A DNA stretch of 49,434 bases. Origin: Bacteroidales bacterium Bact_09. Lineage in GTDB: Bacteria > Bacteroidota > Bacteroidia > Bacteroidales > UBA932. The position numbers and the translations under genes are program-made. The DNA lies in assembly GCA_001603455.1 (NCBI GenBank), contig LUZA01000007.1, forward strand, positions 1 through 49,434, in the 5' to 3' direction. The notes beneath the pieces are model-generated. The model made no database searches. It was not told where the DNA came from and saw only the letters and a list, made by a program, of their open reading frames with translations. Of the stretch, positions 1 to 49,434 are shown one piece after another (the first letter of the stretch is position 1; every line of letters begins with the position of its first letter).

Positions 1-57
1 CCTTCAAATAATTCTCCTTCATGTTGACAAATATAGGGAAAAAGACGTTTAAAATTT

Positions 58-65
58 TATCTTTG
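58..65 (+). promoter_or_regulatory. candidate -7 box for the nqr operon
   Basis: The octamer TATCTTTG matches the Bacteroidota -7 consensus TAnnTTTG and lies 19 bases before the nqrA start codon. I see no good -33 TTTG at the expected 19-21 base spacing, so the call rests on the single box and its position. Confidence 0.45.
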
Positions 66-84
66 TATCTGCTAAAAAAAGTAT

Positions 85-1452
85 ATGGGTGCCTGTTACA
101 AGTTACGCAGAGGACTGGACATACCACTCAGGGGCGAGGCCCTCACGACAACCAGCCCGCCTGTATCCTCTCCGCTCTACGAATTAAAGCCCCCCGATTT
201 CAGACAGATAACACCTAAGCTCCTGGTCCGTGAGGGCGATCCTGTTCTGGCCGGCTCCCCTGTCTTTTGCGATAAAGACCATCCCGAGATATTTTTCACT
301 TCTCCGGTAAGCGGGATTATCCGACAGATCGTACGTGGCGAAAAGAGAAAACTGACAGGGATCCGTATTCTCTCCGACGGAAAGGATAAGCGGCTACGAT
401 TCCCGGTTACTGCACCAGAAGATATGGATGTCAGCAAGATTAGAGAATTATTGCTCTTTAGCGGGTGCTGGCCGTTGATCACCCGCAGGCCTTACGGCAC
501 ACTGGCACTGCCCGGAGAAATCCCAAAAGTTGTCCATATCAGCTGTTTCGATACCGCACCCCTGGCCCCGCAGTATGATTATGCCTTTGCCGGTGAATAC
601 GACTCCCTGCAAATGGGTTTACGGGTGCTGGAGCGGCTTTGTCCCGGAAAAGTGCATTTGGCGCTTTCCGGCAATACTTCGACCCACAGCGTCTTCCGTA
701 AACTGAATGCGACCACTCACATTTTCTCCGGACCACATCCGGCCGGAAATCCAGGCATACAGATACATCACCTGTATCCCCTGGGAAAAGGCCAGGTGGC
801 CTGGACCCTGACCCCCATGGGTCTGTCAGTAATTGGGCGACTTTTCATACAAGGTACCTTCGACTCGGCCAGGATGGTAGCTGTTACGGGTCCTGCCCTG
901 ATCAAAACCGGTTACATAAGGTGCCCTGCCGGAATACAAATAAGTGCCCTGGAAGATTTTACACGAAAAAAAGGCATAGATATCCGTGTTATCAGCGGCA
1001 ATCCCCTGACAGGGGACTCTGTCGGCGAAGAAGGCTTTTTGGGCTTCCACCACCAGCAGGTGACTTTCCTGCAGGAAGGACGGTCACGGGAACTTTTAGG
1101 CTGGGCCAGACCGCTACGCCTGCATAAATTCAGCGCGGCACGCACTTATATATCTCACCTGGCACCGCTTCTGGGAAAAACTGTCCGTTTTAACCTTGAC
1201 ACCAATACAAACGGAGGTGTCAGGGCTTTTGTCCTTACCCGGGACTACCAGAAAGTATTGCCCATGGATATTTTTGTTTCGTTCCTGATCAAGGCCATAC
1301 TTGCAGAAGACATAGACAAAATGGAAAAGCTGGGCATATACGAAGTGATACCTGAAGATCTGGCCCTGTGTGAATTCATATGCCCCTCCAAGATAGAGAT
1401 ACAGGATATCCTGCAGAAGGGCATTAACCTGATGATAAAGGAAATGCAATGA
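85..1452 (+). CDS. nqrA: Na+-translocating NADH:quinone reductase subunit A
   Basis: NqrA is the large peripheral subunit of the sodium-pumping NADH:quinone oxidoreductase, lies on the cytoplasmic face and carries no covalent flavin. The 455-residue product has the usual length. It opens with the family pattern KLRRGLDIPLRGEA, followed by a barrel-sandwich segment (roughly residues 47-90, around LVREGDPVLAG and TSPVSG) shared with RnfC. The ATG at 85 is chosen because the KLRRGLDI motif begins only five residues later, as in known homologues. It is the first gene of a complete six-gene operon, and its stop overlaps the nqrB start (ATGA). The identification is firm because all five partner subunits follow in the canonical order. 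Confidence 0.96.
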   Translation: MGACYKLRRGLDIPLRGEALTTTSPPVSSPLYELKPPDFRQITPKLLVREGDPVLAGSPVFCDKDHPEIFFTSPVSGIIRQIVRGEKRKLTGIRILSDGKDKRLRFPVTAPEDMDVSKIRELLLFSGCWPLITRRPYGTLALPGEIPKVVHISCFDTAPLAPQYDYAFAGEYDSLQMGLRVLERLCPGKVHLALSGNTSTHSVFRKLNATTHIFSGPHPAGNPGIQIHHLYPLGKGQVAWTLTPMGLSVIGRLFIQGTFDSARMVAVTGPALIKTGYIRCPAGIQISALEDFTRKKGIDIRVISGNPLTGDSVGEEGFLGFHHQQVTFLQEGRSRELLGWARPLRLHKFSAARTYISHLAPLLGKTVRFNLDTNTNGGVRAFVLTRDYQKVLPMDIFVSFLIKAILAEDIDKMEKLGIYEVIPEDLALCEFICPSKIEIQDILQKGINLMIKEMQ

Positions 1453-2564
1453 AAGCGATTGAAAAGATCATTGCTAAAATCAAACCCATCTTCAGCAAGG
1501 GCGGCTCCCTGGCATTCCTTCATTCCACTTTCGATGCTTTTGAAACATTCCTGCTTGTACCGGGCACTGTTACCCGGAAAGGTTCCCATATCCGGGACTG
1601 CAATGACCTCAAGCGGGTCATGATCGTGGTAGTAATCGCGCTGGTTCCCTGCCTGTTATTCGGAATGTACAACACGGGATTGCAGCATTTCCTGGCGATG
1701 GGTCCCCGTACCGAACTCCCGGAATTTTTCGCAGTCTTCTGGTACGGATTTCTGAAAGTACTTCCCCTGGTGATCATTTCCTATGTGGTGGGACTTGGCA
1801 TAGAATTCACTGTAGCTCAAATTCGTGGCCATGAAGTGAACGAAGGTTACCTGGTAACCGGAATGCTTATTCCCCTGATAGTCCCTGTAACCATTCCTTT
1901 GTGGATGCTGGCCCTTGCAGTGGCTTTTGCCGTGCTCATTGGAAAAGAAATATTTGGGGGTACGGGAATGAACATATGGAATCCGGCCCTGTTGGCGCGT
2001 ACCTTTCTGTTCTTTTCCTACCCGGCCTACATGACCGGTGACAAGGTCTGGATAGACGGTTTTACCGGGGCAACCCCGCTTGCCGCATGGATCCGGGGAA
2101 CATCTTCTGCAGTCATGCCTTCCTGGACAGACATGTTTTTGGGGTTCACCCCCGGTTCTGTAGGAGAGACATCAGTGGTGTGCATCCTCCTGGGAGCTGT
2201 CATTTTACTCTATACCGGGGTGGCAAGCTGGAAGATCATGATATCCTGTATGGCAGGAGCTGCACTTACCGGATTGTTAGGCGACATTCCCGTACATTAC
2301 CACCTGGTAATGGGAGGTTTTGCTTTCGGCTGCGTATTTATGGCGACCGATCCTGTAACGAGCCCGCAGACAGAAACTGGTAAATGGATCTACGGGGCCC
2401 TGACCGGGGCCCTGACCATGACCATAAGGCTCTTCAACCCCGGATACCCGGAAGGCATGATGCTTGCCATATTGCTTATGAATACATTTTCTCCGCTGAT
2501 TGACCACACAGTGGTGGCCGTCAACGTGAAACGAAGAATAAAAAGAATTGCCACATATGGATAA
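1449..2564 (+). CDS. nqrB: Na+-translocating NADH:quinone reductase subunit B
   Basis: NqrB is a polytopic inner-membrane subunit that carries covalent FMN and riboflavin and takes part in the sodium path. The 371-residue protein is strongly hydrophobic, with about ten predicted membrane segments. It contains TGATP at residues 206-210; Thr209 corresponds to the threonine that takes FMN by a phosphoester bond in this family. Translation is coupled to nqrA by a 4-base overlap, and the 3' end overlaps nqrC. The length is slightly below the roughly 385-410 residues of many homologues, with no sign of damage. Confidence 0.96.
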   Translation: MKAIEKIIAKIKPIFSKGGSLAFLHSTFDAFETFLLVPGTVTRKGSHIRDCNDLKRVMIVVVIALVPCLLFGMYNTGLQHFLAMGPRTELPEFFAVFWYGFLKVLPLVIISYVVGLGIEFTVAQIRGHEVNEGYLVTGMLIPLIVPVTIPLWMLALAVAFAVLIGKEIFGGTGMNIWNPALLARTFLFFSYPAYMTGDKVWIDGFTGATPLAAWIRGTSSAVMPSWTDMFLGFTPGSVGETSVVCILLGAVILLYTGVASWKIMISCMAGAALTGLLGDIPVHYHLVMGGFAFGCVFMATDPVTSPQTETGKWIYGALTGALTMTIRLFNPGYPEGMMLAILLMNTFSPLIDHTVVAVNVKRRIKRIATYG

Positions 2565-3168
2565 CAGAAAAAGGAATGGGAACGTGTACACTTTCATTTA
2601 TGCCGCCATTATGGTGATTGTAGTGGCCGCCCTGCTCTCTTTCGTATCCCAGGTACTTAAACCCCGGCAGGTCGCCAATATGATGGCCGAAAAACAGCAA
2701 AGCATACTTCGGTCCGTCCATCTGGAAGGGAACCTATATGAACGATACATTAGGGATACTGTGGTGGGGCCTGCCCATTTGGCCCTGTACATCTGTACCC
2801 TGGAGGACGGGACAAGAAAATATATCATACCCTTGGCAGGTAAAGGACTGTGGGGTCCGCTCAGGGGATACCTGGCCCTGAACGGCGACTTCCGGACCAT
2901 ATACGGGGCCGTCTTCGATCACGACGCAGAAACGCCGGGACTGGGAGCCGAGATCACCACTGCGGCCTTTAGCGATTCTTTCCGGGGAAAATCCCTGTAC
3001 CAGGCAGACCGCTTTGTCTCCCTATCCATATTGAAACCGGGTAAAGCTGCAAGCAATCCCAATGCCGTTGACGGCATTTCAGGCGGAACGCTTACCAGTC
3101 GCGGTGTTGAGAACATGATACGTGAATCCCTAGAACCTTATTTACCTTTTTTTAAACATTATGAATAA
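2557..3168 (+). CDS. nqrC: Na+-translocating NADH:quinone reductase subunit C
   Basis: NqrC is anchored by one N-terminal membrane helix (about residues 8-30) and carries covalent FMN on its periplasmic domain. The flavinylation motif reads SGGTLT at residues 175-180, with Thr178 as the predicted attachment residue. The usual motif is SGAT, so the alanine is replaced by glycine here. An in-frame TTG lies three codons upstream at 2548, but the ATG at 2557 gives the usual short charged N terminus (MDNRKRNGN). The gene overlaps the end of nqrB by 8 bases and the start of nqrD by 8 bases, which points to translational coupling. Confidence 0.94.
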
Positions 3169-3784
3169 ACGCATATTTCTGGACCCGATTTTCAAGAACA
3201 ATCCCGTATCGGTCCTCGCTCTGGGGATCTGTTCCGCACTGGCCGTGACGGTCAAACTGGAACCGGCTATGGTCATGGCACTTTCAGTCACTCTGGTTAC
3301 TGGGTTTTCAGAATTGATCCTGTCCCTGCTCCGGAACACCGTCCCCAACCGGATACGCATAATCGTCCAACTGGTCGTGGTCGCGACCCTTGTCATCCTG
3401 GTGGACCAGATCCTGAAAGCATACGCCTGGCAGGTTAGCAAACAACTGTCAGTCTTTGTAGGGCTGATCATAACCAACTGTATTATCATGGGCCGTATAG
3501 AAGCCTTTGCCCTGAGCAACAAACCATTTCCCGCCTTTGTGGATGGCATTGCCAACGGACTGGGTTACGGGATTATATTGGTTGCCGTGTCGTTTTTCAG
3601 GGAGCTCCTGGGCTCCGGCACTTTAATGGGATACCCTGTAGTACCCCAGAAATGGTATGCGGTAAATGGGGGATTTTACGAAAACAACGGGCTGTTTATA
3701 CTCCCTCCCATGGCCCTGATCGTGGTAGGTTTGATCGTATGGGTTTTCAATGCCCAAAATGATAAAAAGGTATGGAACAAATAA
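3161..3784 (+). CDS. nqrD: Na+-translocating NADH:quinone reductase subunit D
   Basis: NqrD is a small six-helix membrane subunit that pairs with NqrE as an inverted-topology relative. The 207-residue product begins [15 protein letters not shown], typical of the family, and holds [12 protein letters not shown], whose cysteine belongs to the intramembrane iron site shared by NqrD and Nqr[13 protein letters not shown] near the C terminus is another family signature. It overlaps nqrC by 8 bases and nqrE by 13 bases. Confidence 0.96.
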
Positions 3785-4389
3785 TCAACATATTTGTCAG
3801 GGGGATCTTTGTGGAGAACATGATCTTCGCCTATTTCCTGGGGATGTGTTCCTATCTGGCCGTTTCAAAAACAGTTAAAACGGCTTCCGGACTGGGTCTG
3901 GCCGTTATATTTGTCTTGCTCATTACCCTCCCGGTGAATTACCTGCTCAACCGCTATGTACTTTCACCCGGTGCACTGGCCTGGATCAAACCCTTTTGGG
4001 CAGAAGTAGATCTGAGTTTTTTGAGTTTTATTCTGTTTATAGCCGTGATCGCTGCCATGGTCCAGCTGGTGGAAATGATCGTAGAAAAATATGCCCCGGC
4101 CCTGTACAACAACCTGGGCATATTTTTGCCCTTGATCGCTGTCAACTGTGCCATTCTGGGGGCTTCTCTCTTCATGCAGGAACGGGAATTCGAAAACATA
4201 CTACAGGTGTTTTCATACGCGCTCGGATCAGGTATCGGATGGTTCCTGGCCATTGTATCGATAGCCGCAATAAGGGAAAAATTAAGTTATTCCAATATCC
4301 CCGCCCCCATGCGGGGACTTGGGATAGCTTTCATCATCACGGGACTGATGGGTATAGCTTTTATGAGTTTTATGGGTATTCAATTATAA
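3772..4389 (+). CDS. nqrE: Na+-translocating NADH:quinone reductase subunit E
   Basis: NqrE is the six-helix partner of NqrD. Cys26 (in [10 protein letters not shown]) and Cys126 (in AVNCAILGA) are the conserved cysteines of the intramembrane iron centre at the NqrD/NqrE interface. The length of 205 residues is normal. It overlaps nqrD by 13 bases and is followed by nqrF after 9 bases. The hydrophobic pattern and the [10 protein letters not shown] opening leave no competing interpretation. Confidence 0.96.
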
Positions 4390-4398
4390 AAACGTCCT

Positions 4399-5646
4399 AT
4401 GACAGTATTCCAGTTCTTGTTGCTGACCGTTGCCGTCATACTGGCCGTTATTCTGGTTCTGGTAGCCATACTTCTCTATGCCAAAGCCAGGCTGACACCT
4501 TCGGGAAAGGTAAAGATCGAAGTGAATAACGGGAAGATCCTGGAAGTTGAACCCGGGAATACCCTGCTTTTTACACTGGCAGAAAACAAAATATACCTGC
4601 CCTCGGCCTGCGGTGGCGGCGGAACATGTGGACTATGCAAATGCCGTGTCATATCCGGAGGTGGCTCCATCCTTTCGACAGAAACTGGATTTTTTACCAG
4701 GCGCGAACAGCAGAACCAATGGCGTCTGAGTTGCCAGGTAAAGGTCAGAGAGGATATGGATATCGGGGTTCCGGAAGAAGTACTGGGCGTGAAAAAATGG
4801 GAGTGCCAGGTGATAAGCAACCGCAATGTCGCCTCTTTCATCAAAGAATTTGTGGTCAGACTTCCCGAAGGGGAAAATCTGGATTTTCGTTCGGGCGGTT
4901 ATATTCAGATAGACGTTCCCCCGGTTACGGTAGATTTCTCAAAAGACATCCCGATCGACCAGGAATATATGGAAGACTGGATATCCCTTGGCATTACTAA
5001 CCTGAAGATGGTCAACAGGGAATATGGATTCAGGGCATATTCCATGGCAAACCATCCGGCCGAGGGAAACAGGATTCTGTTAAATGTCAGGATCGCCACC
5101 CCGCCCTGGGACAGGTCCAGAGGAGCCTTCATGAAGGTCAATCCGGGCATCTGCTCATCCTATCTCTTTTCCAGGAAACCCGGGGATAAGGTGATGGTCT
5201 CGGGTCCCTACGGTGATTTTTTCCTTAAGGATACACATGCAGAAAAAATCTTTATAGGAGGTGGTGCCGGCATGGCTCCTATGCGGTCACACATATTCCA
5301 TCTATTCCGGACATTGAAGACTAACGATAAAGTAGCCTTCTGGTATGGAGCTCGTTCCAGGCGTGAAATCTTTTATGAAGAAGAATTCCGGGAAATTGAA
5401 AGGGAATTTCCCAACTTTACATTTCATATAGCATTGTCTGAACCAAAGGAAGAAGACAACTGGACAGGTCATACAGGGTTTATACACCAGGTCTTGCTGG
5501 ATAATTACTTAATGGACCATCAGCAGCCCGAAGATGTGGAATATTATTTGTGCGGCCCCCCCTTGATGACCAGTGCTGTCATTCTGATGCTGGATAACCT
5601 GGGTGTTCCCAAAGATCATATTCTCTTTGATGACTTTGGTGGATGA
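4399..5646 (+). CDS. nqrF: Na+-translocating NADH:quinone reductase subunit F
   Basis: NqrF is the electron-entry subunit: it oxidises NADH with FAD and passes electrons through a [2Fe-2S] centre. Residues 1-28 form the single membrane anchor. The plant-ferredoxin-type cluster ligands are Cys71, Cys77, Cys80 and Cys112, and an extra cysteine lies at 82. The FAD-binding motif RAYSMAN, the NADH-binding segment IGGGAGMAPMRSH and the late LCGPPLM complete the ferredoxin reductase module. At 415 residues it is close to the usual 405-425. It is the last gene of the nqr operon, and a separate promoter candidate follows for the STAS gene. Confidence 0.97.
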   Translation: MTVFQFLLLTVAVILAVILVLVAILLYAKARLTPSGKVKIEVNNGKILEVEPGNTLLFTLAENKIYLPSACGGGGTCGLCKCRVISGGGSILSTETGFFTRREQQNQWRLSCQVKVREDMDIGVPEEVLGVKKWECQVISNRNVASFIKEFVVRLPEGENLDFRSGGYIQIDVPPVTVDFSKDIPIDQEYMEDWISLGITNLKMVNREYGFRAYSMANHPAEGNRILLNVRIATPPWDRSRGAFMKVNPGICSSYLFSRKPGDKVMVSGPYGDFFLKDTHAEKIFIGGGAGMAPMRSHIFHLFRTLKTNDKVAFWYGARSRREIFYEEEFREIEREFPNFTFHIALSEPKEEDNWTGHTGFIHQVLLDNYLMDHQQPEDVEYYLCGPPLMTSAVILMLDNLGVPKDHILFDDFGG

Positions 5647-5659
5647 ACGTTTTTTTGTT

Positions 5660-5667
5660 TACCTTTG
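5660..5667 (+). promoter_or_regulatory. candidate -7 box for the STAS gene
   Basis: TACCTTTG fits TAnnTTTG and sits 33 bases before the ATG at 5701, in the short spacer after nqrF. A matching -33 element is not visible at the usual distance. Confidence 0.4.
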
Positions 5668-5700
5668 ATTACTTTATTACGATCAAGAAATATCAGCAAA

Positions 5701-5999
5701 TGGAAATAAAAATAAGTAAAGATCCCGTTCCGGTCATTTCTATTGAAGGAAGAATGGATACGGGAAATACAGTCATCTTTGAAGAGGCTATTGCTCCGCT
5801 CCTGAAAAGTGATACAAAAGAAGTGATTATTGATGGCACCGGACTGGAATACATCAGCAGTTCCGGGCTGCGCCAGTTCCTGGTACTTCAAAAAAATATC
5901 AAGGAAAAAGGTGGTTCTTTAACGGTAAGGAATCTGAGAGCCGAGATCAAGGATATCTTCGATCTGACAGGTTTCACCAATATCTTTACCATCGTCTAG
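5701..5999 (+). CDS. STAS-domain protein, anti-sigma factor antagonist type
   Basis: This 99-residue protein is a stand-alone STAS domain of the SpoIIAA/RsbV type. Such proteins bind partner-switching kinases and are controlled by phosphorylation of a serine in the segment before the SSGL motif. Here the segment reads EYISSSGLRQF, with Ser54/Ser55 (residues 53-55 are all serine) as the predicted switch site. The ATG at 5701 is preferred over an upstream in-frame codon at 5643 because MEIKISKDPVPVISIEGRMD is a normal first STAS strand. No cognate kinase or sigma factor gene is in the window. Its last 81 bases are antisense to the 3' end of the Nudix gene, so the last 26 codons carry information on both strands. 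Confidence 0.85.
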
Positions 6000-6608
6000 G
6001 AATTTCCTCCCAACAAGCATCCTGATAGAGGCATAAGAGGCTTCCAACCGTTCTTCCAGGTCACTGGCGGGAACCCATTCTGCCTTTTCAATTCCCTCTT
6101 CTGTCTGAGGCAGTAACGACGACTCCGACCTGGTAATCATTTTAAACCATGCCGTCATTTTGAGCACGTTATTGCCATGATAATGATAACTATGGTATGT
6201 TGTGGAAAATTTATCCTCCAGAAGTTCCAGTCCCTGTACTCCGGTTTCCTCTGTGACCTCCCTGAGTGCCGTACCGAGGAGTGTCTCTCCGACTTCCTGC
6301 TTTCCCTTGGGCAGGTCCCATTTCCCGTACCGGTATATCATCAGCAGGAACCCTGAGGGATTGGTTACGATACCCCCAGCGGCGGGTATAACTACAAAAT
6401 GATTGCATATTTGCCGGAAAGAAGCATATGGATCTTTTACCGGAACAACCAGATGCTTGAGATTGTTGTCACATTCAAAATGAACTATCAGGTCCTCCCA
6501 GGAACGGTATATGTCAGGAGACTCCACTCTGACACACGGGAGCAGGCATACCGGACTGTCTGGCCGACAAAGCTGAAGTCGCCTATTATTGAAGAAAATA
6601 CTGTACAT
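5919..6608 (-). CDS. Nudix hydrolase
   Basis: A 229-residue protein with a complete Nudix box at residues 102-124 (G-x5-E-x7-REVTEETGV), which binds the divalent cations needed to cleave nucleoside-diphosphate-linked substrates. The substrate cannot be told from sequence. An N-terminal extension of about 70 residues precedes the Nudix fold. The last 26 codons and the stop lie antisense to the STAS gene and read through FLDDGKDIGE. This tail has no recognisable Nudix-fold role and looks like an acquired extension. The start codon lies only 5 bases downstream of a TATCTTTG box on this strand, so the transcript may have almost no leader. Confidence 0.85.
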   Translation of the reverse strand: MYSIFFNNRRLQLCRPDSPVCLLPCVRVESPDIYRSWEDLIVHFECDNNLKHLVVPVKDPYASFRQICNHFVVIPAAGGIVTNPSGFLLMIYRYGKWDLPKGKQEVGETLLGTALREVTEETGVQGLELLEDKFSTTYHSYHYHGNNVLKMTAWFKMITRSESSLLPQTEEGIEKAEWVPASDLEERLEASYASIRMLVGRKFLDDGKDIGETCQIEDILDLGSQIPYR

Positions 6609-6615
6609 TTGTACA
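6602..6615. promoter_or_regulatory. short inverted repeat over the Nudix/pyrE promoters
   Basis: TGTAC-ATTT-GTACA is a 5+5 inverted repeat that covers the pyrE -7 box and the Nudix start codon. It could be an operator, or simply a by-product of two facing promoter boxes. No regulator is encoded next to it. Confidence 0.3.
6604..6611 (+). promoter_or_regulatory. candidate -7 box for pyrE
   Basis: TACATTTG matches TAnnTTTG and ends 20 bases before the pyrE ATG at 6632. It faces the Nudix -7 box on the other strand, with two bases between them. No clear -33 element is seen. Confidence 0.45.
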
Positions 6616-6621
6616 AAGATA
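6614..6621 (-). promoter_or_regulatory. candidate -7 box for the Nudix gene
   Basis: On the minus strand this reads TATCTTTG. The Nudix ATG begins 5 bases downstream, which would put the expected transcription start at or beside the start codon. Confidence 0.4.
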
Positions 6622-6631
6622 TGTGAATATT

Positions 6632-7264
6632 ATGGAATCTGTTGAAAAAAAGGTTGCACAACAATTACTGGAAATTGAAGCAGTGCAGCTTAATATAGAA
6701 AAGCCTTTCGAATGGGCCTCCGGATGGTTGTCGCCCATATATTGCGATAACAGGAAAATATTATCGGTCCCCGCTGCACGTAACTTCATCTGTGAAGCCC
6801 TGTGCCGGTCCATTCTGCATAATTATCCTTCGGTAGAAGTGATTGCCGGAGTGGCCACTGGAGCCATTGCCATGGGGGTACTTATTGCCAACCGCCTGGA
6901 CAAACCTTTTATTTATGTACGTCCCAGGAGAAAGGACCATGGTACAGGGGCTCGCATAGAAGGAACGCTGGAATCCAAATCCAGGGTAGTGATTGTAGAG
7001 GATCTTATTTCCACGGGTAATTCTGCACTCTCGGCAGCCGAATGTCTTAGAATGTCCTGTGCCGACGTTTTAGGTGTGGTAGCCATTTTTTCCTATAATT
7101 TTGATGTGGCGCGAAGGGCTTTTGAAAAAAGCAATTGCGAACTGCACACACTTACCAATTACGACACCCTCATTCAGGAAGCAGCCAACAGTAATTATGT
7201 AAGTACAAAGCAGCTCGAGACATTGAAAATATGGCGTCTTACACCTAATACCTGGGGGCGGTAA
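6632..7264 (+). CDS. pyrE: orotate phosphoribosyltransferase
   Basis: PyrE joins orotate to PRPP to give orotidine 5'-phosphate in de novo pyrimidine synthesis. The 210-residue protein has the family segment FEWASGWLSPIYCDNR and the PRPP-binding loop VVIVEDLISTGNS at residues 119-131. VRPRRKDHGTG is the expected flexible loop. An in-frame GTG at 6623 is possible, but the ATG at 6632 gives the usual N terminus MESVEKKVAQQL. The SRPBCC gene follows one base after the stop, so the two are probably co-transcribed. pyrB and pyrI lie about 34 kb away, so the pathway genes are split here. Confidence 0.96.
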   Translation: MESVEKKVAQQLLEIEAVQLNIEKPFEWASGWLSPIYCDNRKILSVPAARNFICEALCRSILHNYPSVEVIAGVATGAIAMGVLIANRLDKPFIYVRPRRKDHGTGARIEGTLESKSRVVIVEDLISTGNSALSAAECLRMSCADVLGVVAIFSYNFDVARRAFEKSNCELHTLTNYDTLIQEAANSNYVSTKQLETLKIWRLTPNTWGR

Positions 7265-7265
7265 C

Positions 7266-7673
7266 ATGGGTAATACACGCATTACGGGAGATGCCCGTTA
7301 TATCAATAAACCGGCGGAAGTGGTTTTTGATTTGTTTTCCGATTTTACAAAATTTGCAGACCGTCTGCCCGAAGACAAAAAGGACAAGGTCGTGATCACA
7401 AAGGATACCATACTGACCGAGGCTCAGGGAATGCAAATGGGGGTGCAGGTTACCCGGCGGGAAGAACCCACCCTGATCGTAATGGAACAATTCGGTAATG
7501 TTCCCTTTACCTTCAGTCTGAATCTGCGTATCTGGCCATTGGAAGAAGGCTGTGAACTACAACTTCAGCTGGACGCAGAACTCAACATGATGATCAAAAT
7601 GATGCTCGGAGGTAAACTGAAAGATTTTGTGGATCAGTTTACAACGCAGCTGGCAGAAGGGCTGAACCGGTGA
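7266..7673 (+). CDS. SRPBCC-family protein (START-like fold)
   Basis: A 135-residue cytoplasmic protein with the layout of the polyketide-cyclase/START-like fold: an opening strand (ARYINKPAEVVFDLFSDF), a central strand series and a long C-terminal helix (residues 108-133). Such proteins bind hydrophobic ligands, but the ligand is unknown here. It starts one base after the pyrE stop, suggesting one transcript. No signal peptide or membrane segment is visible. The convergent lolA-like gene ends 24 bases downstream, and I see no obvious hairpin in between. Confidence 0.75.
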   Translation: MGNTRITGDARYINKPAEVVFDLFSDFTKFADRLPEDKKDKVVITKDTILTEAQGMQMGVQVTRREEPTLIVMEQFGNVPFTFSLNLRIWPLEEGCELQLQLDAELNMMIKMMLGGKLKDFVDQFTTQLAEGLNR

Positions 7674-7697
7674 TCTGATCATGAACCGGGAAGAGTT

Positions 7698-8291
7698 TCA
7701 ACGGGAAATATTCGGTGAAAAGAATCCGGAAGGACGGACCGGGACACTTTTGAAAGAAAGAAGTTCAATAGAATATTCCGAACCATCAGACAAGGCATAA
7801 CGGATAAAAAACGGTTTGAGCCCGTCAACGGTCATGTGGATGATCACATAGGTAAAAGGAGATTCTATGGAAAGAGGCACCAGTGTCAATTCCCACAGGG
7901 ATATTCCCGACGGGTTTTCTTTCCTGACAGGTGTCCCGGATTGGTAAAAATCCTTATCGAGACGGGAAAAAAAGGCGGAAGGATTATCCAGTATGTCTGT
8001 AGAATTTCTGTCATGCGGCAATGCTTCCCACTGATCTATCCCTTCATTGTAACACCATTTTTCCACCCCGTTGCAATAAATACTGAATTCGTCCATACGT
8101 ATAAAGAACTTATCTCCCTGAAGTACCATGGTCCCGTTGACCGTTTCATTCCAAAGGAAATCTGCTTCAAGGGCAGGCGCTCCAGCAATCTGACCGGCAA
8201 ATTCCTTTAATAATCCGGCAGTCGTCTGGGAGCTTAAAGTCCCGGAAACTGCACACAGCAGGGTGGATGTTATAATCGTTCGGATAGTCAT
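7698..8291 (-). CDS. LolA-like outer-membrane lipoprotein carrier protein
   Basis: A 197-residue exported protein with a signal peptide of about 21 residues (ending near GTLSSQ), followed by an eleven-strand-like pattern typical of LolA/LolB folds. LolA ferries lipoproteins through the periplasm to the outer membrane. The fit comes from the region around residues 40-75 (ADFLWNETVNGTMVLQGDKF) and from its position directly behind ftsK, an arrangement common in bacteria. The start codon overlaps the ftsK stop by 4 bases. Sequence identity to proteobacterial LolA is low, so the exact function is inferred. Confidence 0.72.
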   Translation of the reverse strand: MTIRTIITSTLLCAVSGTLSSQTTAGLLKEFAGQIAGAPALEADFLWNETVNGTMVLQGDKFFIRMDEFSIYCNGVEKWCYNEGIDQWEALPHDRNSTDILDNPSAFFSRLDKDFYQSGTPVRKENPSGISLWELTLVPLSIESPFTYVIIHMTVDGLKPFFIRYALSDGSEYSIELLSFKSVPVRPSGFFSPNISR

Positions 8292-10531
8292 TTTCCCAAC
8301 ATATCATCTAACAATTCCTGACTATTGACCAACAGTTCCCTGGGGCTGCTTCCTCTGGGAGGTCCAACGATACCTGCCTCCTCCAGCTGGTCCATAATTC
8401 TGCCTGCTCTATTGTAGCCAAGATGGAACCGGCGTTGCAACAGCGAAGTAGATCCCTCTCCGTTCTGGATCAATAACCTTGCCGCTTCCTCAAACAATTC
8501 ATCACGTTGACCGAACGAGGGAGAAAGCGTGTCTTGCCTGTCCGTTTCTGAATACTCCGGTAACTCAAAGGGACCGGGGTATCCCTGTTGATCCCCAATA
8601 AAATCGACCATACGTTCCACTTCGGGAGTGTCGATAAAAGCACATTGGACACGCAACAGATCAGTGCCTGCGGATATGAGCATATCACCACGTCCGACCA
8701 ACTGGTTGGCCTCGGAGACATCTATGATGGTCCGCGAGTCTATTTTGGAAGCAACCCGGAAAGCGATCCTGGCGGGAAAATTGGCTTTTATCGTCCCGGT
8801 TATGATGTTTGTCGTAGGTCGCTGGGTAGCAATGACCAAGTGGATCCCTGAGGCACGTCCCATCTGTGCCAGCCGGGTAAGCGGTCCTTCAACATCCCTG
8901 CCGGCGGTCATGATCAGATCGGCGAACTCGTCAATGATCAACACAATAAAAGGCATGAACCGGTGCCCCTTCTGGGGGTTCAGAACCCTTTCCTGGAATT
9001 TCTTGTTGTATTCCTTTATATTCCTCACACCCGCCCTGTTATACAGTTCCAGACGGTTATCCATCTCGATGCACAATGAATTGAGTGTATAAACGACTTT
9101 TTTTGTGTCAATGATAATGGGACTTTCTGCATCGGGGAGTTTAGCCAGGAAATGGTTTTCCAGTTTGGAATAAAGGTTCAGTTCAACCCGTTTGGGATCC
9201 ACAAGCACCAGCTTGAGGTAAGCCGGATGCATTTTGTACAGCAAAGATGCCAGAATGGCATTCAGGGCAACTGATTTTCCTTGGCCAGTGGCTCCTGCCA
9301 CAAGCAGGTGGGGCAAACGGGCAAGATCCAGCATCACGATCTCATTGGAAATACTCTTTCCCAGCACTATCGGCAAATCTTCCTTGGACTCCTTAAATTT
9401 TGTAGAATCCAGAACGCTTTTCATGGGGACAAGGGAAGGTTTGTCATTGGCAACCTCTATGCCAACCATATTGGTTCCGGGGATAGGTGCTATGACACGC
9501 ATCCCCCTTGCAGCAAGCGATAACATGATGTCATCTTCCAAACGTGTAAATTGTGAAATCCTGATTCCTGGTGAAAGCACAATTTTATACAAAGTAACCG
9601 TTGGACCTGGAGTAGCCACTATTTTCTCTATCCGGATATCGAAAGTTCTCAGACATTCCACTATCTTCTGGTTGTTCCGTTCCAACTCTTCCTGGGGCAC
9701 TTCCGTAATTCTTGTCCTGTAATCCTCCAGCAGGTCCAGGGTTGGTTTTTTATAATGTGACAGATCTTGTTTGGGATCGTAAAACAGCATTTCTCCTGAG
9801 GTCGGTTCTTCTTCTTTTTTTTCCACTTCAAATACGGGGGTCTGAGGTGTTTCGGGATCGGGAATGGCATCTATAACCTTGGGATCCTTTTTATATTCAG
9901 GTTCAATCACGGATATGGGACCAGACTCCGGAACAGCCTCCTGTTCTACTGTGTCTTGTAACCTTTTCTTTTCCTTTCTTTTATGGATCCATTTGTAGAT
10001 GAAAGGCAAGGGAAAAGCCGTCAGAACAAAAAAGATCAGCACTCCGGTCCCAACCGTGCCCAACATACTGATAAACCATTCGTTGACACGGTATCCGTAG
10101 GTTCCTCCCACGCCTGAACCAAACACAAATCGGAGTGAGGTGAAACTGAATATATATCCCAGGGCAATGGAAAGGATTATGCAGGCAAAAGCCGTTGTAA
10201 AGAACAACGGTATGATCCGGACCTTGCGTATCTTAAGTAAGAACACGGCAACGGCAACCAGAAAGAAAGGAATGATAAAGGCACTTACCCCAAACAGATT
10301 GCCTATAAACAGATCGGACCAGTAATTGCCAATGAGACCTCCGCTGTTGGCAACTCCGGCCTCGGGGACAAACAGATCCTCACGTGACAGCAAACTCTGA
10401 TCAACCGTCCATGTGAACAGATAGGATACGAATGCAACCAAGAGGTAAATTCCCAGAGCCAAGAATAACCAACCTGTTATGAGCCTGATATTATCGCCTA
10501 TACGTTGTTTTTTTTCTTTGTCATTGGCCAT
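8288..10531 (-). CDS. ftsK: DNA translocase FtsK
   Basis: FtsK pumps DNA at the division septum and helps resolve chromosome dimers. The 747-residue protein has four N-terminal membrane helices (about 20-40, 78-100, 108-130 and 155-178), a shorter linker than the E. coli protein, and the motor domain with Walker A GATGQGKS (413-420) and Walker B IVLIIDEFADL (529-539). ATQRP (568-572) follows. The C-terminal winged-helix gamma domain spans about 678-740. The start at MANDKEKKQR is chosen over an upstream ATG because that longer N terminus overlaps the DUF4290 coding sequence heavily and lacks family resemblance. The resulting overlap with DUF4290 is 11 bases. Confidence 0.95.
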   Translation of the reverse strand: MANDKEKKQRIGDNIRLITGWLFLALGIYLLVAFVSYLFTWTVDQSLLSREDLFVPEAGVANSGGLIGNYWSDLFIGNLFGVSAFIIPFFLVAVAVFLLKIRKVRIIPLFFTTAFACIILSIALGYIFSFTSLRFVFGSGVGGTYGYRVNEWFISMLGTVGTGVLIFFVLTAFPLPFIYKWIHKRKEKKRLQDTVEQEAVPESGPISVIEPEYKKDPKVIDAIPDPETPQTPVFEVEKKEEEPTSGEMLFYDPKQDLSHYKKPTLDLLEDYRTRITEVPQEELERNNQKIVECLRTFDIRIEKIVATPGPTVTLYKIVLSPGIRISQFTRLEDDIMLSLAARGMRVIAPIPGTNMVGIEVANDKPSLVPMKSVLDSTKFKESKEDLPIVLGKSISNEIVMLDLARLPHLLVAGATGQGKSVALNAILASLLYKMHPAYLKLVLVDPKRVELNLYSKLENHFLAKLPDAESPIIIDTKKVVYTLNSLCIEMDNRLELYNRAGVRNIKEYNKKFQERVLNPQKGHRFMPFIVLIIDEFADLIMTAGRDVEGPLTRLAQMGRASGIHLVIATQRPTTNIITGTIKANFPARIAFRVASKIDSRTIIDVSEANQLVGRGDMLISAGTDLLRVQCAFIDTPEVERMVDFIGDQQGYPGPFELPEYSETDRQDTLSPSFGQRDELFEEAARLLIQNGEGSTSLLQRRFHLGYNRAGRIMDQLEEAGIVGPPRGSSPRELLVNSQELLDDMLGK

Positions 10532-11177
10532 TTGATGTTGACCTTTTTTTCTTTTTATTCTTGTGCCATTGCCCCCCCTGACGCTGTTGCATACGTGTTC
10601 CGGGAGCATTGGGTTGTCTGAACTCACCTTGTATTTCCGATAATTTGGCTCCTTCGGGAACTGTCAGTGTGCCATTTGAAAGGGTACGTATATCGTGAAA
10701 AATAGTATGATCAGATACAGTGTCCTTGTTCCAGATCAGGTATTGTTTGCGCATATAGGATGCCAGCGCCATAGTCATGGCATCACGTTCCTCCCCCGCA
10801 GGTTTGGAAGCAATAGCCATTACCATATTTTGGATGTTTCTTCCGTAATGCATTACCTTGACGGAGTCCCGCTCAGCCCCGATGGCATGTGGTCTGGAAA
10901 CAAAATTTTCCCGTGCCGGAGGAGGGAACGGAGCATCCACATCCAGATCGTAATCGGCTATAATATAAACATGGTCCCACAATTTATGATAATAATCATT
11001 CATGTCACGTAACTGGGGATTCAGGACACTCATGGCATTGATGATTGCCTTGACCTGCCTTGTACGGGTCTCTCTATCAGGGATCATTTTGGCTTCCCTT
11101 ACCATTTGGTGTATATAACGGCCATATTCTGGCAGTATAAGTTTATCTCTCTGTGTGTTATAAGTGTTATAATCCAT
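10521..11177 (-). CDS. DUF4290 family protein
   Basis: A 218-residue protein of the Bacteroidota-specific DUF4290 family, recognised by the opening YNTQRDKLILPEYGR. It is soluble, with no signal peptide, and ends in a very basic tail rich in lysine and arginine (from about residue 195). That tail could touch nucleic acid or ribosomes, but this is only a guess. It sits between batE and ftsK in the long minus-strand run, 18 bases after batE, and overlaps ftsK by 11 bases. Function is unknown. Confidence 0.8.
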   Translation of the reverse strand: MDYNTYNTQRDKLILPEYGRYIHQMVREAKMIPDRETRTRQVKAIINAMSVLNPQLRDMNDYYHKLWDHVYIIADYDLDVDAPFPPPARENFVSRPHAIGAERDSVKVMHYGRNIQNMVMAIASKPAGEERDAMTMALASYMRKQYLIWNKDTVSDHTIFHDIRTLSNGTLTVPEGAKLSEIQGEFRQPNAPGTRMQQRQGGQWHKNKKKKRSTSNGQ

Positions 11178-11195
11178 TGTAAAATTTTCAAACTA

Positions 11196-11960
11196 CTAAT
11201 ATACAAAAACAATCTCATTCAGTGCTACCCATCCCTGCCGGCCGTCTTCCAGTTCTATCCGCACCCAATCTCCCATTTCTTCCAAAACACGCACCCTGGT
11301 ACCTTCGTGTATTACCAACAAATCCTTTCCCTGTGATCCCGGGGCAGATTTGACGGAACTGACTGCCGCCAGTACAATAGCTATGTCCTCCCGGATCGCC
11401 TGCTTCCTGGATTGCCAGGCAAATGCGGTAGAAGCTGCGGCAAAAAGAAAAACGATAACCGACAGGATAAAGGCAGTTTTGCGGAACCTTAGACCCCGTG
11501 CGAAATGAAAGAACATAAAGAAGGTCAGGGCAAGGACCAGCAATATGACAGAGACAATGGCCCACATATCGGAAGACAACAGCTGATGACTTTTGCGGAT
11601 CCAGTCGACGACAAAAAAAGTGGGAACGGGTTCTATCCTGTCAGTACATTGCTCCCTGGCAATTTCCAGATTATAAATAATGTCCGGATTGTTGGGTTCA
11701 AGTCTCAGAGCTTTTTCATAATACAGGATGGCATAGGCAATATAACGCATTTTATAATAAGTATTACCTATATTGTAATATAAGGCAGCAGATTCCCTGC
11801 CCGAGCTTTCTATCTCCAGGTAATTGTCCAGCGCTTCCTGGTATTGTGCGTTGGCATAATGGGAGTTGGCATTATTCCATAGGCTGTCCGCAGTATCCTG
11901 CGCCCCTGTTGTCAGGAATCCCGTAAAATACAAAAAAACAAAAAAAATGATCCTTTTCAT
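11196..11960 (-). CDS. batE: BatE, TPR and SH3 membrane protein of the Bat locus
   Basis: A 254-residue protein with a signal peptide (residues 1-20), TPR repeats (about 24-100), two membrane helices (132-152 and 163-182) and a C-terminal bacterial SH3 domain (about 200-252, with DWVRIELEDGRQGWV). This order is the usual BatE layout in Bacteroidota. The Bat proteins were linked to oxygen tolerance in Bacteroides fragilis, and the whole set is thought to act as a membrane-attached assembly with the MoxR ATPase. It follows batD by 8 bases and is the last bat gene of the run. Confidence 0.87.
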   Translation of the reverse strand: MKRIIFFVFLYFTGFLTTGAQDTADSLWNNANSHYANAQYQEALDNYLEIESSGRESAALYYNIGNTYYKMRYIAYAILYYEKALRLEPNNPDIIYNLEIAREQCTDRIEPVPTFFVVDWIRKSHQLLSSDMWAIVSVILLVLALTFFMFFHFARGLRFRKTAFILSVIVFLFAAASTAFAWQSRKQAIREDIAIVLAAVSSVKSAPGSQGKDLLVIHEGTRVRVLEEMGDWVRIELEDGRQGWVALNEIVFVY

Positions 11961-11968
11961 ATCACGAT

Positions 11969-13777
11969 CTATTTCAGCGCTTGTTCCATTTTACTTATTA
12001 CCGTTACGGCCTTTTCAAAGATCCTTTCCTTCTCCAGTTGACCAGGATCCGGCGCATAACGAGCGAATTCGCAGGATTCGATCAGACCTGTATAATCTTT
12101 TATAAGATCTTCATCTACATTAAGTCTGACCAGCATTTCCTCAACCCGCTCACGGGAACAGTCAGCCTGGGATAAAGCCAGTTTATCGGCAATATATCCC
12201 CACAGGGCCCGGTGCAATTCTTCGTAATATCCCTCGAAAAGCTTCTGTTTTAGCAACATACCGGCCGACCTAAGTCGTGTACGGGCCACTTTGTTGGCTT
12301 TGCTGTACCGTACCCTTACCACATCGTTGCGATGAACCCGGCGTTTTTCCAGCAACAGGTACAGGCCTCCTGTCAGGGAAAAAATACTGAACAGCAGTAT
12401 GAAGTACGACCAGCTGCCCGTAAAATATTTCCCTTTAGTACGCCAGGATGGCATACCAGCCTGGATATAGCGGATATCCTGCCCAAGGCTTTCCACATTG
12501 CGCCTATTCGTTCCCGGAGCAAAAGACACACCCTGACTGGTTGTTTCCGTACTTTTTTCCACTTTAATTACCAGTGGCGAGGAGCGTAAAGTCCGATATT
12601 GTCCGGCTTCGATATCGTAGTACGAAAATATTACCGGCTCTATGGTGAATTCTCCGTGATTTCTTGGGATTACAGGAAATTCAAATGTTTTGGACCCGGA
12701 AAAAGTTCCACCCGTGCTTTTGGAATTATCAGTTACTCTGGCATCGTAAACTTCAAAATCGGGAGGAAACTGAACCCGGGGTGCTTCCAGCAGGTTAATA
12801 TTTCCCTCCCCGGTAATGGTTACAAACATAGATACGGCGTCGTGTGCACGTATGGAATCTTTGCTCATGCTGGTTCTGAACGAAAACTTACCTACTGCCC
12901 CTGTGAAAGAAGCCGGAGCCCCGGCAGGCAGATCGTTTACCCTTACGGTGACGGCAGGAGCGACAACCCGCTTGCGCACCGTCTGGTACGTATCGAAAAA
13001 TTCATCCAGAAGAGATCGCCCCCTACGTGTATTGCGGACCTGGATGACACAAACTATTTCTGACGGATCAATACGTATCTCTCCGATCTGCTGTGGTAAC
13101 AACACATAACTTCTTAGTGTTGCAACCTGGTAAATTTCCCCTCCTACGTTTTCACGCTGCCATTCTATCTGCTGGGGAGCATAGACTTCCTGACTCCAAA
13201 ATCCGTTAAAAGTTGGAAACCGGATATCCTCCGCACCAGCCACATTTACCCGGGTGTACAGTCTAAGCGTAGCCGTCAGGGGTTCTCCCTTTACAACCTT
13301 TCGTTTGTTGACAGACAACTTTAGGAAGACATCCTGGTCGCTTACGTTCGTTCCCGCGGGAGCATTATCTTCCTGTTCCGGCTTTACTGTTCCCAGTGTT
13401 CCCTGGATCACTTCTACTATTATCGGCTGGGTCCTGTAGGTCACATTGTCCGATATGATGGAAGCTTCGCCAATAGTGAATTTTCCTTTTTCCCTGGCTT
13501 CCAGTATATACGTATAGCTGACTGAACGACTTTGCGTTCTGCGTCCGTTAATATACTCCATCCTGTTTATGGTCGATGTGGTGGGTCCTGCCAGGATCAG
13601 GAACCCTTCAATTCCAGGCGGATTGAAAGTATCGTGAGGAAGATCCGTGGCCGTAAAGACCAACCGGAACCTTTCCCCTGTGGCAACCACATTGGGCACC
13701 TCTATGGTGAATTGACCCTGTGCATTGGCTTGCACAATGCATAAAACATTCAGTATCAAAAGGATTGCCTTTTTCAT
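11969..13777 (-). CDS. batD: BatD, oxygen-tolerance family protein
   Basis: A 602-residue exported protein. A signal peptide (residues 1-20, MKKAILLILN onward, cut near ANAQ) is followed by a large series of beta-rich domains, one membrane helix (about 452-474) and a cytoplasmic domain (about 480-602). This is the BatD architecture. The start at 13777 is preferred to a codon 21 bases upstream because it gives a clean signal peptide. It lies 14 bases after the batB-batC fusion and 8 bases before batE. Confidence 0.88.
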   Translation of the reverse strand: MKKAILLILNVLCIVQANAQGQFTIEVPNVVATGERFRLVFTATDLPHDTFNPPGIEGFLILAGPTTSTINRMEYINGRRTQSRSVSYTYILEAREKGKFTIGEASIISDNVTYRTQPIIVEVIQGTLGTVKPEQEDNAPAGTNVSDQDVFLKLSVNKRKVVKGEPLTATLRLYTRVNVAGAEDIRFPTFNGFWSQEVYAPQQIEWQRENVGGEIYQVATLRSYVLLPQQIGEIRIDPSEIVCVIQVRNTRRGRSLLDEFFDTYQTVRKRVVAPAVTVRVNDLPAGAPASFTGAVGKFSFRTSMSKDSIRAHDAVSMFVTITGEGNINLLEAPRVQFPPDFEVYDARVTDNSKSTGGTFSGSKTFEFPVIPRNHGEFTIEPVIFSYYDIEAGQYRTLRSSPLVIKVEKSTETTSQGVSFAPGTNRRNVESLGQDIRYIQAGMPSWRTKGKYFTGSWSYFILLFSIFSLTGGLYLLLEKRRVHRNDVVRVRYSKANKVARTRLRSAGMLLKQKLFEGYYEELHRALWGYIADKLALSQADCSRERVEEMLVRLNVDEDLIKDYTGLIESCEFARYAPDPGQLEKERIFEKAVTVISKMEQALK

Positions 13778-13791
13778 ATTATTTTGTGCAT

Positions 13792-15513
13792 TTACCAATT
13801 TTTACCCGATCTGACAGGTACCGCCACCTTAGTCTTTTCTTTCTGTACTTTCTCTTGTGTTTCACGTTCTTTCTGCTGTACGGCTTCCAGCATCTGCTGG
13901 GCAGCCTGTGGTGTAATTTTTGGTGGCACCTCCTGGTTCTGCGGGTCCTGCTGCTGATCCTTATCCTGCTGATTTTGGTCTTGCCGGTCCTGCTGTTGGT
14001 CCTGCTGCTGGTCCTGCTGCTGGTCCTGCTGCTGGTCCTTATCCTGCTGATTTTGGTCTTGTCGGTCCTGCTGCTGGTCCTGCAACATTTTCTGCGCATA
14101 GGCCAGGTTAGTCTTTGTATCCATATCGCCTGGACGGGTCCTTAAAGCGTTCTTGTACGCCCGGATGCTTTCTGCATATTGTTTTTCGGACAAATAAATA
14201 TTCCCCAGGTTGTGCCAGGCATCGGCTTTGAATTCCGGAACCTCCAGCGAATCGGGAACACTTTTCATGATCCCGCCCGCCTGAGTATCATCCCCGGTCA
14301 GGTGAAGGGTGTTGGCCATGTTGTACCTGGCTTTCAGAGATGTCGAATCCTTTATCGCCGCACGCTGATAATCAAGTAACGCCTTGTCCAGATCTCCCTT
14401 GCGGAAAGCACGGTTCCCTGCACGGATATCCTTTTTATCGGCTTGAGCCGAGGCTACCAGGGAAAGACCGGTAAAGAGGATAAAGCAAACGGCTTTCTTT
14501 GTAAAGATATCAAAACTTTTTATACGCCGTCCTTTCCTTTCTCCGATCAGGGTTTCCAGAATAAGGAAGAATAGTGCGATCCCAAAAAAGTACATATACT
14601 GTTCGTTAAAATCCTCAAAAACAACCGCCTGGAATTCCTGCTGATCCATTTTGCGGACAGCATCCACTATTCCCTGAAGACCAAAATCGGAATTTCCGGC
14701 TCTGACATAAATTCCCCCTCCTGCTTCTGCTACTTCCCTAAGTGTTTTTTCATCAAGCTTTGTGACTACGGTATTTCCTTCTTCGTCCTTGAGAAGTGAC
14801 CCGTCTGGCATAGGAATGGGTTTTCCATATTCAGATCCGATGCCTATGCAATGTACCAATATCCCCTGGTTTGACGCCTCCCGGGCTGCAGCTACAGCAT
14901 CATCCTCGTGGTTTTCCCCGTCAGTGATCAGGATTAAAGCCCTGCTCCCGGGTATGTCCAAGCTGAAGCTCCTGATCCCTGTAGTGATTGCCTGTCCAAG
15001 AGCCGTCCCCTGACGAGGTACGGACCCGGTATTGATCGTATTGAGGAACATCTTGGCGCTAACATAATCGGTAGTCACCGGTAATTGTACAAATGCATCG
15101 CCTGCAAATACGATGAGACCTATCCTGTCCCTGTCCAGGTTGTCCGCCAGGCGGGAAACGGCCAGCTTGGCGCGTTCCAGCCTGTTGGGTGTATAATCTT
15201 CTGCCATCATGGAATTGGAAACATCCAGGGCAATGATAATCTCAACACCGGTGCGTTTCATTTCCTTGACACGTGCCCCCGTGCGTGGACGTGACAGACC
15301 CAGTGCGAAAAAGAACAGGGCTGCACAAAACAAACTGATCTTGATCCAGCCCCGTCGGCGCGATACATCAGGCATCAGGGGTCTGAGAAGCTCGGGATCC
15401 CCGTACCTCCTCAACATCTTTCTTCCGTAATGCCTGTACAGGCCATATATGACCAAAAGCAGCGGAATAGTCGCTATGATCCATAAATACTGAACTTGAG
15501 CTAACTGTATCAT
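13792..15513 (-). CDS. BatB-BatC fusion: von Willebrand A domain joined to TPR protein
   Basis: The 573-residue product combines two proteins that are normally separate. Residues 1-325 are BatB: two membrane helices (7-27, 58-76), a von Willebrand A domain with MIDAS residues DVSNS (97-101), Thr170 and Asp198, and a helix at 306-322. Residues 338-356 look like the signal peptide of BatC but now sit inside the chain. Residues 361-475 carry TPR repeats and 479-525 a Gln/Asp-rich repeat tract. I find no stop codon and no in-frame ATG, GTG or TTG in the junction (about 325-357), so it reads as one protein. With three preceding helices, the joint helix probably changes which side of the membrane the TPR part faces. 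Confidence 0.85.
   Translation of the reverse strand: MIQLAQVQYLWIIATIPLLLVIYGLYRHYGRKMLRRYGDPELLRPLMPDVSRRRGWIKISLFCAALFFFALGLSRPRTGARVKEMKRTGVEIIIALDVSNSMMAEDYTPNRLERAKLAVSRLADNLDRDRIGLIVFAGDAFVQLPVTTDYVSAKMFLNTINTGSVPRQGTALGQAITTGIRSFSLDIPGSRALILITDGENHEDDAVAAAREASNQGILVHCIGIGSEYGKPIPMPDGSLLKDEEGNTVVTKLDEKTLREVAEAGGGIYVRAGNSDFGLQGIVDAVRKMDQQEFQAVVFEDFNEQYMYFFGIALFFLILETLIGERKGRRIKSFDIFTKKAVCFILFTGLSLVASAQADKKDIRAGNRAFRKGDLDKALLDYQRAAIKDSTSLKARYNMANTLHLTGDDTQAGGIMKSVPDSLEVPEFKADAWHNLGNIYLSEKQYAESIRAYKNALRTRPGDMDTKTNLAYAQKMLQDQQQDRQDQNQQDKDQQQDQQQDQQQDQQQDRQDQNQQDKDQQQDPQNQEVPPKITPQAAQQMLEAVQQKERETQEKVQKEKTKVAVPVRSGKNW
13939..14079. repeat. tandem repeat encoding a Gln/Asp-rich tract
   Basis: A compound repeat inside batB-batC. 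The core is a 12-base unit, read on the plus strand as CTGCTGCTGGTC and on the coding strand as Gln-Gln-Gln-Asp. It is flanked on both sides by copies of a longer segment encoding DRQDQNQQDKD. All units keep the reading frame. Such a tract is likely to vary in copy number between strains. Confidence 0.85.
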
Positions 15514-15517
15514 AACT

Positions 15518-16507
15518 TTACGGTATTCTTCTCAAAACAATCCAACGCAATAAAAATTCCAGAGCCAGGGCAAACAAAGCCACCAGAGCAAATTTCATGA
15601 ACATTTCTCTATAGACAGGAAATGAATCCACCAGTGTCCTGCTTTTTTCCATCTGGTTGATCTGGTTGTAGATAGATAAAAGCTTGGTATTATCCGTTGC
15701 CCGGAAATACTCTCCCCCTGTTATGCCGGCTATCTGTTTTAATAGATCCTCGTCTATCTCGACCTTTACCTGCTGTATCTGAACTCCATATGGTGTCATA
15801 ATCGGATAAGGGGCCATCCCGTGTGCCCCTACCCCAATGGTATAAACGCGGATTCCATAGGTGCGTGCGATCTCGGCCGCAGTGAGCGGCGTAACCTCAC
15901 CCCTGTTGTTCACACCATCCGTAAGCAATATCACCACACGGCTCACGGCATCGGAATCCTTAAGTCTGGCAACTGCCGTGGCCAGTCCGTTCCCAATGGC
16001 CGTTCCATCCTCCATAAGACCCGTTTGGACCTCTTTCATCATATTGATCAAAGTTATCCGGTCTGTTGTCAGGGGACACTGCGTATATGACTCTCCTGCA
16101 AAAACCACTATGCCTATGCGGTCAGTGGGACGTTCTGCTATGAATTGAATGGCAATATCCTTGGCAGCAGCTATTCTGTCCGGCTGAAAATCCCTGGCAA
16201 GCATAGAAGTTGACACATCCATGGCAAGCATAATATCAATCCCTTCTGTCGAGGTTGTTTCATAATCGGAAGAAGAGCGCGGACGCGCTATGGCAATGAT
16301 CAGGGCTGCCAGAGTAATCATCCTGAGGGCAAAAGGCACATGATAAATTATCTTTCTAAATGAAATTCCATCTTTGAAAAATGGCTGCAAACTGGAAACC
16401 TGAAGCGACGGGACATTCTTTCCCTTAAGTTCCCTGTAGAGATACCATCCGGCAAGTGGTACCAGAAGAAGCAATAAAAACAGGAGTTTGGGATATTCAA
16501 AAAACAT
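15518..16507 (-). CDS. batA: BatA, von Willebrand A domain membrane protein
   Basis: A 329-residue inner-membrane protein with two N-terminal helices (about 8-25 and 58-75), a von Willebrand A domain with a full MIDAS (DVSTS at 97-101, plus LLTDG further on), and a C-terminal helix (about 306-324). The domain binds a divalent metal and partner proteins. BatA and BatB are paralogues and adjacent here, 4 bases apart. Its length and helix pattern match BatA from Bacteroides. Confidence 0.9.
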   Translation of the reverse strand: MFFEYPKLLFLLLLLVPLAGWYLYRELKGKNVPSLQVSSLQPFFKDGISFRKIIYHVPFALRMITLAALIIAIARPRSSSDYETTSTEGIDIMLAMDVSTSMLARDFQPDRIAAAKDIAIQFIAERPTDRIGIVVFAGESYTQCPLTTDRITLINMMKEVQTGLMEDGTAIGNGLATAVARLKDSDAVSRVVILLTDGVNNRGEVTPLTAAEIARTYGIRVYTIGVGAHGMAPYPIMTPYGVQIQQVKVEIDEDLLKQIAGITGGEYFRATDNTKLLSIYNQINQMEKSRTLVDSFPVYREMFMKFALVALFALALEFLLRWIVLRRIP

Positions 16508-16518
16508 AACCTATGATC

Positions 16519-17541
16519 TTATTCTTCTTTTTCTTCTTTATTATCATCTTCCTGAAGAACTGCCGTCCCCGATACGAACAGGATTGCCCGTTCCAAGGAT
16601 TCTTTGTTCTCACTGTCCGAAGGTGTGTACTTGGCGAATTTTGCCAGATCACCGGTCAGGAACATTTTTTCCAGAACACCTATGTTCTCATCTGTCAGCA
16701 GAGAATCACCGGCTTTTTCCTTCCGCAGGGAACAGATCATTTCTGCAGATGTCTGTTCCATTGCCTGAATGCCCCACCGGTCATGCAGATAAACACGTAT
16801 GGTATCTGTCAGCAGGGTATAATATTGTTTTGCTTTCTGTTTTTTCCACAATTCCTGTTTTCTGATAGACTCCAGGATCTTCAACGCTGCCACGTGTGGC
16901 GGATCTCCGGGTTTGATTTGTCCGAAAACCGGAAGGTTTTTTCTGCGCCGCTGCACAATTCTCACAATCAAGAAGATCAGTCCTGCCACTATTATGATCA
17001 CACCGGCCAGTAACAGTATTTCACCAGTAGTCACAGGATAGCGCATTTGGGGTTTGAGTCCGAAAGGTTCGAATGTTGTCGTGTCAACCTGAATGGTATT
17101 GACGTATAATCTGGGGCCTTTAAACCATAATGTATCAACAATTCCATCCATCCGTTTAAGATATAGCGGCATATGTGGCAGCTGATAGGATCCGCTGTCA
17201 AATGAAGTCAGCAGAATACGTGCTTCTATGGCTTCCAGCCTTTTTTTTCTGTAAACAGAATCGAGTATGACAGGAGACAAAGCTTCCACTCCTTTTGTGA
17301 TATCAAAGGGCAATGATCGAAACTGTACGGCTTCGATCTGCTTGTCCTGCCAGGCTTCCCTGGGCAAATCCATCTTCCACCAGATCTGGTCGCCAATCAG
17401 GATGCTATCCCTGTCCAAAGCCGATTCAAGGGCCTGGAAATCCCGTCCCGGCGAAATAACCGGAATCTGTTGCGCCAGCGCTTCTGATGTCGTGAAAACA
17501 AATAAGGCGACAAATAATTTTTTAATAATGAACCTGTACAT
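16519..17541 (-). CDS. Bat-locus membrane protein of unknown function
   Basis: A 340-residue protein found between the DUF58 and batA genes. It has a signal peptide (residues 1-24, ending ALAQ), an exported domain of about 145 residues, one membrane helix (173-195) followed by the charged stop QRRRK, and a cytoplasmic helical domain ending in an acidic tail. An unnamed gene of this type sits in the same place in other Bat loci. The ATG at 17541 is used rather than the TTG two codons earlier, which overlaps the upstream stop. I do not recognise a catalytic motif. Confidence 0.72.
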   Translation of the reverse strand: MYRFIIKKLFVALFVFTTSEALAQQIPVISPGRDFQALESALDRDSILIGDQIWWKMDLPREAWQDKQIEAVQFRSLPFDITKGVEALSPVILDSVYRKKRLEAIEARILLTSFDSGSYQLPHMPLYLKRMDGIVDTLWFKGPRLYVNTIQVDTTTFEPFGLKPQMRYPVTTGEILLLAGVIIIVAGLIFLIVRIVQRRRKNLPVFGQIKPGDPPHVAALKILESIRKQELWKKQKAKQYYTLLTDTIRVYLHDRWGIQAMEQTSAEMICSLRKEKAGDSLLTDENIGVLEKMFLTGDLAKFAKYTPSDSENKESLERAILFVSGTAVLQEDDNKEEKEE

Positions 17542-17543
17542 AA

Positions 17544-18425
17544 TCAAGCTCTGCTTTTAAAAAGCCGGATCAGAGGCTGTACATAATCCTGATCCGTTGC
17601 AATCTTTACATGATCTACATGGTATTTATTCAGGATGGTCTTTATATGCTCCTGGCTGTTACCGTACCATTGCGCATAATCCTGGCGAACCTTTTTTCCC
17701 GATGTATCCACCCAAAGTTCCCTTCCTGTCTCGGCATCCATCATCCGTACCAGACCTACATTGGGCAATTCCGTCTCGCGGGCATCATATATCTGTATGG
17801 CAGCTAGATCGTGTTTGTTTACCGCGATCTTAAGGCTTTCTTCAAAACGGGGATTTTCCCTGTTGTCCAGGTCCATCAGATCGGACAGAAGAAATGCCGT
17901 GCAACGCTTTTTTATGGCGTTCGTCAGAAAACGAAGCGCTTCGGAAATATCTGTCTGACGGCTCTGAGGTTCAAATTCCAGCATTTCCCTTATAATATGC
18001 AGCAAATGAGAACGTCCTTTCTTGGGAGGAATGAATTTCTCCACCTTGTCGCTGAAAAACAGGGCACCCACTTTATCGTTGTTTATCGAAGCTGAGAAGC
18101 TCAAAACAGCAGCCACCTCGGCAAGGAGTTCTTTTTTTAATTTTATCCTCGTTCCAAACCAACGTGAACCGCTCACATCTATGAGCAACACAACGGTCAA
18201 TTCCCGTTCTTCTTCAAAGACTTTGATATAAGGTGCATTCATCCTGGCCGTGACGTTCCAATCCATATTCCTCACATCATCCCCATACTGGTACTCACGT
18301 ACTTCACTGAAGGCCATTCCTCTTCCCTTGTACGCCGAATGATACTCTCCGGCGAAGATCTGGCGGGACAGCCCCCTTGTTTTGATCTCTATTTTTCGGA
18401 CATTCTTCAGCAGATTATTTGACAT
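17544..18425 (-). CDS. DUF58 protein with von Willebrand A-like fold
   Basis: A 293-residue soluble protein of the DUF58 family, regularly paired with MoxR ATPases. It contains the diagnostic segment EVREYQYGDDVRNMDWNVTA (residues 41-60) and a degenerate MIDAS (DVSGS, about 83-87). It probably acts as the MoxR client or adaptor that links the ATPase to the Bat membrane proteins. It follows moxR by 9 bases and precedes the next gene by 2. Confidence 0.9.
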   Translation of the reverse strand: MSNNLLKNVRKIEIKTRGLSRQIFAGEYHSAYKGRGMAFSEVREYQYGDDVRNMDWNVTARMNAPYIKVFEEERELTVVLLIDVSGSRWFGTRIKLKKELLAEVAAVLSFSASINNDKVGALFFSDKVEKFIPPKKGRSHLLHIIREMLEFEPQSRQTDISEALRFLTNAIKKRCTAFLLSDLMDLDNRENPRFEESLKIAVNKHDLAAIQIYDARETELPNVGLVRMMDAETGRELWVDTSGKKVRQDYAQWYGNSQEHIKTILNKYHVDHVKIATDQDYVQPLIRLFKSRA

Positions 18426-18434
18426 AGCTAGCTA

Positions 18435-19427
18435 CTAAGGAACTTCAACGGCATTGATGATAGAGGTGATGATGTTTTCGGTAACAATATTCTCGGCTTC
18501 CGCTTCATACGTCAATCCAATCCTGTGGCGCAACACTTCATAGGCCACTGCACGTACATCTTCAGGAATGACATAGCCACGACGGCGAATAAAAGCATAG
18601 GCTTTGGAGGCAATGGCAAGGGAAATACTGGCACGCGGAGATGAGCCATAGGCTATCAAAGGTTTCAGGTCAGGAAGGTTATAATCGCCGGGATTTCTGG
18701 TAGCGTATACCAGGTCGACTATATATCGTTCAATCTTTTCGTCCATGTACACTTCCCTGACTACTTCCCGGGCTTTGCGGATGTCAGCGGGTTTGAGCAC
18801 CTGTGCCGCTGTTGGGAATTCCCCTGTATTGTTCATTCGTATGATGAGTTTTTCTTCATCTTTTTTGGGGTAATCCACGATGACCTTTAGCATAAAACGG
18901 TCAACCTGCGCTTCCGGCAAAGGATATGTTCCCTCTTGCTCTATGGGGTTCTGTGTGGCCAGTACCAGGAAAGGTTCCGGAAGCGGGAAAGTGTGTTCCC
19001 CAATGGTCACCTGTCTTTCCTGCATCGCTTCCAGAAGTGCGGACTGCACTTTTGCGGGAGACCGGTTGATTTCGTCTGCCAGAATGAAATTGGCAAAGAC
19101 GGGGCCTTTTTTGACCTGGAATTCTTCTGTACGCTGACTATAGATTAGTGTGCCTATTAAATCGGCCGGCAACAAGTCAGGCGTGAATTGAATACGACTG
19201 AATTTGGCATCTACTACACTGGCCAACGTTCTGATAGCCAGTGTTTTTGCCAATCCGGGAACACCTTCAAGCAAAATGTGTCCGTTGGCCAGAAGACCTA
19301 TCAGCAGACTTTCCACCAACTGCTTTTGCCCTACGATCACTTTACTCATTTCAAGGGTCATGATGTCTACAAAGGCACTTTCCCTCTGGATTCGTTCGTT
19401 CAACTCTTTAATGTTTACGGTTTCCAT
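18435..19427 (-). CDS. MoxR-family AAA+ ATPase
   Basis: A 330-residue AAA+ ATPase of the MoxR group, which acts as a chaperone for von Willebrand A proteins. Walker A is GVPGLAKT (55-62), Walker B ILADE (115-119), and the sensor 1 segment ATQNP (157-161) precedes the EAQVDRFML motif (172-180). It is the first gene of a run that continues with no gap over 20 bases through DUF58, the Bat genes, DUF4290, ftsK and the lolA-like gene. A -7 box lies about 46 bases upstream, facing that of truA. Confidence 0.93.
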   Translation of the reverse strand: METVNIKELNERIQRESAFVDIMTLEMSKVIVGQKQLVESLLIGLLANGHILLEGVPGLAKTLAIRTLASVVDAKFSRIQFTPDLLPADLIGTLIYSQRTEEFQVKKGPVFANFILADEINRSPAKVQSALLEAMQERQVTIGEHTFPLPEPFLVLATQNPIEQEGTYPLPEAQVDRFMLKVIVDYPKKDEEKLIIRMNNTGEFPTAAQVLKPADIRKAREVVREVYMDEKIERYIVDLVYATRNPGDYNLPDLKPLIAYGSSPRASISLAIASKAYAFIRRRGYVIPEDVRAVAYEVLRHRIGLTYEAEAENIVTENIITSIINAVEVP

Positions 19428-19464
19428 ACAATGATATTTACAATACGGTTATGGTTTTTTCGTT

Positions 19465-19472
19465 TATATTTG
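19465..19472 (+). promoter_or_regulatory. candidate -7 box for truA-exbBD-tonB
   Basis: TATATTTG fits TAnnTTTG and ends 17 bases before the truA ATG at 19490. One base separates it from the facing moxR box on the other strand. Confidence 0.5.
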
Positions 19473-19473
19473 T

Positions 19474-19481
19474 CAAAGATA
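19474..19481 (-). promoter_or_regulatory. candidate -7 box for the moxR-bat-ftsK run
   Basis: On the minus strand this reads TATCTTTG, leaving a leader of about 40 bases before the moxR ATG. It points at the truA box, so the two initiation regions overlap. Confidence 0.5.
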
Positions 19482-19489
19482 CATCCTTT

Positions 19490-20263
19490 ATGCGGTATTT
19501 TATCCATTTATCATTTAACGGTACACATTACCACGGCTGGCAAATTCAAAAAAATGCACCCTGTGTACAGGCTTATCTGGAAAATGCATTAGGCCGTATA
19601 TTAAGGGAAACCGTCACAGTAACCGGATGCGGCCGTACCGATACGGGAGTCCACGCAAAGGATTTCTGGGCACATTTCAATTACACCGGAAATCCTTTCA
19701 GGTGTGATGTTTTAACTTACAAATTGAATGCCATATTACCCCATGATATTTACGTTTATGACATTTTGCCCGTTCCAGAAAACCTTCATGCAAGATATCA
19801 CGCCGTTAGCAGGACATACCGCTATTTTGTCCGGCGGAACAAAGATCCTTTTCTGGAAGGATTATCGTCAGCCCCGGGAACTTATACTCAAACCCCACCT
19901 GACCCGGAAATAATGAACAAGGCCGCCCGTCTGTTGCTGGGCACACATGATTTTACAAGTTTTTCCAAATTGCATTCGCAAACCCGTACCAATACATGCA
20001 CCGTAATGGAAGCATATTGGTTTGTTATCCAAACGGATTTTGGAACAGCTCCTTTATGGGTCTTTCAGGTGACCGCAGACCGATTTCTCAGAAATATGGT
20101 CCGCTGTATGGTCGGGACCCTTTTGGAGATAGGGATGGGGAAAAAACCCGTGGAATGGATTTTGCAATTACTGACAGAAAAAAACCGTTCCCTTGCGGGA
20201 CATTCCGTGCCTCCCGAAGGACTTTTCCTGTGGAAGGTAAATTATGACAAACTAAAACAGTAA
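19490..20263 (+). CDS. truA: tRNA pseudouridine(38-40) synthase
   Basis: TruA converts uridines 38-40 of tRNA anticodon arms to pseudouridine. The 257-residue protein has the catalytic segment GCGRTDTGVHA with Asp51 as nucleophile, the early FNGTHYHGWQ motif, and FLRNMVRCMVGTLLEIG in the C-terminal half. The ATG at 19490 gives the standard MRYFIHLSFNG start. An upstream in-frame codon at 19451 would place the promoter inside the gene. ExbB follows after 6 bases. Confidence 0.96.
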   Translation: MRYFIHLSFNGTHYHGWQIQKNAPCVQAYLENALGRILRETVTVTGCGRTDTGVHAKDFWAHFNYTGNPFRCDVLTYKLNAILPHDIYVYDILPVPENLHARYHAVSRTYRYFVRRNKDPFLEGLSSAPGTYTQTPPDPEIMNKAARLLLGTHDFTSFSKLHSQTRTNTCTVMEAYWFVIQTDFGTAPLWVFQVTADRFLRNMVRCMVGTLLEIGMGKKPVEWILQLLTEKNRSLAGHSVPPEGLFLWKVNYDKLKQ

Positions 20264-20269
20264 ACTGAT

Positions 20270-20938
20270 ATGTTGCACATCGTACTTCAAACAGAGGCCA
20301 TTGCAGAAGCCTCGTCCTCAATTTCATTATTGTCCATGGCTGCCAGAGGAGGCTGGCTGATGATCGTTCTGCTAGCATTATCTGTAGTGGCAGTGTATAT
20401 TTTCGGAGAACGGCTTGTTGTTTTGCGGAAAGCATCTAAAGTGGACCAAAATTTCATGAACAATATCAAGGAATACATATACGACGGTAAAGTGCAGTCA
20501 GCCATACATTTGTGCGAAAATCAAAATACGATCACAGCACGTTTGATTGCCAAGGGATTGCACAATATCGGACGCCCTCTTACAGATATCAAATCTGCCA
20601 TAGAGAACGTGGGGAGCATAGAGGTCGCACGGCTGGAAAAAGGGCTCCCTGTGCTGGCTTCCGTTGCCGGAGGTGCACCCATGGTGGGATTTTTGGGAAC
20701 TGTCATAGGAATGATAAAAGCATTTTATAATATGTCCATGGCAGGCAACAATATTGACATTACATTACTTTCAGAAGGGATCTACATAGCCATGGTCACC
20801 ACTGTAGGTGGTCTGATCATTGGGATTCCTGCTTATTTTGCATACAATTACTTGTCAGCACGTATCGGGTCCATTGTGAACACGATGGAAAAGAACACGC
20901 TCGATTTTCTGGATCTGCTACAGGAACCGCTTAAATAA
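20270..20938 (+). CDS. exbB: ExbB/TolQ/MotA-family proton channel protein
   Basis: A 222-residue membrane protein with helices at about 28-46, 127-150 and 170-195. The segment GGAPMVGFLGTVIGMIKAF is the MotA/TolQ/ExbB family signature. Together with ExbD it forms the proton-driven motor that energises TonB-dependent outer-membrane transport. The exbD and tonB genes follow directly (6 and 17 bases), so an ExbB role is preferred over TolQ or MotA. Confidence 0.9.
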   Translation: MLHIVLQTEAIAEASSSISLLSMAARGGWLMIVLLALSVVAVYIFGERLVVLRKASKVDQNFMNNIKEYIYDGKVQSAIHLCENQNTITARLIAKGLHNIGRPLTDIKSAIENVGSIEVARLEKGLPVLASVAGGAPMVGFLGTVIGMIKAFYNMSMAGNNIDITLLSEGIYIAMVTTVGGLIIGIPAYFAYNYLSARIGSIVNTMEKNTLDFLDLLQEPLK

Positions 20939-20944
20939 GATCTT

Positions 20945-21358
20945 ATGGCCATTAAAAGAAATACAAAGGTTGAACCTACATTTACGATGGCTTCCATGAC
21001 TGATATCGTATTCCTGTTGCTGATATTCTTCCTGGTTACATCCACGTTAATAAATCCCAATGCACTCAGGCTGTTGCTTCCTAAAAGTACCAACCAGATA
21101 TCGGACAAGGCTCAGATAAGCGTTTCCATTAAACATTATCCCCAGGCAGGTACTTTCTCCTACCATATCAACGGGAGCCATAATGCCATCGCTTTCAGTG
21201 ACATTGAACCCCAATTGCAGCAGGAGCTTCAGAACAGCGATGATCCGATCGTATCTTTATATGTTGATAAGACTGTTCCCATGGAACAGGTGGTTCAGGT
21301 AATGAACATTGCCAAACGGAATCAGTATAAGGTAATCCTTGCCACATCACCCGAATAG
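20945..21358 (+). CDS. exbD: ExbD/TolR-family motor protein
   Basis: A 137-residue single-helix protein. The helix (about 18-37) begins MTDIVFLLLIFF with Asp20 as the proton-carrying residue of the family, and a periplasmic domain follows. It partners with ExbB. Only one exbD copy is present, although some Bacteroidota operons carry two. Confidence 0.91.
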   Translation: MAIKRNTKVEPTFTMASMTDIVFLLLIFFLVTSTLINPNALRLLLPKSTNQISDKAQISVSIKHYPQAGTFSYHINGSHNAIAFSDIEPQLQQELQNSDDPIVSLYVDKTVPMEQVVQVMNIAKRNQYKVILATSPE

Positions 21359-21375
21359 GGATAAAATATCCGGAT

Positions 21376-22128
21376 ATGGATCAGTACAGGGGAAACAGGA
21401 CGGGTATCTGGCTGACAGCGGGATTTCATCTGCTGCTGACGGCTGTGCTGTTGCTTGCCGGAATCAGGTCCTCTCCCCCCGAACACGACAATAGGCTGCA
21501 GATCGAGATCCAAATTGAAGAAGATCCTCTGCCTGTGCCTGTCCGGATCATTGCCGAACAAGGCTCAAGTCCCCGCTCCCCCCGGCCGGTCCCTGAACGG
21601 GAACCGAAATTGGTTCAGCAGGCTATGGTCCCCGAACAGATTGAAGGAACGCAAAGAACCGAGGAGAGTACACCGGGAAAAACGGGAGATGTAGCGGTCA
21701 CAGATCCTGAGCCGCCTGTGATCAATAAAAGGGCTTTATACAGAAGTCGTGACGTAGACACGCTGGCCGGAGAACAGACAGGCCTGCGTGTGGGCCAAAA
21801 CCGTCAAGCAGGTGATCCCGCTGGAAACACGCAGAGCGGCAACCCACTGGGCCAACCCACAGCCCAACTGGAAGGACGGACCGTTATAGGCAAATTGCCC
21901 CTTCCCGAATACTCGGAAAACCTAGCAGGGAAAGTTGTGGTCCGTATCCTAGTGGACAGTTACGGAAACGTAACCTCTGCCACGGCGGGAATCGAAGGAA
22001 CAACCGTACAAAACAAAATACTGTGGGAAGCGACAAAGAAAGCAGCCCGGCAGGCCCGCTTCAATGTGAGTGGTTCAGCTCCGGCCATTCAGGAAGGCAA
22101 AATCACCTATATCTTTACACTTAAGTAA
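21376..22128 (+). CDS. tonB: TonB-family energy transducer
   Basis: A 250-residue protein with one N-terminal membrane helix (about 11-30), a long Pro/Glu/Gln-rich periplasmic linker (about 45-160) and a C-terminal TonB domain (about 165-250, with LAGKVVVRILVDSYGNV). It carries motor energy from ExbB-ExbD to outer-membrane receptors. The linker contains many short prolines and glycine-rich steps, as expected for spanning the periplasm. It ends 7 bases before the convergent permease gene. Confidence 0.88.
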   Translation: MDQYRGNRTGIWLTAGFHLLLTAVLLLAGIRSSPPEHDNRLQIEIQIEEDPLPVPVRIIAEQGSSPRSPRPVPEREPKLVQQAMVPEQIEGTQRTEESTPGKTGDVAVTDPEPPVINKRALYRSRDVDTLAGEQTGLRVGQNRQAGDPAGNTQSGNPLGQPTAQLEGRTVIGKLPLPEYSENLAGKVVVRILVDSYGNVTSATAGIEGTTVQNKILWEATKKAARQARFNVSGSAPAIQEGKITYIFTLK

Positions 22129-22135
22129 TAAGTAC

Positions 22136-23395
22136 CTATTCGTAGCGAAGTGCTTCTATAGGATCAAGCCGACTTGCCCTAACGGCAGGAATATACCCCG
22201 ACAAGATGCTTACCAAAAAACAGACCGCAACGCCCAGAAGCATCCATAGCCATGGGACCACAAAAGGCGTTTTCATACCTAGAGATGTCAGGTTCCCGGC
22301 CAGTATACCCAGAATAATGCCACCAAGACCACCGAGTTGTCCTATGACAATGGCTTCAAAAAGAAATTGTTGTTTTATGATTCTGGAAGTAGCACCCATA
22401 GCCTTTCTTGTTCCGATCTCGCGTGTACGTTCATTTACAGATACCAGCATAATATTCATCAGTCCCACAGCAGCACCAAGCAGCGTAATAAATCCTATGA
22501 TAAAAGCCGCGATGGTCACTATCCTCATGGTCTCCATGGAGCGCTCCAGCATATCTTCACTCCGCTCTATCCGAAAATCAGTCTGGTCAGTGGGCGAAAG
22601 ACGTCTGACTGTACGGAAACTGACTTCTGCTTCTTCATAGGCATTCCTGCTGTTTTGTCCTTCCAGGGGCTGTATCTTAATTTGAAAGTTCATGTTGTCT
22701 CCTCCGTAAACACTCCTTGCATTCCCCAGAGGAATGAATAGCTGTTTGTCCGCACCTCCTCCAAAAGAGGCGCCCTTGGATCTCAGAACCCCTATTACCT
22801 GGTAACGTCTTCCGTCAACATTCAAAAATTCGCCAATGGGATTCCTGTCTCCGAAAAGGGACAACAAGCCGTTACCAACGACAGTAACAAATCCTGCAGA
22901 ATATATTTCAAAATTGGAAAATACGCGTCCGGCCGACAATTCCAGTGCATTGACCGGAAAATAATCCGGATTCACTCCCATCACACCAATATCGGGATTA
23001 GTCTTTTCAGAACCGTAACTGACCTCCAGCATACTTTTGGCAGGGGCATAGATGGCTATGCGGGAAGGGATCGGGTATGATTCCGAAAAAGCTATGGCCT
23101 GCTGATATGTGATGACAGGCTTGTTGCGGATTCTGCGCCGGACTTCAGATGACTGACCTCTCAACGACTGGGACCGGATGGTTATGGTGCTGGCTCCCAT
23201 TTGGTTAAAACTATCAGTTACAGAACCCTTGATGGCATCAATGGCTGTTAATATACCTACCAGGGCCATGATCCCTACAGCGATCATCAATATGGTCAGT
23301 ACAGAACGAAGCTTATTGGTCTTAACTGCTGTAAGAGAAACATTTAAATTTTCCCGGATCAATGGAGACAATCTAAGAAAGGCTGGATACTTCAT
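22136..23395 (-). CDS. MacB-type ABC transporter permease
   Basis: A 419-residue permease of the MacB/FtsX type. One helix near the N terminus (about 30-53), a large periplasmic core domain (about 55-280) and three C-terminal helices (about 295-320, 345-370 and 383-405) give the family topology. RTREIGTRKAMGATSR is the conserved cytoplasmic coupling segment. No ATPase domain is fused and no ATPase gene is adjacent, so its partner is elsewhere. Substrate cannot be predicted; macrolide export, lipoprotein release and peptide export are all known in the family. Confidence 0.88.
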   Translation of the reverse strand: MKYPAFLRLSPLIRENLNVSLTAVKTNKLRSVLTILMIAVGIMALVGILTAIDAIKGSVTDSFNQMGASTITIRSQSLRGQSSEVRRRIRNKPVITYQQAIAFSESYPIPSRIAIYAPAKSMLEVSYGSEKTNPDIGVMGVNPDYFPVNALELSAGRVFSNFEIYSAGFVTVVGNGLLSLFGDRNPIGEFLNVDGRRYQVIGVLRSKGASFGGGADKQLFIPLGNARSVYGGDNMNFQIKIQPLEGQNSRNAYEEAEVSFRTVRRLSPTDQTDFRIERSEDMLERSMETMRIVTIAAFIIGFITLLGAAVGLMNIMLVSVNERTREIGTRKAMGATSRIIKQQFLFEAIVIGQLGGLGGIILGILAGNLTSLGMKTPFVVPWLWMLLGVAVCFLVSILSGYIPAVRASRLDPIEALRYE

Positions 23396-23419
23396 AATGC
23401 AATATTAAGAATTTTCACG

Positions 23420-23427
23420 TACATTTG
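23420..23427 (+). promoter_or_regulatory. candidate -7 box for the pseudouridine synthase and era
   Basis: TACATTTG fits TAnnTTTG and ends 19 bases before the ATG at 23447. Confidence 0.5.
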
Positions 23428-23446
23428 CGGCTCTAATTTAAAAATA

Positions 23447-24535
23447 ATGCAAAAGAAAGACAGTTCTTCCGATCAAGGAAGTCAACAACGCCCCAGGCGT
23501 GAACGTATACCGGGTCCTCCGCGTAGGGGACAAAGTGCGGACAGACCACGCCGGGAAGGCGGGTACAGTTCCGAAAAACCACGCCGGGAAGGCGGATACC
23601 GCTCCGAAAGACCACGCCGGGAAGGCGGGTACAGTTCCGAAAAACCACGCCGGGAAGGCGGATACCGCTCCGAAAGACCACACCGGGAAAGCGGATACCG
23701 CTCCGAAAGACCACACCGGGAAAGCGGATACCGTTCCGAAAGACCACGCCGGGAAGGCGGATACCGCCCGGAGAGATCCAACAGGAAAATTGCTCCCGAA
23801 ACCAAACAACCCAAAATTCCCGGAGAAATAAGACTCAATAAACTGATCGCCAATTCAGGCCTGTGCTCACGCAGGGAAGCAGACACCTTCATTACTACCG
23901 GACTGGTCACTGTCAATGGAGAAGTGGTGGACCGCCTGGGCGTGAAAGTTACCCCCGAAGATGATGTACGTGTAAATGGCCAGCGGATCAAGGGTGAACC
24001 CAAGACATATATAATCATGAACAAACCCAGGGGTTACGTCACAACCATGAGTGATAAGCATGCCGAAAAATCCGTCATGGACCTGATTGCCGGGAAATGC
24101 GAACAACGGGTGTACCCTGTAGGAAGACTGGATAAGACGACCATGGGTGTTTTGTTGTTCACCAACGACGGCGAACTGACGGAAAAGCTGACTCATCCTT
24201 CCTATAATCGCAAAAAGATCTATCAGGCCCGACTGGACAAGAACCTGAAGAAATCAAACATGGAGAAACTTGTCAACGGCATAGAACTGGAAGACGGTCC
24301 CATGCATGTGGATGTGATTTCTTACATTGACGGGGATGAAAAAGAGATAGGACTGGAGATCCATTCCGGTAAAAACCGTGTTGTACGGCGTCTTTTTGAA
24401 GCCCTTGGATATAAGGTAAAAAAACTTGATCGCGTTTATTTTGCAGGAATGACCAAAAAGAATCTAAAACGCGGACAATGGAGGTTCCTTACAGAAGAGG
24501 AAATTACCATGTTAAAAACAGGATTCTACGATTAA
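23447..24535 (+). CDS. RsuA/RluB-family pseudouridine synthase with repeat-built basic tail
   Basis: Residues 127-175 form an S4 RNA-binding domain and residues about 183-362 a pseudouridine synthase domain with Asp229 in VGRLDKTTMG as the predicted nucleophile. The product modifies rRNA, most likely 23S (RluB-like), though RsuA-type 16S activity cannot be excluded. The first 115 residues are unusual: seven 11-residue units of the type PRREGGYRSER (34-110), rich in Arg, Gly, Glu and Tyr and surely disordered. Such tails occur on RluB-like proteins of this phylum, but this one is strikingly regular. Era follows after 3 bases. Confidence 0.9.
   Translation: MQKKDSSSDQGSQQRPRRERIPGPPRRGQSADRPRREGGYSSEKPRREGGYRSERPRREGGYSSEKPRREGGYRSERPHRESGYRSERPHRESGYRSERPRREGGYRPERSNRKIAPETKQPKIPGEIRLNKLIANSGLCSRREADTFITTGLVTVNGEVVDRLGVKVTPEDDVRVNGQRIKGEPKTYIIMNKPRGYVTTMSDKHAEKSVMDLIAGKCEQRVYPVGRLDKTTMGVLLFTNDGELTEKLTHPSYNRKKIYQARLDKNLKKSNMEKLVNGIELEDGPMHVDVISYIDGDEKEIGLEIHSGKNRVVRRLFEALGYKVKKLDRVYFAGMTKKNLKRGQWRFLTEEEITMLKTGFYD
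23546..23776 (+). repeat. seven 33-base direct repeats
   Basis: Seven contiguous in-frame copies of a 33-base unit encode PRREGGYSSEK, PRREGGYRSER, PHRESGYRSER and close variants. The first four copies alternate (A-B-A-B), which suggests a 66-base duplication. The fifth and sixth copies are near identical, pointing to a later single-unit duplication. Confidence 0.9.
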
Positions 24536-24538
24536 GTA

Positions 24539-25420
24539 ATGAAGGGCTCTCACAAAGCTGGCTTTGTAAATATCATAGGAAATCCCAACGTGGGAAAATC
24601 CACGTTGATGAATGCCCTGGTCGGGGAACGGCTATCCATCATAACCTCCAAAGCTCAAACCACGCGACACAGGATATTGGGTATTGTAAATGATGATAAT
24701 TGCCAAATCATCTTTTCCGATACCCCCGGAATTCTCAAACCCGCCTACCTGCTACAAGAAAACATGATGCAGCAGGTAGATACGGCCTTGGGGGATGCCG
24801 ACATCATTCTCTACGTAACCGACGTTATTGAAAAACCAACGAAAAATCCGGAATACCTGGAAAAACTTAACCACATTGAGGTTCCTGTTCTGATTGTACT
24901 CAACAAGATTGACAAAAGCTCCCAGGTAGAAGTCCTTGCCCTTATAGATCAATGGCATTCCTTAATTCCCGGAGCTGGGATATTCCCTGTCAGTGCCCTG
25001 GAGCGTTTCAACCTGGATTCTCTTTTCAACAGGATCTTGGAACTACTCCCAAAGTCGCCCCCCTGGTTTGATAAGGAGCAGCTGACCGATAAAAGCCTCC
25101 GGTTTTTTGCCTCGGAAATTATCCGGGAAAAGATCCTTATAAATTACACAAAGGAAATACCTTATTGTGTTGAAGTTACCGTGGAAGAATTCAACGAGAA
25201 CGAAAAAATGTACAACATCAGGGCCGTGATTAACGTTATGCGTGAATCACAGAAGGGGATAATCATAGGTAACAGGGGAAGTGCCCTTAAGCGTATAGGT
25301 ACACAGGCCAGGTTGGATATGGAGGATTTTTTCCAGAAAAAGGTGTTTCTGGAATTATTCGTCAAGGTTCTTCCCAACTGGCGCGAAAACAAAGCCAGAC
25401 TCCGTCAGTTCGGTTACTGA
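24539..25420 (+). CDS. era: GTPase Era
   Basis: Era is an essential GTPase that binds the 3' end of 16S rRNA during 30S assembly. The 293-residue protein has G1 GNPNVGKS (14-21), G3 DTPG (61-64), G4 NKID (122-125) and a C-terminal KH domain with GIIIGNRGSALKRIG. Length and order are typical. The last 66 bases are antisense to the end of the S41 protease gene. Confidence 0.96.
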   Translation: MKGSHKAGFVNIIGNPNVGKSTLMNALVGERLSIITSKAQTTRHRILGIVNDDNCQIIFSDTPGILKPAYLLQENMMQQVDTALGDADIILYVTDVIEKPTKNPEYLEKLNHIEVPVLIVLNKIDKSSQVEVLALIDQWHSLIPGAGIFPVSALERFNLDSLFNRILELLPKSPPWFDKEQLTDKSLRFFASEIIREKILINYTKEIPYCVEVTVEEFNENEKMYNIRAVINVMRESQKGIIIGNRGSALKRIGTQARLDMEDFFQKKVFLELFVKVLPNWRENKARLRQFGY

Positions 25421-27031
25421 ACTGGTGCACAGCACTTCCAGGGCTTTAAGCAACACGTTGTCAATCCTGCCCAGGTAGGGATAAAAACCTTTGTCTTCCA
25501 GACGGGTGTTCCTCCCAATATAAGCTTTAATCTGGGTCATCAGGATACTGCCGCATTCCTTCCACTGGTTCTGTACTGGACGGATACCCTGATCGCGGAT
25601 AAAGGACAGGAACTCTTTTTCCAACGGCCTCCGGGCAAAAAAGTACTCCAGATCCTTAAAACCACTGATTGCGGACAAATCCTTCCTGTTGCGGTCAGCA
25701 AAGTTCATGCTGAATCGGATAGGCAGGTTCTGCCTCGTTATCCTCAGGTAAAGCTCATTTACCCCCGTCGTGTCCAGTGGAACAAAGACATCGGGTATGA
25801 TTCCCCCTCCTCCGTAAAGAACTTTTCCGGCTGGTGTCATATACTTTAAGGAATCATTCTTGGGGATGGAATCTTCCTGCATCAGTTCTCCATGCCTGTA
25901 ACGTTCCAACAGATCATAGGCATATTCCCGGGAATTATTCCTGTAGGGTTTTTGTATGGATCTTCCCAGCGGCGTGTAAAAACGTGCCACTGTCAAACGC
26001 AACCCGGAGTTATCGGAAAAGTACACAGGTTCCTGAACAAGGCCCTTTCCATAAGAACGGCGTCCTATGATTGTTCCCCTGTCATTGTCCTGCAATGCGC
26101 CAGCCATGATCTCAGAGGACGACGCGGAGGCTTCGTTGATCAGCACTGCCAGCGGCATGTCATAACAGAATCCCCTCTTTTTAGTATAAAAATCCTGTCT
26201 TTCCCTGTGTGATCCCTCTGTATAGACTATCAACATGTTCTCATCCAGGAATTCGCCCGTGATCTTGAGAGCCTGATCCAGGTATCCTCCCGTGTTGTCA
26301 CGCAGGTCAAAGATCACCTGTTTCATACCCTGTTTCATTAGATCGGCAATGGCTCCCAGTACTTCCGCATAACTTGTCATGGAAAACCTGGAAAGTTTGA
26401 TGTAACCTGTTATGGAATCTGCCATATACGCCACATCAACACTATTGACAGGTATCCTGTCCCTTATTATGGAAAAACATATCAAATCATCTTCTCCGTA
26501 ACGCTTGACCCAAACATCTACCAGGGTTCCTTTGGGTCCCTTGAGTAGCCGCATAATGGAGTCCTGTGGCATCTGTACACCTGCAATGGTTTGTGTATCC
26601 ACTTTTATGATCTTGTCACCGGCCTGAAGACCCATCTTCTCTGACGGACCACCTACTACCACATTGATGACGGTGGCCGTATCGCTGGGAACATTGAAAA
26701 CAATGCCGATACCTTCAATATTGCCCCTGAGTTCCTCATCGGCGGAGCGAAGCTCATCCGGTGAAAGGTAGATGGAATGGGGATCGAGCTCTTCCATTAT
26801 GAAGGGGAGCGTCTTCTCTATGAACGAAGACACATCTACCGAATCTACATAATTGTTCTGGATCTGGTTCAGAATGAGTTCCAGTTTGGACCATTCATTG
26901 CTCAGTTTATTCCTTCCTGTTCCGTTCTTATTTCTGAAAGCGTTCCATCTTAGGATCCCGGCTATGGCAAGAGCAATCAATACGATAAGTACAATGGCGC
27001 CTGTTCTTCTTGTTTTTTTGTGTTCTTCCAT
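25355..27031 (-). CDS. S41-family C-terminal processing peptidase
   Basis: A 558-residue membrane-anchored protease: helix at 11-28, PDZ domain (about 90-175) and S41 catalytic domain. Ser304 (in EASASSSEI) and Lys329 (in SYGKGLVQ) form the predicted Ser-Lys dyad. It probably cleaves periplasmic proteins near their C termini. It ends a seven-gene minus-strand run and lies 6 bases after the dCMP deaminase. The last 21 residues are encoded antisense to era and look like an added tail. Confidence 0.9.
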   Translation of the reverse strand: MEEHKKTRRTGAIVLIVLIALAIAGILRWNAFRNKNGTGRNKLSNEWSKLELILNQIQNNYVDSVDVSSFIEKTLPFIMEELDPHSIYLSPDELRSADEELRGNIEGIGIVFNVPSDTATVINVVVGGPSEKMGLQAGDKIIKVDTQTIAGVQMPQDSIMRLLKGPKGTLVDVWVKRYGEDDLICFSIIRDRIPVNSVDVAYMADSITGYIKLSRFSMTSYAEVLGAIADLMKQGMKQVIFDLRDNTGGYLDQALKITGEFLDENMLIVYTEGSHRERQDFYTKKRGFCYDMPLAVLINEASASSSEIMAGALQDNDRGTIIGRRSYGKGLVQEPVYFSDNSGLRLTVARFYTPLGRSIQKPYRNNSREYAYDLLERYRHGELMQEDSIPKNDSLKYMTPAGKVLYGGGGIIPDVFVPLDTTGVNELYLRITRQNLPIRFSMNFADRNRKDLSAISGFKDLEYFFARRPLEKEFLSFIRDQGIRPVQNQWKECGSILMTQIKAYIGRNTRLEDKGFYPYLGRIDNVLLKALEVLCTSSVTELTESGFVFAPVGKNLDE

Positions 27032-27037
27032 TTTCTG

Positions 27038-27448
27038 TTACATTTTGTCCACCTGAATACCAGCCCGTTTCAATAGTCCGATCCCTTCCTCAGATCTGTA
27101 GTCATCGCGGTAAACCACCCTTACAATTCCCGATTGTATGATCAGTTTGGCACATTCAATACAGGGCGAGGCCGTTATGTAGATGGTTGCCCCTTCGCTG
27201 CTGTTGTTGCTCCTGGCCACTTTGGTGATAGCATTGGCCTCGGCGTGGAGCACATACGGTTTCGTATGGCCGTCCTTATCTTCACATACATTTTCAAATC
27301 CTCTGGGAGTTCCGTTGTAACCATCAGAAATGATCATCCTATCTTTGACCATCAGTGCCCCGACCTTTCTTCTTTCACAATATGAGTTCTGAGCCCATAT
27401 CTGGGCCATTTCCAGATAATGGAGATCGAACTGTGTTTGTTTATCCAT
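27038..27448 (-). CDS. dCMP deaminase family protein
   Basis: A 136-residue zinc deaminase. His68 and Glu70 (HAE) with Cys96 and Cys99 (PCIEC) are the metal and catalytic residues. The family turns dCMP into dUMP for dTTP synthesis; ComE-type proteins of this shape are the closest match. The start overlaps the end of the AMP-forming ligase gene by 8 bases. Confidence 0.9.
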   Translation of the reverse strand: MDKQTQFDLHYLEMAQIWAQNSYCERRKVGALMVKDRMIISDGYNGTPRGFENVCEDKDGHTKPYVLHAEANAITKVARSNNSSEGATIYITASPCIECAKLIIQSGIVRVVYRDDYRSEEGIGLLKRAGIQVDKM

Positions 27449-29111
27449 TGTACAGAAAACGTTTTATACTTCTTTTAGGTGTTTTTTCAAATTCTTCGGG
27501 AACAATCCTGACTTTTGTTATCTGACAATATTTAGGCAGTTCAAGATTGATCTGAGCCAACATGGCTTCCATAGTAGAATCCATAGCATTGTCAGGAAGT
27601 CCGTCTGCCGCCGCTTTTTTAAAATCCGGATAAACCAGGGCTACAAGTTTGCCGTCTTCCATGATCACCAGACTTTCACTTACATAAGACATGTTGTTAA
27701 TGGAGCTTTCTATTTCTTCAGGATAAATGTTCTGCCCGTTCGGTCCCAGGATCATCGTCTTGGATCTTCCCTTGATGAACAGATAACCGTTCTTGTCCAT
27801 GGTCCCCATATCTCCTGTCTTAAGCCATCCGTCTTCTGTAAAGATTTGTTCTGTTGCTTCGGGATTTTTGTAATAGCCCAGCATTATGTTGTCCCCCTTA
27901 AGCTGAATCTCTCCGGGTGTTGATCCGGGATCCGGCGAATCAATGCGGATGGTCATCCTCGGCGCAGCTTTCCCGCAGGAAAACAAAGGCCTTTCCTTCC
28001 AAGGTGCATACGACACGATGGGGCCGCATTCCGTCAGTCCATAGCCCACGGTAAAAGCAAGATTTATGCTCTTAAGGAAAGGTTCCACCTCGTGGTTCAG
28101 GGGAGCTCCTCCCACGATGATTTCGATAAATTCTCCGCCAAAAGCTTTCACCAGCTCGTCGTGGATGCGGCGTTTGATCTTCTGATCAATGAATGGCATG
28201 CGCAACATAACCTTGATCGAAGGGCGTTTAAGTAAAGGCAGCAGCTTCTGCTTGTAAATCTTTTCGATGATCATGGGAACTGCAATGATCACCTTGGGTT
28301 TGACATTCTGGAAAGCTTCTGCGATCACCTTGGGTGAAGGAGTTCTGGTCAAAAAATGAACGTGCGATCCGCTGCTCATTTCATACAGCAGTTCGAACAT
28401 CAATCCATACATATGTGCCGAGGGCAGCATAGATACCACCTTGGCCCCGTTGCTCACCTGAGGCATTACCTGCCAGCTAAAAAGCACGTTAGACAGAAGA
28501 GAGCGATAAGGCAACATAACACCTTTGGAAAACCCTGTAGTTCCACTGGTGTAGTTGATCAACGCCAGTTCTTCCGGGTCATCCCTGTGGAAACGGACAT
28601 CTTCTGGGTTCATGCCGTCCGGATAGGTCTGATCGAACATTTTATCTATGTTCTTGCGGATATTGATGATCTCCTGATCAGGCGTATAAAGTATGTCAAA
28701 GTCATTCAAACCCACGATGGCTTCCAGATTGGGCATTTCGGACTCGCTGAGTCCTTCCCAGACCTGTTCTCCGACAAAAAAGATGCGGGCATCTGAATGA
28801 TTGACCAGATGCTGGATATTGCCGGGTTTGAATTCATGCAATATGGGCACCACTACAGCTCCGTAAGTGACCGTGGCAAGGAAGGCAACGGCCCAGTTTG
28901 CCTGGTTCCTGCCACATAAAGCCACCTTATCTCCCTTTTTTAATCCACATTTTTCAAAACCTATATGGATCATCTGTATCCGGCGTACGAGGTCTCGGTA
29001 ATAAAGCGTTTCTCCGTTAAAATCGGTCAGGGCCTTGAAGTCCCAGTACTTTTTGATGCTTTTTTCAAAAAGTTCATTGAGGGATTTTGTTTTCAAAATG
29101 TCTTGACTCAT
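27441..29111 (-). CDS. AMP-forming acyl-CoA synthetase/ligase
   Basis: A 556-residue member of the ANL adenylating superfamily, most like long-chain fatty acid ligases. The AMP-binding loop is YTSGTTGFSKG (187-197), with VGYGLTECGP, LKTGDMG and GPNGQNIYPEEIE further on. It probably activates a fatty acid as acyl-AMP and passes it to CoA or a carrier protein. The ATG at 29111 is chosen over a codon 60 bases upstream because MSQDILKTKSLNELF aligns with the family start and the upstream part overlaps the ABC exporter. The ABC exporter gene ends 16 bases upstream. Confidence 0.88.
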   Translation of the reverse strand: MSQDILKTKSLNELFEKSIKKYWDFKALTDFNGETLYYRDLVRRIQMIHIGFEKCGLKKGDKVALCGRNQANWAVAFLATVTYGAVVVPILHEFKPGNIQHLVNHSDARIFFVGEQVWEGLSESEMPNLEAIVGLNDFDILYTPDQEIINIRKNIDKMFDQTYPDGMNPEDVRFHRDDPEELALINYTSGTTGFSKGVMLPYRSLLSNVLFSWQVMPQVSNGAKVVSMLPSAHMYGLMFELLYEMSSGSHVHFLTRTPSPKVIAEAFQNVKPKVIIAVPMIIEKIYKQKLLPLLKRPSIKVMLRMPFIDQKIKRRIHDELVKAFGGEFIEIIVGGAPLNHEVEPFLKSINLAFTVGYGLTECGPIVSYAPWKERPLFSCGKAAPRMTIRIDSPDPGSTPGEIQLKGDNIMLGYYKNPEATEQIFTEDGWLKTGDMGTMDKNGYLFIKGRSKTMILGPNGQNIYPEEIESSINNMSYVSESLVIMEDGKLVALVYPDFKKAAADGLPDNAMDSTMEAMLAQINLELPKYCQITKVRIVPEEFEKTPKRSIKRFLYNG

Positions 29112-29127
29112 AATTACTTTTTTAATA

Positions 29128-30960
29128 TCATCCAAAAACCTGCAAATCACAAAGGTGTTTGTACATACCATGGCAAGATAGCAACTGGCTGTGAGTGCCC
29201 TGCTCCACTATGCGCCCTTTGTTCATCACCACTATCTGATCAGCATCTCTAATGGTGGACAGCCGGTGCGCTATAATGACCGACGTGCGGTTTTGCATCA
29301 GCCTGGTCAAAGCATCCTGCACCATCTTCTCACTCTCCGAATCCAGGGCCGATGTCGCTTCGTCAAGGATCAGGATGGGTGGATTCTTCAGGACCGCCCG
29401 TGCTATAGCCAGACGCTGTCTTTGTCCGCCTGACAGTTTTTCACCCCTGTCACCGATATTGGTTTCATATCCGTCCTCCATTTCCATAATAAAATCATGG
29501 GCATTGGCAATGCGGGCAGCTCTTTCCACCTCGGCCCGGGGCACATTTTCCAGCCCAAAGGTAATATTATTTGCAACAGTATCGTTGAACAATATGGCTT
29601 CCTGTGTCACGATGCCCATCAGTCCTATCAGATCCCCGGGCTTGTATTTCCTGATGTCAATCCCGTCCAGGAGTATCTCTCCTTCCATAACATCGTAGAA
29701 ACGAGGTAAAAGATCGACCATTGTCGTTTTACCAGCTCCGGAAGGACCCACCAGTGCAATGATCTTTCCCTTGGGGATCGTAAGGTTGATATCCCTGAGC
29801 ACATAAGTGTCCGATCCTTTATACCGGAAACTGACATTCCTGTATTGGACAGATTCTCGGAATTCATTGACAGGAAAAGCCTGTGGATCTTTTTTTATTT
29901 CTAACGGGACATCCAGAATGGAAAAAATGCGGTTTGCCGAGACCATCCCCTTCCGGATCATGGCATATGCCCTGGTAATGGATTTGGCAGGTTCCAGTAC
30001 GCGCCAGTAAAAACCTATATAAACAACAAATGCAGGCCATGACATGCCCAGCTCGCCCCTGAATTGTAGCCAGCCTCCGTAAAAAAGAATGGCGGCAGCT
30101 ATGACTATACCCAGAAATTCACTCAGTGGCGAGGCCAGTTCCTGCCTGTTGTAAAGCCTTTTGGTTGCCTGCCTGTGTTGATTGTTTATACTTCCAAAAC
30201 GGTCCCTTACATACCGCTGTGCATTGAAAGCCTTGATGATGCGTATTCCGGAAATGGCTTCCTCAAAATGACTGAGCAATTTTCCCAGAAGGCCCTGGGA
30301 AACCTCTGCTCCGGAACGCAATGCACGCGTGATCCTGCCAATGAGCAGGGCCGAAACGGGTAGTGTAAGCAACGTAACCAGAGTCAGTTTGGGGCTCATA
30401 TAAAAGAGCATTGACAGGAATCCTAGTATCAACAGGGGGTCCCTGAATATGATATGGAAAGAACTTGCTACCGAATTCTGAACTTCGTTTACATCGTTGG
30501 ACATAGATGAGAGAATATCACCTTTCCGTTGCTCATGAAAATAACCTATATGCATACGGCTTATTTTCTGGAAAAGATCATTCCTTATGTTCTTCATAAG
30601 ACGTGTACGAACACTGACCAGAATCCTCTGGGACAGGTAGTGGGTTATATTTGCCAACAGGGAAGCGGCAAGCAAACTCACAGAAATATAGACAAGAGCC
30701 ATCAGATTCCCTTCCTGTGCTTTGATCTGACCCAAATGGAACCGGAAGAGGTCGGTCACATAAGATACAGAAAAACTGTATTCAGGGCGGATCAATTCGC
30801 CCGACAAAGTGTCCGGCTCGAACAATACCGTTAGTAAGGGGGCAATCAGGGCATAGTTGGCAATACCAAAAAGAACACTCAAAACGGAAAGCACAAGATA
30901 GGAAGGCCAGTACTTTCCGAAGGGTTTCCCATATGTCAGTACGCGCAGAAAAGATTTCAT
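29128..30960 (-). CDS. MsbA-type ABC exporter
   Basis: A 610-residue half-transporter: a six-helix membrane domain (about 1-330) fused to a nucleotide-binding domain with Walker A GPSGAGKT (405-412), signature LSGGQ (509-513), Walker B ILILDE (529-534) and the switch His565. The family exports lipids, lipid A cores or drugs; a lipid A flippase role fits the layout but is not proven. The ATG at 30960 shares one base with the DUF4834 stop (TGATG), giving coupled translation. Confidence 0.9.
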   Translation of the reverse strand: MKSFLRVLTYGKPFGKYWPSYLVLSVLSVLFGIANYALIAPLLTVLFEPDTLSGELIRPEYSFSVSYVTDLFRFHLGQIKAQEGNLMALVYISVSLLAASLLANITHYLSQRILVSVRTRLMKNIRNDLFQKISRMHIGYFHEQRKGDILSSMSNDVNEVQNSVASSFHIIFRDPLLILGFLSMLFYMSPKLTLVTLLTLPVSALLIGRITRALRSGAEVSQGLLGKLLSHFEEAISGIRIIKAFNAQRYVRDRFGSINNQHRQATKRLYNRQELASPLSEFLGIVIAAAILFYGGWLQFRGELGMSWPAFVVYIGFYWRVLEPAKSITRAYAMIRKGMVSANRIFSILDVPLEIKKDPQAFPVNEFRESVQYRNVSFRYKGSDTYVLRDINLTIPKGKIIALVGPSGAGKTTMVDLLPRFYDVMEGEILLDGIDIRKYKPGDLIGLMGIVTQEAILFNDTVANNITFGLENVPRAEVERAARIANAHDFIMEMEDGYETNIGDRGEKLSGGQRQRLAIARAVLKNPPILILDEATSALDSESEKMVQDALTRLMQNRTSVIIAHRLSTIRDADQIVVMNKGRIVEQGTHSQLLSCHGMYKHLCDLQVFG

Positions 30961-31163
30961 CAATTTTCTATTTCTTCATAATCGACGTATTCTCCCGTAT
31001 CCTGGCCAATATGTTTTTTACGGGATTTTTTGAACTCCGTTTTTTCCTGTTTTTGTCCATGTTGTTGCATCTTACGCATTTTGAGGGCAAGCAGCCCCGG
31101 GATCAGACGTACAAAAAAGTATCCGGCAAGGATAAAAAAAAGAATCAGGGTAAGAAAAGTCAT
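30960..31163 (-). CDS. DUF4834 small membrane protein
   Basis: A 67-residue protein with one helix (about 3-27), a basic middle and an acidic end GEYVDYEEIE, which is the mark of the DUF4834 family of Bacteroidota. Function is unknown. It starts one base before the end of the large envelope protein gene upstream and is fused by a one-base overlap to the ABC exporter, so the two may work together. Confidence 0.8.
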   Translation of the reverse strand: MTFLTLILFFILAGYFFVRLIPGLLALKMRKMQQHGQKQEKTEFKKSRKKHIGQDTGEYVDYEEIEN

Positions 31164-31164
31164 T

Positions 31165-33435
31165 TCAATCCAACATTATAGTAATAACCTTCCCCTCAAT
31201 TGTTGTGCCGCGCAGTTCATATGGTCCGGAAATTTCTATTTCGGCCTGTGGATCCAAACAGTCCCCCTGGGTAACCAGGGCACGGGTAGCACCTGTCGGG
31301 GAGAGGAAAACCGTCTGATGGTCTGTGTATACCACCCAACATCCCGTCGCACCGGTACGGATGTATCGTGGTTGACCGGTCAGGTAGCCTGGCAACAGGA
31401 AATCTTGCCATTGGGAAAGCACATTGCCCGATTTGTTGTAACAACGCAAGACATTATCCTGATGTACCAGCAGGATCTGGTACTCCTTATTACCTGAAGG
31501 ATCGAAAACGAAAGGCCCATACAAAATACTGGTCGAAAAAGCTTTGGGGTATGGAGAAACATTGTGCCCCAGCCTGTCTATCAGATACAACCTGTTTCCA
31601 ATAGATAACAACATTTGGAGTTTATTGTTCTTCAGATAGTCAATCTGGACTACCCTGTCCTGGATGGTTCCTTCCATTGTCTTTTCCCATAATGTCTTAC
31701 CTGCATGGTCTCTCAATATAAGCCGGCATTCGGGCCAGGGTGTCTGGAACAGTTCGTTCTCTTTCCTGGTCAGGTGATTGAAAATTTTATAGGGCGGCTT
31801 TCCCCGGGGAAGTGTATCCGGCCTGGTGCCGTTACGTATGCGGACATCACGCTGCCGGGGTATGAGAGGCGATGTTTCCAATGAATCTCCGTAAACCAGC
31901 AAATGGGCAAACAGCCGGTCTTCCAATGATGAAAATTGAAGAAAAGTATATTGTGCATTGAACATTCTCCAGGCTTCCAGGCTTTTAGCATACCTTTTGT
32001 CCATCAGGGACATGAGGTTGTCCAGCCCGGCAGAAGGCTGCAGGAACAAGGTCAGGTTGGAAGAATTCATAATATTTGCCGAGGCTTTTGTCTGGGAGAT
32101 GGCTGCTGCCAGAGAATGATACTTGCCCGCCCTGTTCCGGCTCAGGATATCGTTAAGAAGATCCCAAGAACCGAACAAAATGAACGATCCCTGGTAACAG
32201 TAGTATTCAGCAGGGCAAAAACTAAAAACGGAACCAAAGATTCCGGGCAGCAGGTCTGGCAGGGGATTCCTCATAACTTTCCCTTCTTCCTGTTTATTTA
32301 GCAGGGCATATTGTATCCTTGCCTGATGAATATAACGGGTGTGGATAGCGGCCATCCATTGCAACTGCCCCCTGAATGGCACACAGGCAAGGGATATTTC
32401 TGTGGGATATAGCAGGTTGAACCATTCCAGTCTTTCTTTGTCCGGCATTATTCTGTGTTGCTTTTGCAATTCAAGATAACGGGTATAGGCATTCATAAAT
32501 AACTCCATGTCAGTGACGCCTATGGAAAAACCTGCCAGTGTGGCAGCCGGAAGCACTTCAGGTGCCATAAATTTCTGGGGCTGTTGCTCCAAAAACACTG
32601 AAAAATAGTGTTCGTTTCCGAAAGAGAACAGGGAGTACCCGTCCATCCGGAATCCTTGATCGTCTGCAAATCCATCCAGAATTGTCCATTGCGCAGTCGT
32701 TTTAAGAAAAGGGGCATATTTTTGCATAGGAATTCCCAGACAGGCAGCTATTATGGATGGGATACGCTCATGCAGAAAAAATACCCGCGTTGGCCTGGAA
32801 ACAGGAGTCTGCTCTACAAGTCTTGCAAAAGCTGGATTATCAGACAGTAAACTGCCCCGGTCCAGATGTCGCAGTGAAGATTCCAGGACCACAAGCGAGG
32901 ATGAGGCCATCAGCAGGTCCTTGACATAAGCTGCAAAAACAGCATTTTCACCTTCTTCCCCATACATTATATATATGGTCTGTCCGTCATATGAACGTGT
33001 TTTATATGGAATACCTGATATCCTTAAAAAAGTGTTCCACCATTGTGGGTCCCTGACATCTGCTCCGGAAAGGCAGTAAAGTGCAGCCAATGTATTTTTT
33101 GCCGAAGGATGCAGCGAACAGAGCGCCTCGGCCTTTTCCAGCTCAGGACAGTCAGATGAGATAAAGGTCTCCAGTCGGTCCAAAAACATTCTCATATTTT
33201 CCCCCGGGTGAAAAAAACGTCCTATATAGCTTTGGGAATTAAGGATATCTTTTGTCAGTGTGCCAAGGCGGCTGAAATGCTGCACAAGGACGGCATCTAC
33301 AGGAACCGCCCGGTATGTGTCATTTCTTACGATATTATCGCCGGGTTTCCTGAACAAAAGCATAAACCCATAAACTGACGCCCCTACAAGGAACAGCGAC
33401 AGCACTGTCAGAAATATAATTGTACGTTTACGCAT
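31165..33435 (-). CDS. large DUF3352-like envelope protein
   Basis: A 756-residue protein with an N-terminal helix (about 5-25) that could be a signal anchor. The next 500 residues resemble DUF3352 proteins, and the last 200 show repeated strands with WD/PQQ-like spacing (for example LLSIGNRLYLIDRLG and LLVHQDNVLRCYNKSG), suggesting a small beta-propeller. It is likely to be periplasmic. No catalytic motif is seen. The ATG at 33435 is chosen for the basic MRKR start followed by the helix. It precedes DUF4834 by one base. Confidence 0.65.
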   Translation of the reverse strand: MRKRTIIFLTVLSLFLVGASVYGFMLLFRKPGDNIVRNDTYRAVPVDAVLVQHFSRLGTLTKDILNSQSYIGRFFHPGENMRMFLDRLETFISSDCPELEKAEALCSLHPSAKNTLAALYCLSGADVRDPQWWNTFLRISGIPYKTRSYDGQTIYIMYGEEGENAVFAAYVKDLLMASSSLVVLESSLRHLDRGSLLSDNPAFARLVEQTPVSRPTRVFFLHERIPSIIAACLGIPMQKYAPFLKTTAQWTILDGFADDQGFRMDGYSLFSFGNEHYFSVFLEQQPQKFMAPEVLPAATLAGFSIGVTDMELFMNAYTRYLELQKQHRIMPDKERLEWFNLLYPTEISLACVPFRGQLQWMAAIHTRYIHQARIQYALLNKQEEGKVMRNPLPDLLPGIFGSVFSFCPAEYYCYQGSFILFGSWDLLNDILSRNRAGKYHSLAAAISQTKASANIMNSSNLTLFLQPSAGLDNLMSLMDKRYAKSLEAWRMFNAQYTFLQFSSLEDRLFAHLLVYGDSLETSPLIPRQRDVRIRNGTRPDTLPRGKPPYKIFNHLTRKENELFQTPWPECRLILRDHAGKTLWEKTMEGTIQDRVVQIDYLKNNKLQMLLSIGNRLYLIDRLGHNVSPYPKAFSTSILYGPFVFDPSGNKEYQILLVHQDNVLRCYNKSGNVLSQWQDFLLPGYLTGQPRYIRTGATGCWVVYTDHQTVFLSPTGATRALVTQGDCLDPQAEIEISGPYELRGTTIEGKVITIMLD

Positions 33436-33454
33436 AAAGGACAAAGATAAAACA

Positions 33455-35644
33455 TCAGTTGGCAACCTCAACTAAAAATTTTATCCGGACAAGTCGCACC
33501 TCCTCTTCCGTGTACTCCGGACCCAGCTCCCTGACTGCTTCTGACAGGGATTCGGATTTTGCGTCGTAACGGAAATAATCAAAGATATCTTCCATTTTGT
33601 CATCGTCAATGGTCTGTTGCAGATAATAATCAATATCGAGTTTTGTCCCGGAATTGACAATGACCTCAATTTCTTCAAGTAATTCATCCATGGTTAAACC
33701 CTTAGCTTCGGCAATATCCTCAAAATCCAGCTTTCTGTCTATACTCTGTATGATATAGACTTTGTTCACCGATTTGTTGATCACCGATTTGACAACCATA
33801 TCTTGTGGCCGGACGATTTCGTTCTCCTCTACGTATTTTTCAATCAGCTCCAGGAAAGGTTTTCCGAATTTTTTTGCTTTTCCTTCCCCAACTCCCTGAC
33901 ACTGAACCATTTCCTCCGGACTAACCGGATAAATAATGGACATATCTTCTAGGCTGATATCCTGAAATATGACAAACGGCGCCAGTTTCAGCTTGTGTGC
34001 CATATCCCTTCTTAAATCTTTGAGCAAGGCAAGTAAAGTAGAATCACCGCCTCCACCTCCGGTTTTCATGGCAGCTTCGGATGCAGAGTCTTGTTCTTCT
34101 TCCATTACGCGATCCTCGTAAAGCATCAGCGGCGAGGGTTTTTCCAAAAAATCCCTTCCCTTGGCGGTTACCGACAAAGCACCGTATTTTTCTATGTCTT
34201 TGTCAAGTAATCGTAAGACTATACCCTGACGGATGATTGCATTCCAGAAGTGTGCCGTCCTGTCCTTACCCATCCCGAAGACATCCAGTTTGTGGTGCTG
34301 GTAAGACTTGATCATGGCATTCGAAACGCCCGCAATGATATTGGCAATATGTTCCGAATTGAATTGTTGCAACGACTTCTGCACCGTTTCCAGAACAAGA
34401 CACATTTCTTCCTGTCCTTCAAATTGTTTTTTAGGATGCAGGCAGTTATCACAATTTTCGCAATTTTTCTGTTTGTAATCCTCCCCAAAATAATTAAGCA
34501 ATATTTTTCGCCTACAAACATTGGATTCTGCATAGGCCACTGTTTCCATAAGCAATTGTTTGCTTACCTCTTGTTCTGCAATAGGTTTACCCTGCTTGAA
34601 CTTTTCCAGTTTCTGTATATCCTTGTAGCTGTAAAATGCAATGCATTTGCCTTCTCCACCGTCACGGCCTGCCCTGCCTGTTTCCTGATAATACCCTTCC
34701 AGCGATTTAGGTATGTCATAATGGATTACAAAGCGTACATCGGGCTTATCTATTCCCATTCCAAAAGCAATCGTGGCTACAATGACATCGGCTTCTTCCA
34801 TCAGGAATTTATCCTGATTTTCTGTCCGGGTGGCCGCGTCCATACCGGCATGATAGGGAAGTGCACGTATCTCGTTGACCTGCAGAAACGATGCAATTTC
34901 TTCCACTTTTTTGCGGCTCAGACAATACACAATGCCGCTTTTGCCCTGATTCTGACGTATGAACTTCACCAGCTCCTTATTTACGTTCACTTTGGGCCTT
35001 ACTTCATAATACAGATTTTCCCTGTTGAAAGAAGTTTTGAATACCCCGGCATCCTTCATTCCCAGGTTTTTCTGGATATCCTGTTGTACCTTTGGCGTTG
35101 CCGTAGCTGTCAAGGCGATCAGGGGTGCCTTGCCAATCTCTTTGACCAGTGGACGGATCCGTCTGTATTCTGGACGAAAGTCATGTCCCCATTCCGATAT
35201 GCAATGGGCTTCGTCAATGGCATAAAACGATATCTTCAATTGTTTAAGCAACTGGATGTTCTCTGCTTTGGTCAGCGATTCGGGAGCTACATAGAGCAAT
35301 TTGGTCTTTCCCGAAAGGAGCGATTCTTTTACTTCGCTGACCTGTGACTTTGTAAGGGATGAGTTCAGAAAATGTGCCACCCCGTAATTTTCGCCAGCTA
35401 AACCTCGGATAGCATCCACCTGGTTCTTCATCAGGGCAATAAGGGGAGAGATCACAATGGCCGTACCTTCCATTAAAAGGGCGGGCAACTGATAGCATAA
35501 AGACTTGCCTCCTCCGGTAGGCATAAGTACGAAAGCATCTCCCCCATGCATCAGATGGGTGATAATTTCTTCCTGAAGTCCCTTGAATGAGTTGAATCCA
35601 AAATGCCTTTTCAGCTGAAGGTGCAATTCGGATGAAGTACACAT
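33455..35644 (-). CDS. recQ: ATP-dependent DNA helicase RecQ
   Basis: A 729-residue RecQ with motif I MPTGGGKS (41-48), DEAH box (144-147), the RecQ zinc site (CRRKILLNYF through CENCDNC) and an HRDC domain (about 540-615). A further tail of about 110 residues, ending in an acidic helical part, is characteristic of Bacteroidota RecQ. The enzyme unwinds recombination intermediates and stalled forks. It heads the minus-strand run that continues to the S41 protease. Confidence 0.95.
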   Translation of the reverse strand: MCTSSELHLQLKRHFGFNSFKGLQEEIITHLMHGGDAFVLMPTGGGKSLCYQLPALLMEGTAIVISPLIALMKNQVDAIRGLAGENYGVAHFLNSSLTKSQVSEVKESLLSGKTKLLYVAPESLTKAENIQLLKQLKISFYAIDEAHCISEWGHDFRPEYRRIRPLVKEIGKAPLIALTATATPKVQQDIQKNLGMKDAGVFKTSFNRENLYYEVRPKVNVNKELVKFIRQNQGKSGIVYCLSRKKVEEIASFLQVNEIRALPYHAGMDAATRTENQDKFLMEEADVIVATIAFGMGIDKPDVRFVIHYDIPKSLEGYYQETGRAGRDGGEGKCIAFYSYKDIQKLEKFKQGKPIAEQEVSKQLLMETVAYAESNVCRRKILLNYFGEDYKQKNCENCDNCLHPKKQFEGQEEMCLVLETVQKSLQQFNSEHIANIIAGVSNAMIKSYQHHKLDVFGMGKDRTAHFWNAIIRQGIVLRLLDKDIEKYGALSVTAKGRDFLEKPSPLMLYEDRVMEEEQDSASEAAMKTGGGGGDSTLLALLKDLRRDMAHKLKLAPFVIFQDISLEDMSIIYPVSPEEMVQCQGVGEGKAKKFGKPFLELIEKYVEENEIVRPQDMVVKSVINKSVNKVYIIQSIDRKLDFEDIAEAKGLTMDELLEEIEVIVNSGTKLDIDYYLQQTIDDDKMEDIFDYFRYDAKSESLSEAVRELGPEYTEEEVRLVRIKFLVEVAN

Positions 35645-35651
35645 ATTTTAC

Positions 35652-35659
35652 TACCTTTG
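35652..35659 (+). promoter_or_regulatory. candidate -7 box for the isomerase-FKBP run
   Basis: TACCTTTG fits TAnnTTTG. A near-match TTCG to the -33 TTTG lies 21 bases upstream (35627-35630). The ATG at 35700 is 40 bases downstream. Confidence 0.45.
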
Positions 35660-35663
35660 TGCA

Positions 35664-35695
35664 CTAAGTTATACGTTTGTTTTGTTCTTTCAAAA
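35664..35695 (-). promoter_or_regulatory. candidate recQ promoter (-33 and -7)
   Basis: On the minus strand a TTTTG (35695-35691) is followed after exactly 19 bases by TAACTTAG (35671-35664), one mismatch from TAnnTTTG. The recQ ATG is 19 bases beyond. This is the only promoter here where both elements show good spacing. Confidence 0.45.
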
Positions 35696-35699
35696 TTTT

Positions 35700-36671
35700 A
35701 TGAGCACACCCAATCCGGATATTATAAAAACAGCACTTGAAGTTATTGAAAAAGAGCAGCTTGCCATCAACTTCCTGCGTAAATCCATTGACGAATCCTT
35801 TCTGAAAGTAGTGGAGATCCTCTACCTTTCCAGGGGCCGCCTTATCGTTACAGGCATTGGAAAAAGCGCCATTATTGGTCAAAAAATCGTTGCCACTCTC
35901 AATTCCACCGGAACTCCTGCGGTATTCATGCATGCTGCTGATGCCATTCACGGCGACCTGGGTATCATACAACCGGGAGATACGGTCATGTGTCTTTCAA
36001 AAAGCGGAGAAACATCCGAGATTAAGGTGCTTGTTCCTCTTATTCGTAAAATGGGGAACCCGTTGATCGGCATGGTTGGGAACAGGGAATCCTATCTGGG
36101 TAGATCGGCCGATTACGTACTCCTGGCCTCCGCACCCCATGAAGCATGCCCGAACGATCTTGCACCCACTGCCAGCACCACCGTACAAATGGTTATGGGA
36201 GATGCAATGGCCGTATGCTTGTTAAAACTGCGCGGCTTCACACCTTCCGATTTTGCCCGTTTTCACCCGGGTGGCTCATTAGGCAAGAAATTGTACCTCA
36301 GGGTTTCCGATATAATGGACCCCGTACTTCGTCCCAAAGTCAGGCCGGAACAAACGATACGGGACACGATATTCGAGATCTCGCGCAACCGTTTGGGTGC
36401 CACAGCCGTTTTGAACGATAAGGATAAGCTGCAGGGGATCATAACAGATGGTGACGTACGGAGGATGCTGGAAAAGAACAGCAATCTGGAAACACTCTGT
36501 GCAGCTGACGTCATGACACGCGATCCCAAGACAATCCTCTACGATGAGCTGGCAGTTCACGCTTACAGGATGATGCAGGCAGGCAAGATTACTCAACTTA
36601 TTGTTCTGCAGAACGACCGGTACGTTGGAATGGTCCATATACACGATATAATCAGAGAAGGAATCGTATGA
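35700..36671 (+). CDS. KpsF/GutQ-type sugar-phosphate isomerase
   Basis: A 323-residue protein with a SIS domain (about 30-185, with TGIGKSAIIG and SKSGETSE) and a CBS pair (about 205-323). The layout is that of arabinose-5-phosphate isomerase, which makes the precursor of Kdo for lipopolysaccharide. HPGGSLGKKL joins the two parts. The start is at the ATG 35700; the TTG at 35682 is less likely. Its stop overlaps the ureohydrolase start by 4 bases. Confidence 0.9.
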   Translation: MSTPNPDIIKTALEVIEKEQLAINFLRKSIDESFLKVVEILYLSRGRLIVTGIGKSAIIGQKIVATLNSTGTPAVFMHAADAIHGDLGIIQPGDTVMCLSKSGETSEIKVLVPLIRKMGNPLIGMVGNRESYLGRSADYVLLASAPHEACPNDLAPTASTTVQMVMGDAMAVCLLKLRGFTPSDFARFHPGGSLGKKLYLRVSDIMDPVLRPKVRPEQTIRDTIFEISRNRLGATAVLNDKDKLQGIITDGDVRRMLEKNSNLETLCAADVMTRDPKTILYDELAVHAYRMMQAGKITQLIVLQNDRYVGMVHIHDIIREGIV

Positions 36672-37702
36672 ATACATTTGATCCCAACCTGCCCGGTGTT
36701 GCCAACGGCAGGTATTTTGCCCTGCCTTTTACACAGGAGGAAGCAGAGATCGTACTCATTTCCGTACCCTGGGACGTGACCACTTCGTACCGTCCCGGGA
36801 CACATCTGGGACCGGAAGCTATCATAGAAGCTTCGATACAGGTTGATCTTTTCAATTCCAGGGTACCCGAAGCCTGGAAAATCCCCATCGCTACTATTCC
36901 GGAGCATGAAGAGCTTCCTATCCTTAACCGCACGGCCCGGAACATGGCCGAAAGGATCATCCAGTGCTGGGAAGAAGGAACCTATCCCTTGCAGCGTGGC
37001 CTGGGCGAGATCCTGGAACAGGTAAATAGGGCCTGTGCACGCATGAACCGGATCGTTTACCTGCAATGTTCCGAGCAACTGCGCCTGGGCAAACTTGTGG
37101 GTGTCGTGGGGGGAGAACATTCAGTGCCCCTTGGATACCTTCAGGCATTGGGTGAACATTTCGGGTCATTCGGGATCCTGCACATAGATGCACACGCAGA
37201 CTTGCGGGAAGCTTATGAGGGTTTCACATTTTCTCATGCTTCCATCATGTTCAACACCCTGAAGACCGTACCTTCCATCACATCACTCACCCAGGTAGGC
37301 GTCAGGGATTACTGCAGCCAGGAACACGATATAATCCGGAGTGATGCACGTATTGCTTTTTTCCCCGATGAGTCGCTTAACGAAGATTTGTATGAAGGAC
37401 TCACCTGGCGGGATCAATGCCACAGAATAATGGAAAGCCTTCCGGACCAGGTTTATATCAGCCTGGATATTGACGGCCTGTCACCTGAACTTTGTCCCCA
37501 CACCGGAACACCTGTCCCCGGCGGACTCAGTTTCCAGCAGGTAGATTACCTGCTTTACCTGCTGGCATCTTCCGCACGAAGGATCATTGGTTTTGACCTG
37601 TGTGAAGTTGCCCCGGGGGACAGCGATCCATGGGATGCCATAGTGGGAGCCCGTCTTTTGCATAAAATTTGCTGTTACTCCTATTTAAATAACAAGAAAT
37701 AA
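36668..37702 (+). CDS. ureohydrolase (agmatinase/arginase family)
   Basis: A 344-residue member of the arginase/agmatinase/formimidoylglutamase family. The six dimanganese ligands are all present: His151, Asp174, His176, Asp178, Asp267 and Asp269 (GGEHS, DAHAD, SLDIDG). TGTPVPGGL resembles agmatinases. The substrate is unproven, because no arginine decarboxylase or histidine-pathway gene is close. It overlaps the preceding isomerase gene by 4 bases. Confidence 0.85.
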   Translation: MNTFDPNLPGVANGRYFALPFTQEEAEIVLISVPWDVTTSYRPGTHLGPEAIIEASIQVDLFNSRVPEAWKIPIATIPEHEELPILNRTARNMAERIIQCWEEGTYPLQRGLGEILEQVNRACARMNRIVYLQCSEQLRLGKLVGVVGGEHSVPLGYLQALGEHFGSFGILHIDAHADLREAYEGFTFSHASIMFNTLKTVPSITSLTQVGVRDYCSQEHDIIRSDARIAFFPDESLNEDLYEGLTWRDQCHRIMESLPDQVYISLDIDGLSPELCPHTGTPVPGGLSFQQVDYLLYLLASSARRIIGFDLCEVAPGDSDPWDAIVGARLLHKICCYSYLNNKK

Positions 37703-37706
37703 ACCT

Positions 37707-37714
37707 TACATTTG
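37707..37714 (+). promoter_or_regulatory. candidate -7 box for the FKBP lipoprotein
   Basis: TACATTTG fits TAnnTTTG, 47 bases before the ATG at 37762. Confidence 0.45.
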
Positions 37715-37761
37715 TCGTTTACTATTAAGGCAATCAATATTTCTAACAATATTTTTTTACA

Positions 37762-38469
37762 ATGAGAACTTTAAAGATTTTATCAATCGCCCTCTTGGGC
37801 GGAATGCTTGCTATGTCGTGCAACAGCGGCACATCTAAGGGCAATGGGGATTTTTCACAGGAAGCTGTAGATTCGGTCAGCCGGGCGGTCGGTTATTCCC
37901 TGGCTTCAATGGTCAGACAATCCAATTTCGGTGATTTGAACAACGATCTGGTCATCAAAGCATACAAGGAGCTGATGGCTCGTGAGAACGAACCCAGCCA
38001 GGAAGAAATGATGTCCTGGAACAACGACATAACCTCGTTCATGCAAAAAAAGAGCGTTGCTGAAGGAGAACGTAACCTGAGGGAAGGTGCAGCTTTTCTG
38101 GAAGACAATAAGACCAAGGAAGGCGTGGTGGTATTGCCCAGCGGGCTACAATATAAGATCATAAGAGAAGGTAACGAAGTCCGTGCCAACTCAAGCGATA
38201 CTGTTGAAGTACATTACCTGGGAACCCTGATTGACGGGACAGAGTTCGATTCTTCCTATTCACGTAATGAGATGGCAAAATTTCCGCTTGACAGGGTGAT
38301 CCCTGCCTGGACTGAAGGTATGCAGTTGATTGGTGAAGGAGGAAAGATCATTCTTTACGTGCCTTCCGAACTGGGATACGGGCCCAACGGTGCCGGTGCT
38401 GTCATAGGTCCCAACAGCACGCTGATTTTTGAAGTGGAAATGAACAAGGTGTTCCCCTCGGCAAACTGA
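37762..38469 (+). CDS. FKBP-type peptidyl-prolyl isomerase lipoprotein
   Basis: A 235-residue lipoprotein. The signal ends with lipobox LAMSC, giving lipid attachment at Cys20. A helical dimerisation domain (about 30-115) as in Mip/FklB precedes the FKBP domain (about 130-232, with YLGTLIDGTEFDSSY and YGPNGAG). It would help fold exported proteins at the membrane. It has its own promoter candidate, and the DUF3127 gene follows after 8 bases. Confidence 0.92.
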   Translation: MRTLKILSIALLGGMLAMSCNSGTSKGNGDFSQEAVDSVSRAVGYSLASMVRQSNFGDLNNDLVIKAYKELMARENEPSQEEMMSWNNDITSFMQKKSVAEGERNLREGAAFLEDNKTKEGVVVLPSGLQYKIIREGNEVRANSSDTVEVHYLGTLIDGTEFDSSYSRNEMAKFPLDRVIPAWTEGMQLIGEGGKIILYVPSELGYGPNGAGAVIGPNSTLIFEVEMNKVFPSAN

Positions 38470-38477
38470 TCGGGAAA

Positions 38478-38837
38478 GTGGAAATCCAGGGAACATTGAT
38501 AGGGAAACTTCCGCTGTTCAAAGGCACTGGCGCCAGAGGCAACTGGGTAAAACAGGAATTCATTCTGGAGACCCGCGAATCCTCTTATCTGCGCAAAGTT
38601 TGCATTTCTGTCTTCGGAGATGACAAAATCCGGGAGCTGGAATCCTTTTCGATCGGCGAGAGCATTAAAGTTTCCGTCAATATTGAATCAAGAGAATACA
38701 ACGGGCGCTGGTACACAGAACTACGCGCCTGGCGCCTTGAAAAAGTTACGGCCGGACCGGCCGTGCCAAACGATCTTCCCCCCGCCTCTGCTATAATGAC
38801 GGATCAGGACGAAGGAGCGGATGATCTTCCTTTCTAG
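38478..38837 (+). CDS. DUF3127 family protein
   Basis: A 119-residue protein of the Bacteroidota family DUF3127, recognised by MEIQGTLIGKLP and KQEFILETRES. The beta-rich pattern resembles an OB-fold single-strand-binding protein, but no function is established. The start is a GTG at 38478, because no ATG fits and the family N terminus begins there. Its last 47 bases overlap the end of miaA on the other strand. Confidence 0.82.
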   Translation: MEIQGTLIGKLPLFKGTGARGNWVKQEFILETRESSYLRKVCISVFGDDKIRELESFSIGESIKVSVNIESREYNGRWYTELRAWRLEKVTAGPAVPNDLPPASAIMTDQDEGADDLPF

Positions 38838-39672
38838 GTACATTTCTCCAGTAAGTCAGCTGACGTTTGGCATACCTGCGCGTATTACGCTGTATCAGTC
38901 TGACAGCTTCTTCTAAAGGGTATTTCCCTTCAAAATGATCAAAAAGCTCCCTGTACCCCACCGTCCGGAGTGCAGGGAGTTTTCTGTACGGATACAGCCC
39001 CCGGGCTTCCTCCGGCAGACCTTCCTCCATCATTCCTATTACGCGCTTGTCAATACGCTCATATAATTCCGGCCGTGGTCTATCCATCAGCAGCTGCTCT
39101 ATTTCAAAAGGTCGTTCCCTGTTCGTATGACTGAGGAAAGTATGGTAAGGCTTACCGGAAAGCATACAGACCTCTACCGCACGCATTATCCTGCGTTTAT
39201 TAGCCAAGTCAATGCGTGCATACGTCACCGGATCCAATTCCTTCAGGCGTGCACGCAATGTTTCCAGGCCCCCCGGATCTTCTGCCATCAGTATCAGTTC
39301 TTTTCTTAGTTCCGGATCGGGCAGGGGCATCAGATCGATCCCTTTGACAAACGCATCTATATATAGTCCCGATCCTCCGACCAGTAAAAGGTATGGATGT
39401 GTAGGAGCCAGGCTCATGACCAGGTCCCATGCCTCCCTTTCATAATCTCCTGCTGAATAAGGCTGGTGTATGGAATGGCTGGCAATAAAATAGTGTTTTA
39501 CAAGAGCAAGTTCAGCAGGAGCAGGACGAGCGACTCCTATGCGCAACTCCTTGTAGATCTGCCTGCTGTCACAATTAATGACCGGAGATCCCAGCAACCG
39601 GGCAATGGCCAGGCCCTGTTTGGTCTTTCCCACCCCGGTCGGCCCGGTCAGTATGATAATTTTTGTAGCCAT
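38791..39672 (-). CDS. miaA: tRNA dimethylallyltransferase
   Basis: MiaA adds a dimethylallyl group to adenosine 37 of tRNAs that read UNN codons. The 293-residue protein has P-loop GPTGVGKT (10-17), INCDSRQIYKELRIG and the C-terminal QRNTRRYAKRQLTYWRN segment. It overlaps the acyl-CoA reductase gene upstream by 25 bases. The last 15 codons or so are antisense to DUF3127. Confidence 0.95.
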   Translation of the reverse strand: MATKIIILTGPTGVGKTKQGLAIARLLGSPVINCDSRQIYKELRIGVARPAPAELALVKHYFIASHSIHQPYSAGDYEREAWDLVMSLAPTHPYLLLVGGSGLYIDAFVKGIDLMPLPDPELRKELILMAEDPGGLETLRARLKELDPVTYARIDLANKRRIMRAVEVCMLSGKPYHTFLSHTNRERPFEIEQLLMDRPRPELYERIDKRVIGMMEEGLPEEARGLYPYRKLPALRTVGYRELFDHFEGKYPLEEAVRLIQRNTRRYAKRQLTYWRNVPRKEDHPLLRPDPSL

Positions 39673-40679
39673 TCTAATGTATTAAGTCCATCGGCGTAAT
39701 CGGTAAACAACGGGGATTGCGTCTGTCCCAGGGGAACATGTCCCGGTCCCGCAACACATTGTATCCTGTTTTTGTGCATGGCGATGAAACGTTCGGCATC
39801 TTCCCGGTTCCGATACCTCACATAATGCAATACGGCCGGAGGGGGGGTTAGGTCATCGCTTTCTTTCAAAAGAAAAAGATCCGGGAAGAAACTGTACCCG
39901 GCCGTTTGAGTTGACAACATCAAATGACACGCCCTGGCGTGGCGAAAGGCATTCTTGAAATTTTCATGGTTACGCAAAACAGTTCCCAACGTGGCATCTA
40001 CTTTCAGGACAAACGGATTCAGATCATAATCCTGTGGAACAAGCAGCAAGGTCACGTTCCGGCAGCCTAACCCAAAGTACAGGAAACAATCACGCGCCAA
40101 ATCTCCCAGCTGTTCTTCCGTCTCTGTATCGTCCAATATGGCGACGGAAGTCCTTCCGGTGCGCATAAGCACCGGTACCAAAGGAAAGGTTTGACGATAA
40201 TACATCTGTGCCTGTGATCCTCCTGTAAATAATATGGCCTGCGTTCCCGGATCAGCCTGCCTGACAAAACGCACCTGTACTCCTGACAGGCAGGAATCCT
40301 TCATTCCTTCAAGGCGTTTCACAATGGCAGGTAACAACACATCGTCTTTTGAAGAAAGTTTTATTTCCAGTACTACTTCCTGCGGATGGCCCGCAGCATA
40401 GGCAAGCGCACAAACAAAATCATGCCAGCAGACAATCGGAATGTTTCCTGCGGCAATAATGGATAGGATCCGGGGTCCATTATCCCTGATTGGCATATCC
40501 AGTAACTGTAGCAGGATTTTCTTCTCTTTTTCCAGGCTTTCCTTTAACGTATCAAGCCGGTAGCGAACAAAACGGGGAATGAACCAGGGATTCCTTCTTG
40601 CAGCCTCTGCAATGACTACATTATCGCACCACGTGATGGCCTGCACGGCCTGTTCCAAAAATTTAGAGGCAAAAGCCAT
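39648..40679 (-). CDS. LuxC-type acyl-CoA reductase family protein
   Basis: A 343-residue protein of the LuxC acyl-CoA reductase family, related to aldehyde dehydrogenases. Cys206 in GLGCRNVT is the expected nucleophile. Proteins of this kind are found in many non-luminous Bacteroidota, usually without the other lux genes. No fatty-acid reductase partner is adjacent, so the true substrate is unknown. The ATG at 40679 is taken because the upstream extension crosses the yigZ start and the promoter region. The gene overlaps miaA by 25 bases. Confidence 0.8.
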   Translation of the reverse strand: MAFASKFLEQAVQAITWCDNVVIAEAARRNPWFIPRFVRYRLDTLKESLEKEKKILLQLLDMPIRDNGPRILSIIAAGNIPIVCWHDFVCALAYAAGHPQEVVLEIKLSSKDDVLLPAIVKRLEGMKDSCLSGVQVRFVRQADPGTQAILFTGGSQAQMYYRQTFPLVPVLMRTGRTSVAILDDTETEEQLGDLARDCFLYFGLGCRNVTLLLVPQDYDLNPFVLKVDATLGTVLRNHENFKNAFRHARACHLMLSTQTAGYSFFPDLFLLKESDDLTPPPAVLHYVRYRNREDAERFIAMHKNRIQCVAGPGHVPLGQTQSPLFTDYADGLNTLEWLQKLSY

Positions 40680-40699
40680 AATTTTCAGGTTCAATTTTG

Positions 40700-40707
40700 C
40701 AAAGATA
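40700..40707 (-). promoter_or_regulatory. candidate -7 box for the acyl-CoA reductase and miaA
   Basis: On the minus strand this reads TATCTTTG, 20 bases before the ATG at 40679. Confidence 0.5.
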
Positions 40708-40727
40708 CGCAAAAGCCGTATTTTCGC

Positions 40728-41321
40728 ATGATGTCTTCCGATCAGATATATAAAACCCTGGGAGCTCCCTGTGAGGGACTTTACAAGGAAAAGGGAAGCC
40801 GGTTCCTTGCATTTGGATTTTCTGTCTCTTCGGAAGAAGATATCCGCCTTCAATTGGGGATCATGAAAAAAAAGTTCTTTGATGCAAGACACATCTGTTA
40901 TGCGTATCGTCTGGGGCCCGGGGGAGAGTCCTGGAGGGCGAACGACAACGGAGAACCTTCCTCAACAGCTGGCAAACCCATCCTGGGTCAGTTGATCTCT
41001 TTTAATCTTTCCGATGTACTGATGGTTGTGATACGATATTTTGGAGGGATTAAACTGGGAACGGGAGGTCTTATTAACGCTTATAGAACTGCTGCACGAA
41101 GTGCACTGGAAAATGCTGCCATTGTAGAAAAACAGGTCATGGAAACCTTCCGGTTTAGTTATAATTACGACCAAACCGACAAGGTGATGAAGGCTCTGCA
41201 CGATATCGGTGCACAGATCGTAGAACAATCCTTTACTGACGATCCCCTTCCCTGCCATTTAACGGTCAGGATCCCCCCCTCGGGGCGTCAGAGTCTTTTA
41301 TCTTCGCTTGAACCTACATAG
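40728..41321 (+). CDS. yigZ: YigZ/IMPACT-family protein
   Basis: A 197-residue protein of the YigZ/IMPACT family, with DARHICYAYRLG (52-63), NDNGEPSSTAGKPIL (72-86) and RYFGGIKLGTGGL (103-115). The family has an RNase-like N-terminal fold and is linked to translation control in eukaryotes, but the bacterial role is unclear. Two adjacent ATG codons (40728 and 40731) are both usable. A TATTTTCG box ends just before them, at 40719-40726. Confidence 0.9.
   Translation: MMSSDQIYKTLGAPCEGLYKEKGSRFLAFGFSVSSEEDIRLQLGIMKKKFFDARHICYAYRLGPGGESWRANDNGEPSSTAGKPILGQLISFNLSDVLMVVIRYFGGIKLGTGGLINAYRTAARSALENAAIVEKQVMETFRFSYNYDQTDKVMKALHDIGAQIVEQSFTDDPLPCHLTVRIPPSGRQSLLSSLEPT
41299..41306 (+). promoter_or_regulatory. 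weak candidate -7 box for pyrBI
   Basis: TATCTTCG differs from TAnnTTTG by one base. It lies in the last codons of yigZ, 34 bases before the pyrB ATG. Confidence 0.25.
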
Positions 41322-41340
41322 TATTAGTAATTTCTCATAC

Positions 41341-42240
41341 ATGAAATCTCTCATTTCAATCAACGACTTTAACAAAGAAGAGATGATGCAGGTCCTGGAC
41401 CTTGCCCAAAAATACGAAGCAGATCCAAACTGCCCGATTTTCATGGACAAGGTGATTGCCTGCATTTTTTTTGAACCTTCAACCCGCACCCGGCTGAGTT
41501 TTGAAACAGCGGCCAGCCGGCTGGGTGCACGAGTCGTCGGGTTCGCCTCTCTGTCGGCCACCAGCATTGCCAAGGGAGAAAGCCTGAAGGACACCATTAA
41601 GATGGTTTCCAACTATGCCGATATGATTGTGATGCGCCATCCCCTGGACGGTGCGGCGCGATACGCTTCTGAAATCGCAGGGTGCCCGGTTATCAACGCC
41701 GGGGATGGAGCCAACCAGCACCCGACACAAACCCTGCTGGATATGTATTCCATCCGGAAAACCCAGGGGACACTCGAAAACCTGTCCATAACCATGGTAG
41801 GGGATCTAAAATACGGAAGGACGGTTCATTCCCTACTGCAGGCGATGAGCCATTTTAATCCCCGTTTTCATTTTGTATCCTGTCCGGAGCTCGAAATTCC
41901 CTGGGAATACAAACACTTTCTGGATTCACGAAATATCCCCTATACACAACATAATGTGCTGGAGGGTCAGATCCGTGATACCGATATCCTTTATATGACA
42001 AGAATCCAGCAGGAACGTTTCCAGGACCCCATGGAATTTGAAAAAGTCCGAAACCTGATGAGCCTGGATGCCTCCATGCTGACCGAGACCCGGCCTAACC
42101 TGCGTATCCTCCACCCCTTGCCCCGGGTCAACGAAATCGCAACAGACGTTGATGAAAGGCCCGAAGCCTATTATTTTGATCAGGCCCGGAACGGTGTTTA
42201 TACCCGGATGGGGATCATCACTTATCTTATGAACCAGTAA
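41341..42240 (+). CDS. pyrB: aspartate carbamoyltransferase catalytic chain
   Basis: PyrB makes carbamoyl-aspartate, the committed step of pyrimidine synthesis. The 299-residue protein has the carbamoyl-phosphate loop STRTR (47-51) within FFEPSTRTRLSFE, and HPTQTLLD further on. The ATG at 41341 is used; a TTG 33 bases upstream would lie inside the end of yigZ. The regulatory-chain gene follows after 15 bases. Confidence 0.96.
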   Translation: MKSLISINDFNKEEMMQVLDLAQKYEADPNCPIFMDKVIACIFFEPSTRTRLSFETAASRLGARVVGFASLSATSIAKGESLKDTIKMVSNYADMIVMRHPLDGAARYASEIAGCPVINAGDGANQHPTQTLLDMYSIRKTQGTLENLSITMVGDLKYGRTVHSLLQAMSHFNPRFHFVSCPELEIPWEYKHFLDSRNIPYTQHNVLEGQIRDTDILYMTRIQQERFQDPMEFEKVRNLMSLDASMLTETRPNLRILHPLPRVNEIATDVDERPEAYYFDQARNGVYTRMGIITYLMNQ

Positions 42241-42255
42241 TATAATATCACAGTC

Positions 42256-42726
42256 ATGGAAACAAAGAAAAAACTGAAGGTAAGCGCCATTAGGAACGGA
42301 ACTGTCATAGACAGGATACCTGCCGGAGAGCTGTTCCATGTAATTGAAATACTGGGGCTTGCAAAAGGAGGGTTGCAGATGACCTTTGGAACCAACCTGG
42401 AAAGCAAAGTCTTGGGGACTAAATCCATAATTAAGATCACTGACAAGTTTTTTGAAGAAGATGATGTGAACCGTATAGCCTTGGTGGCGCCGGATGCCGT
42501 ACTCAATATTATCAAGGAATATAAAGTCGTGGAAAAACGACGCGTTGTCATTCCCTCCGAGATCTGCGGATTGGTTCGTTGTCTTAATCCCAGGTGCATA
42601 ACAAATCACGAACCGGTCAGGACACGGTTTATCACAAGTATGACCCCGGAAGGGCTCGTGTTAAGATGTCACTACTGCGAAAAGGAAACGGAACAAAAAA
42701 ACTTACAGATCATTAGCAATAATTAA
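42256..42726 (+). CDS. pyrI: aspartate carbamoyltransferase regulatory chain
   Basis: PyrI binds CTP or ATP and controls PyrB. The 156-residue protein has the zinc site Cys109, Cys114, Cys138 and Cys141, the same positions as in the E. coli chain. The presence of pyrI next to pyrB points to an allosteric dodecamer. Confidence 0.95.
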   Translation: METKKKLKVSAIRNGTVIDRIPAGELFHVIEILGLAKGGLQMTFGTNLESKVLGTKSIIKITDKFFEEDDVNRIALVAPDAVLNIIKEYKVVEKRRVVIPSEICGLVRCLNPRCITNHEPVRTRFITSMTPEGLVLRCHYCEKETEQKNLQIISNN

Positions 42727-42749
42727 TTTCTGATTGTACTTTTTTACTA

Positions 42750-42757
42750 TATATTTG
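42750..42757 (+). promoter_or_regulatory. candidate -7 box for serC-serA-DUF1015
   Basis: TATATTTG fits TAnnTTTG and lies in the 67-base AT-rich gap after pyrI, 36 bases before the serC ATG. Confidence 0.5.
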
Positions 42758-42793
42758 CATCCATAAAGAATTTGTAATTTAAACTCATTAAAT

Positions 42794-43867
42794 ATGAAAA
42801 CCACATACAATTTTAACGCAGGTCCCTGTATCCTGCCCAAAGAAGCCATTAAGACAGGTATTGATGCTTTACAGGATTTTAACAATTCCGGAATGTCGAT
42901 AGTAGAGATATCACACCGTTCCAAAGACTGGGAGGCAGTGATGAATGAGTGTCGTGCCCTATGGAAAGAATTGCTGCATATACCCGACAACTACGAAGTT
43001 CTTTTCCTGGGAGGCGGTGCAAGTCTGCAGTTCTGCATGGTCCCCATGAACCTGCTAAACAGGAAAGCGGCCTATCTGGAAACTGGCGTCTGGGCAAAAA
43101 AGGCGATCAAGGAAGCCAAGGCTTTTGGTGAAGTGGTAACGGTGGCATCCTCGGCAGAAAGTACTTTCAATCACATCCCTAAAGATTTTAACATTCCGGC
43201 CGATGCGGATTATTTTCACATTACAACCAACAACACCATTTACGGGACCGAGATCCACACCGATATGGACAGCCCCGTTCCGCTGGTAGCCGATATGTCA
43301 TCTGATATCATGAGCCGTCCGGTAAATGTGTCAAAATACGCTTTGATTTATGGAGGTGCTCAAAAAAACGTAGGTCCTGCCGGGGTTACTTTTGTGATTA
43401 TACGCAAAGATATTTTAGGTAAAGTAAGCCGTCATATTCCCTCCATGCTAAATTACCAGATACATATTGAAGGTGAATCTATGTTCAACACCCCGCCCGT
43501 ATTCCCCATCTTTATCATGACACAAACCCTCAAATGGCTCAAAAAACTGGGTGGTGTGGAAGCCATTCGCAAGATCAACCGGGAAAAAGCCGATCTGTTA
43601 TACGGGGAAATTGACCGTAATCCGCTCTTTAAAGGCACTGCAGCAAAAGAAGACCGTTCTGTAATGAATGTTTGTTTTGTTATGGCCCCGGGTTATGAAT
43701 CATTGGAAGCCGGATTCATGGATTTTGCCAAATCCCGTGGCATGGTGGGCATCAAGGGTCACCGTTCAGTCGGAGGGTTTAGGGCTTCTATTTACAATGC
43801 CTGCCCAAAGGAAAACGTACAGGCCTTAGTTAACTGTATGCAGGAATTTGAAAAAACACATAAATAA
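42794..43867 (+). CDS. serC: phosphoserine aminotransferase
   Basis: SerC transfers an amino group from glutamate to 3-phosphohydroxypyruvate in serine synthesis. The 357-residue protein opens with [12 protein letters not shown] and has Lys191 in [12 protein letters not shown] as the pyridoxal phosphate lysine. [10 protein letters not shown] is another family mark. serA follows after 6 bases. Confidence 0.96.
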
Positions 43868-43873
43868 GCCGAT

Positions 43874-44794
43874 ATGAAAGTACTGATAGCAACTGAAAAA
43901 CCATTTGCAAAAAAAGCCGTGGATGGTATCCGTTCCATAGTGGAACAAGCAGGAATGACGTTGTCCCTGCTGGAAAATTACACATTACAGGAACAACTGC
44001 TGGAAGCAGTGGCAGATGCAGATGCCCTGATTGTCCGATCTGACAAAGTGACCCGTCAAGTGGTCCAAGCCGCCAAACGATTGAAGATCGTAGTACGTGC
44101 CGGGGCCGGTTATGATAACCTGGACCTGGAAGCCTGCAGCGAGAAAAATATCGTTGCAATGAACACTCCCGGACAAAATTCCAATGCAGTGGCCGAGCTG
44201 GCTATTGGCATGATGATCTATATGGCCCGAAAACAATTCCAACCCGGCACAGGCACTGAATTAAAAGGTAAAACATTAGGTGTACAGGCCTATGGGAATG
44301 TAGGCCGTTTGGTGGCAGGATTGGCCAAAGGCTTTGGTATGAAAATCTATGCATACGACCCGTTCATTCCTGCCTCCGTAATTCAGGCAGAACAAGTACA
44401 TGTGGCCAAAACTGTGGAAGATCTTTATAGTCGCAGCGATTATCTCTCGCTGCATATTCCGGCCAATGACCAGACAAAAGGTTCTATAGGCAAAGCATTG
44501 CTTTCGCTTATGCCTAAAGGTGCCTGTCTGATCAATACAGCCCGCAAGGAAGTAATCAATGAAACGGAATTGGAAGAAATATTGGCCGAACGCAAAGACC
44601 TCAAATATGCTACCGATGTTGCTCCTGGCAATATGGAAGCTTTAAAGGCTCAATTCGACACCCGTGTGTTTGCCACACCTAAAAAGATGGGAGCCCAAAC
44701 AGAAGAGGCCAACATCAATGCAGGCCTGGCTGCTGCCCGTCAGATCGTAGCCTTTATCCAAAACGGTAATAAGACCTTTCAGTTGAACAAGTAA
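43874..44794 (+). CDS. serA: D-3-phosphoglycerate dehydrogenase, short type
   Basis: A 306-residue D-2-hydroxyacid dehydrogenase without the ACT domains of longer SerA proteins, so feedback control by serine at such a domain is not expected. Arg224 (in NTARKE) matches the catalytic arginine. Two usual motifs are altered. The nucleotide loop reads VQAYGNVGR with Ala139 where the first glycine is common, and the late TPH motif reads TPKK (268-271), so the catalytic histidine is missing at its usual place. Proteins of this form appear to be standard in Bacteroidales. The pairing with serC makes the assignment strong. Confidence 0.88.
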   Translation: MKVLIATEKPFAKKAVDGIRSIVEQAGMTLSLLENYTLQEQLLEAVADADALIVRSDKVTRQVVQAAKRLKIVVRAGAGYDNLDLEACSEKNIVAMNTPGQNSNAVAELAIGMMIYMARKQFQPGTGTELKGKTLGVQAYGNVGRLVAGLAKGFGMKIYAYDPFIPASVIQAEQVHVAKTVEDLYSRSDYLSLHIPANDQTKGSIGKALLSLMPKGACLINTARKEVINETELEEILAERKDLKYATDVAPGNMEALKAQFDTRVFATPKKMGAQTEEANINAGLAAARQIVAFIQNGNKTFQLNK

Positions 44795-44822
44795 GCCGCA
44801 TGGCCCTGTAAAGTTATAATTT

Positions 44823-46064
44823 ATGGTAAAGATCAAACCTTTTGCTGCCCTCAGGCCGCCCAGAGAATTTGTGGAAGAAGTGGCCGCCCGTCCTTACGAT
44901 GTTCTGAATTCCGCCGAGGCAAAAGCCGAGGCCGGCGAAAAATCGTTACTGCACATCACAAAACCCGAAATCGACTTTGATCCTGTCATAGATGAGCATT
45001 CCAGGGAAGCTTATGACAAAGCCGTTGAAAATTTTCGCCTGTGGCAGGAACGTGGATGGCTTGTAAGGGACCCTAAAGAAATGTATTATGTTTACGCCCA
45101 GACAATGGAAGGGCGTACCCAGTACGGACTGGTGGTCTGTGCTCATGTTGAAGACTATTTATCCGGTAAGATAAAAAAACACGAGCTCACACGAAAAGAT
45201 AAGGAAGAAGACCGTATGGTCCATGTCAGGATTCAAAGTGCTAATATTGAACCTGTTTTCTTTGCCTATCCCGACGTACCCCGGATAAACCGGATAGTGG
45301 ATAAGATCGTTGCAGGACCTGCCGAATACGATTTCATAGCTCCCGACGGGTTTGGACATCATTTCTGGCCTGTGACGGAACAGACAGACATTGACGATAT
45401 TACCAGGACCTTCGCCAGTGTTCCTGCTTTTTATGTAGCCGACGGACACCATCGCACTGCCGCTGCTGCAGGAGTAGGATCCGAACGTAAGGCCGCGAAT
45501 CTGAAACATACGGGAAAGGAGGAATACAATTATTTTATGGCCGTTGTGTTCCCGGAAAGCCATCTGAAGATCATTGACTACAACCGGGTGGTAAAGGATC
45601 TGAACGGAATGGCCCCCGATACCTTTCTGCAGGCACTTTCCCGCGACTTTCTGGTAGAATGCCTGGGCGATGCCGATCAGCCCTATGTGCCTTCTGGTCT
45701 GCATAATTTTTCGATGTATCTTAACGGATGCTGGTATTCGCTCACGGCTCGCCAGGGCACCTATAACGATAACGATCCCATTGGGACCCTGGATGTTACG
45801 GTCCTTTCCAGCCTGGTCTTTGATAAATTGCTGGACATCAGGGATCTGAGAACCAGCAAGCGCATAGATTTTGTAGGGGGAATAAGGGGTCTGGGAGAAT
45901 TAAAACGGCGGGTGGATTCCGGCGAAATGGCAGCAGCCTTTGCCCTGTATCCGGTTACCATGAAGCAATTGATCACGATTGCCGATACCGGGAACATCAT
46001 GCCACCCAAAACCACCTGGTTTGAACCCAAGCTCCGCAGTGGTCTGGCTATACATACATTCTGA
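44823..46064 (+). CDS. DUF1015 family protein
   Basis: A 413-residue protein of DUF1015, with the strong motif ADGHHRTAAA (206-215), related to the motif of ParB/sulfiredoxin-like proteins. Some relatives in that fold are nucleotide-dependent kinases of free serine. Its place directly behind serC and serA would fit a serine-linked role, but this is inference. An upstream gap of 28 bases holds no promoter, so it is likely part of the ser operon, which ends at the hairpin terminator just downstream. Confidence 0.85.
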   Translation: MVKIKPFAALRPPREFVEEVAARPYDVLNSAEAKAEAGEKSLLHITKPEIDFDPVIDEHSREAYDKAVENFRLWQERGWLVRDPKEMYYVYAQTMEGRTQYGLVVCAHVEDYLSGKIKKHELTRKDKEEDRMVHVRIQSANIEPVFFAYPDVPRINRIVDKIVAGPAEYDFIAPDGFGHHFWPVTEQTDIDDITRTFASVPAFYVADGHHRTAAAAGVGSERKAANLKHTGKEEYNYFMAVVFPESHLKIIDYNRVVKDLNGMAPDTFLQALSRDFLVECLGDADQPYVPSGLHNFSMYLNGCWYSLTARQGTYNDNDPIGTLDVTVLSSLVFDKLLDIRDLRTSKRIDFVGGIRGLGELKRRVDSGEMAAAFALYPVTMKQLITIADTGNIMPPKTTWFEPKLRSGLAIHTF

Positions 46065-46092
46065 TCCTCAGGGATCACTTTAATTTTGTTGC

Positions 46093-46135
46093 AACAATAA
46101 TCCCAAACCTTTTGGCAGGGATTATTGTTTTTTTT
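46093..46135 (+). terminator. rho-independent terminator after DUF1015
   Basis: Perfect 12-base arms AACAATAATCCC (46093-46104) and GGGATTATTGTT (46118-46129) flank a 13-base loop and run into eight T residues (46128-46135). The structure lies 28 bases after the DUF1015 stop. It is the clearest intrinsic terminator in the window. Confidence 0.85.
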
Positions 46136-46183
46136 ATCTTTATCAGGCTTTTCGCCTCTTTTCTCTTAATATGCTTGCAAAAT

Positions 46184-47863
46184 ATGAAAATAAAAAAAGT
46201 CCGGATCTCTAATTATCGTTCCATAAGAGATACCGTCGAAATTGAATTTTCGCGGCTCACTGCATTGATCGGCCCCAACAATTCAGGTAAAAGCAACATT
46301 CTTTGGTGCATCAACAAGATTCTGGGACAGGAAACTCCGCTGTCCGAGATTTTTACCGAAAAAGATGTGTACCAGCAGGATCCCAACAGAAACATAGACG
46401 TAGAAATTGAATTTGACGAGCCGTTTGTTTTCGAGCCGTTCGAAGGAGGTGAACCTGCCTGTATTGACAAAATACGATGTATATACAAACGTTATGAGAA
46501 CGGGCCTTTAAAAGGTAAACGTTATGTGGAAAAATATTGTTTGACCAAAGATGACCGCCTTGTACAAGTCCTTTCGGAAAAAAACGGGACAGGCGCCACC
46601 CGGCTGTACAACACCCTGAGTTGTCCCCTGGACAAGATCAGGGATAAAATCCCCGTAGTCTACATAAGGACCGATCGCATCACAACCCAATCCCGTACCG
46701 ATATCCGCCAGACACTGCTCAATAGCCTGCTCATGGAGATCAACCGCGATTTTCTGAGAAAAGACAACACCATCTCTATGATGAACACAGACGGGACAGA
46801 AACGCAGATCCCCCGCAAGCAATGGTTTGACCAGTGTATAGAGGAAGCCATGATAACGCTGCGGACAGAGGCCTTTTCCCGCCTCAAAGACACCATCCGG
46901 CAGTCTATGTTCGATTATCTAGGCAAAGAGTATGATCAGGATGAGGCCAGTTGGGATATTTATTTCAAGCCCATCACTTCCCTGGATTTTTACCAATCCA
47001 TGGAAATGTGTTTGTATGAAGAAGACCGGATAACCCCCCTAAGGGCTCTGGGAGAAGGCGTCCAGAATGCCATAGTTCTATCCATCCTTAATGCATACAA
47101 CCAACAAAAGAGCCAGGGTTTCATCCTGATGGTGGAAGAACCGGAAATGTATTTATATCCCAGTATGAAACGCAATCTTTACAAAGCGTTGCGCAGTATT
47201 AGCGAAAAAAACCAGGTGATCTACATAACGCACTCTACAAACTTTGTTTTTCTTTCCGATTTTGATTCGGTCAGGATGGTTTCCAATGACGGTGGCGGAA
47301 CATACGTCAAAGCGCCCGAAGGCGTTAATGTTCCGCAATTGAAAGAAACTTTCAGACATATCATGTCCACAGAACTGAACGAGATCTTTTTCTCAAAAAA
47401 AGTCCTGCTGGTGGAAAATGAGACCCAGAAAAAGATCCTGTGGGATTACCAGACGCGGCTGGAACTGGATTATGACCTGTTGGGGGTTACCATACTGAAT
47501 GTGGGTAATAAATCGGATATGCTCGACTTTGTAGAACTGGCACTTGCCTTTGATCTAGAGACTGCTGTCGCATACGAAAAACGTAATTCTTATTATGCAG
47601 ACAGACGGGCAGAGGAAGAAGAACTCAACACCAGGCTGGTAGCTACTATGGATAAAGGTGTGAGTGTCTTTTATACCACCAGTAATTATGCCGATACCCT
47701 CCGGGAAGAATGGGGAGAAGACATTTTTCATTCATATCTGGAGAAACAATCCGAAAAAGACATCTCCCGCAAGTTCGTATCTTTTGCTTATGATCCCGAC
47801 ATACCAGTCCCCCGGCTGATTATGTCCATCATCGACTGGATCACAAAAAGCGGACGATCCTGA
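46184..47863 (+). CDS. OLD-like AAA ATPase with degenerate TOPRIM-like domain
   Basis: A 559-residue protein. The ATPase part has Walker A GPNNSGKS (30-37), an ABC-like signature region ALGEGVQNA (about 287-295), Walker B FILMVEEPE (about 312-320) and a switch histidine in YITHSTN (about 347-353). This is the AAA15/AAA21 type found in OLD nucleases. The C-terminal part (about 406-559) begins VLLVENETQK, as in OLD TOPRIM domains, but the region where the DxD pair is expected reads ETAVAYEKRN. It may therefore not be a nuclease. The ATG at 46184 is chosen because MKIKKVRISNYRSI is the standard start. No helicase partner is adjacent. Confidence 0.8.
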   Translation: MKIKKVRISNYRSIRDTVEIEFSRLTALIGPNNSGKSNILWCINKILGQETPLSEIFTEKDVYQQDPNRNIDVEIEFDEPFVFEPFEGGEPACIDKIRCIYKRYENGPLKGKRYVEKYCLTKDDRLVQVLSEKNGTGATRLYNTLSCPLDKIRDKIPVVYIRTDRITTQSRTDIRQTLLNSLLMEINRDFLRKDNTISMMNTDGTETQIPRKQWFDQCIEEAMITLRTEAFSRLKDTIRQSMFDYLGKEYDQDEASWDIYFKPITSLDFYQSMEMCLYEEDRITPLRALGEGVQNAIVLSILNAYNQQKSQGFILMVEEPEMYLYPSMKRNLYKALRSISEKNQVIYITHSTNFVFLSDFDSVRMVSNDGGGTYVKAPEGVNVPQLKETFRHIMSTELNEIFFSKKVLLVENETQKKILWDYQTRLELDYDLLGVTILNVGNKSDMLDFVELALAFDLETAVAYEKRNSYYADRRAEEEELNTRLVATMDKGVSVFYTTSNYADTLREEWGEDIFHSYLEKQSEKDISRKFVSFAYDPDIPVPRLIMSIIDWITKSGRS

Positions 47864-48752
47864 TGCCGGTACAGGAGCTGTTGCTGTTTACATATCCCGG
47901 CAATGTCATCTTATCTGTGACCACTTTTCCTACTTTTGAGGATGCATGAAGGAATCCTATTTGTCTTTGCCCGTTGGAACACCCTCGCCCATCGGGACAG
48001 CAATCGTGCTCACACGTATAATACTCGTAAACAAACGCCACATGGCTAATGTCAAGTCCTTCAATATTTGTCACAAAACAAATCATATCCCCGTGTTGAA
48101 TTTTATCCAGATTATCTTCCAGTTGTGCTTTGGGGATATAATGATAGGTCCCTTTACTTAATCTCTTTTCCACAGCTTTGATCCCGGCAACAAGAAGCGG
48201 ATCTGCTTGCAATTGCGGATATTTGCCGGTATGCATGGACATAAACGAAAATGCCTGTTCCAGCGGAATATCTTTGATGTCTTTGCTGACTTCAGCAGCC
48301 AGACCGTGGGCCTCGGCCTGGCGGATCCATTCGCTGGTGTAATGAATGCGGCTTACGTATCCGTCAATAACACCATCCCTGTAGCGGAATTGTTTTAAAT
48401 TTTTACAAAAAGCTTCAAAGCTGTGATCATCCTGCCGGGCGGTCAGGGCCATACAGACACAGGCTTCCACCAAAAGAATGCAGTCGGTCCGTGCCAAGGA
48501 AACTGTCAGCATTTCAGGTGTCTGCTCAAGAGTTCCACCCACATAAGGTGTTCCCAGCATGGCTTCTGCAGCTTTCATAATCAGCACGGGCATGGATTCG
48601 CTGCGCAAGGGAAGCAATACTTCCATTACTTTTTCATAAACTCGTTGATCTTCCGGAGTATATCTTACCTGATCCGAAAAAAGGCCTCCGGGATGAGCCA
48701 GGGCTATCCAGGGGATCCATAACAAACAGCAATAAACAATTGTACGTTTCAT
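47841..48752 (-). CDS. DUF1460 amidase-like (NlpC/P60-fold) exported protein
   Basis: A 303-residue exported protein of DUF1460, a group with a cysteine-peptidase fold related to cell-wall amidases. The signal peptide covers residues 1-19 (MKRTIVYCCL onward). Cys91 in RTDCILLVE and His237 in ISHVAFVY are the predicted catalytic pair. After the histidine comes an unusual cysteine-rich stretch, CEHDCCPDGRGC (247-258). It overlaps the end of the ATPase gene by 23 bases on the other strand. A TATCTTTG box ends 4 bases before the ATG. Confidence 0.82.
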   Translation of the reverse strand: MKRTIVYCCLLWIPWIALAHPGGLFSDQVRYTPEDQRVYEKVMEVLLPLRSESMPVLIMKAAEAMLGTPYVGGTLEQTPEMLTVSLARTDCILLVEACVCMALTARQDDHSFEAFCKNLKQFRYRDGVIDGYVSRIHYTSEWIRQAEAHGLAAEVSKDIKDIPLEQAFSFMSMHTGKYPQLQADPLLVAGIKAVEKRLSKGTYHYIPKAQLEDNLDKIQHGDMICFVTNIEGLDISHVAFVYEYYTCEHDCCPDGRGCSNGQRQIGFLHASSKVGKVVTDKMTLPGYVNSNSSCTGIRIVRFL

Positions 48753-48756
48753 TAAG

Positions 48757-48764
48757 CAAAGATA
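48757..48764 (-). promoter_or_regulatory. candidate -7 box for the DUF1460 gene
   Basis: On the minus strand this reads TATCTTTG. Only 4 bases separate it from the ATG at 48752, which suggests a leaderless or nearly leaderless message. Confidence 0.4.
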
Positions 48765-48827
48765 ACTTTTCCCTAAAATTTTCAAGATTGCTTATGAAAC
48801 ATTTTATCACAATACGTTCTCTTTTGG

Positions 48828-49184
48828 TTATGGCCTGCCCTGACCACGTCCCGCTTCCGAACGTATAGATCTGTCCGTCTCTTTTTCCAATTCGCCCAGT
48901 CTTTTTTCAATATTTTTCTGAGCACGTTTTAAGGATTCTGCCTGATCCTTCAGAATTTGTATTTCATTTTCTTTACTGTACGAAGGCCAGGGAACAAATC
49001 CATAGCTCCGGCCATAGCCCATACCGCGGCCTGTGCTCCGGCCAAAACCGTGTGCACGGCCAAAGCCGCCACCCATTCCGAATCCTTTGGTAAAACCCGA
49101 TGATTCATAATCGCTACAGTATCCTAATCCTCTTCCGGTAACAGGACCTTGTCCCATTGGTCCGGTACGATCTCCTCTTGGCAT
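48828..49184 (-). CDS. DUF5320 glycine-rich protein
   Basis: A 118-residue protein that begins MPRGDRTGPMGQGPVTGRG, the DUF5320 signature. Residues 34-61 are built of Gly, Arg, Phe and Tyr, and residues about 72-105 form a likely coiled coil. DUF5320 genes are often next to iron-cluster or nitrogenase-cofactor-like genes; here a Bfd-like gene lies upstream. Function is unknown. The upstream region holds a -7 box and a perfect palindrome. Confidence 0.82.
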   Translation of the reverse strand: MPRGDRTGPMGQGPVTGRGLGYCSDYESSGFTKGFGMGGGFGRAHGFGRSTGRGMGYGRSYGFVPWPSYSKENEIQILKDQAESLKRAQKNIEKRLGELEKETDRSIRSEAGRGQGRP

Positions 49185-49211
49185 AATTCTTTTTTTTTTG
49201 GTTTAACAATG

Positions 49212-49219
49212 CAAATATA
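49212..49219 (-). promoter_or_regulatory. candidate -7 box for the DUF5320 gene
   Basis: On the minus strand this reads TATATTTG, 27 bases before the ATG at 49184. An A-rich leader follows. Confidence 0.5.
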
Positions 49220-49226
49220 GCAAATA

Positions 49227-49246
49227 AAGTGAACATATGTTCACTT
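49227..49246. promoter_or_regulatory. perfect 20-base palindrome, probable operator
   Basis: AAGTGAACATATGTTCACTT is a perfect palindrome centred between 49236 and 49237. It starts 7 bases upstream of the DUF5320 -7 box and covers the spacer and -33 region, where a repressor would block RNA polymerase. The half-site TGAACA resembles sites used by ArsR/SmtB-type metal sensors, but no regulator gene is in the window. Confidence 0.6.
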
Positions 49247-49254
49247 GTGTGCAT

Positions 49255-49434
49255 TTATTTTGCATTTAGTTCATCCAGCAATTTCCGGATATCAGGCTGA
49301 CATTGTCCGCAAACCTGACCAGCCCCTGTTTCATGCCCTATCTCCTCAACAGTTTTTAGTCCTTTTTCTTTGATGGCATTTACAATAGTGCTTTTATATA
49401 CTTCGTTGCAATAGCAAATCAGATGATCTTCTTC
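49255..49434 (-). CDS. Bfd-like [2Fe-2S]-binding protein, truncated by the window edge
   Basis: The last 59 codons of a gene that runs off the window. The visible part has CYC near its start and CGQC towards the end, the C-x-C and C-x2-C pattern of bacterioferritin-associated ferredoxin (Bfd) domains. The fragment ends RKLLDELNAK. Bfd domains bind a [2Fe-2S] cluster and act in iron handling or as parts of larger enzymes. Because the 5' end is missing, I cannot tell whether it is a stand-alone protein. Confidence 0.75.
   Translation of the reverse strand, partial: EEDHLICYCNEVYKSTIVNAIKEKGLKTVEEIGHETGAGQVCGQCQPDIRKLLDELNAK

Follow-up and report, generated by a model that had tools for sequence, protein, structure and literature searches.

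The window, by which we mean the whole stretch of 49,434 nucleotides analysed here, carries two divergent gene runs that begin with moxR and truA, and the short spacer between them holds the 17-bp site with which we are concerned (Table 1). The gene identities agree broadly with the preliminary description, which had placed a ten-gene envelope and division run that includes moxR-bat opposite a truA-exbBD-tonB run; its label 'TonB motor' is plausible but not settled. The motor genes (20270-21358) score higher against TolQ (1e-26) and TolR (3e-10) than against ExbB and ExbD, all of them below cut-off, as is the match of the third protein to the TonB C-terminal domain (4e-5). The order from moxR to batE is conserved across Bacteroidota, and so is the position, between DUF58 and batA, of a 342-aa protein (16519-17547, minus strand) for which searches of Pfam and NCBIfam gave no convincing match. 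The TruA product starts MRYFIHLSFNG, and this MRY/MRF start is aligned in all relatives. A longer truA reading frame opening at the ATG at 19451 was rejected, that start being upstream of the predicted transcription start and deleted in the sister species L100 and L102.

Table 1. Features of the moxR/truA region of the window, with the predicted leaders of both runs.
Feature	Position	Strand	Remarks
moxR, AAA+ ATPase, first gene of the leftward run	18435..19427	-	Pfam AAA_3, 9e-67
Rest of the leftward run: DUF58, 342-aa protein of no family, batA, batB/C fusion with TPRs, batD, batE-like TPR-SH3, DUF4290, ftsK, LolA-like	7698..18425	-	
Predicted moxR leader	19428..19469	-	Start ~19469, 42 nt to the ATG at 19427; same box rule as for truA (PMC9723704)
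truA-facing -7 box TATATTTG	19465..19472	+	Exact TANNTTTG; invariant in the 12 genus species
Spacer base between the boxes	19473	no strand	T here; C in L098
moxR-facing -7 box TATCTTTG	19474..19481 (reads 19481-19474)	-	Exact TANNTTTG on the minus strand
Predicted truA leader	19477..19489	+	Start ~19477, 13 nt to the ATG at 19490; by the published box rule (PMC9723704)
truA, first gene of the rightward run	19490..20263	+	TIGR00071, 3e-52
TolQ/ExbB-like, TolR/ExbD-like and TonB-like genes	20270..22128	+	Profile scores below cut-off

The site at 19465-19481, flanked by the two start codons, reads TATATTTG-T-CAAAGATA. The earlier claim of two -7 boxes lying face to face between moxR and truA, one base apart, is exact on direct reading. 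TAnnTTTG is the -7 consensus of the Bacteroidota sigma-A (PMC9723704; PMC7366714), and in Flavobacterium it occupies positions -12 to -5 from the start (PMC9723704); both boxes match it, at ordinary distances from their genes. The -33 element is optional, having been reported for B. fragilis and not identified in F. johnsoniae, and in parts of the phylum it is weak or has not been found (PMC7366714). Compared with the sigma-A promoters described in this phylum (PMC9723704; PMC7366714), the site has exact consensus matches but no visible -33 TTTG for either box; TTTG or TTG at -33 spacing is absent for both in this species and in nearly all of its relatives. Scans of the 17-bp region for a sigma-70 promoter, a terminator, an Rfam RNA or a tRNA found none. 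In the window, the next exact match upstream is at 29556 for the moxR-facing box and at 7096 for the truA-facing one.

A lone box carries little weight, since single TANNTTTG matches number 39 in the window against 34 expected. Opposed pairs with a gap of 0-12 occur three times in the window against an expectation of about 0.09 (26 boxes on the plus strand x 13 on the minus strand x 13 gaps / 49434), and 20 times in the whole genome against 4 for the pattern read backwards. Opposed pairs with a gap of 0-3 amount to 87 in 13 genomes of the genus, versus 9 in the reversed control, a count in which many pairs are orthologous and so non-independent. The fused back-to-back form CAAANNTANNTTTG, our control for geometry, is not enriched (48 versus 54), and the excess of opposed pairs is therefore not one of composition; the reversed pattern, this fused control and conservation together rule out a base-composition artefact. 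Judged by sequence comparison, the opposed boxes of moxR/truA are not there by chance, and it is conservation that decides this for the site. Back-to-back pairs with a gap of 0-12 (44 versus 2 in the genome) are commoner than opposed ones, so that opposed boxes are a minority layout among divergent promoters. A phylum-wide class defined by the exact one-base gap was also rejected: 61 genomes gave about control-level matches, the excess of tight pairs being seen in the genus.

Conservation was followed first among 12 species of the genus, namely our own, L016 (evidently the same genome as L224), L097-L104, L222 and L223. All 12 retain the two boxes and the gap of one base, and the 17 bp differ among them just at the spacer base and, in the moxR-facing box, at one degenerate position (TATCTTTG to TATATTTG). 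The flanking spacer varies among these species; L100 and L102 have lost about 28 bp of the stretch that separates the boxes from the moxR start, with the core intact. A wider set of moxR/truA spacers, 90 distinct sequences mostly from the family, has the truA-facing box in 88, the moxR-facing box in 73 and both in 71, and the two face each other in 69 of those 71; dinucleotide-shuffled spacers gave 9.6 for the truA-facing box, 5.6 for the moxR-facing box and 0.3 for opposed pairs. The box matches reflect constraint, because TruA is just 40-50% identical to the window's protein in most of these relatives and unconstrained spacer DNA would have lost them. The gap ranges from 1 to 53 overall and, outside the genus, from 4 to 53, mostly 11-20 bp. 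About a fifth of the spacers (17/90) have no exact moxR-facing box, and moxR must therefore use a degenerate or different promoter there.

Two further features of these spacers were noticed. Longer spacers (89-103 bp) with the boxes at their two ends and a gap of 35-46 are found in L134, L141, L164 and L181; there, the 5' ends of the two predicted RNAs would overlap for tens of bases. Outside the genus (L017-L033, L105-L185), the truA-facing box carries an extension about 4 bp ahead of it and reads TTTTG-TATTTTTG (T-16, 96%; T-15, 92%; T-14, 88%; G-13, 79%); the moxR-facing box is without it.

The assignment of each box to a gene rests on its behaviour at other loci. In sense orientation, TANNTTTG is enriched 20-100 bp before the starts of co-directional genes (75 matches in 240 regions), and CAAANNTA in sense before such genes is at control level (22 versus 16). 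Since it is unenriched there, we take the CAAANNTA that precedes truA to be most plausibly the moxR promoter, and we rejected it as a leader motif or translation signal. The converse idea, of a truA-facing box that accompanies moxR promoters in general, was rejected as well: of 62 moxR loci from outside the family, most of them without truA as a neighbour, 39 have a moxR box of their own and only 6 have an opposed box, 3 of these 6 with truA nearby or on the contig. The opposed box being this rare where truA is not a close neighbour, the truA-facing box goes with truA. The two conserved boxes are very probably functional promoter elements that face opposite genes.

Two other readings of the 17 bp deny one or both boxes this role. 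The truA-facing box could be the sole promoter, the moxR-facing match then belonging to the truA leader or translation start region and being conserved as such. In the genus, this match sits 9-16 nt ahead of the truA start codon amid bases that are themselves conserved, as such a role would have it, and the 17 relatives without an exact moxR-facing box fit as well. The element is, however, unenriched before co-directional genes, and its changes within the genus are limited to degenerate box positions. In the family as a whole it lies at differing distances from truA and keeps to about 33-48 bp before moxR, where a moxR promoter belongs, and the window scan gave no second exact moxR-facing box within 10 kb upstream. 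We consider a sole truA promoter very unlikely. The core is also a near-perfect inverted repeat, and could be a palindromic operator for a repressor or an activator instead of two promoter boxes; a perfect version, TATCTTTGCAAAGATA, lies between the co-directional genes holB and one of the PSP1 family. Against an operator, the half-sites lie anywhere from 1 to over 40 apart in the relatives, a spread that would be too wide for a dimeric regulator, each half fits the established -7 consensus down to the degenerate positions, and the Rfam and sigma-70 scans of the region show nothing else, all of which makes it extremely improbable. The perfect palindrome (L006, 1501-1516, between the holB-like and PSP1-family genes) is present in most genus members read; one of its arms would fire antisense into holB, or that site may be an operator.

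We therefore return to two promoter boxes, and regard the 17 bp as likely to form the core of a bidirectional, face-to-face sigma-A promoter, in which two ordinary promoters are packed together with predicted starts about 8 bp apart. Both boxes are probably used, and the published box rule predicts where transcription would begin. Each strand would have its own sigma-A -7 box, and the housekeeping sigma factor would thus serve both runs from one small region; because the boxes are opposed, the melted regions and the polymerase footprints would coincide. The predicted starts (Table 1) would diverge at this one-base gap, and the two RNAs would therefore not overlap. The preliminary description had proposed that initiation is mutually exclusive and that this may balance the two runs. 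Its first part is a reasonable deduction: by geometry the footprints would overlap, and the region unwound in either direction would cover the opposite box, so that a bound polymerase should exclude the other orientation and the site is probably occupied in only one orientation at a time. Its second part, the balancing role, is unsupported for the reasons given below.

Bidirectional promoters have been defined as having divergent starts 7-25 bp apart (PMC10268837), and those of E. coli prefer spacings of 18, 10 and 23 bp (PMC12825309). The spacing of 8 bp predicted for moxR/truA by rule from the box positions, on opposite strands and between divergent genes, falls within the published range and near the 10-bp class of E. 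coli. The examples that Warman, Grainger and colleagues described in E. coli and other prokaryotes have overlapping polymerase sites, as is predicted here, and often lie between divergent mRNA genes (PMC12825309; PMC10268837). The commonest E. coli form differs in having one nearly symmetrical, shared -10 element with starts 18 bp apart, whereas moxR/truA has two separate boxes: no single box is shared between the strands, and each predicted start region falls on or beside the opposite box. Bacteroidota need two boxes because TAnnTTTG is not self-complementary. In most other genera of the family, with their gap of 11-20, the predicted starts coincide or cross and are outside the published definition of a bidirectional promoter.

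Beck and Warren are said to have classed divergent promoters, in 1988, as back-to-back, overlapping or face-to-face. In the face-to-face class each box is downstream of the other in its own direction, and the same is true at moxR/truA, which departs from it in no essential way and is a compact form built from the Bacteroidota sigma-A box. Our literature search found no bidirectional promoters in Bacteroidota, a result that weighs little since it covered open-licence papers only; the word 'bidirectional' is absent from the B. thetaiotaomicron map.

The claim that the layout serves to balance an envelope and division run against a TonB-motor run is not supported: the downstream genes change, the gap drifts, and in published work E. 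coli promoters of this kind showed no competition at basal activity. In its full form, the claim makes the opposed boxes a device under selection: initiation in one direction would suppress the opposite run and so balance moxR-bat-ftsK against TolQR/TonB. Several observations agree with such a device. At the spacing seen here the footprints must overlap, and by extrapolation they would probably do so at gaps as wide as about 48, a range that includes 68 of the 69 opposed pairs. The boxes are opposed in 69 of 71 spacers, against about 40% (33.5/83) under a packing model that positions each box independently, using the distances found before co-directional genes. At other places in the sampled loci, divergent pairs carrying both boxes mostly lie back to back. 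In a study of five bidirectional promoters of E. coli, strong activation of one direction suppressed the other (PMC12825309). In the same study, however, weakening one direction had little effect on the other, with no gain at basal activity (PMC12825309). The supposed cargo is also inconstant. Among the loci searched, only L016, a member of the same genus, has DUF4290-ftsK after its bat genes; truA lacks the following tolQR-tonB genes in L018, L023 and L024, and L018 and L024 keep the opposed boxes with no tolQR-tonB in about 9 kb downstream of truA. The idea is weakened because this cargo changes while the boxes stay. Nor is any fixed geometry of interference preserved, the gap being anything from 1 to 53. 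Fitting two promoters into some 60 bp accounts for part of the arrangement, and the comparison with the packing model leaves out shared ancestry, which could explain the excess; selection for opposition is thus possible. We find a selected balancing device distinctly unlikely, and it is unlikely that exclusion balances the two runs at normal expression as its main role. The layout is explained most simply as two ordinary promoters in a short shared spacer, with selection acting on each box.

A broader proposal would be that Bacteroidota build bidirectional promoters from opposed boxes, that the moxR/truA layout was selected as competition between polymerases couples the two runs, and that the gap sets whether the starts diverge (gap of 1, in the genus) or cross (11-20, in most other genera); this seems to us doubtful, with a small chance of being right. 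What the locus offers are concrete and deeply conserved candidate bidirectional promoters in a phylum that has an unusual primary sigma factor and for which the searchable literature describes none. The natural variation in the gap (1 to 53 bp) and in the downstream genes would allow a direct test of interference against shared space.

The genus has other conserved face-to-face pairs, such as those of nadK/pdxJ and NUDIX/PRTase, and the layout is therefore a recurring one of a known type. The nadK/pdxJ pair (L014, 1501-1519) lies between divergent genes and is conserved across the genus, as are the opposed boxes between proS, for prolyl-tRNA synthetase, and an unknown gene (L012, 1501-1519). 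The window itself has a second opposed pair at 6604-6621, TACATTTG-TA-CAAAGATA, with a gap of 2, between a NUDIX gene (minus strand) and a phosphoribosyltransferase-like gene (plus strand), and this pair is conserved in all 9 genus members read. Its third, at 43387-43412 with a gap of 10, is inside a coding reading frame (42794-43867, plus strand) and is probably due to chance. A pair with a wider gap, of 9, lies between divergent LysR-family and ferritin-like genes in our own genome (L011, 1501-1525).
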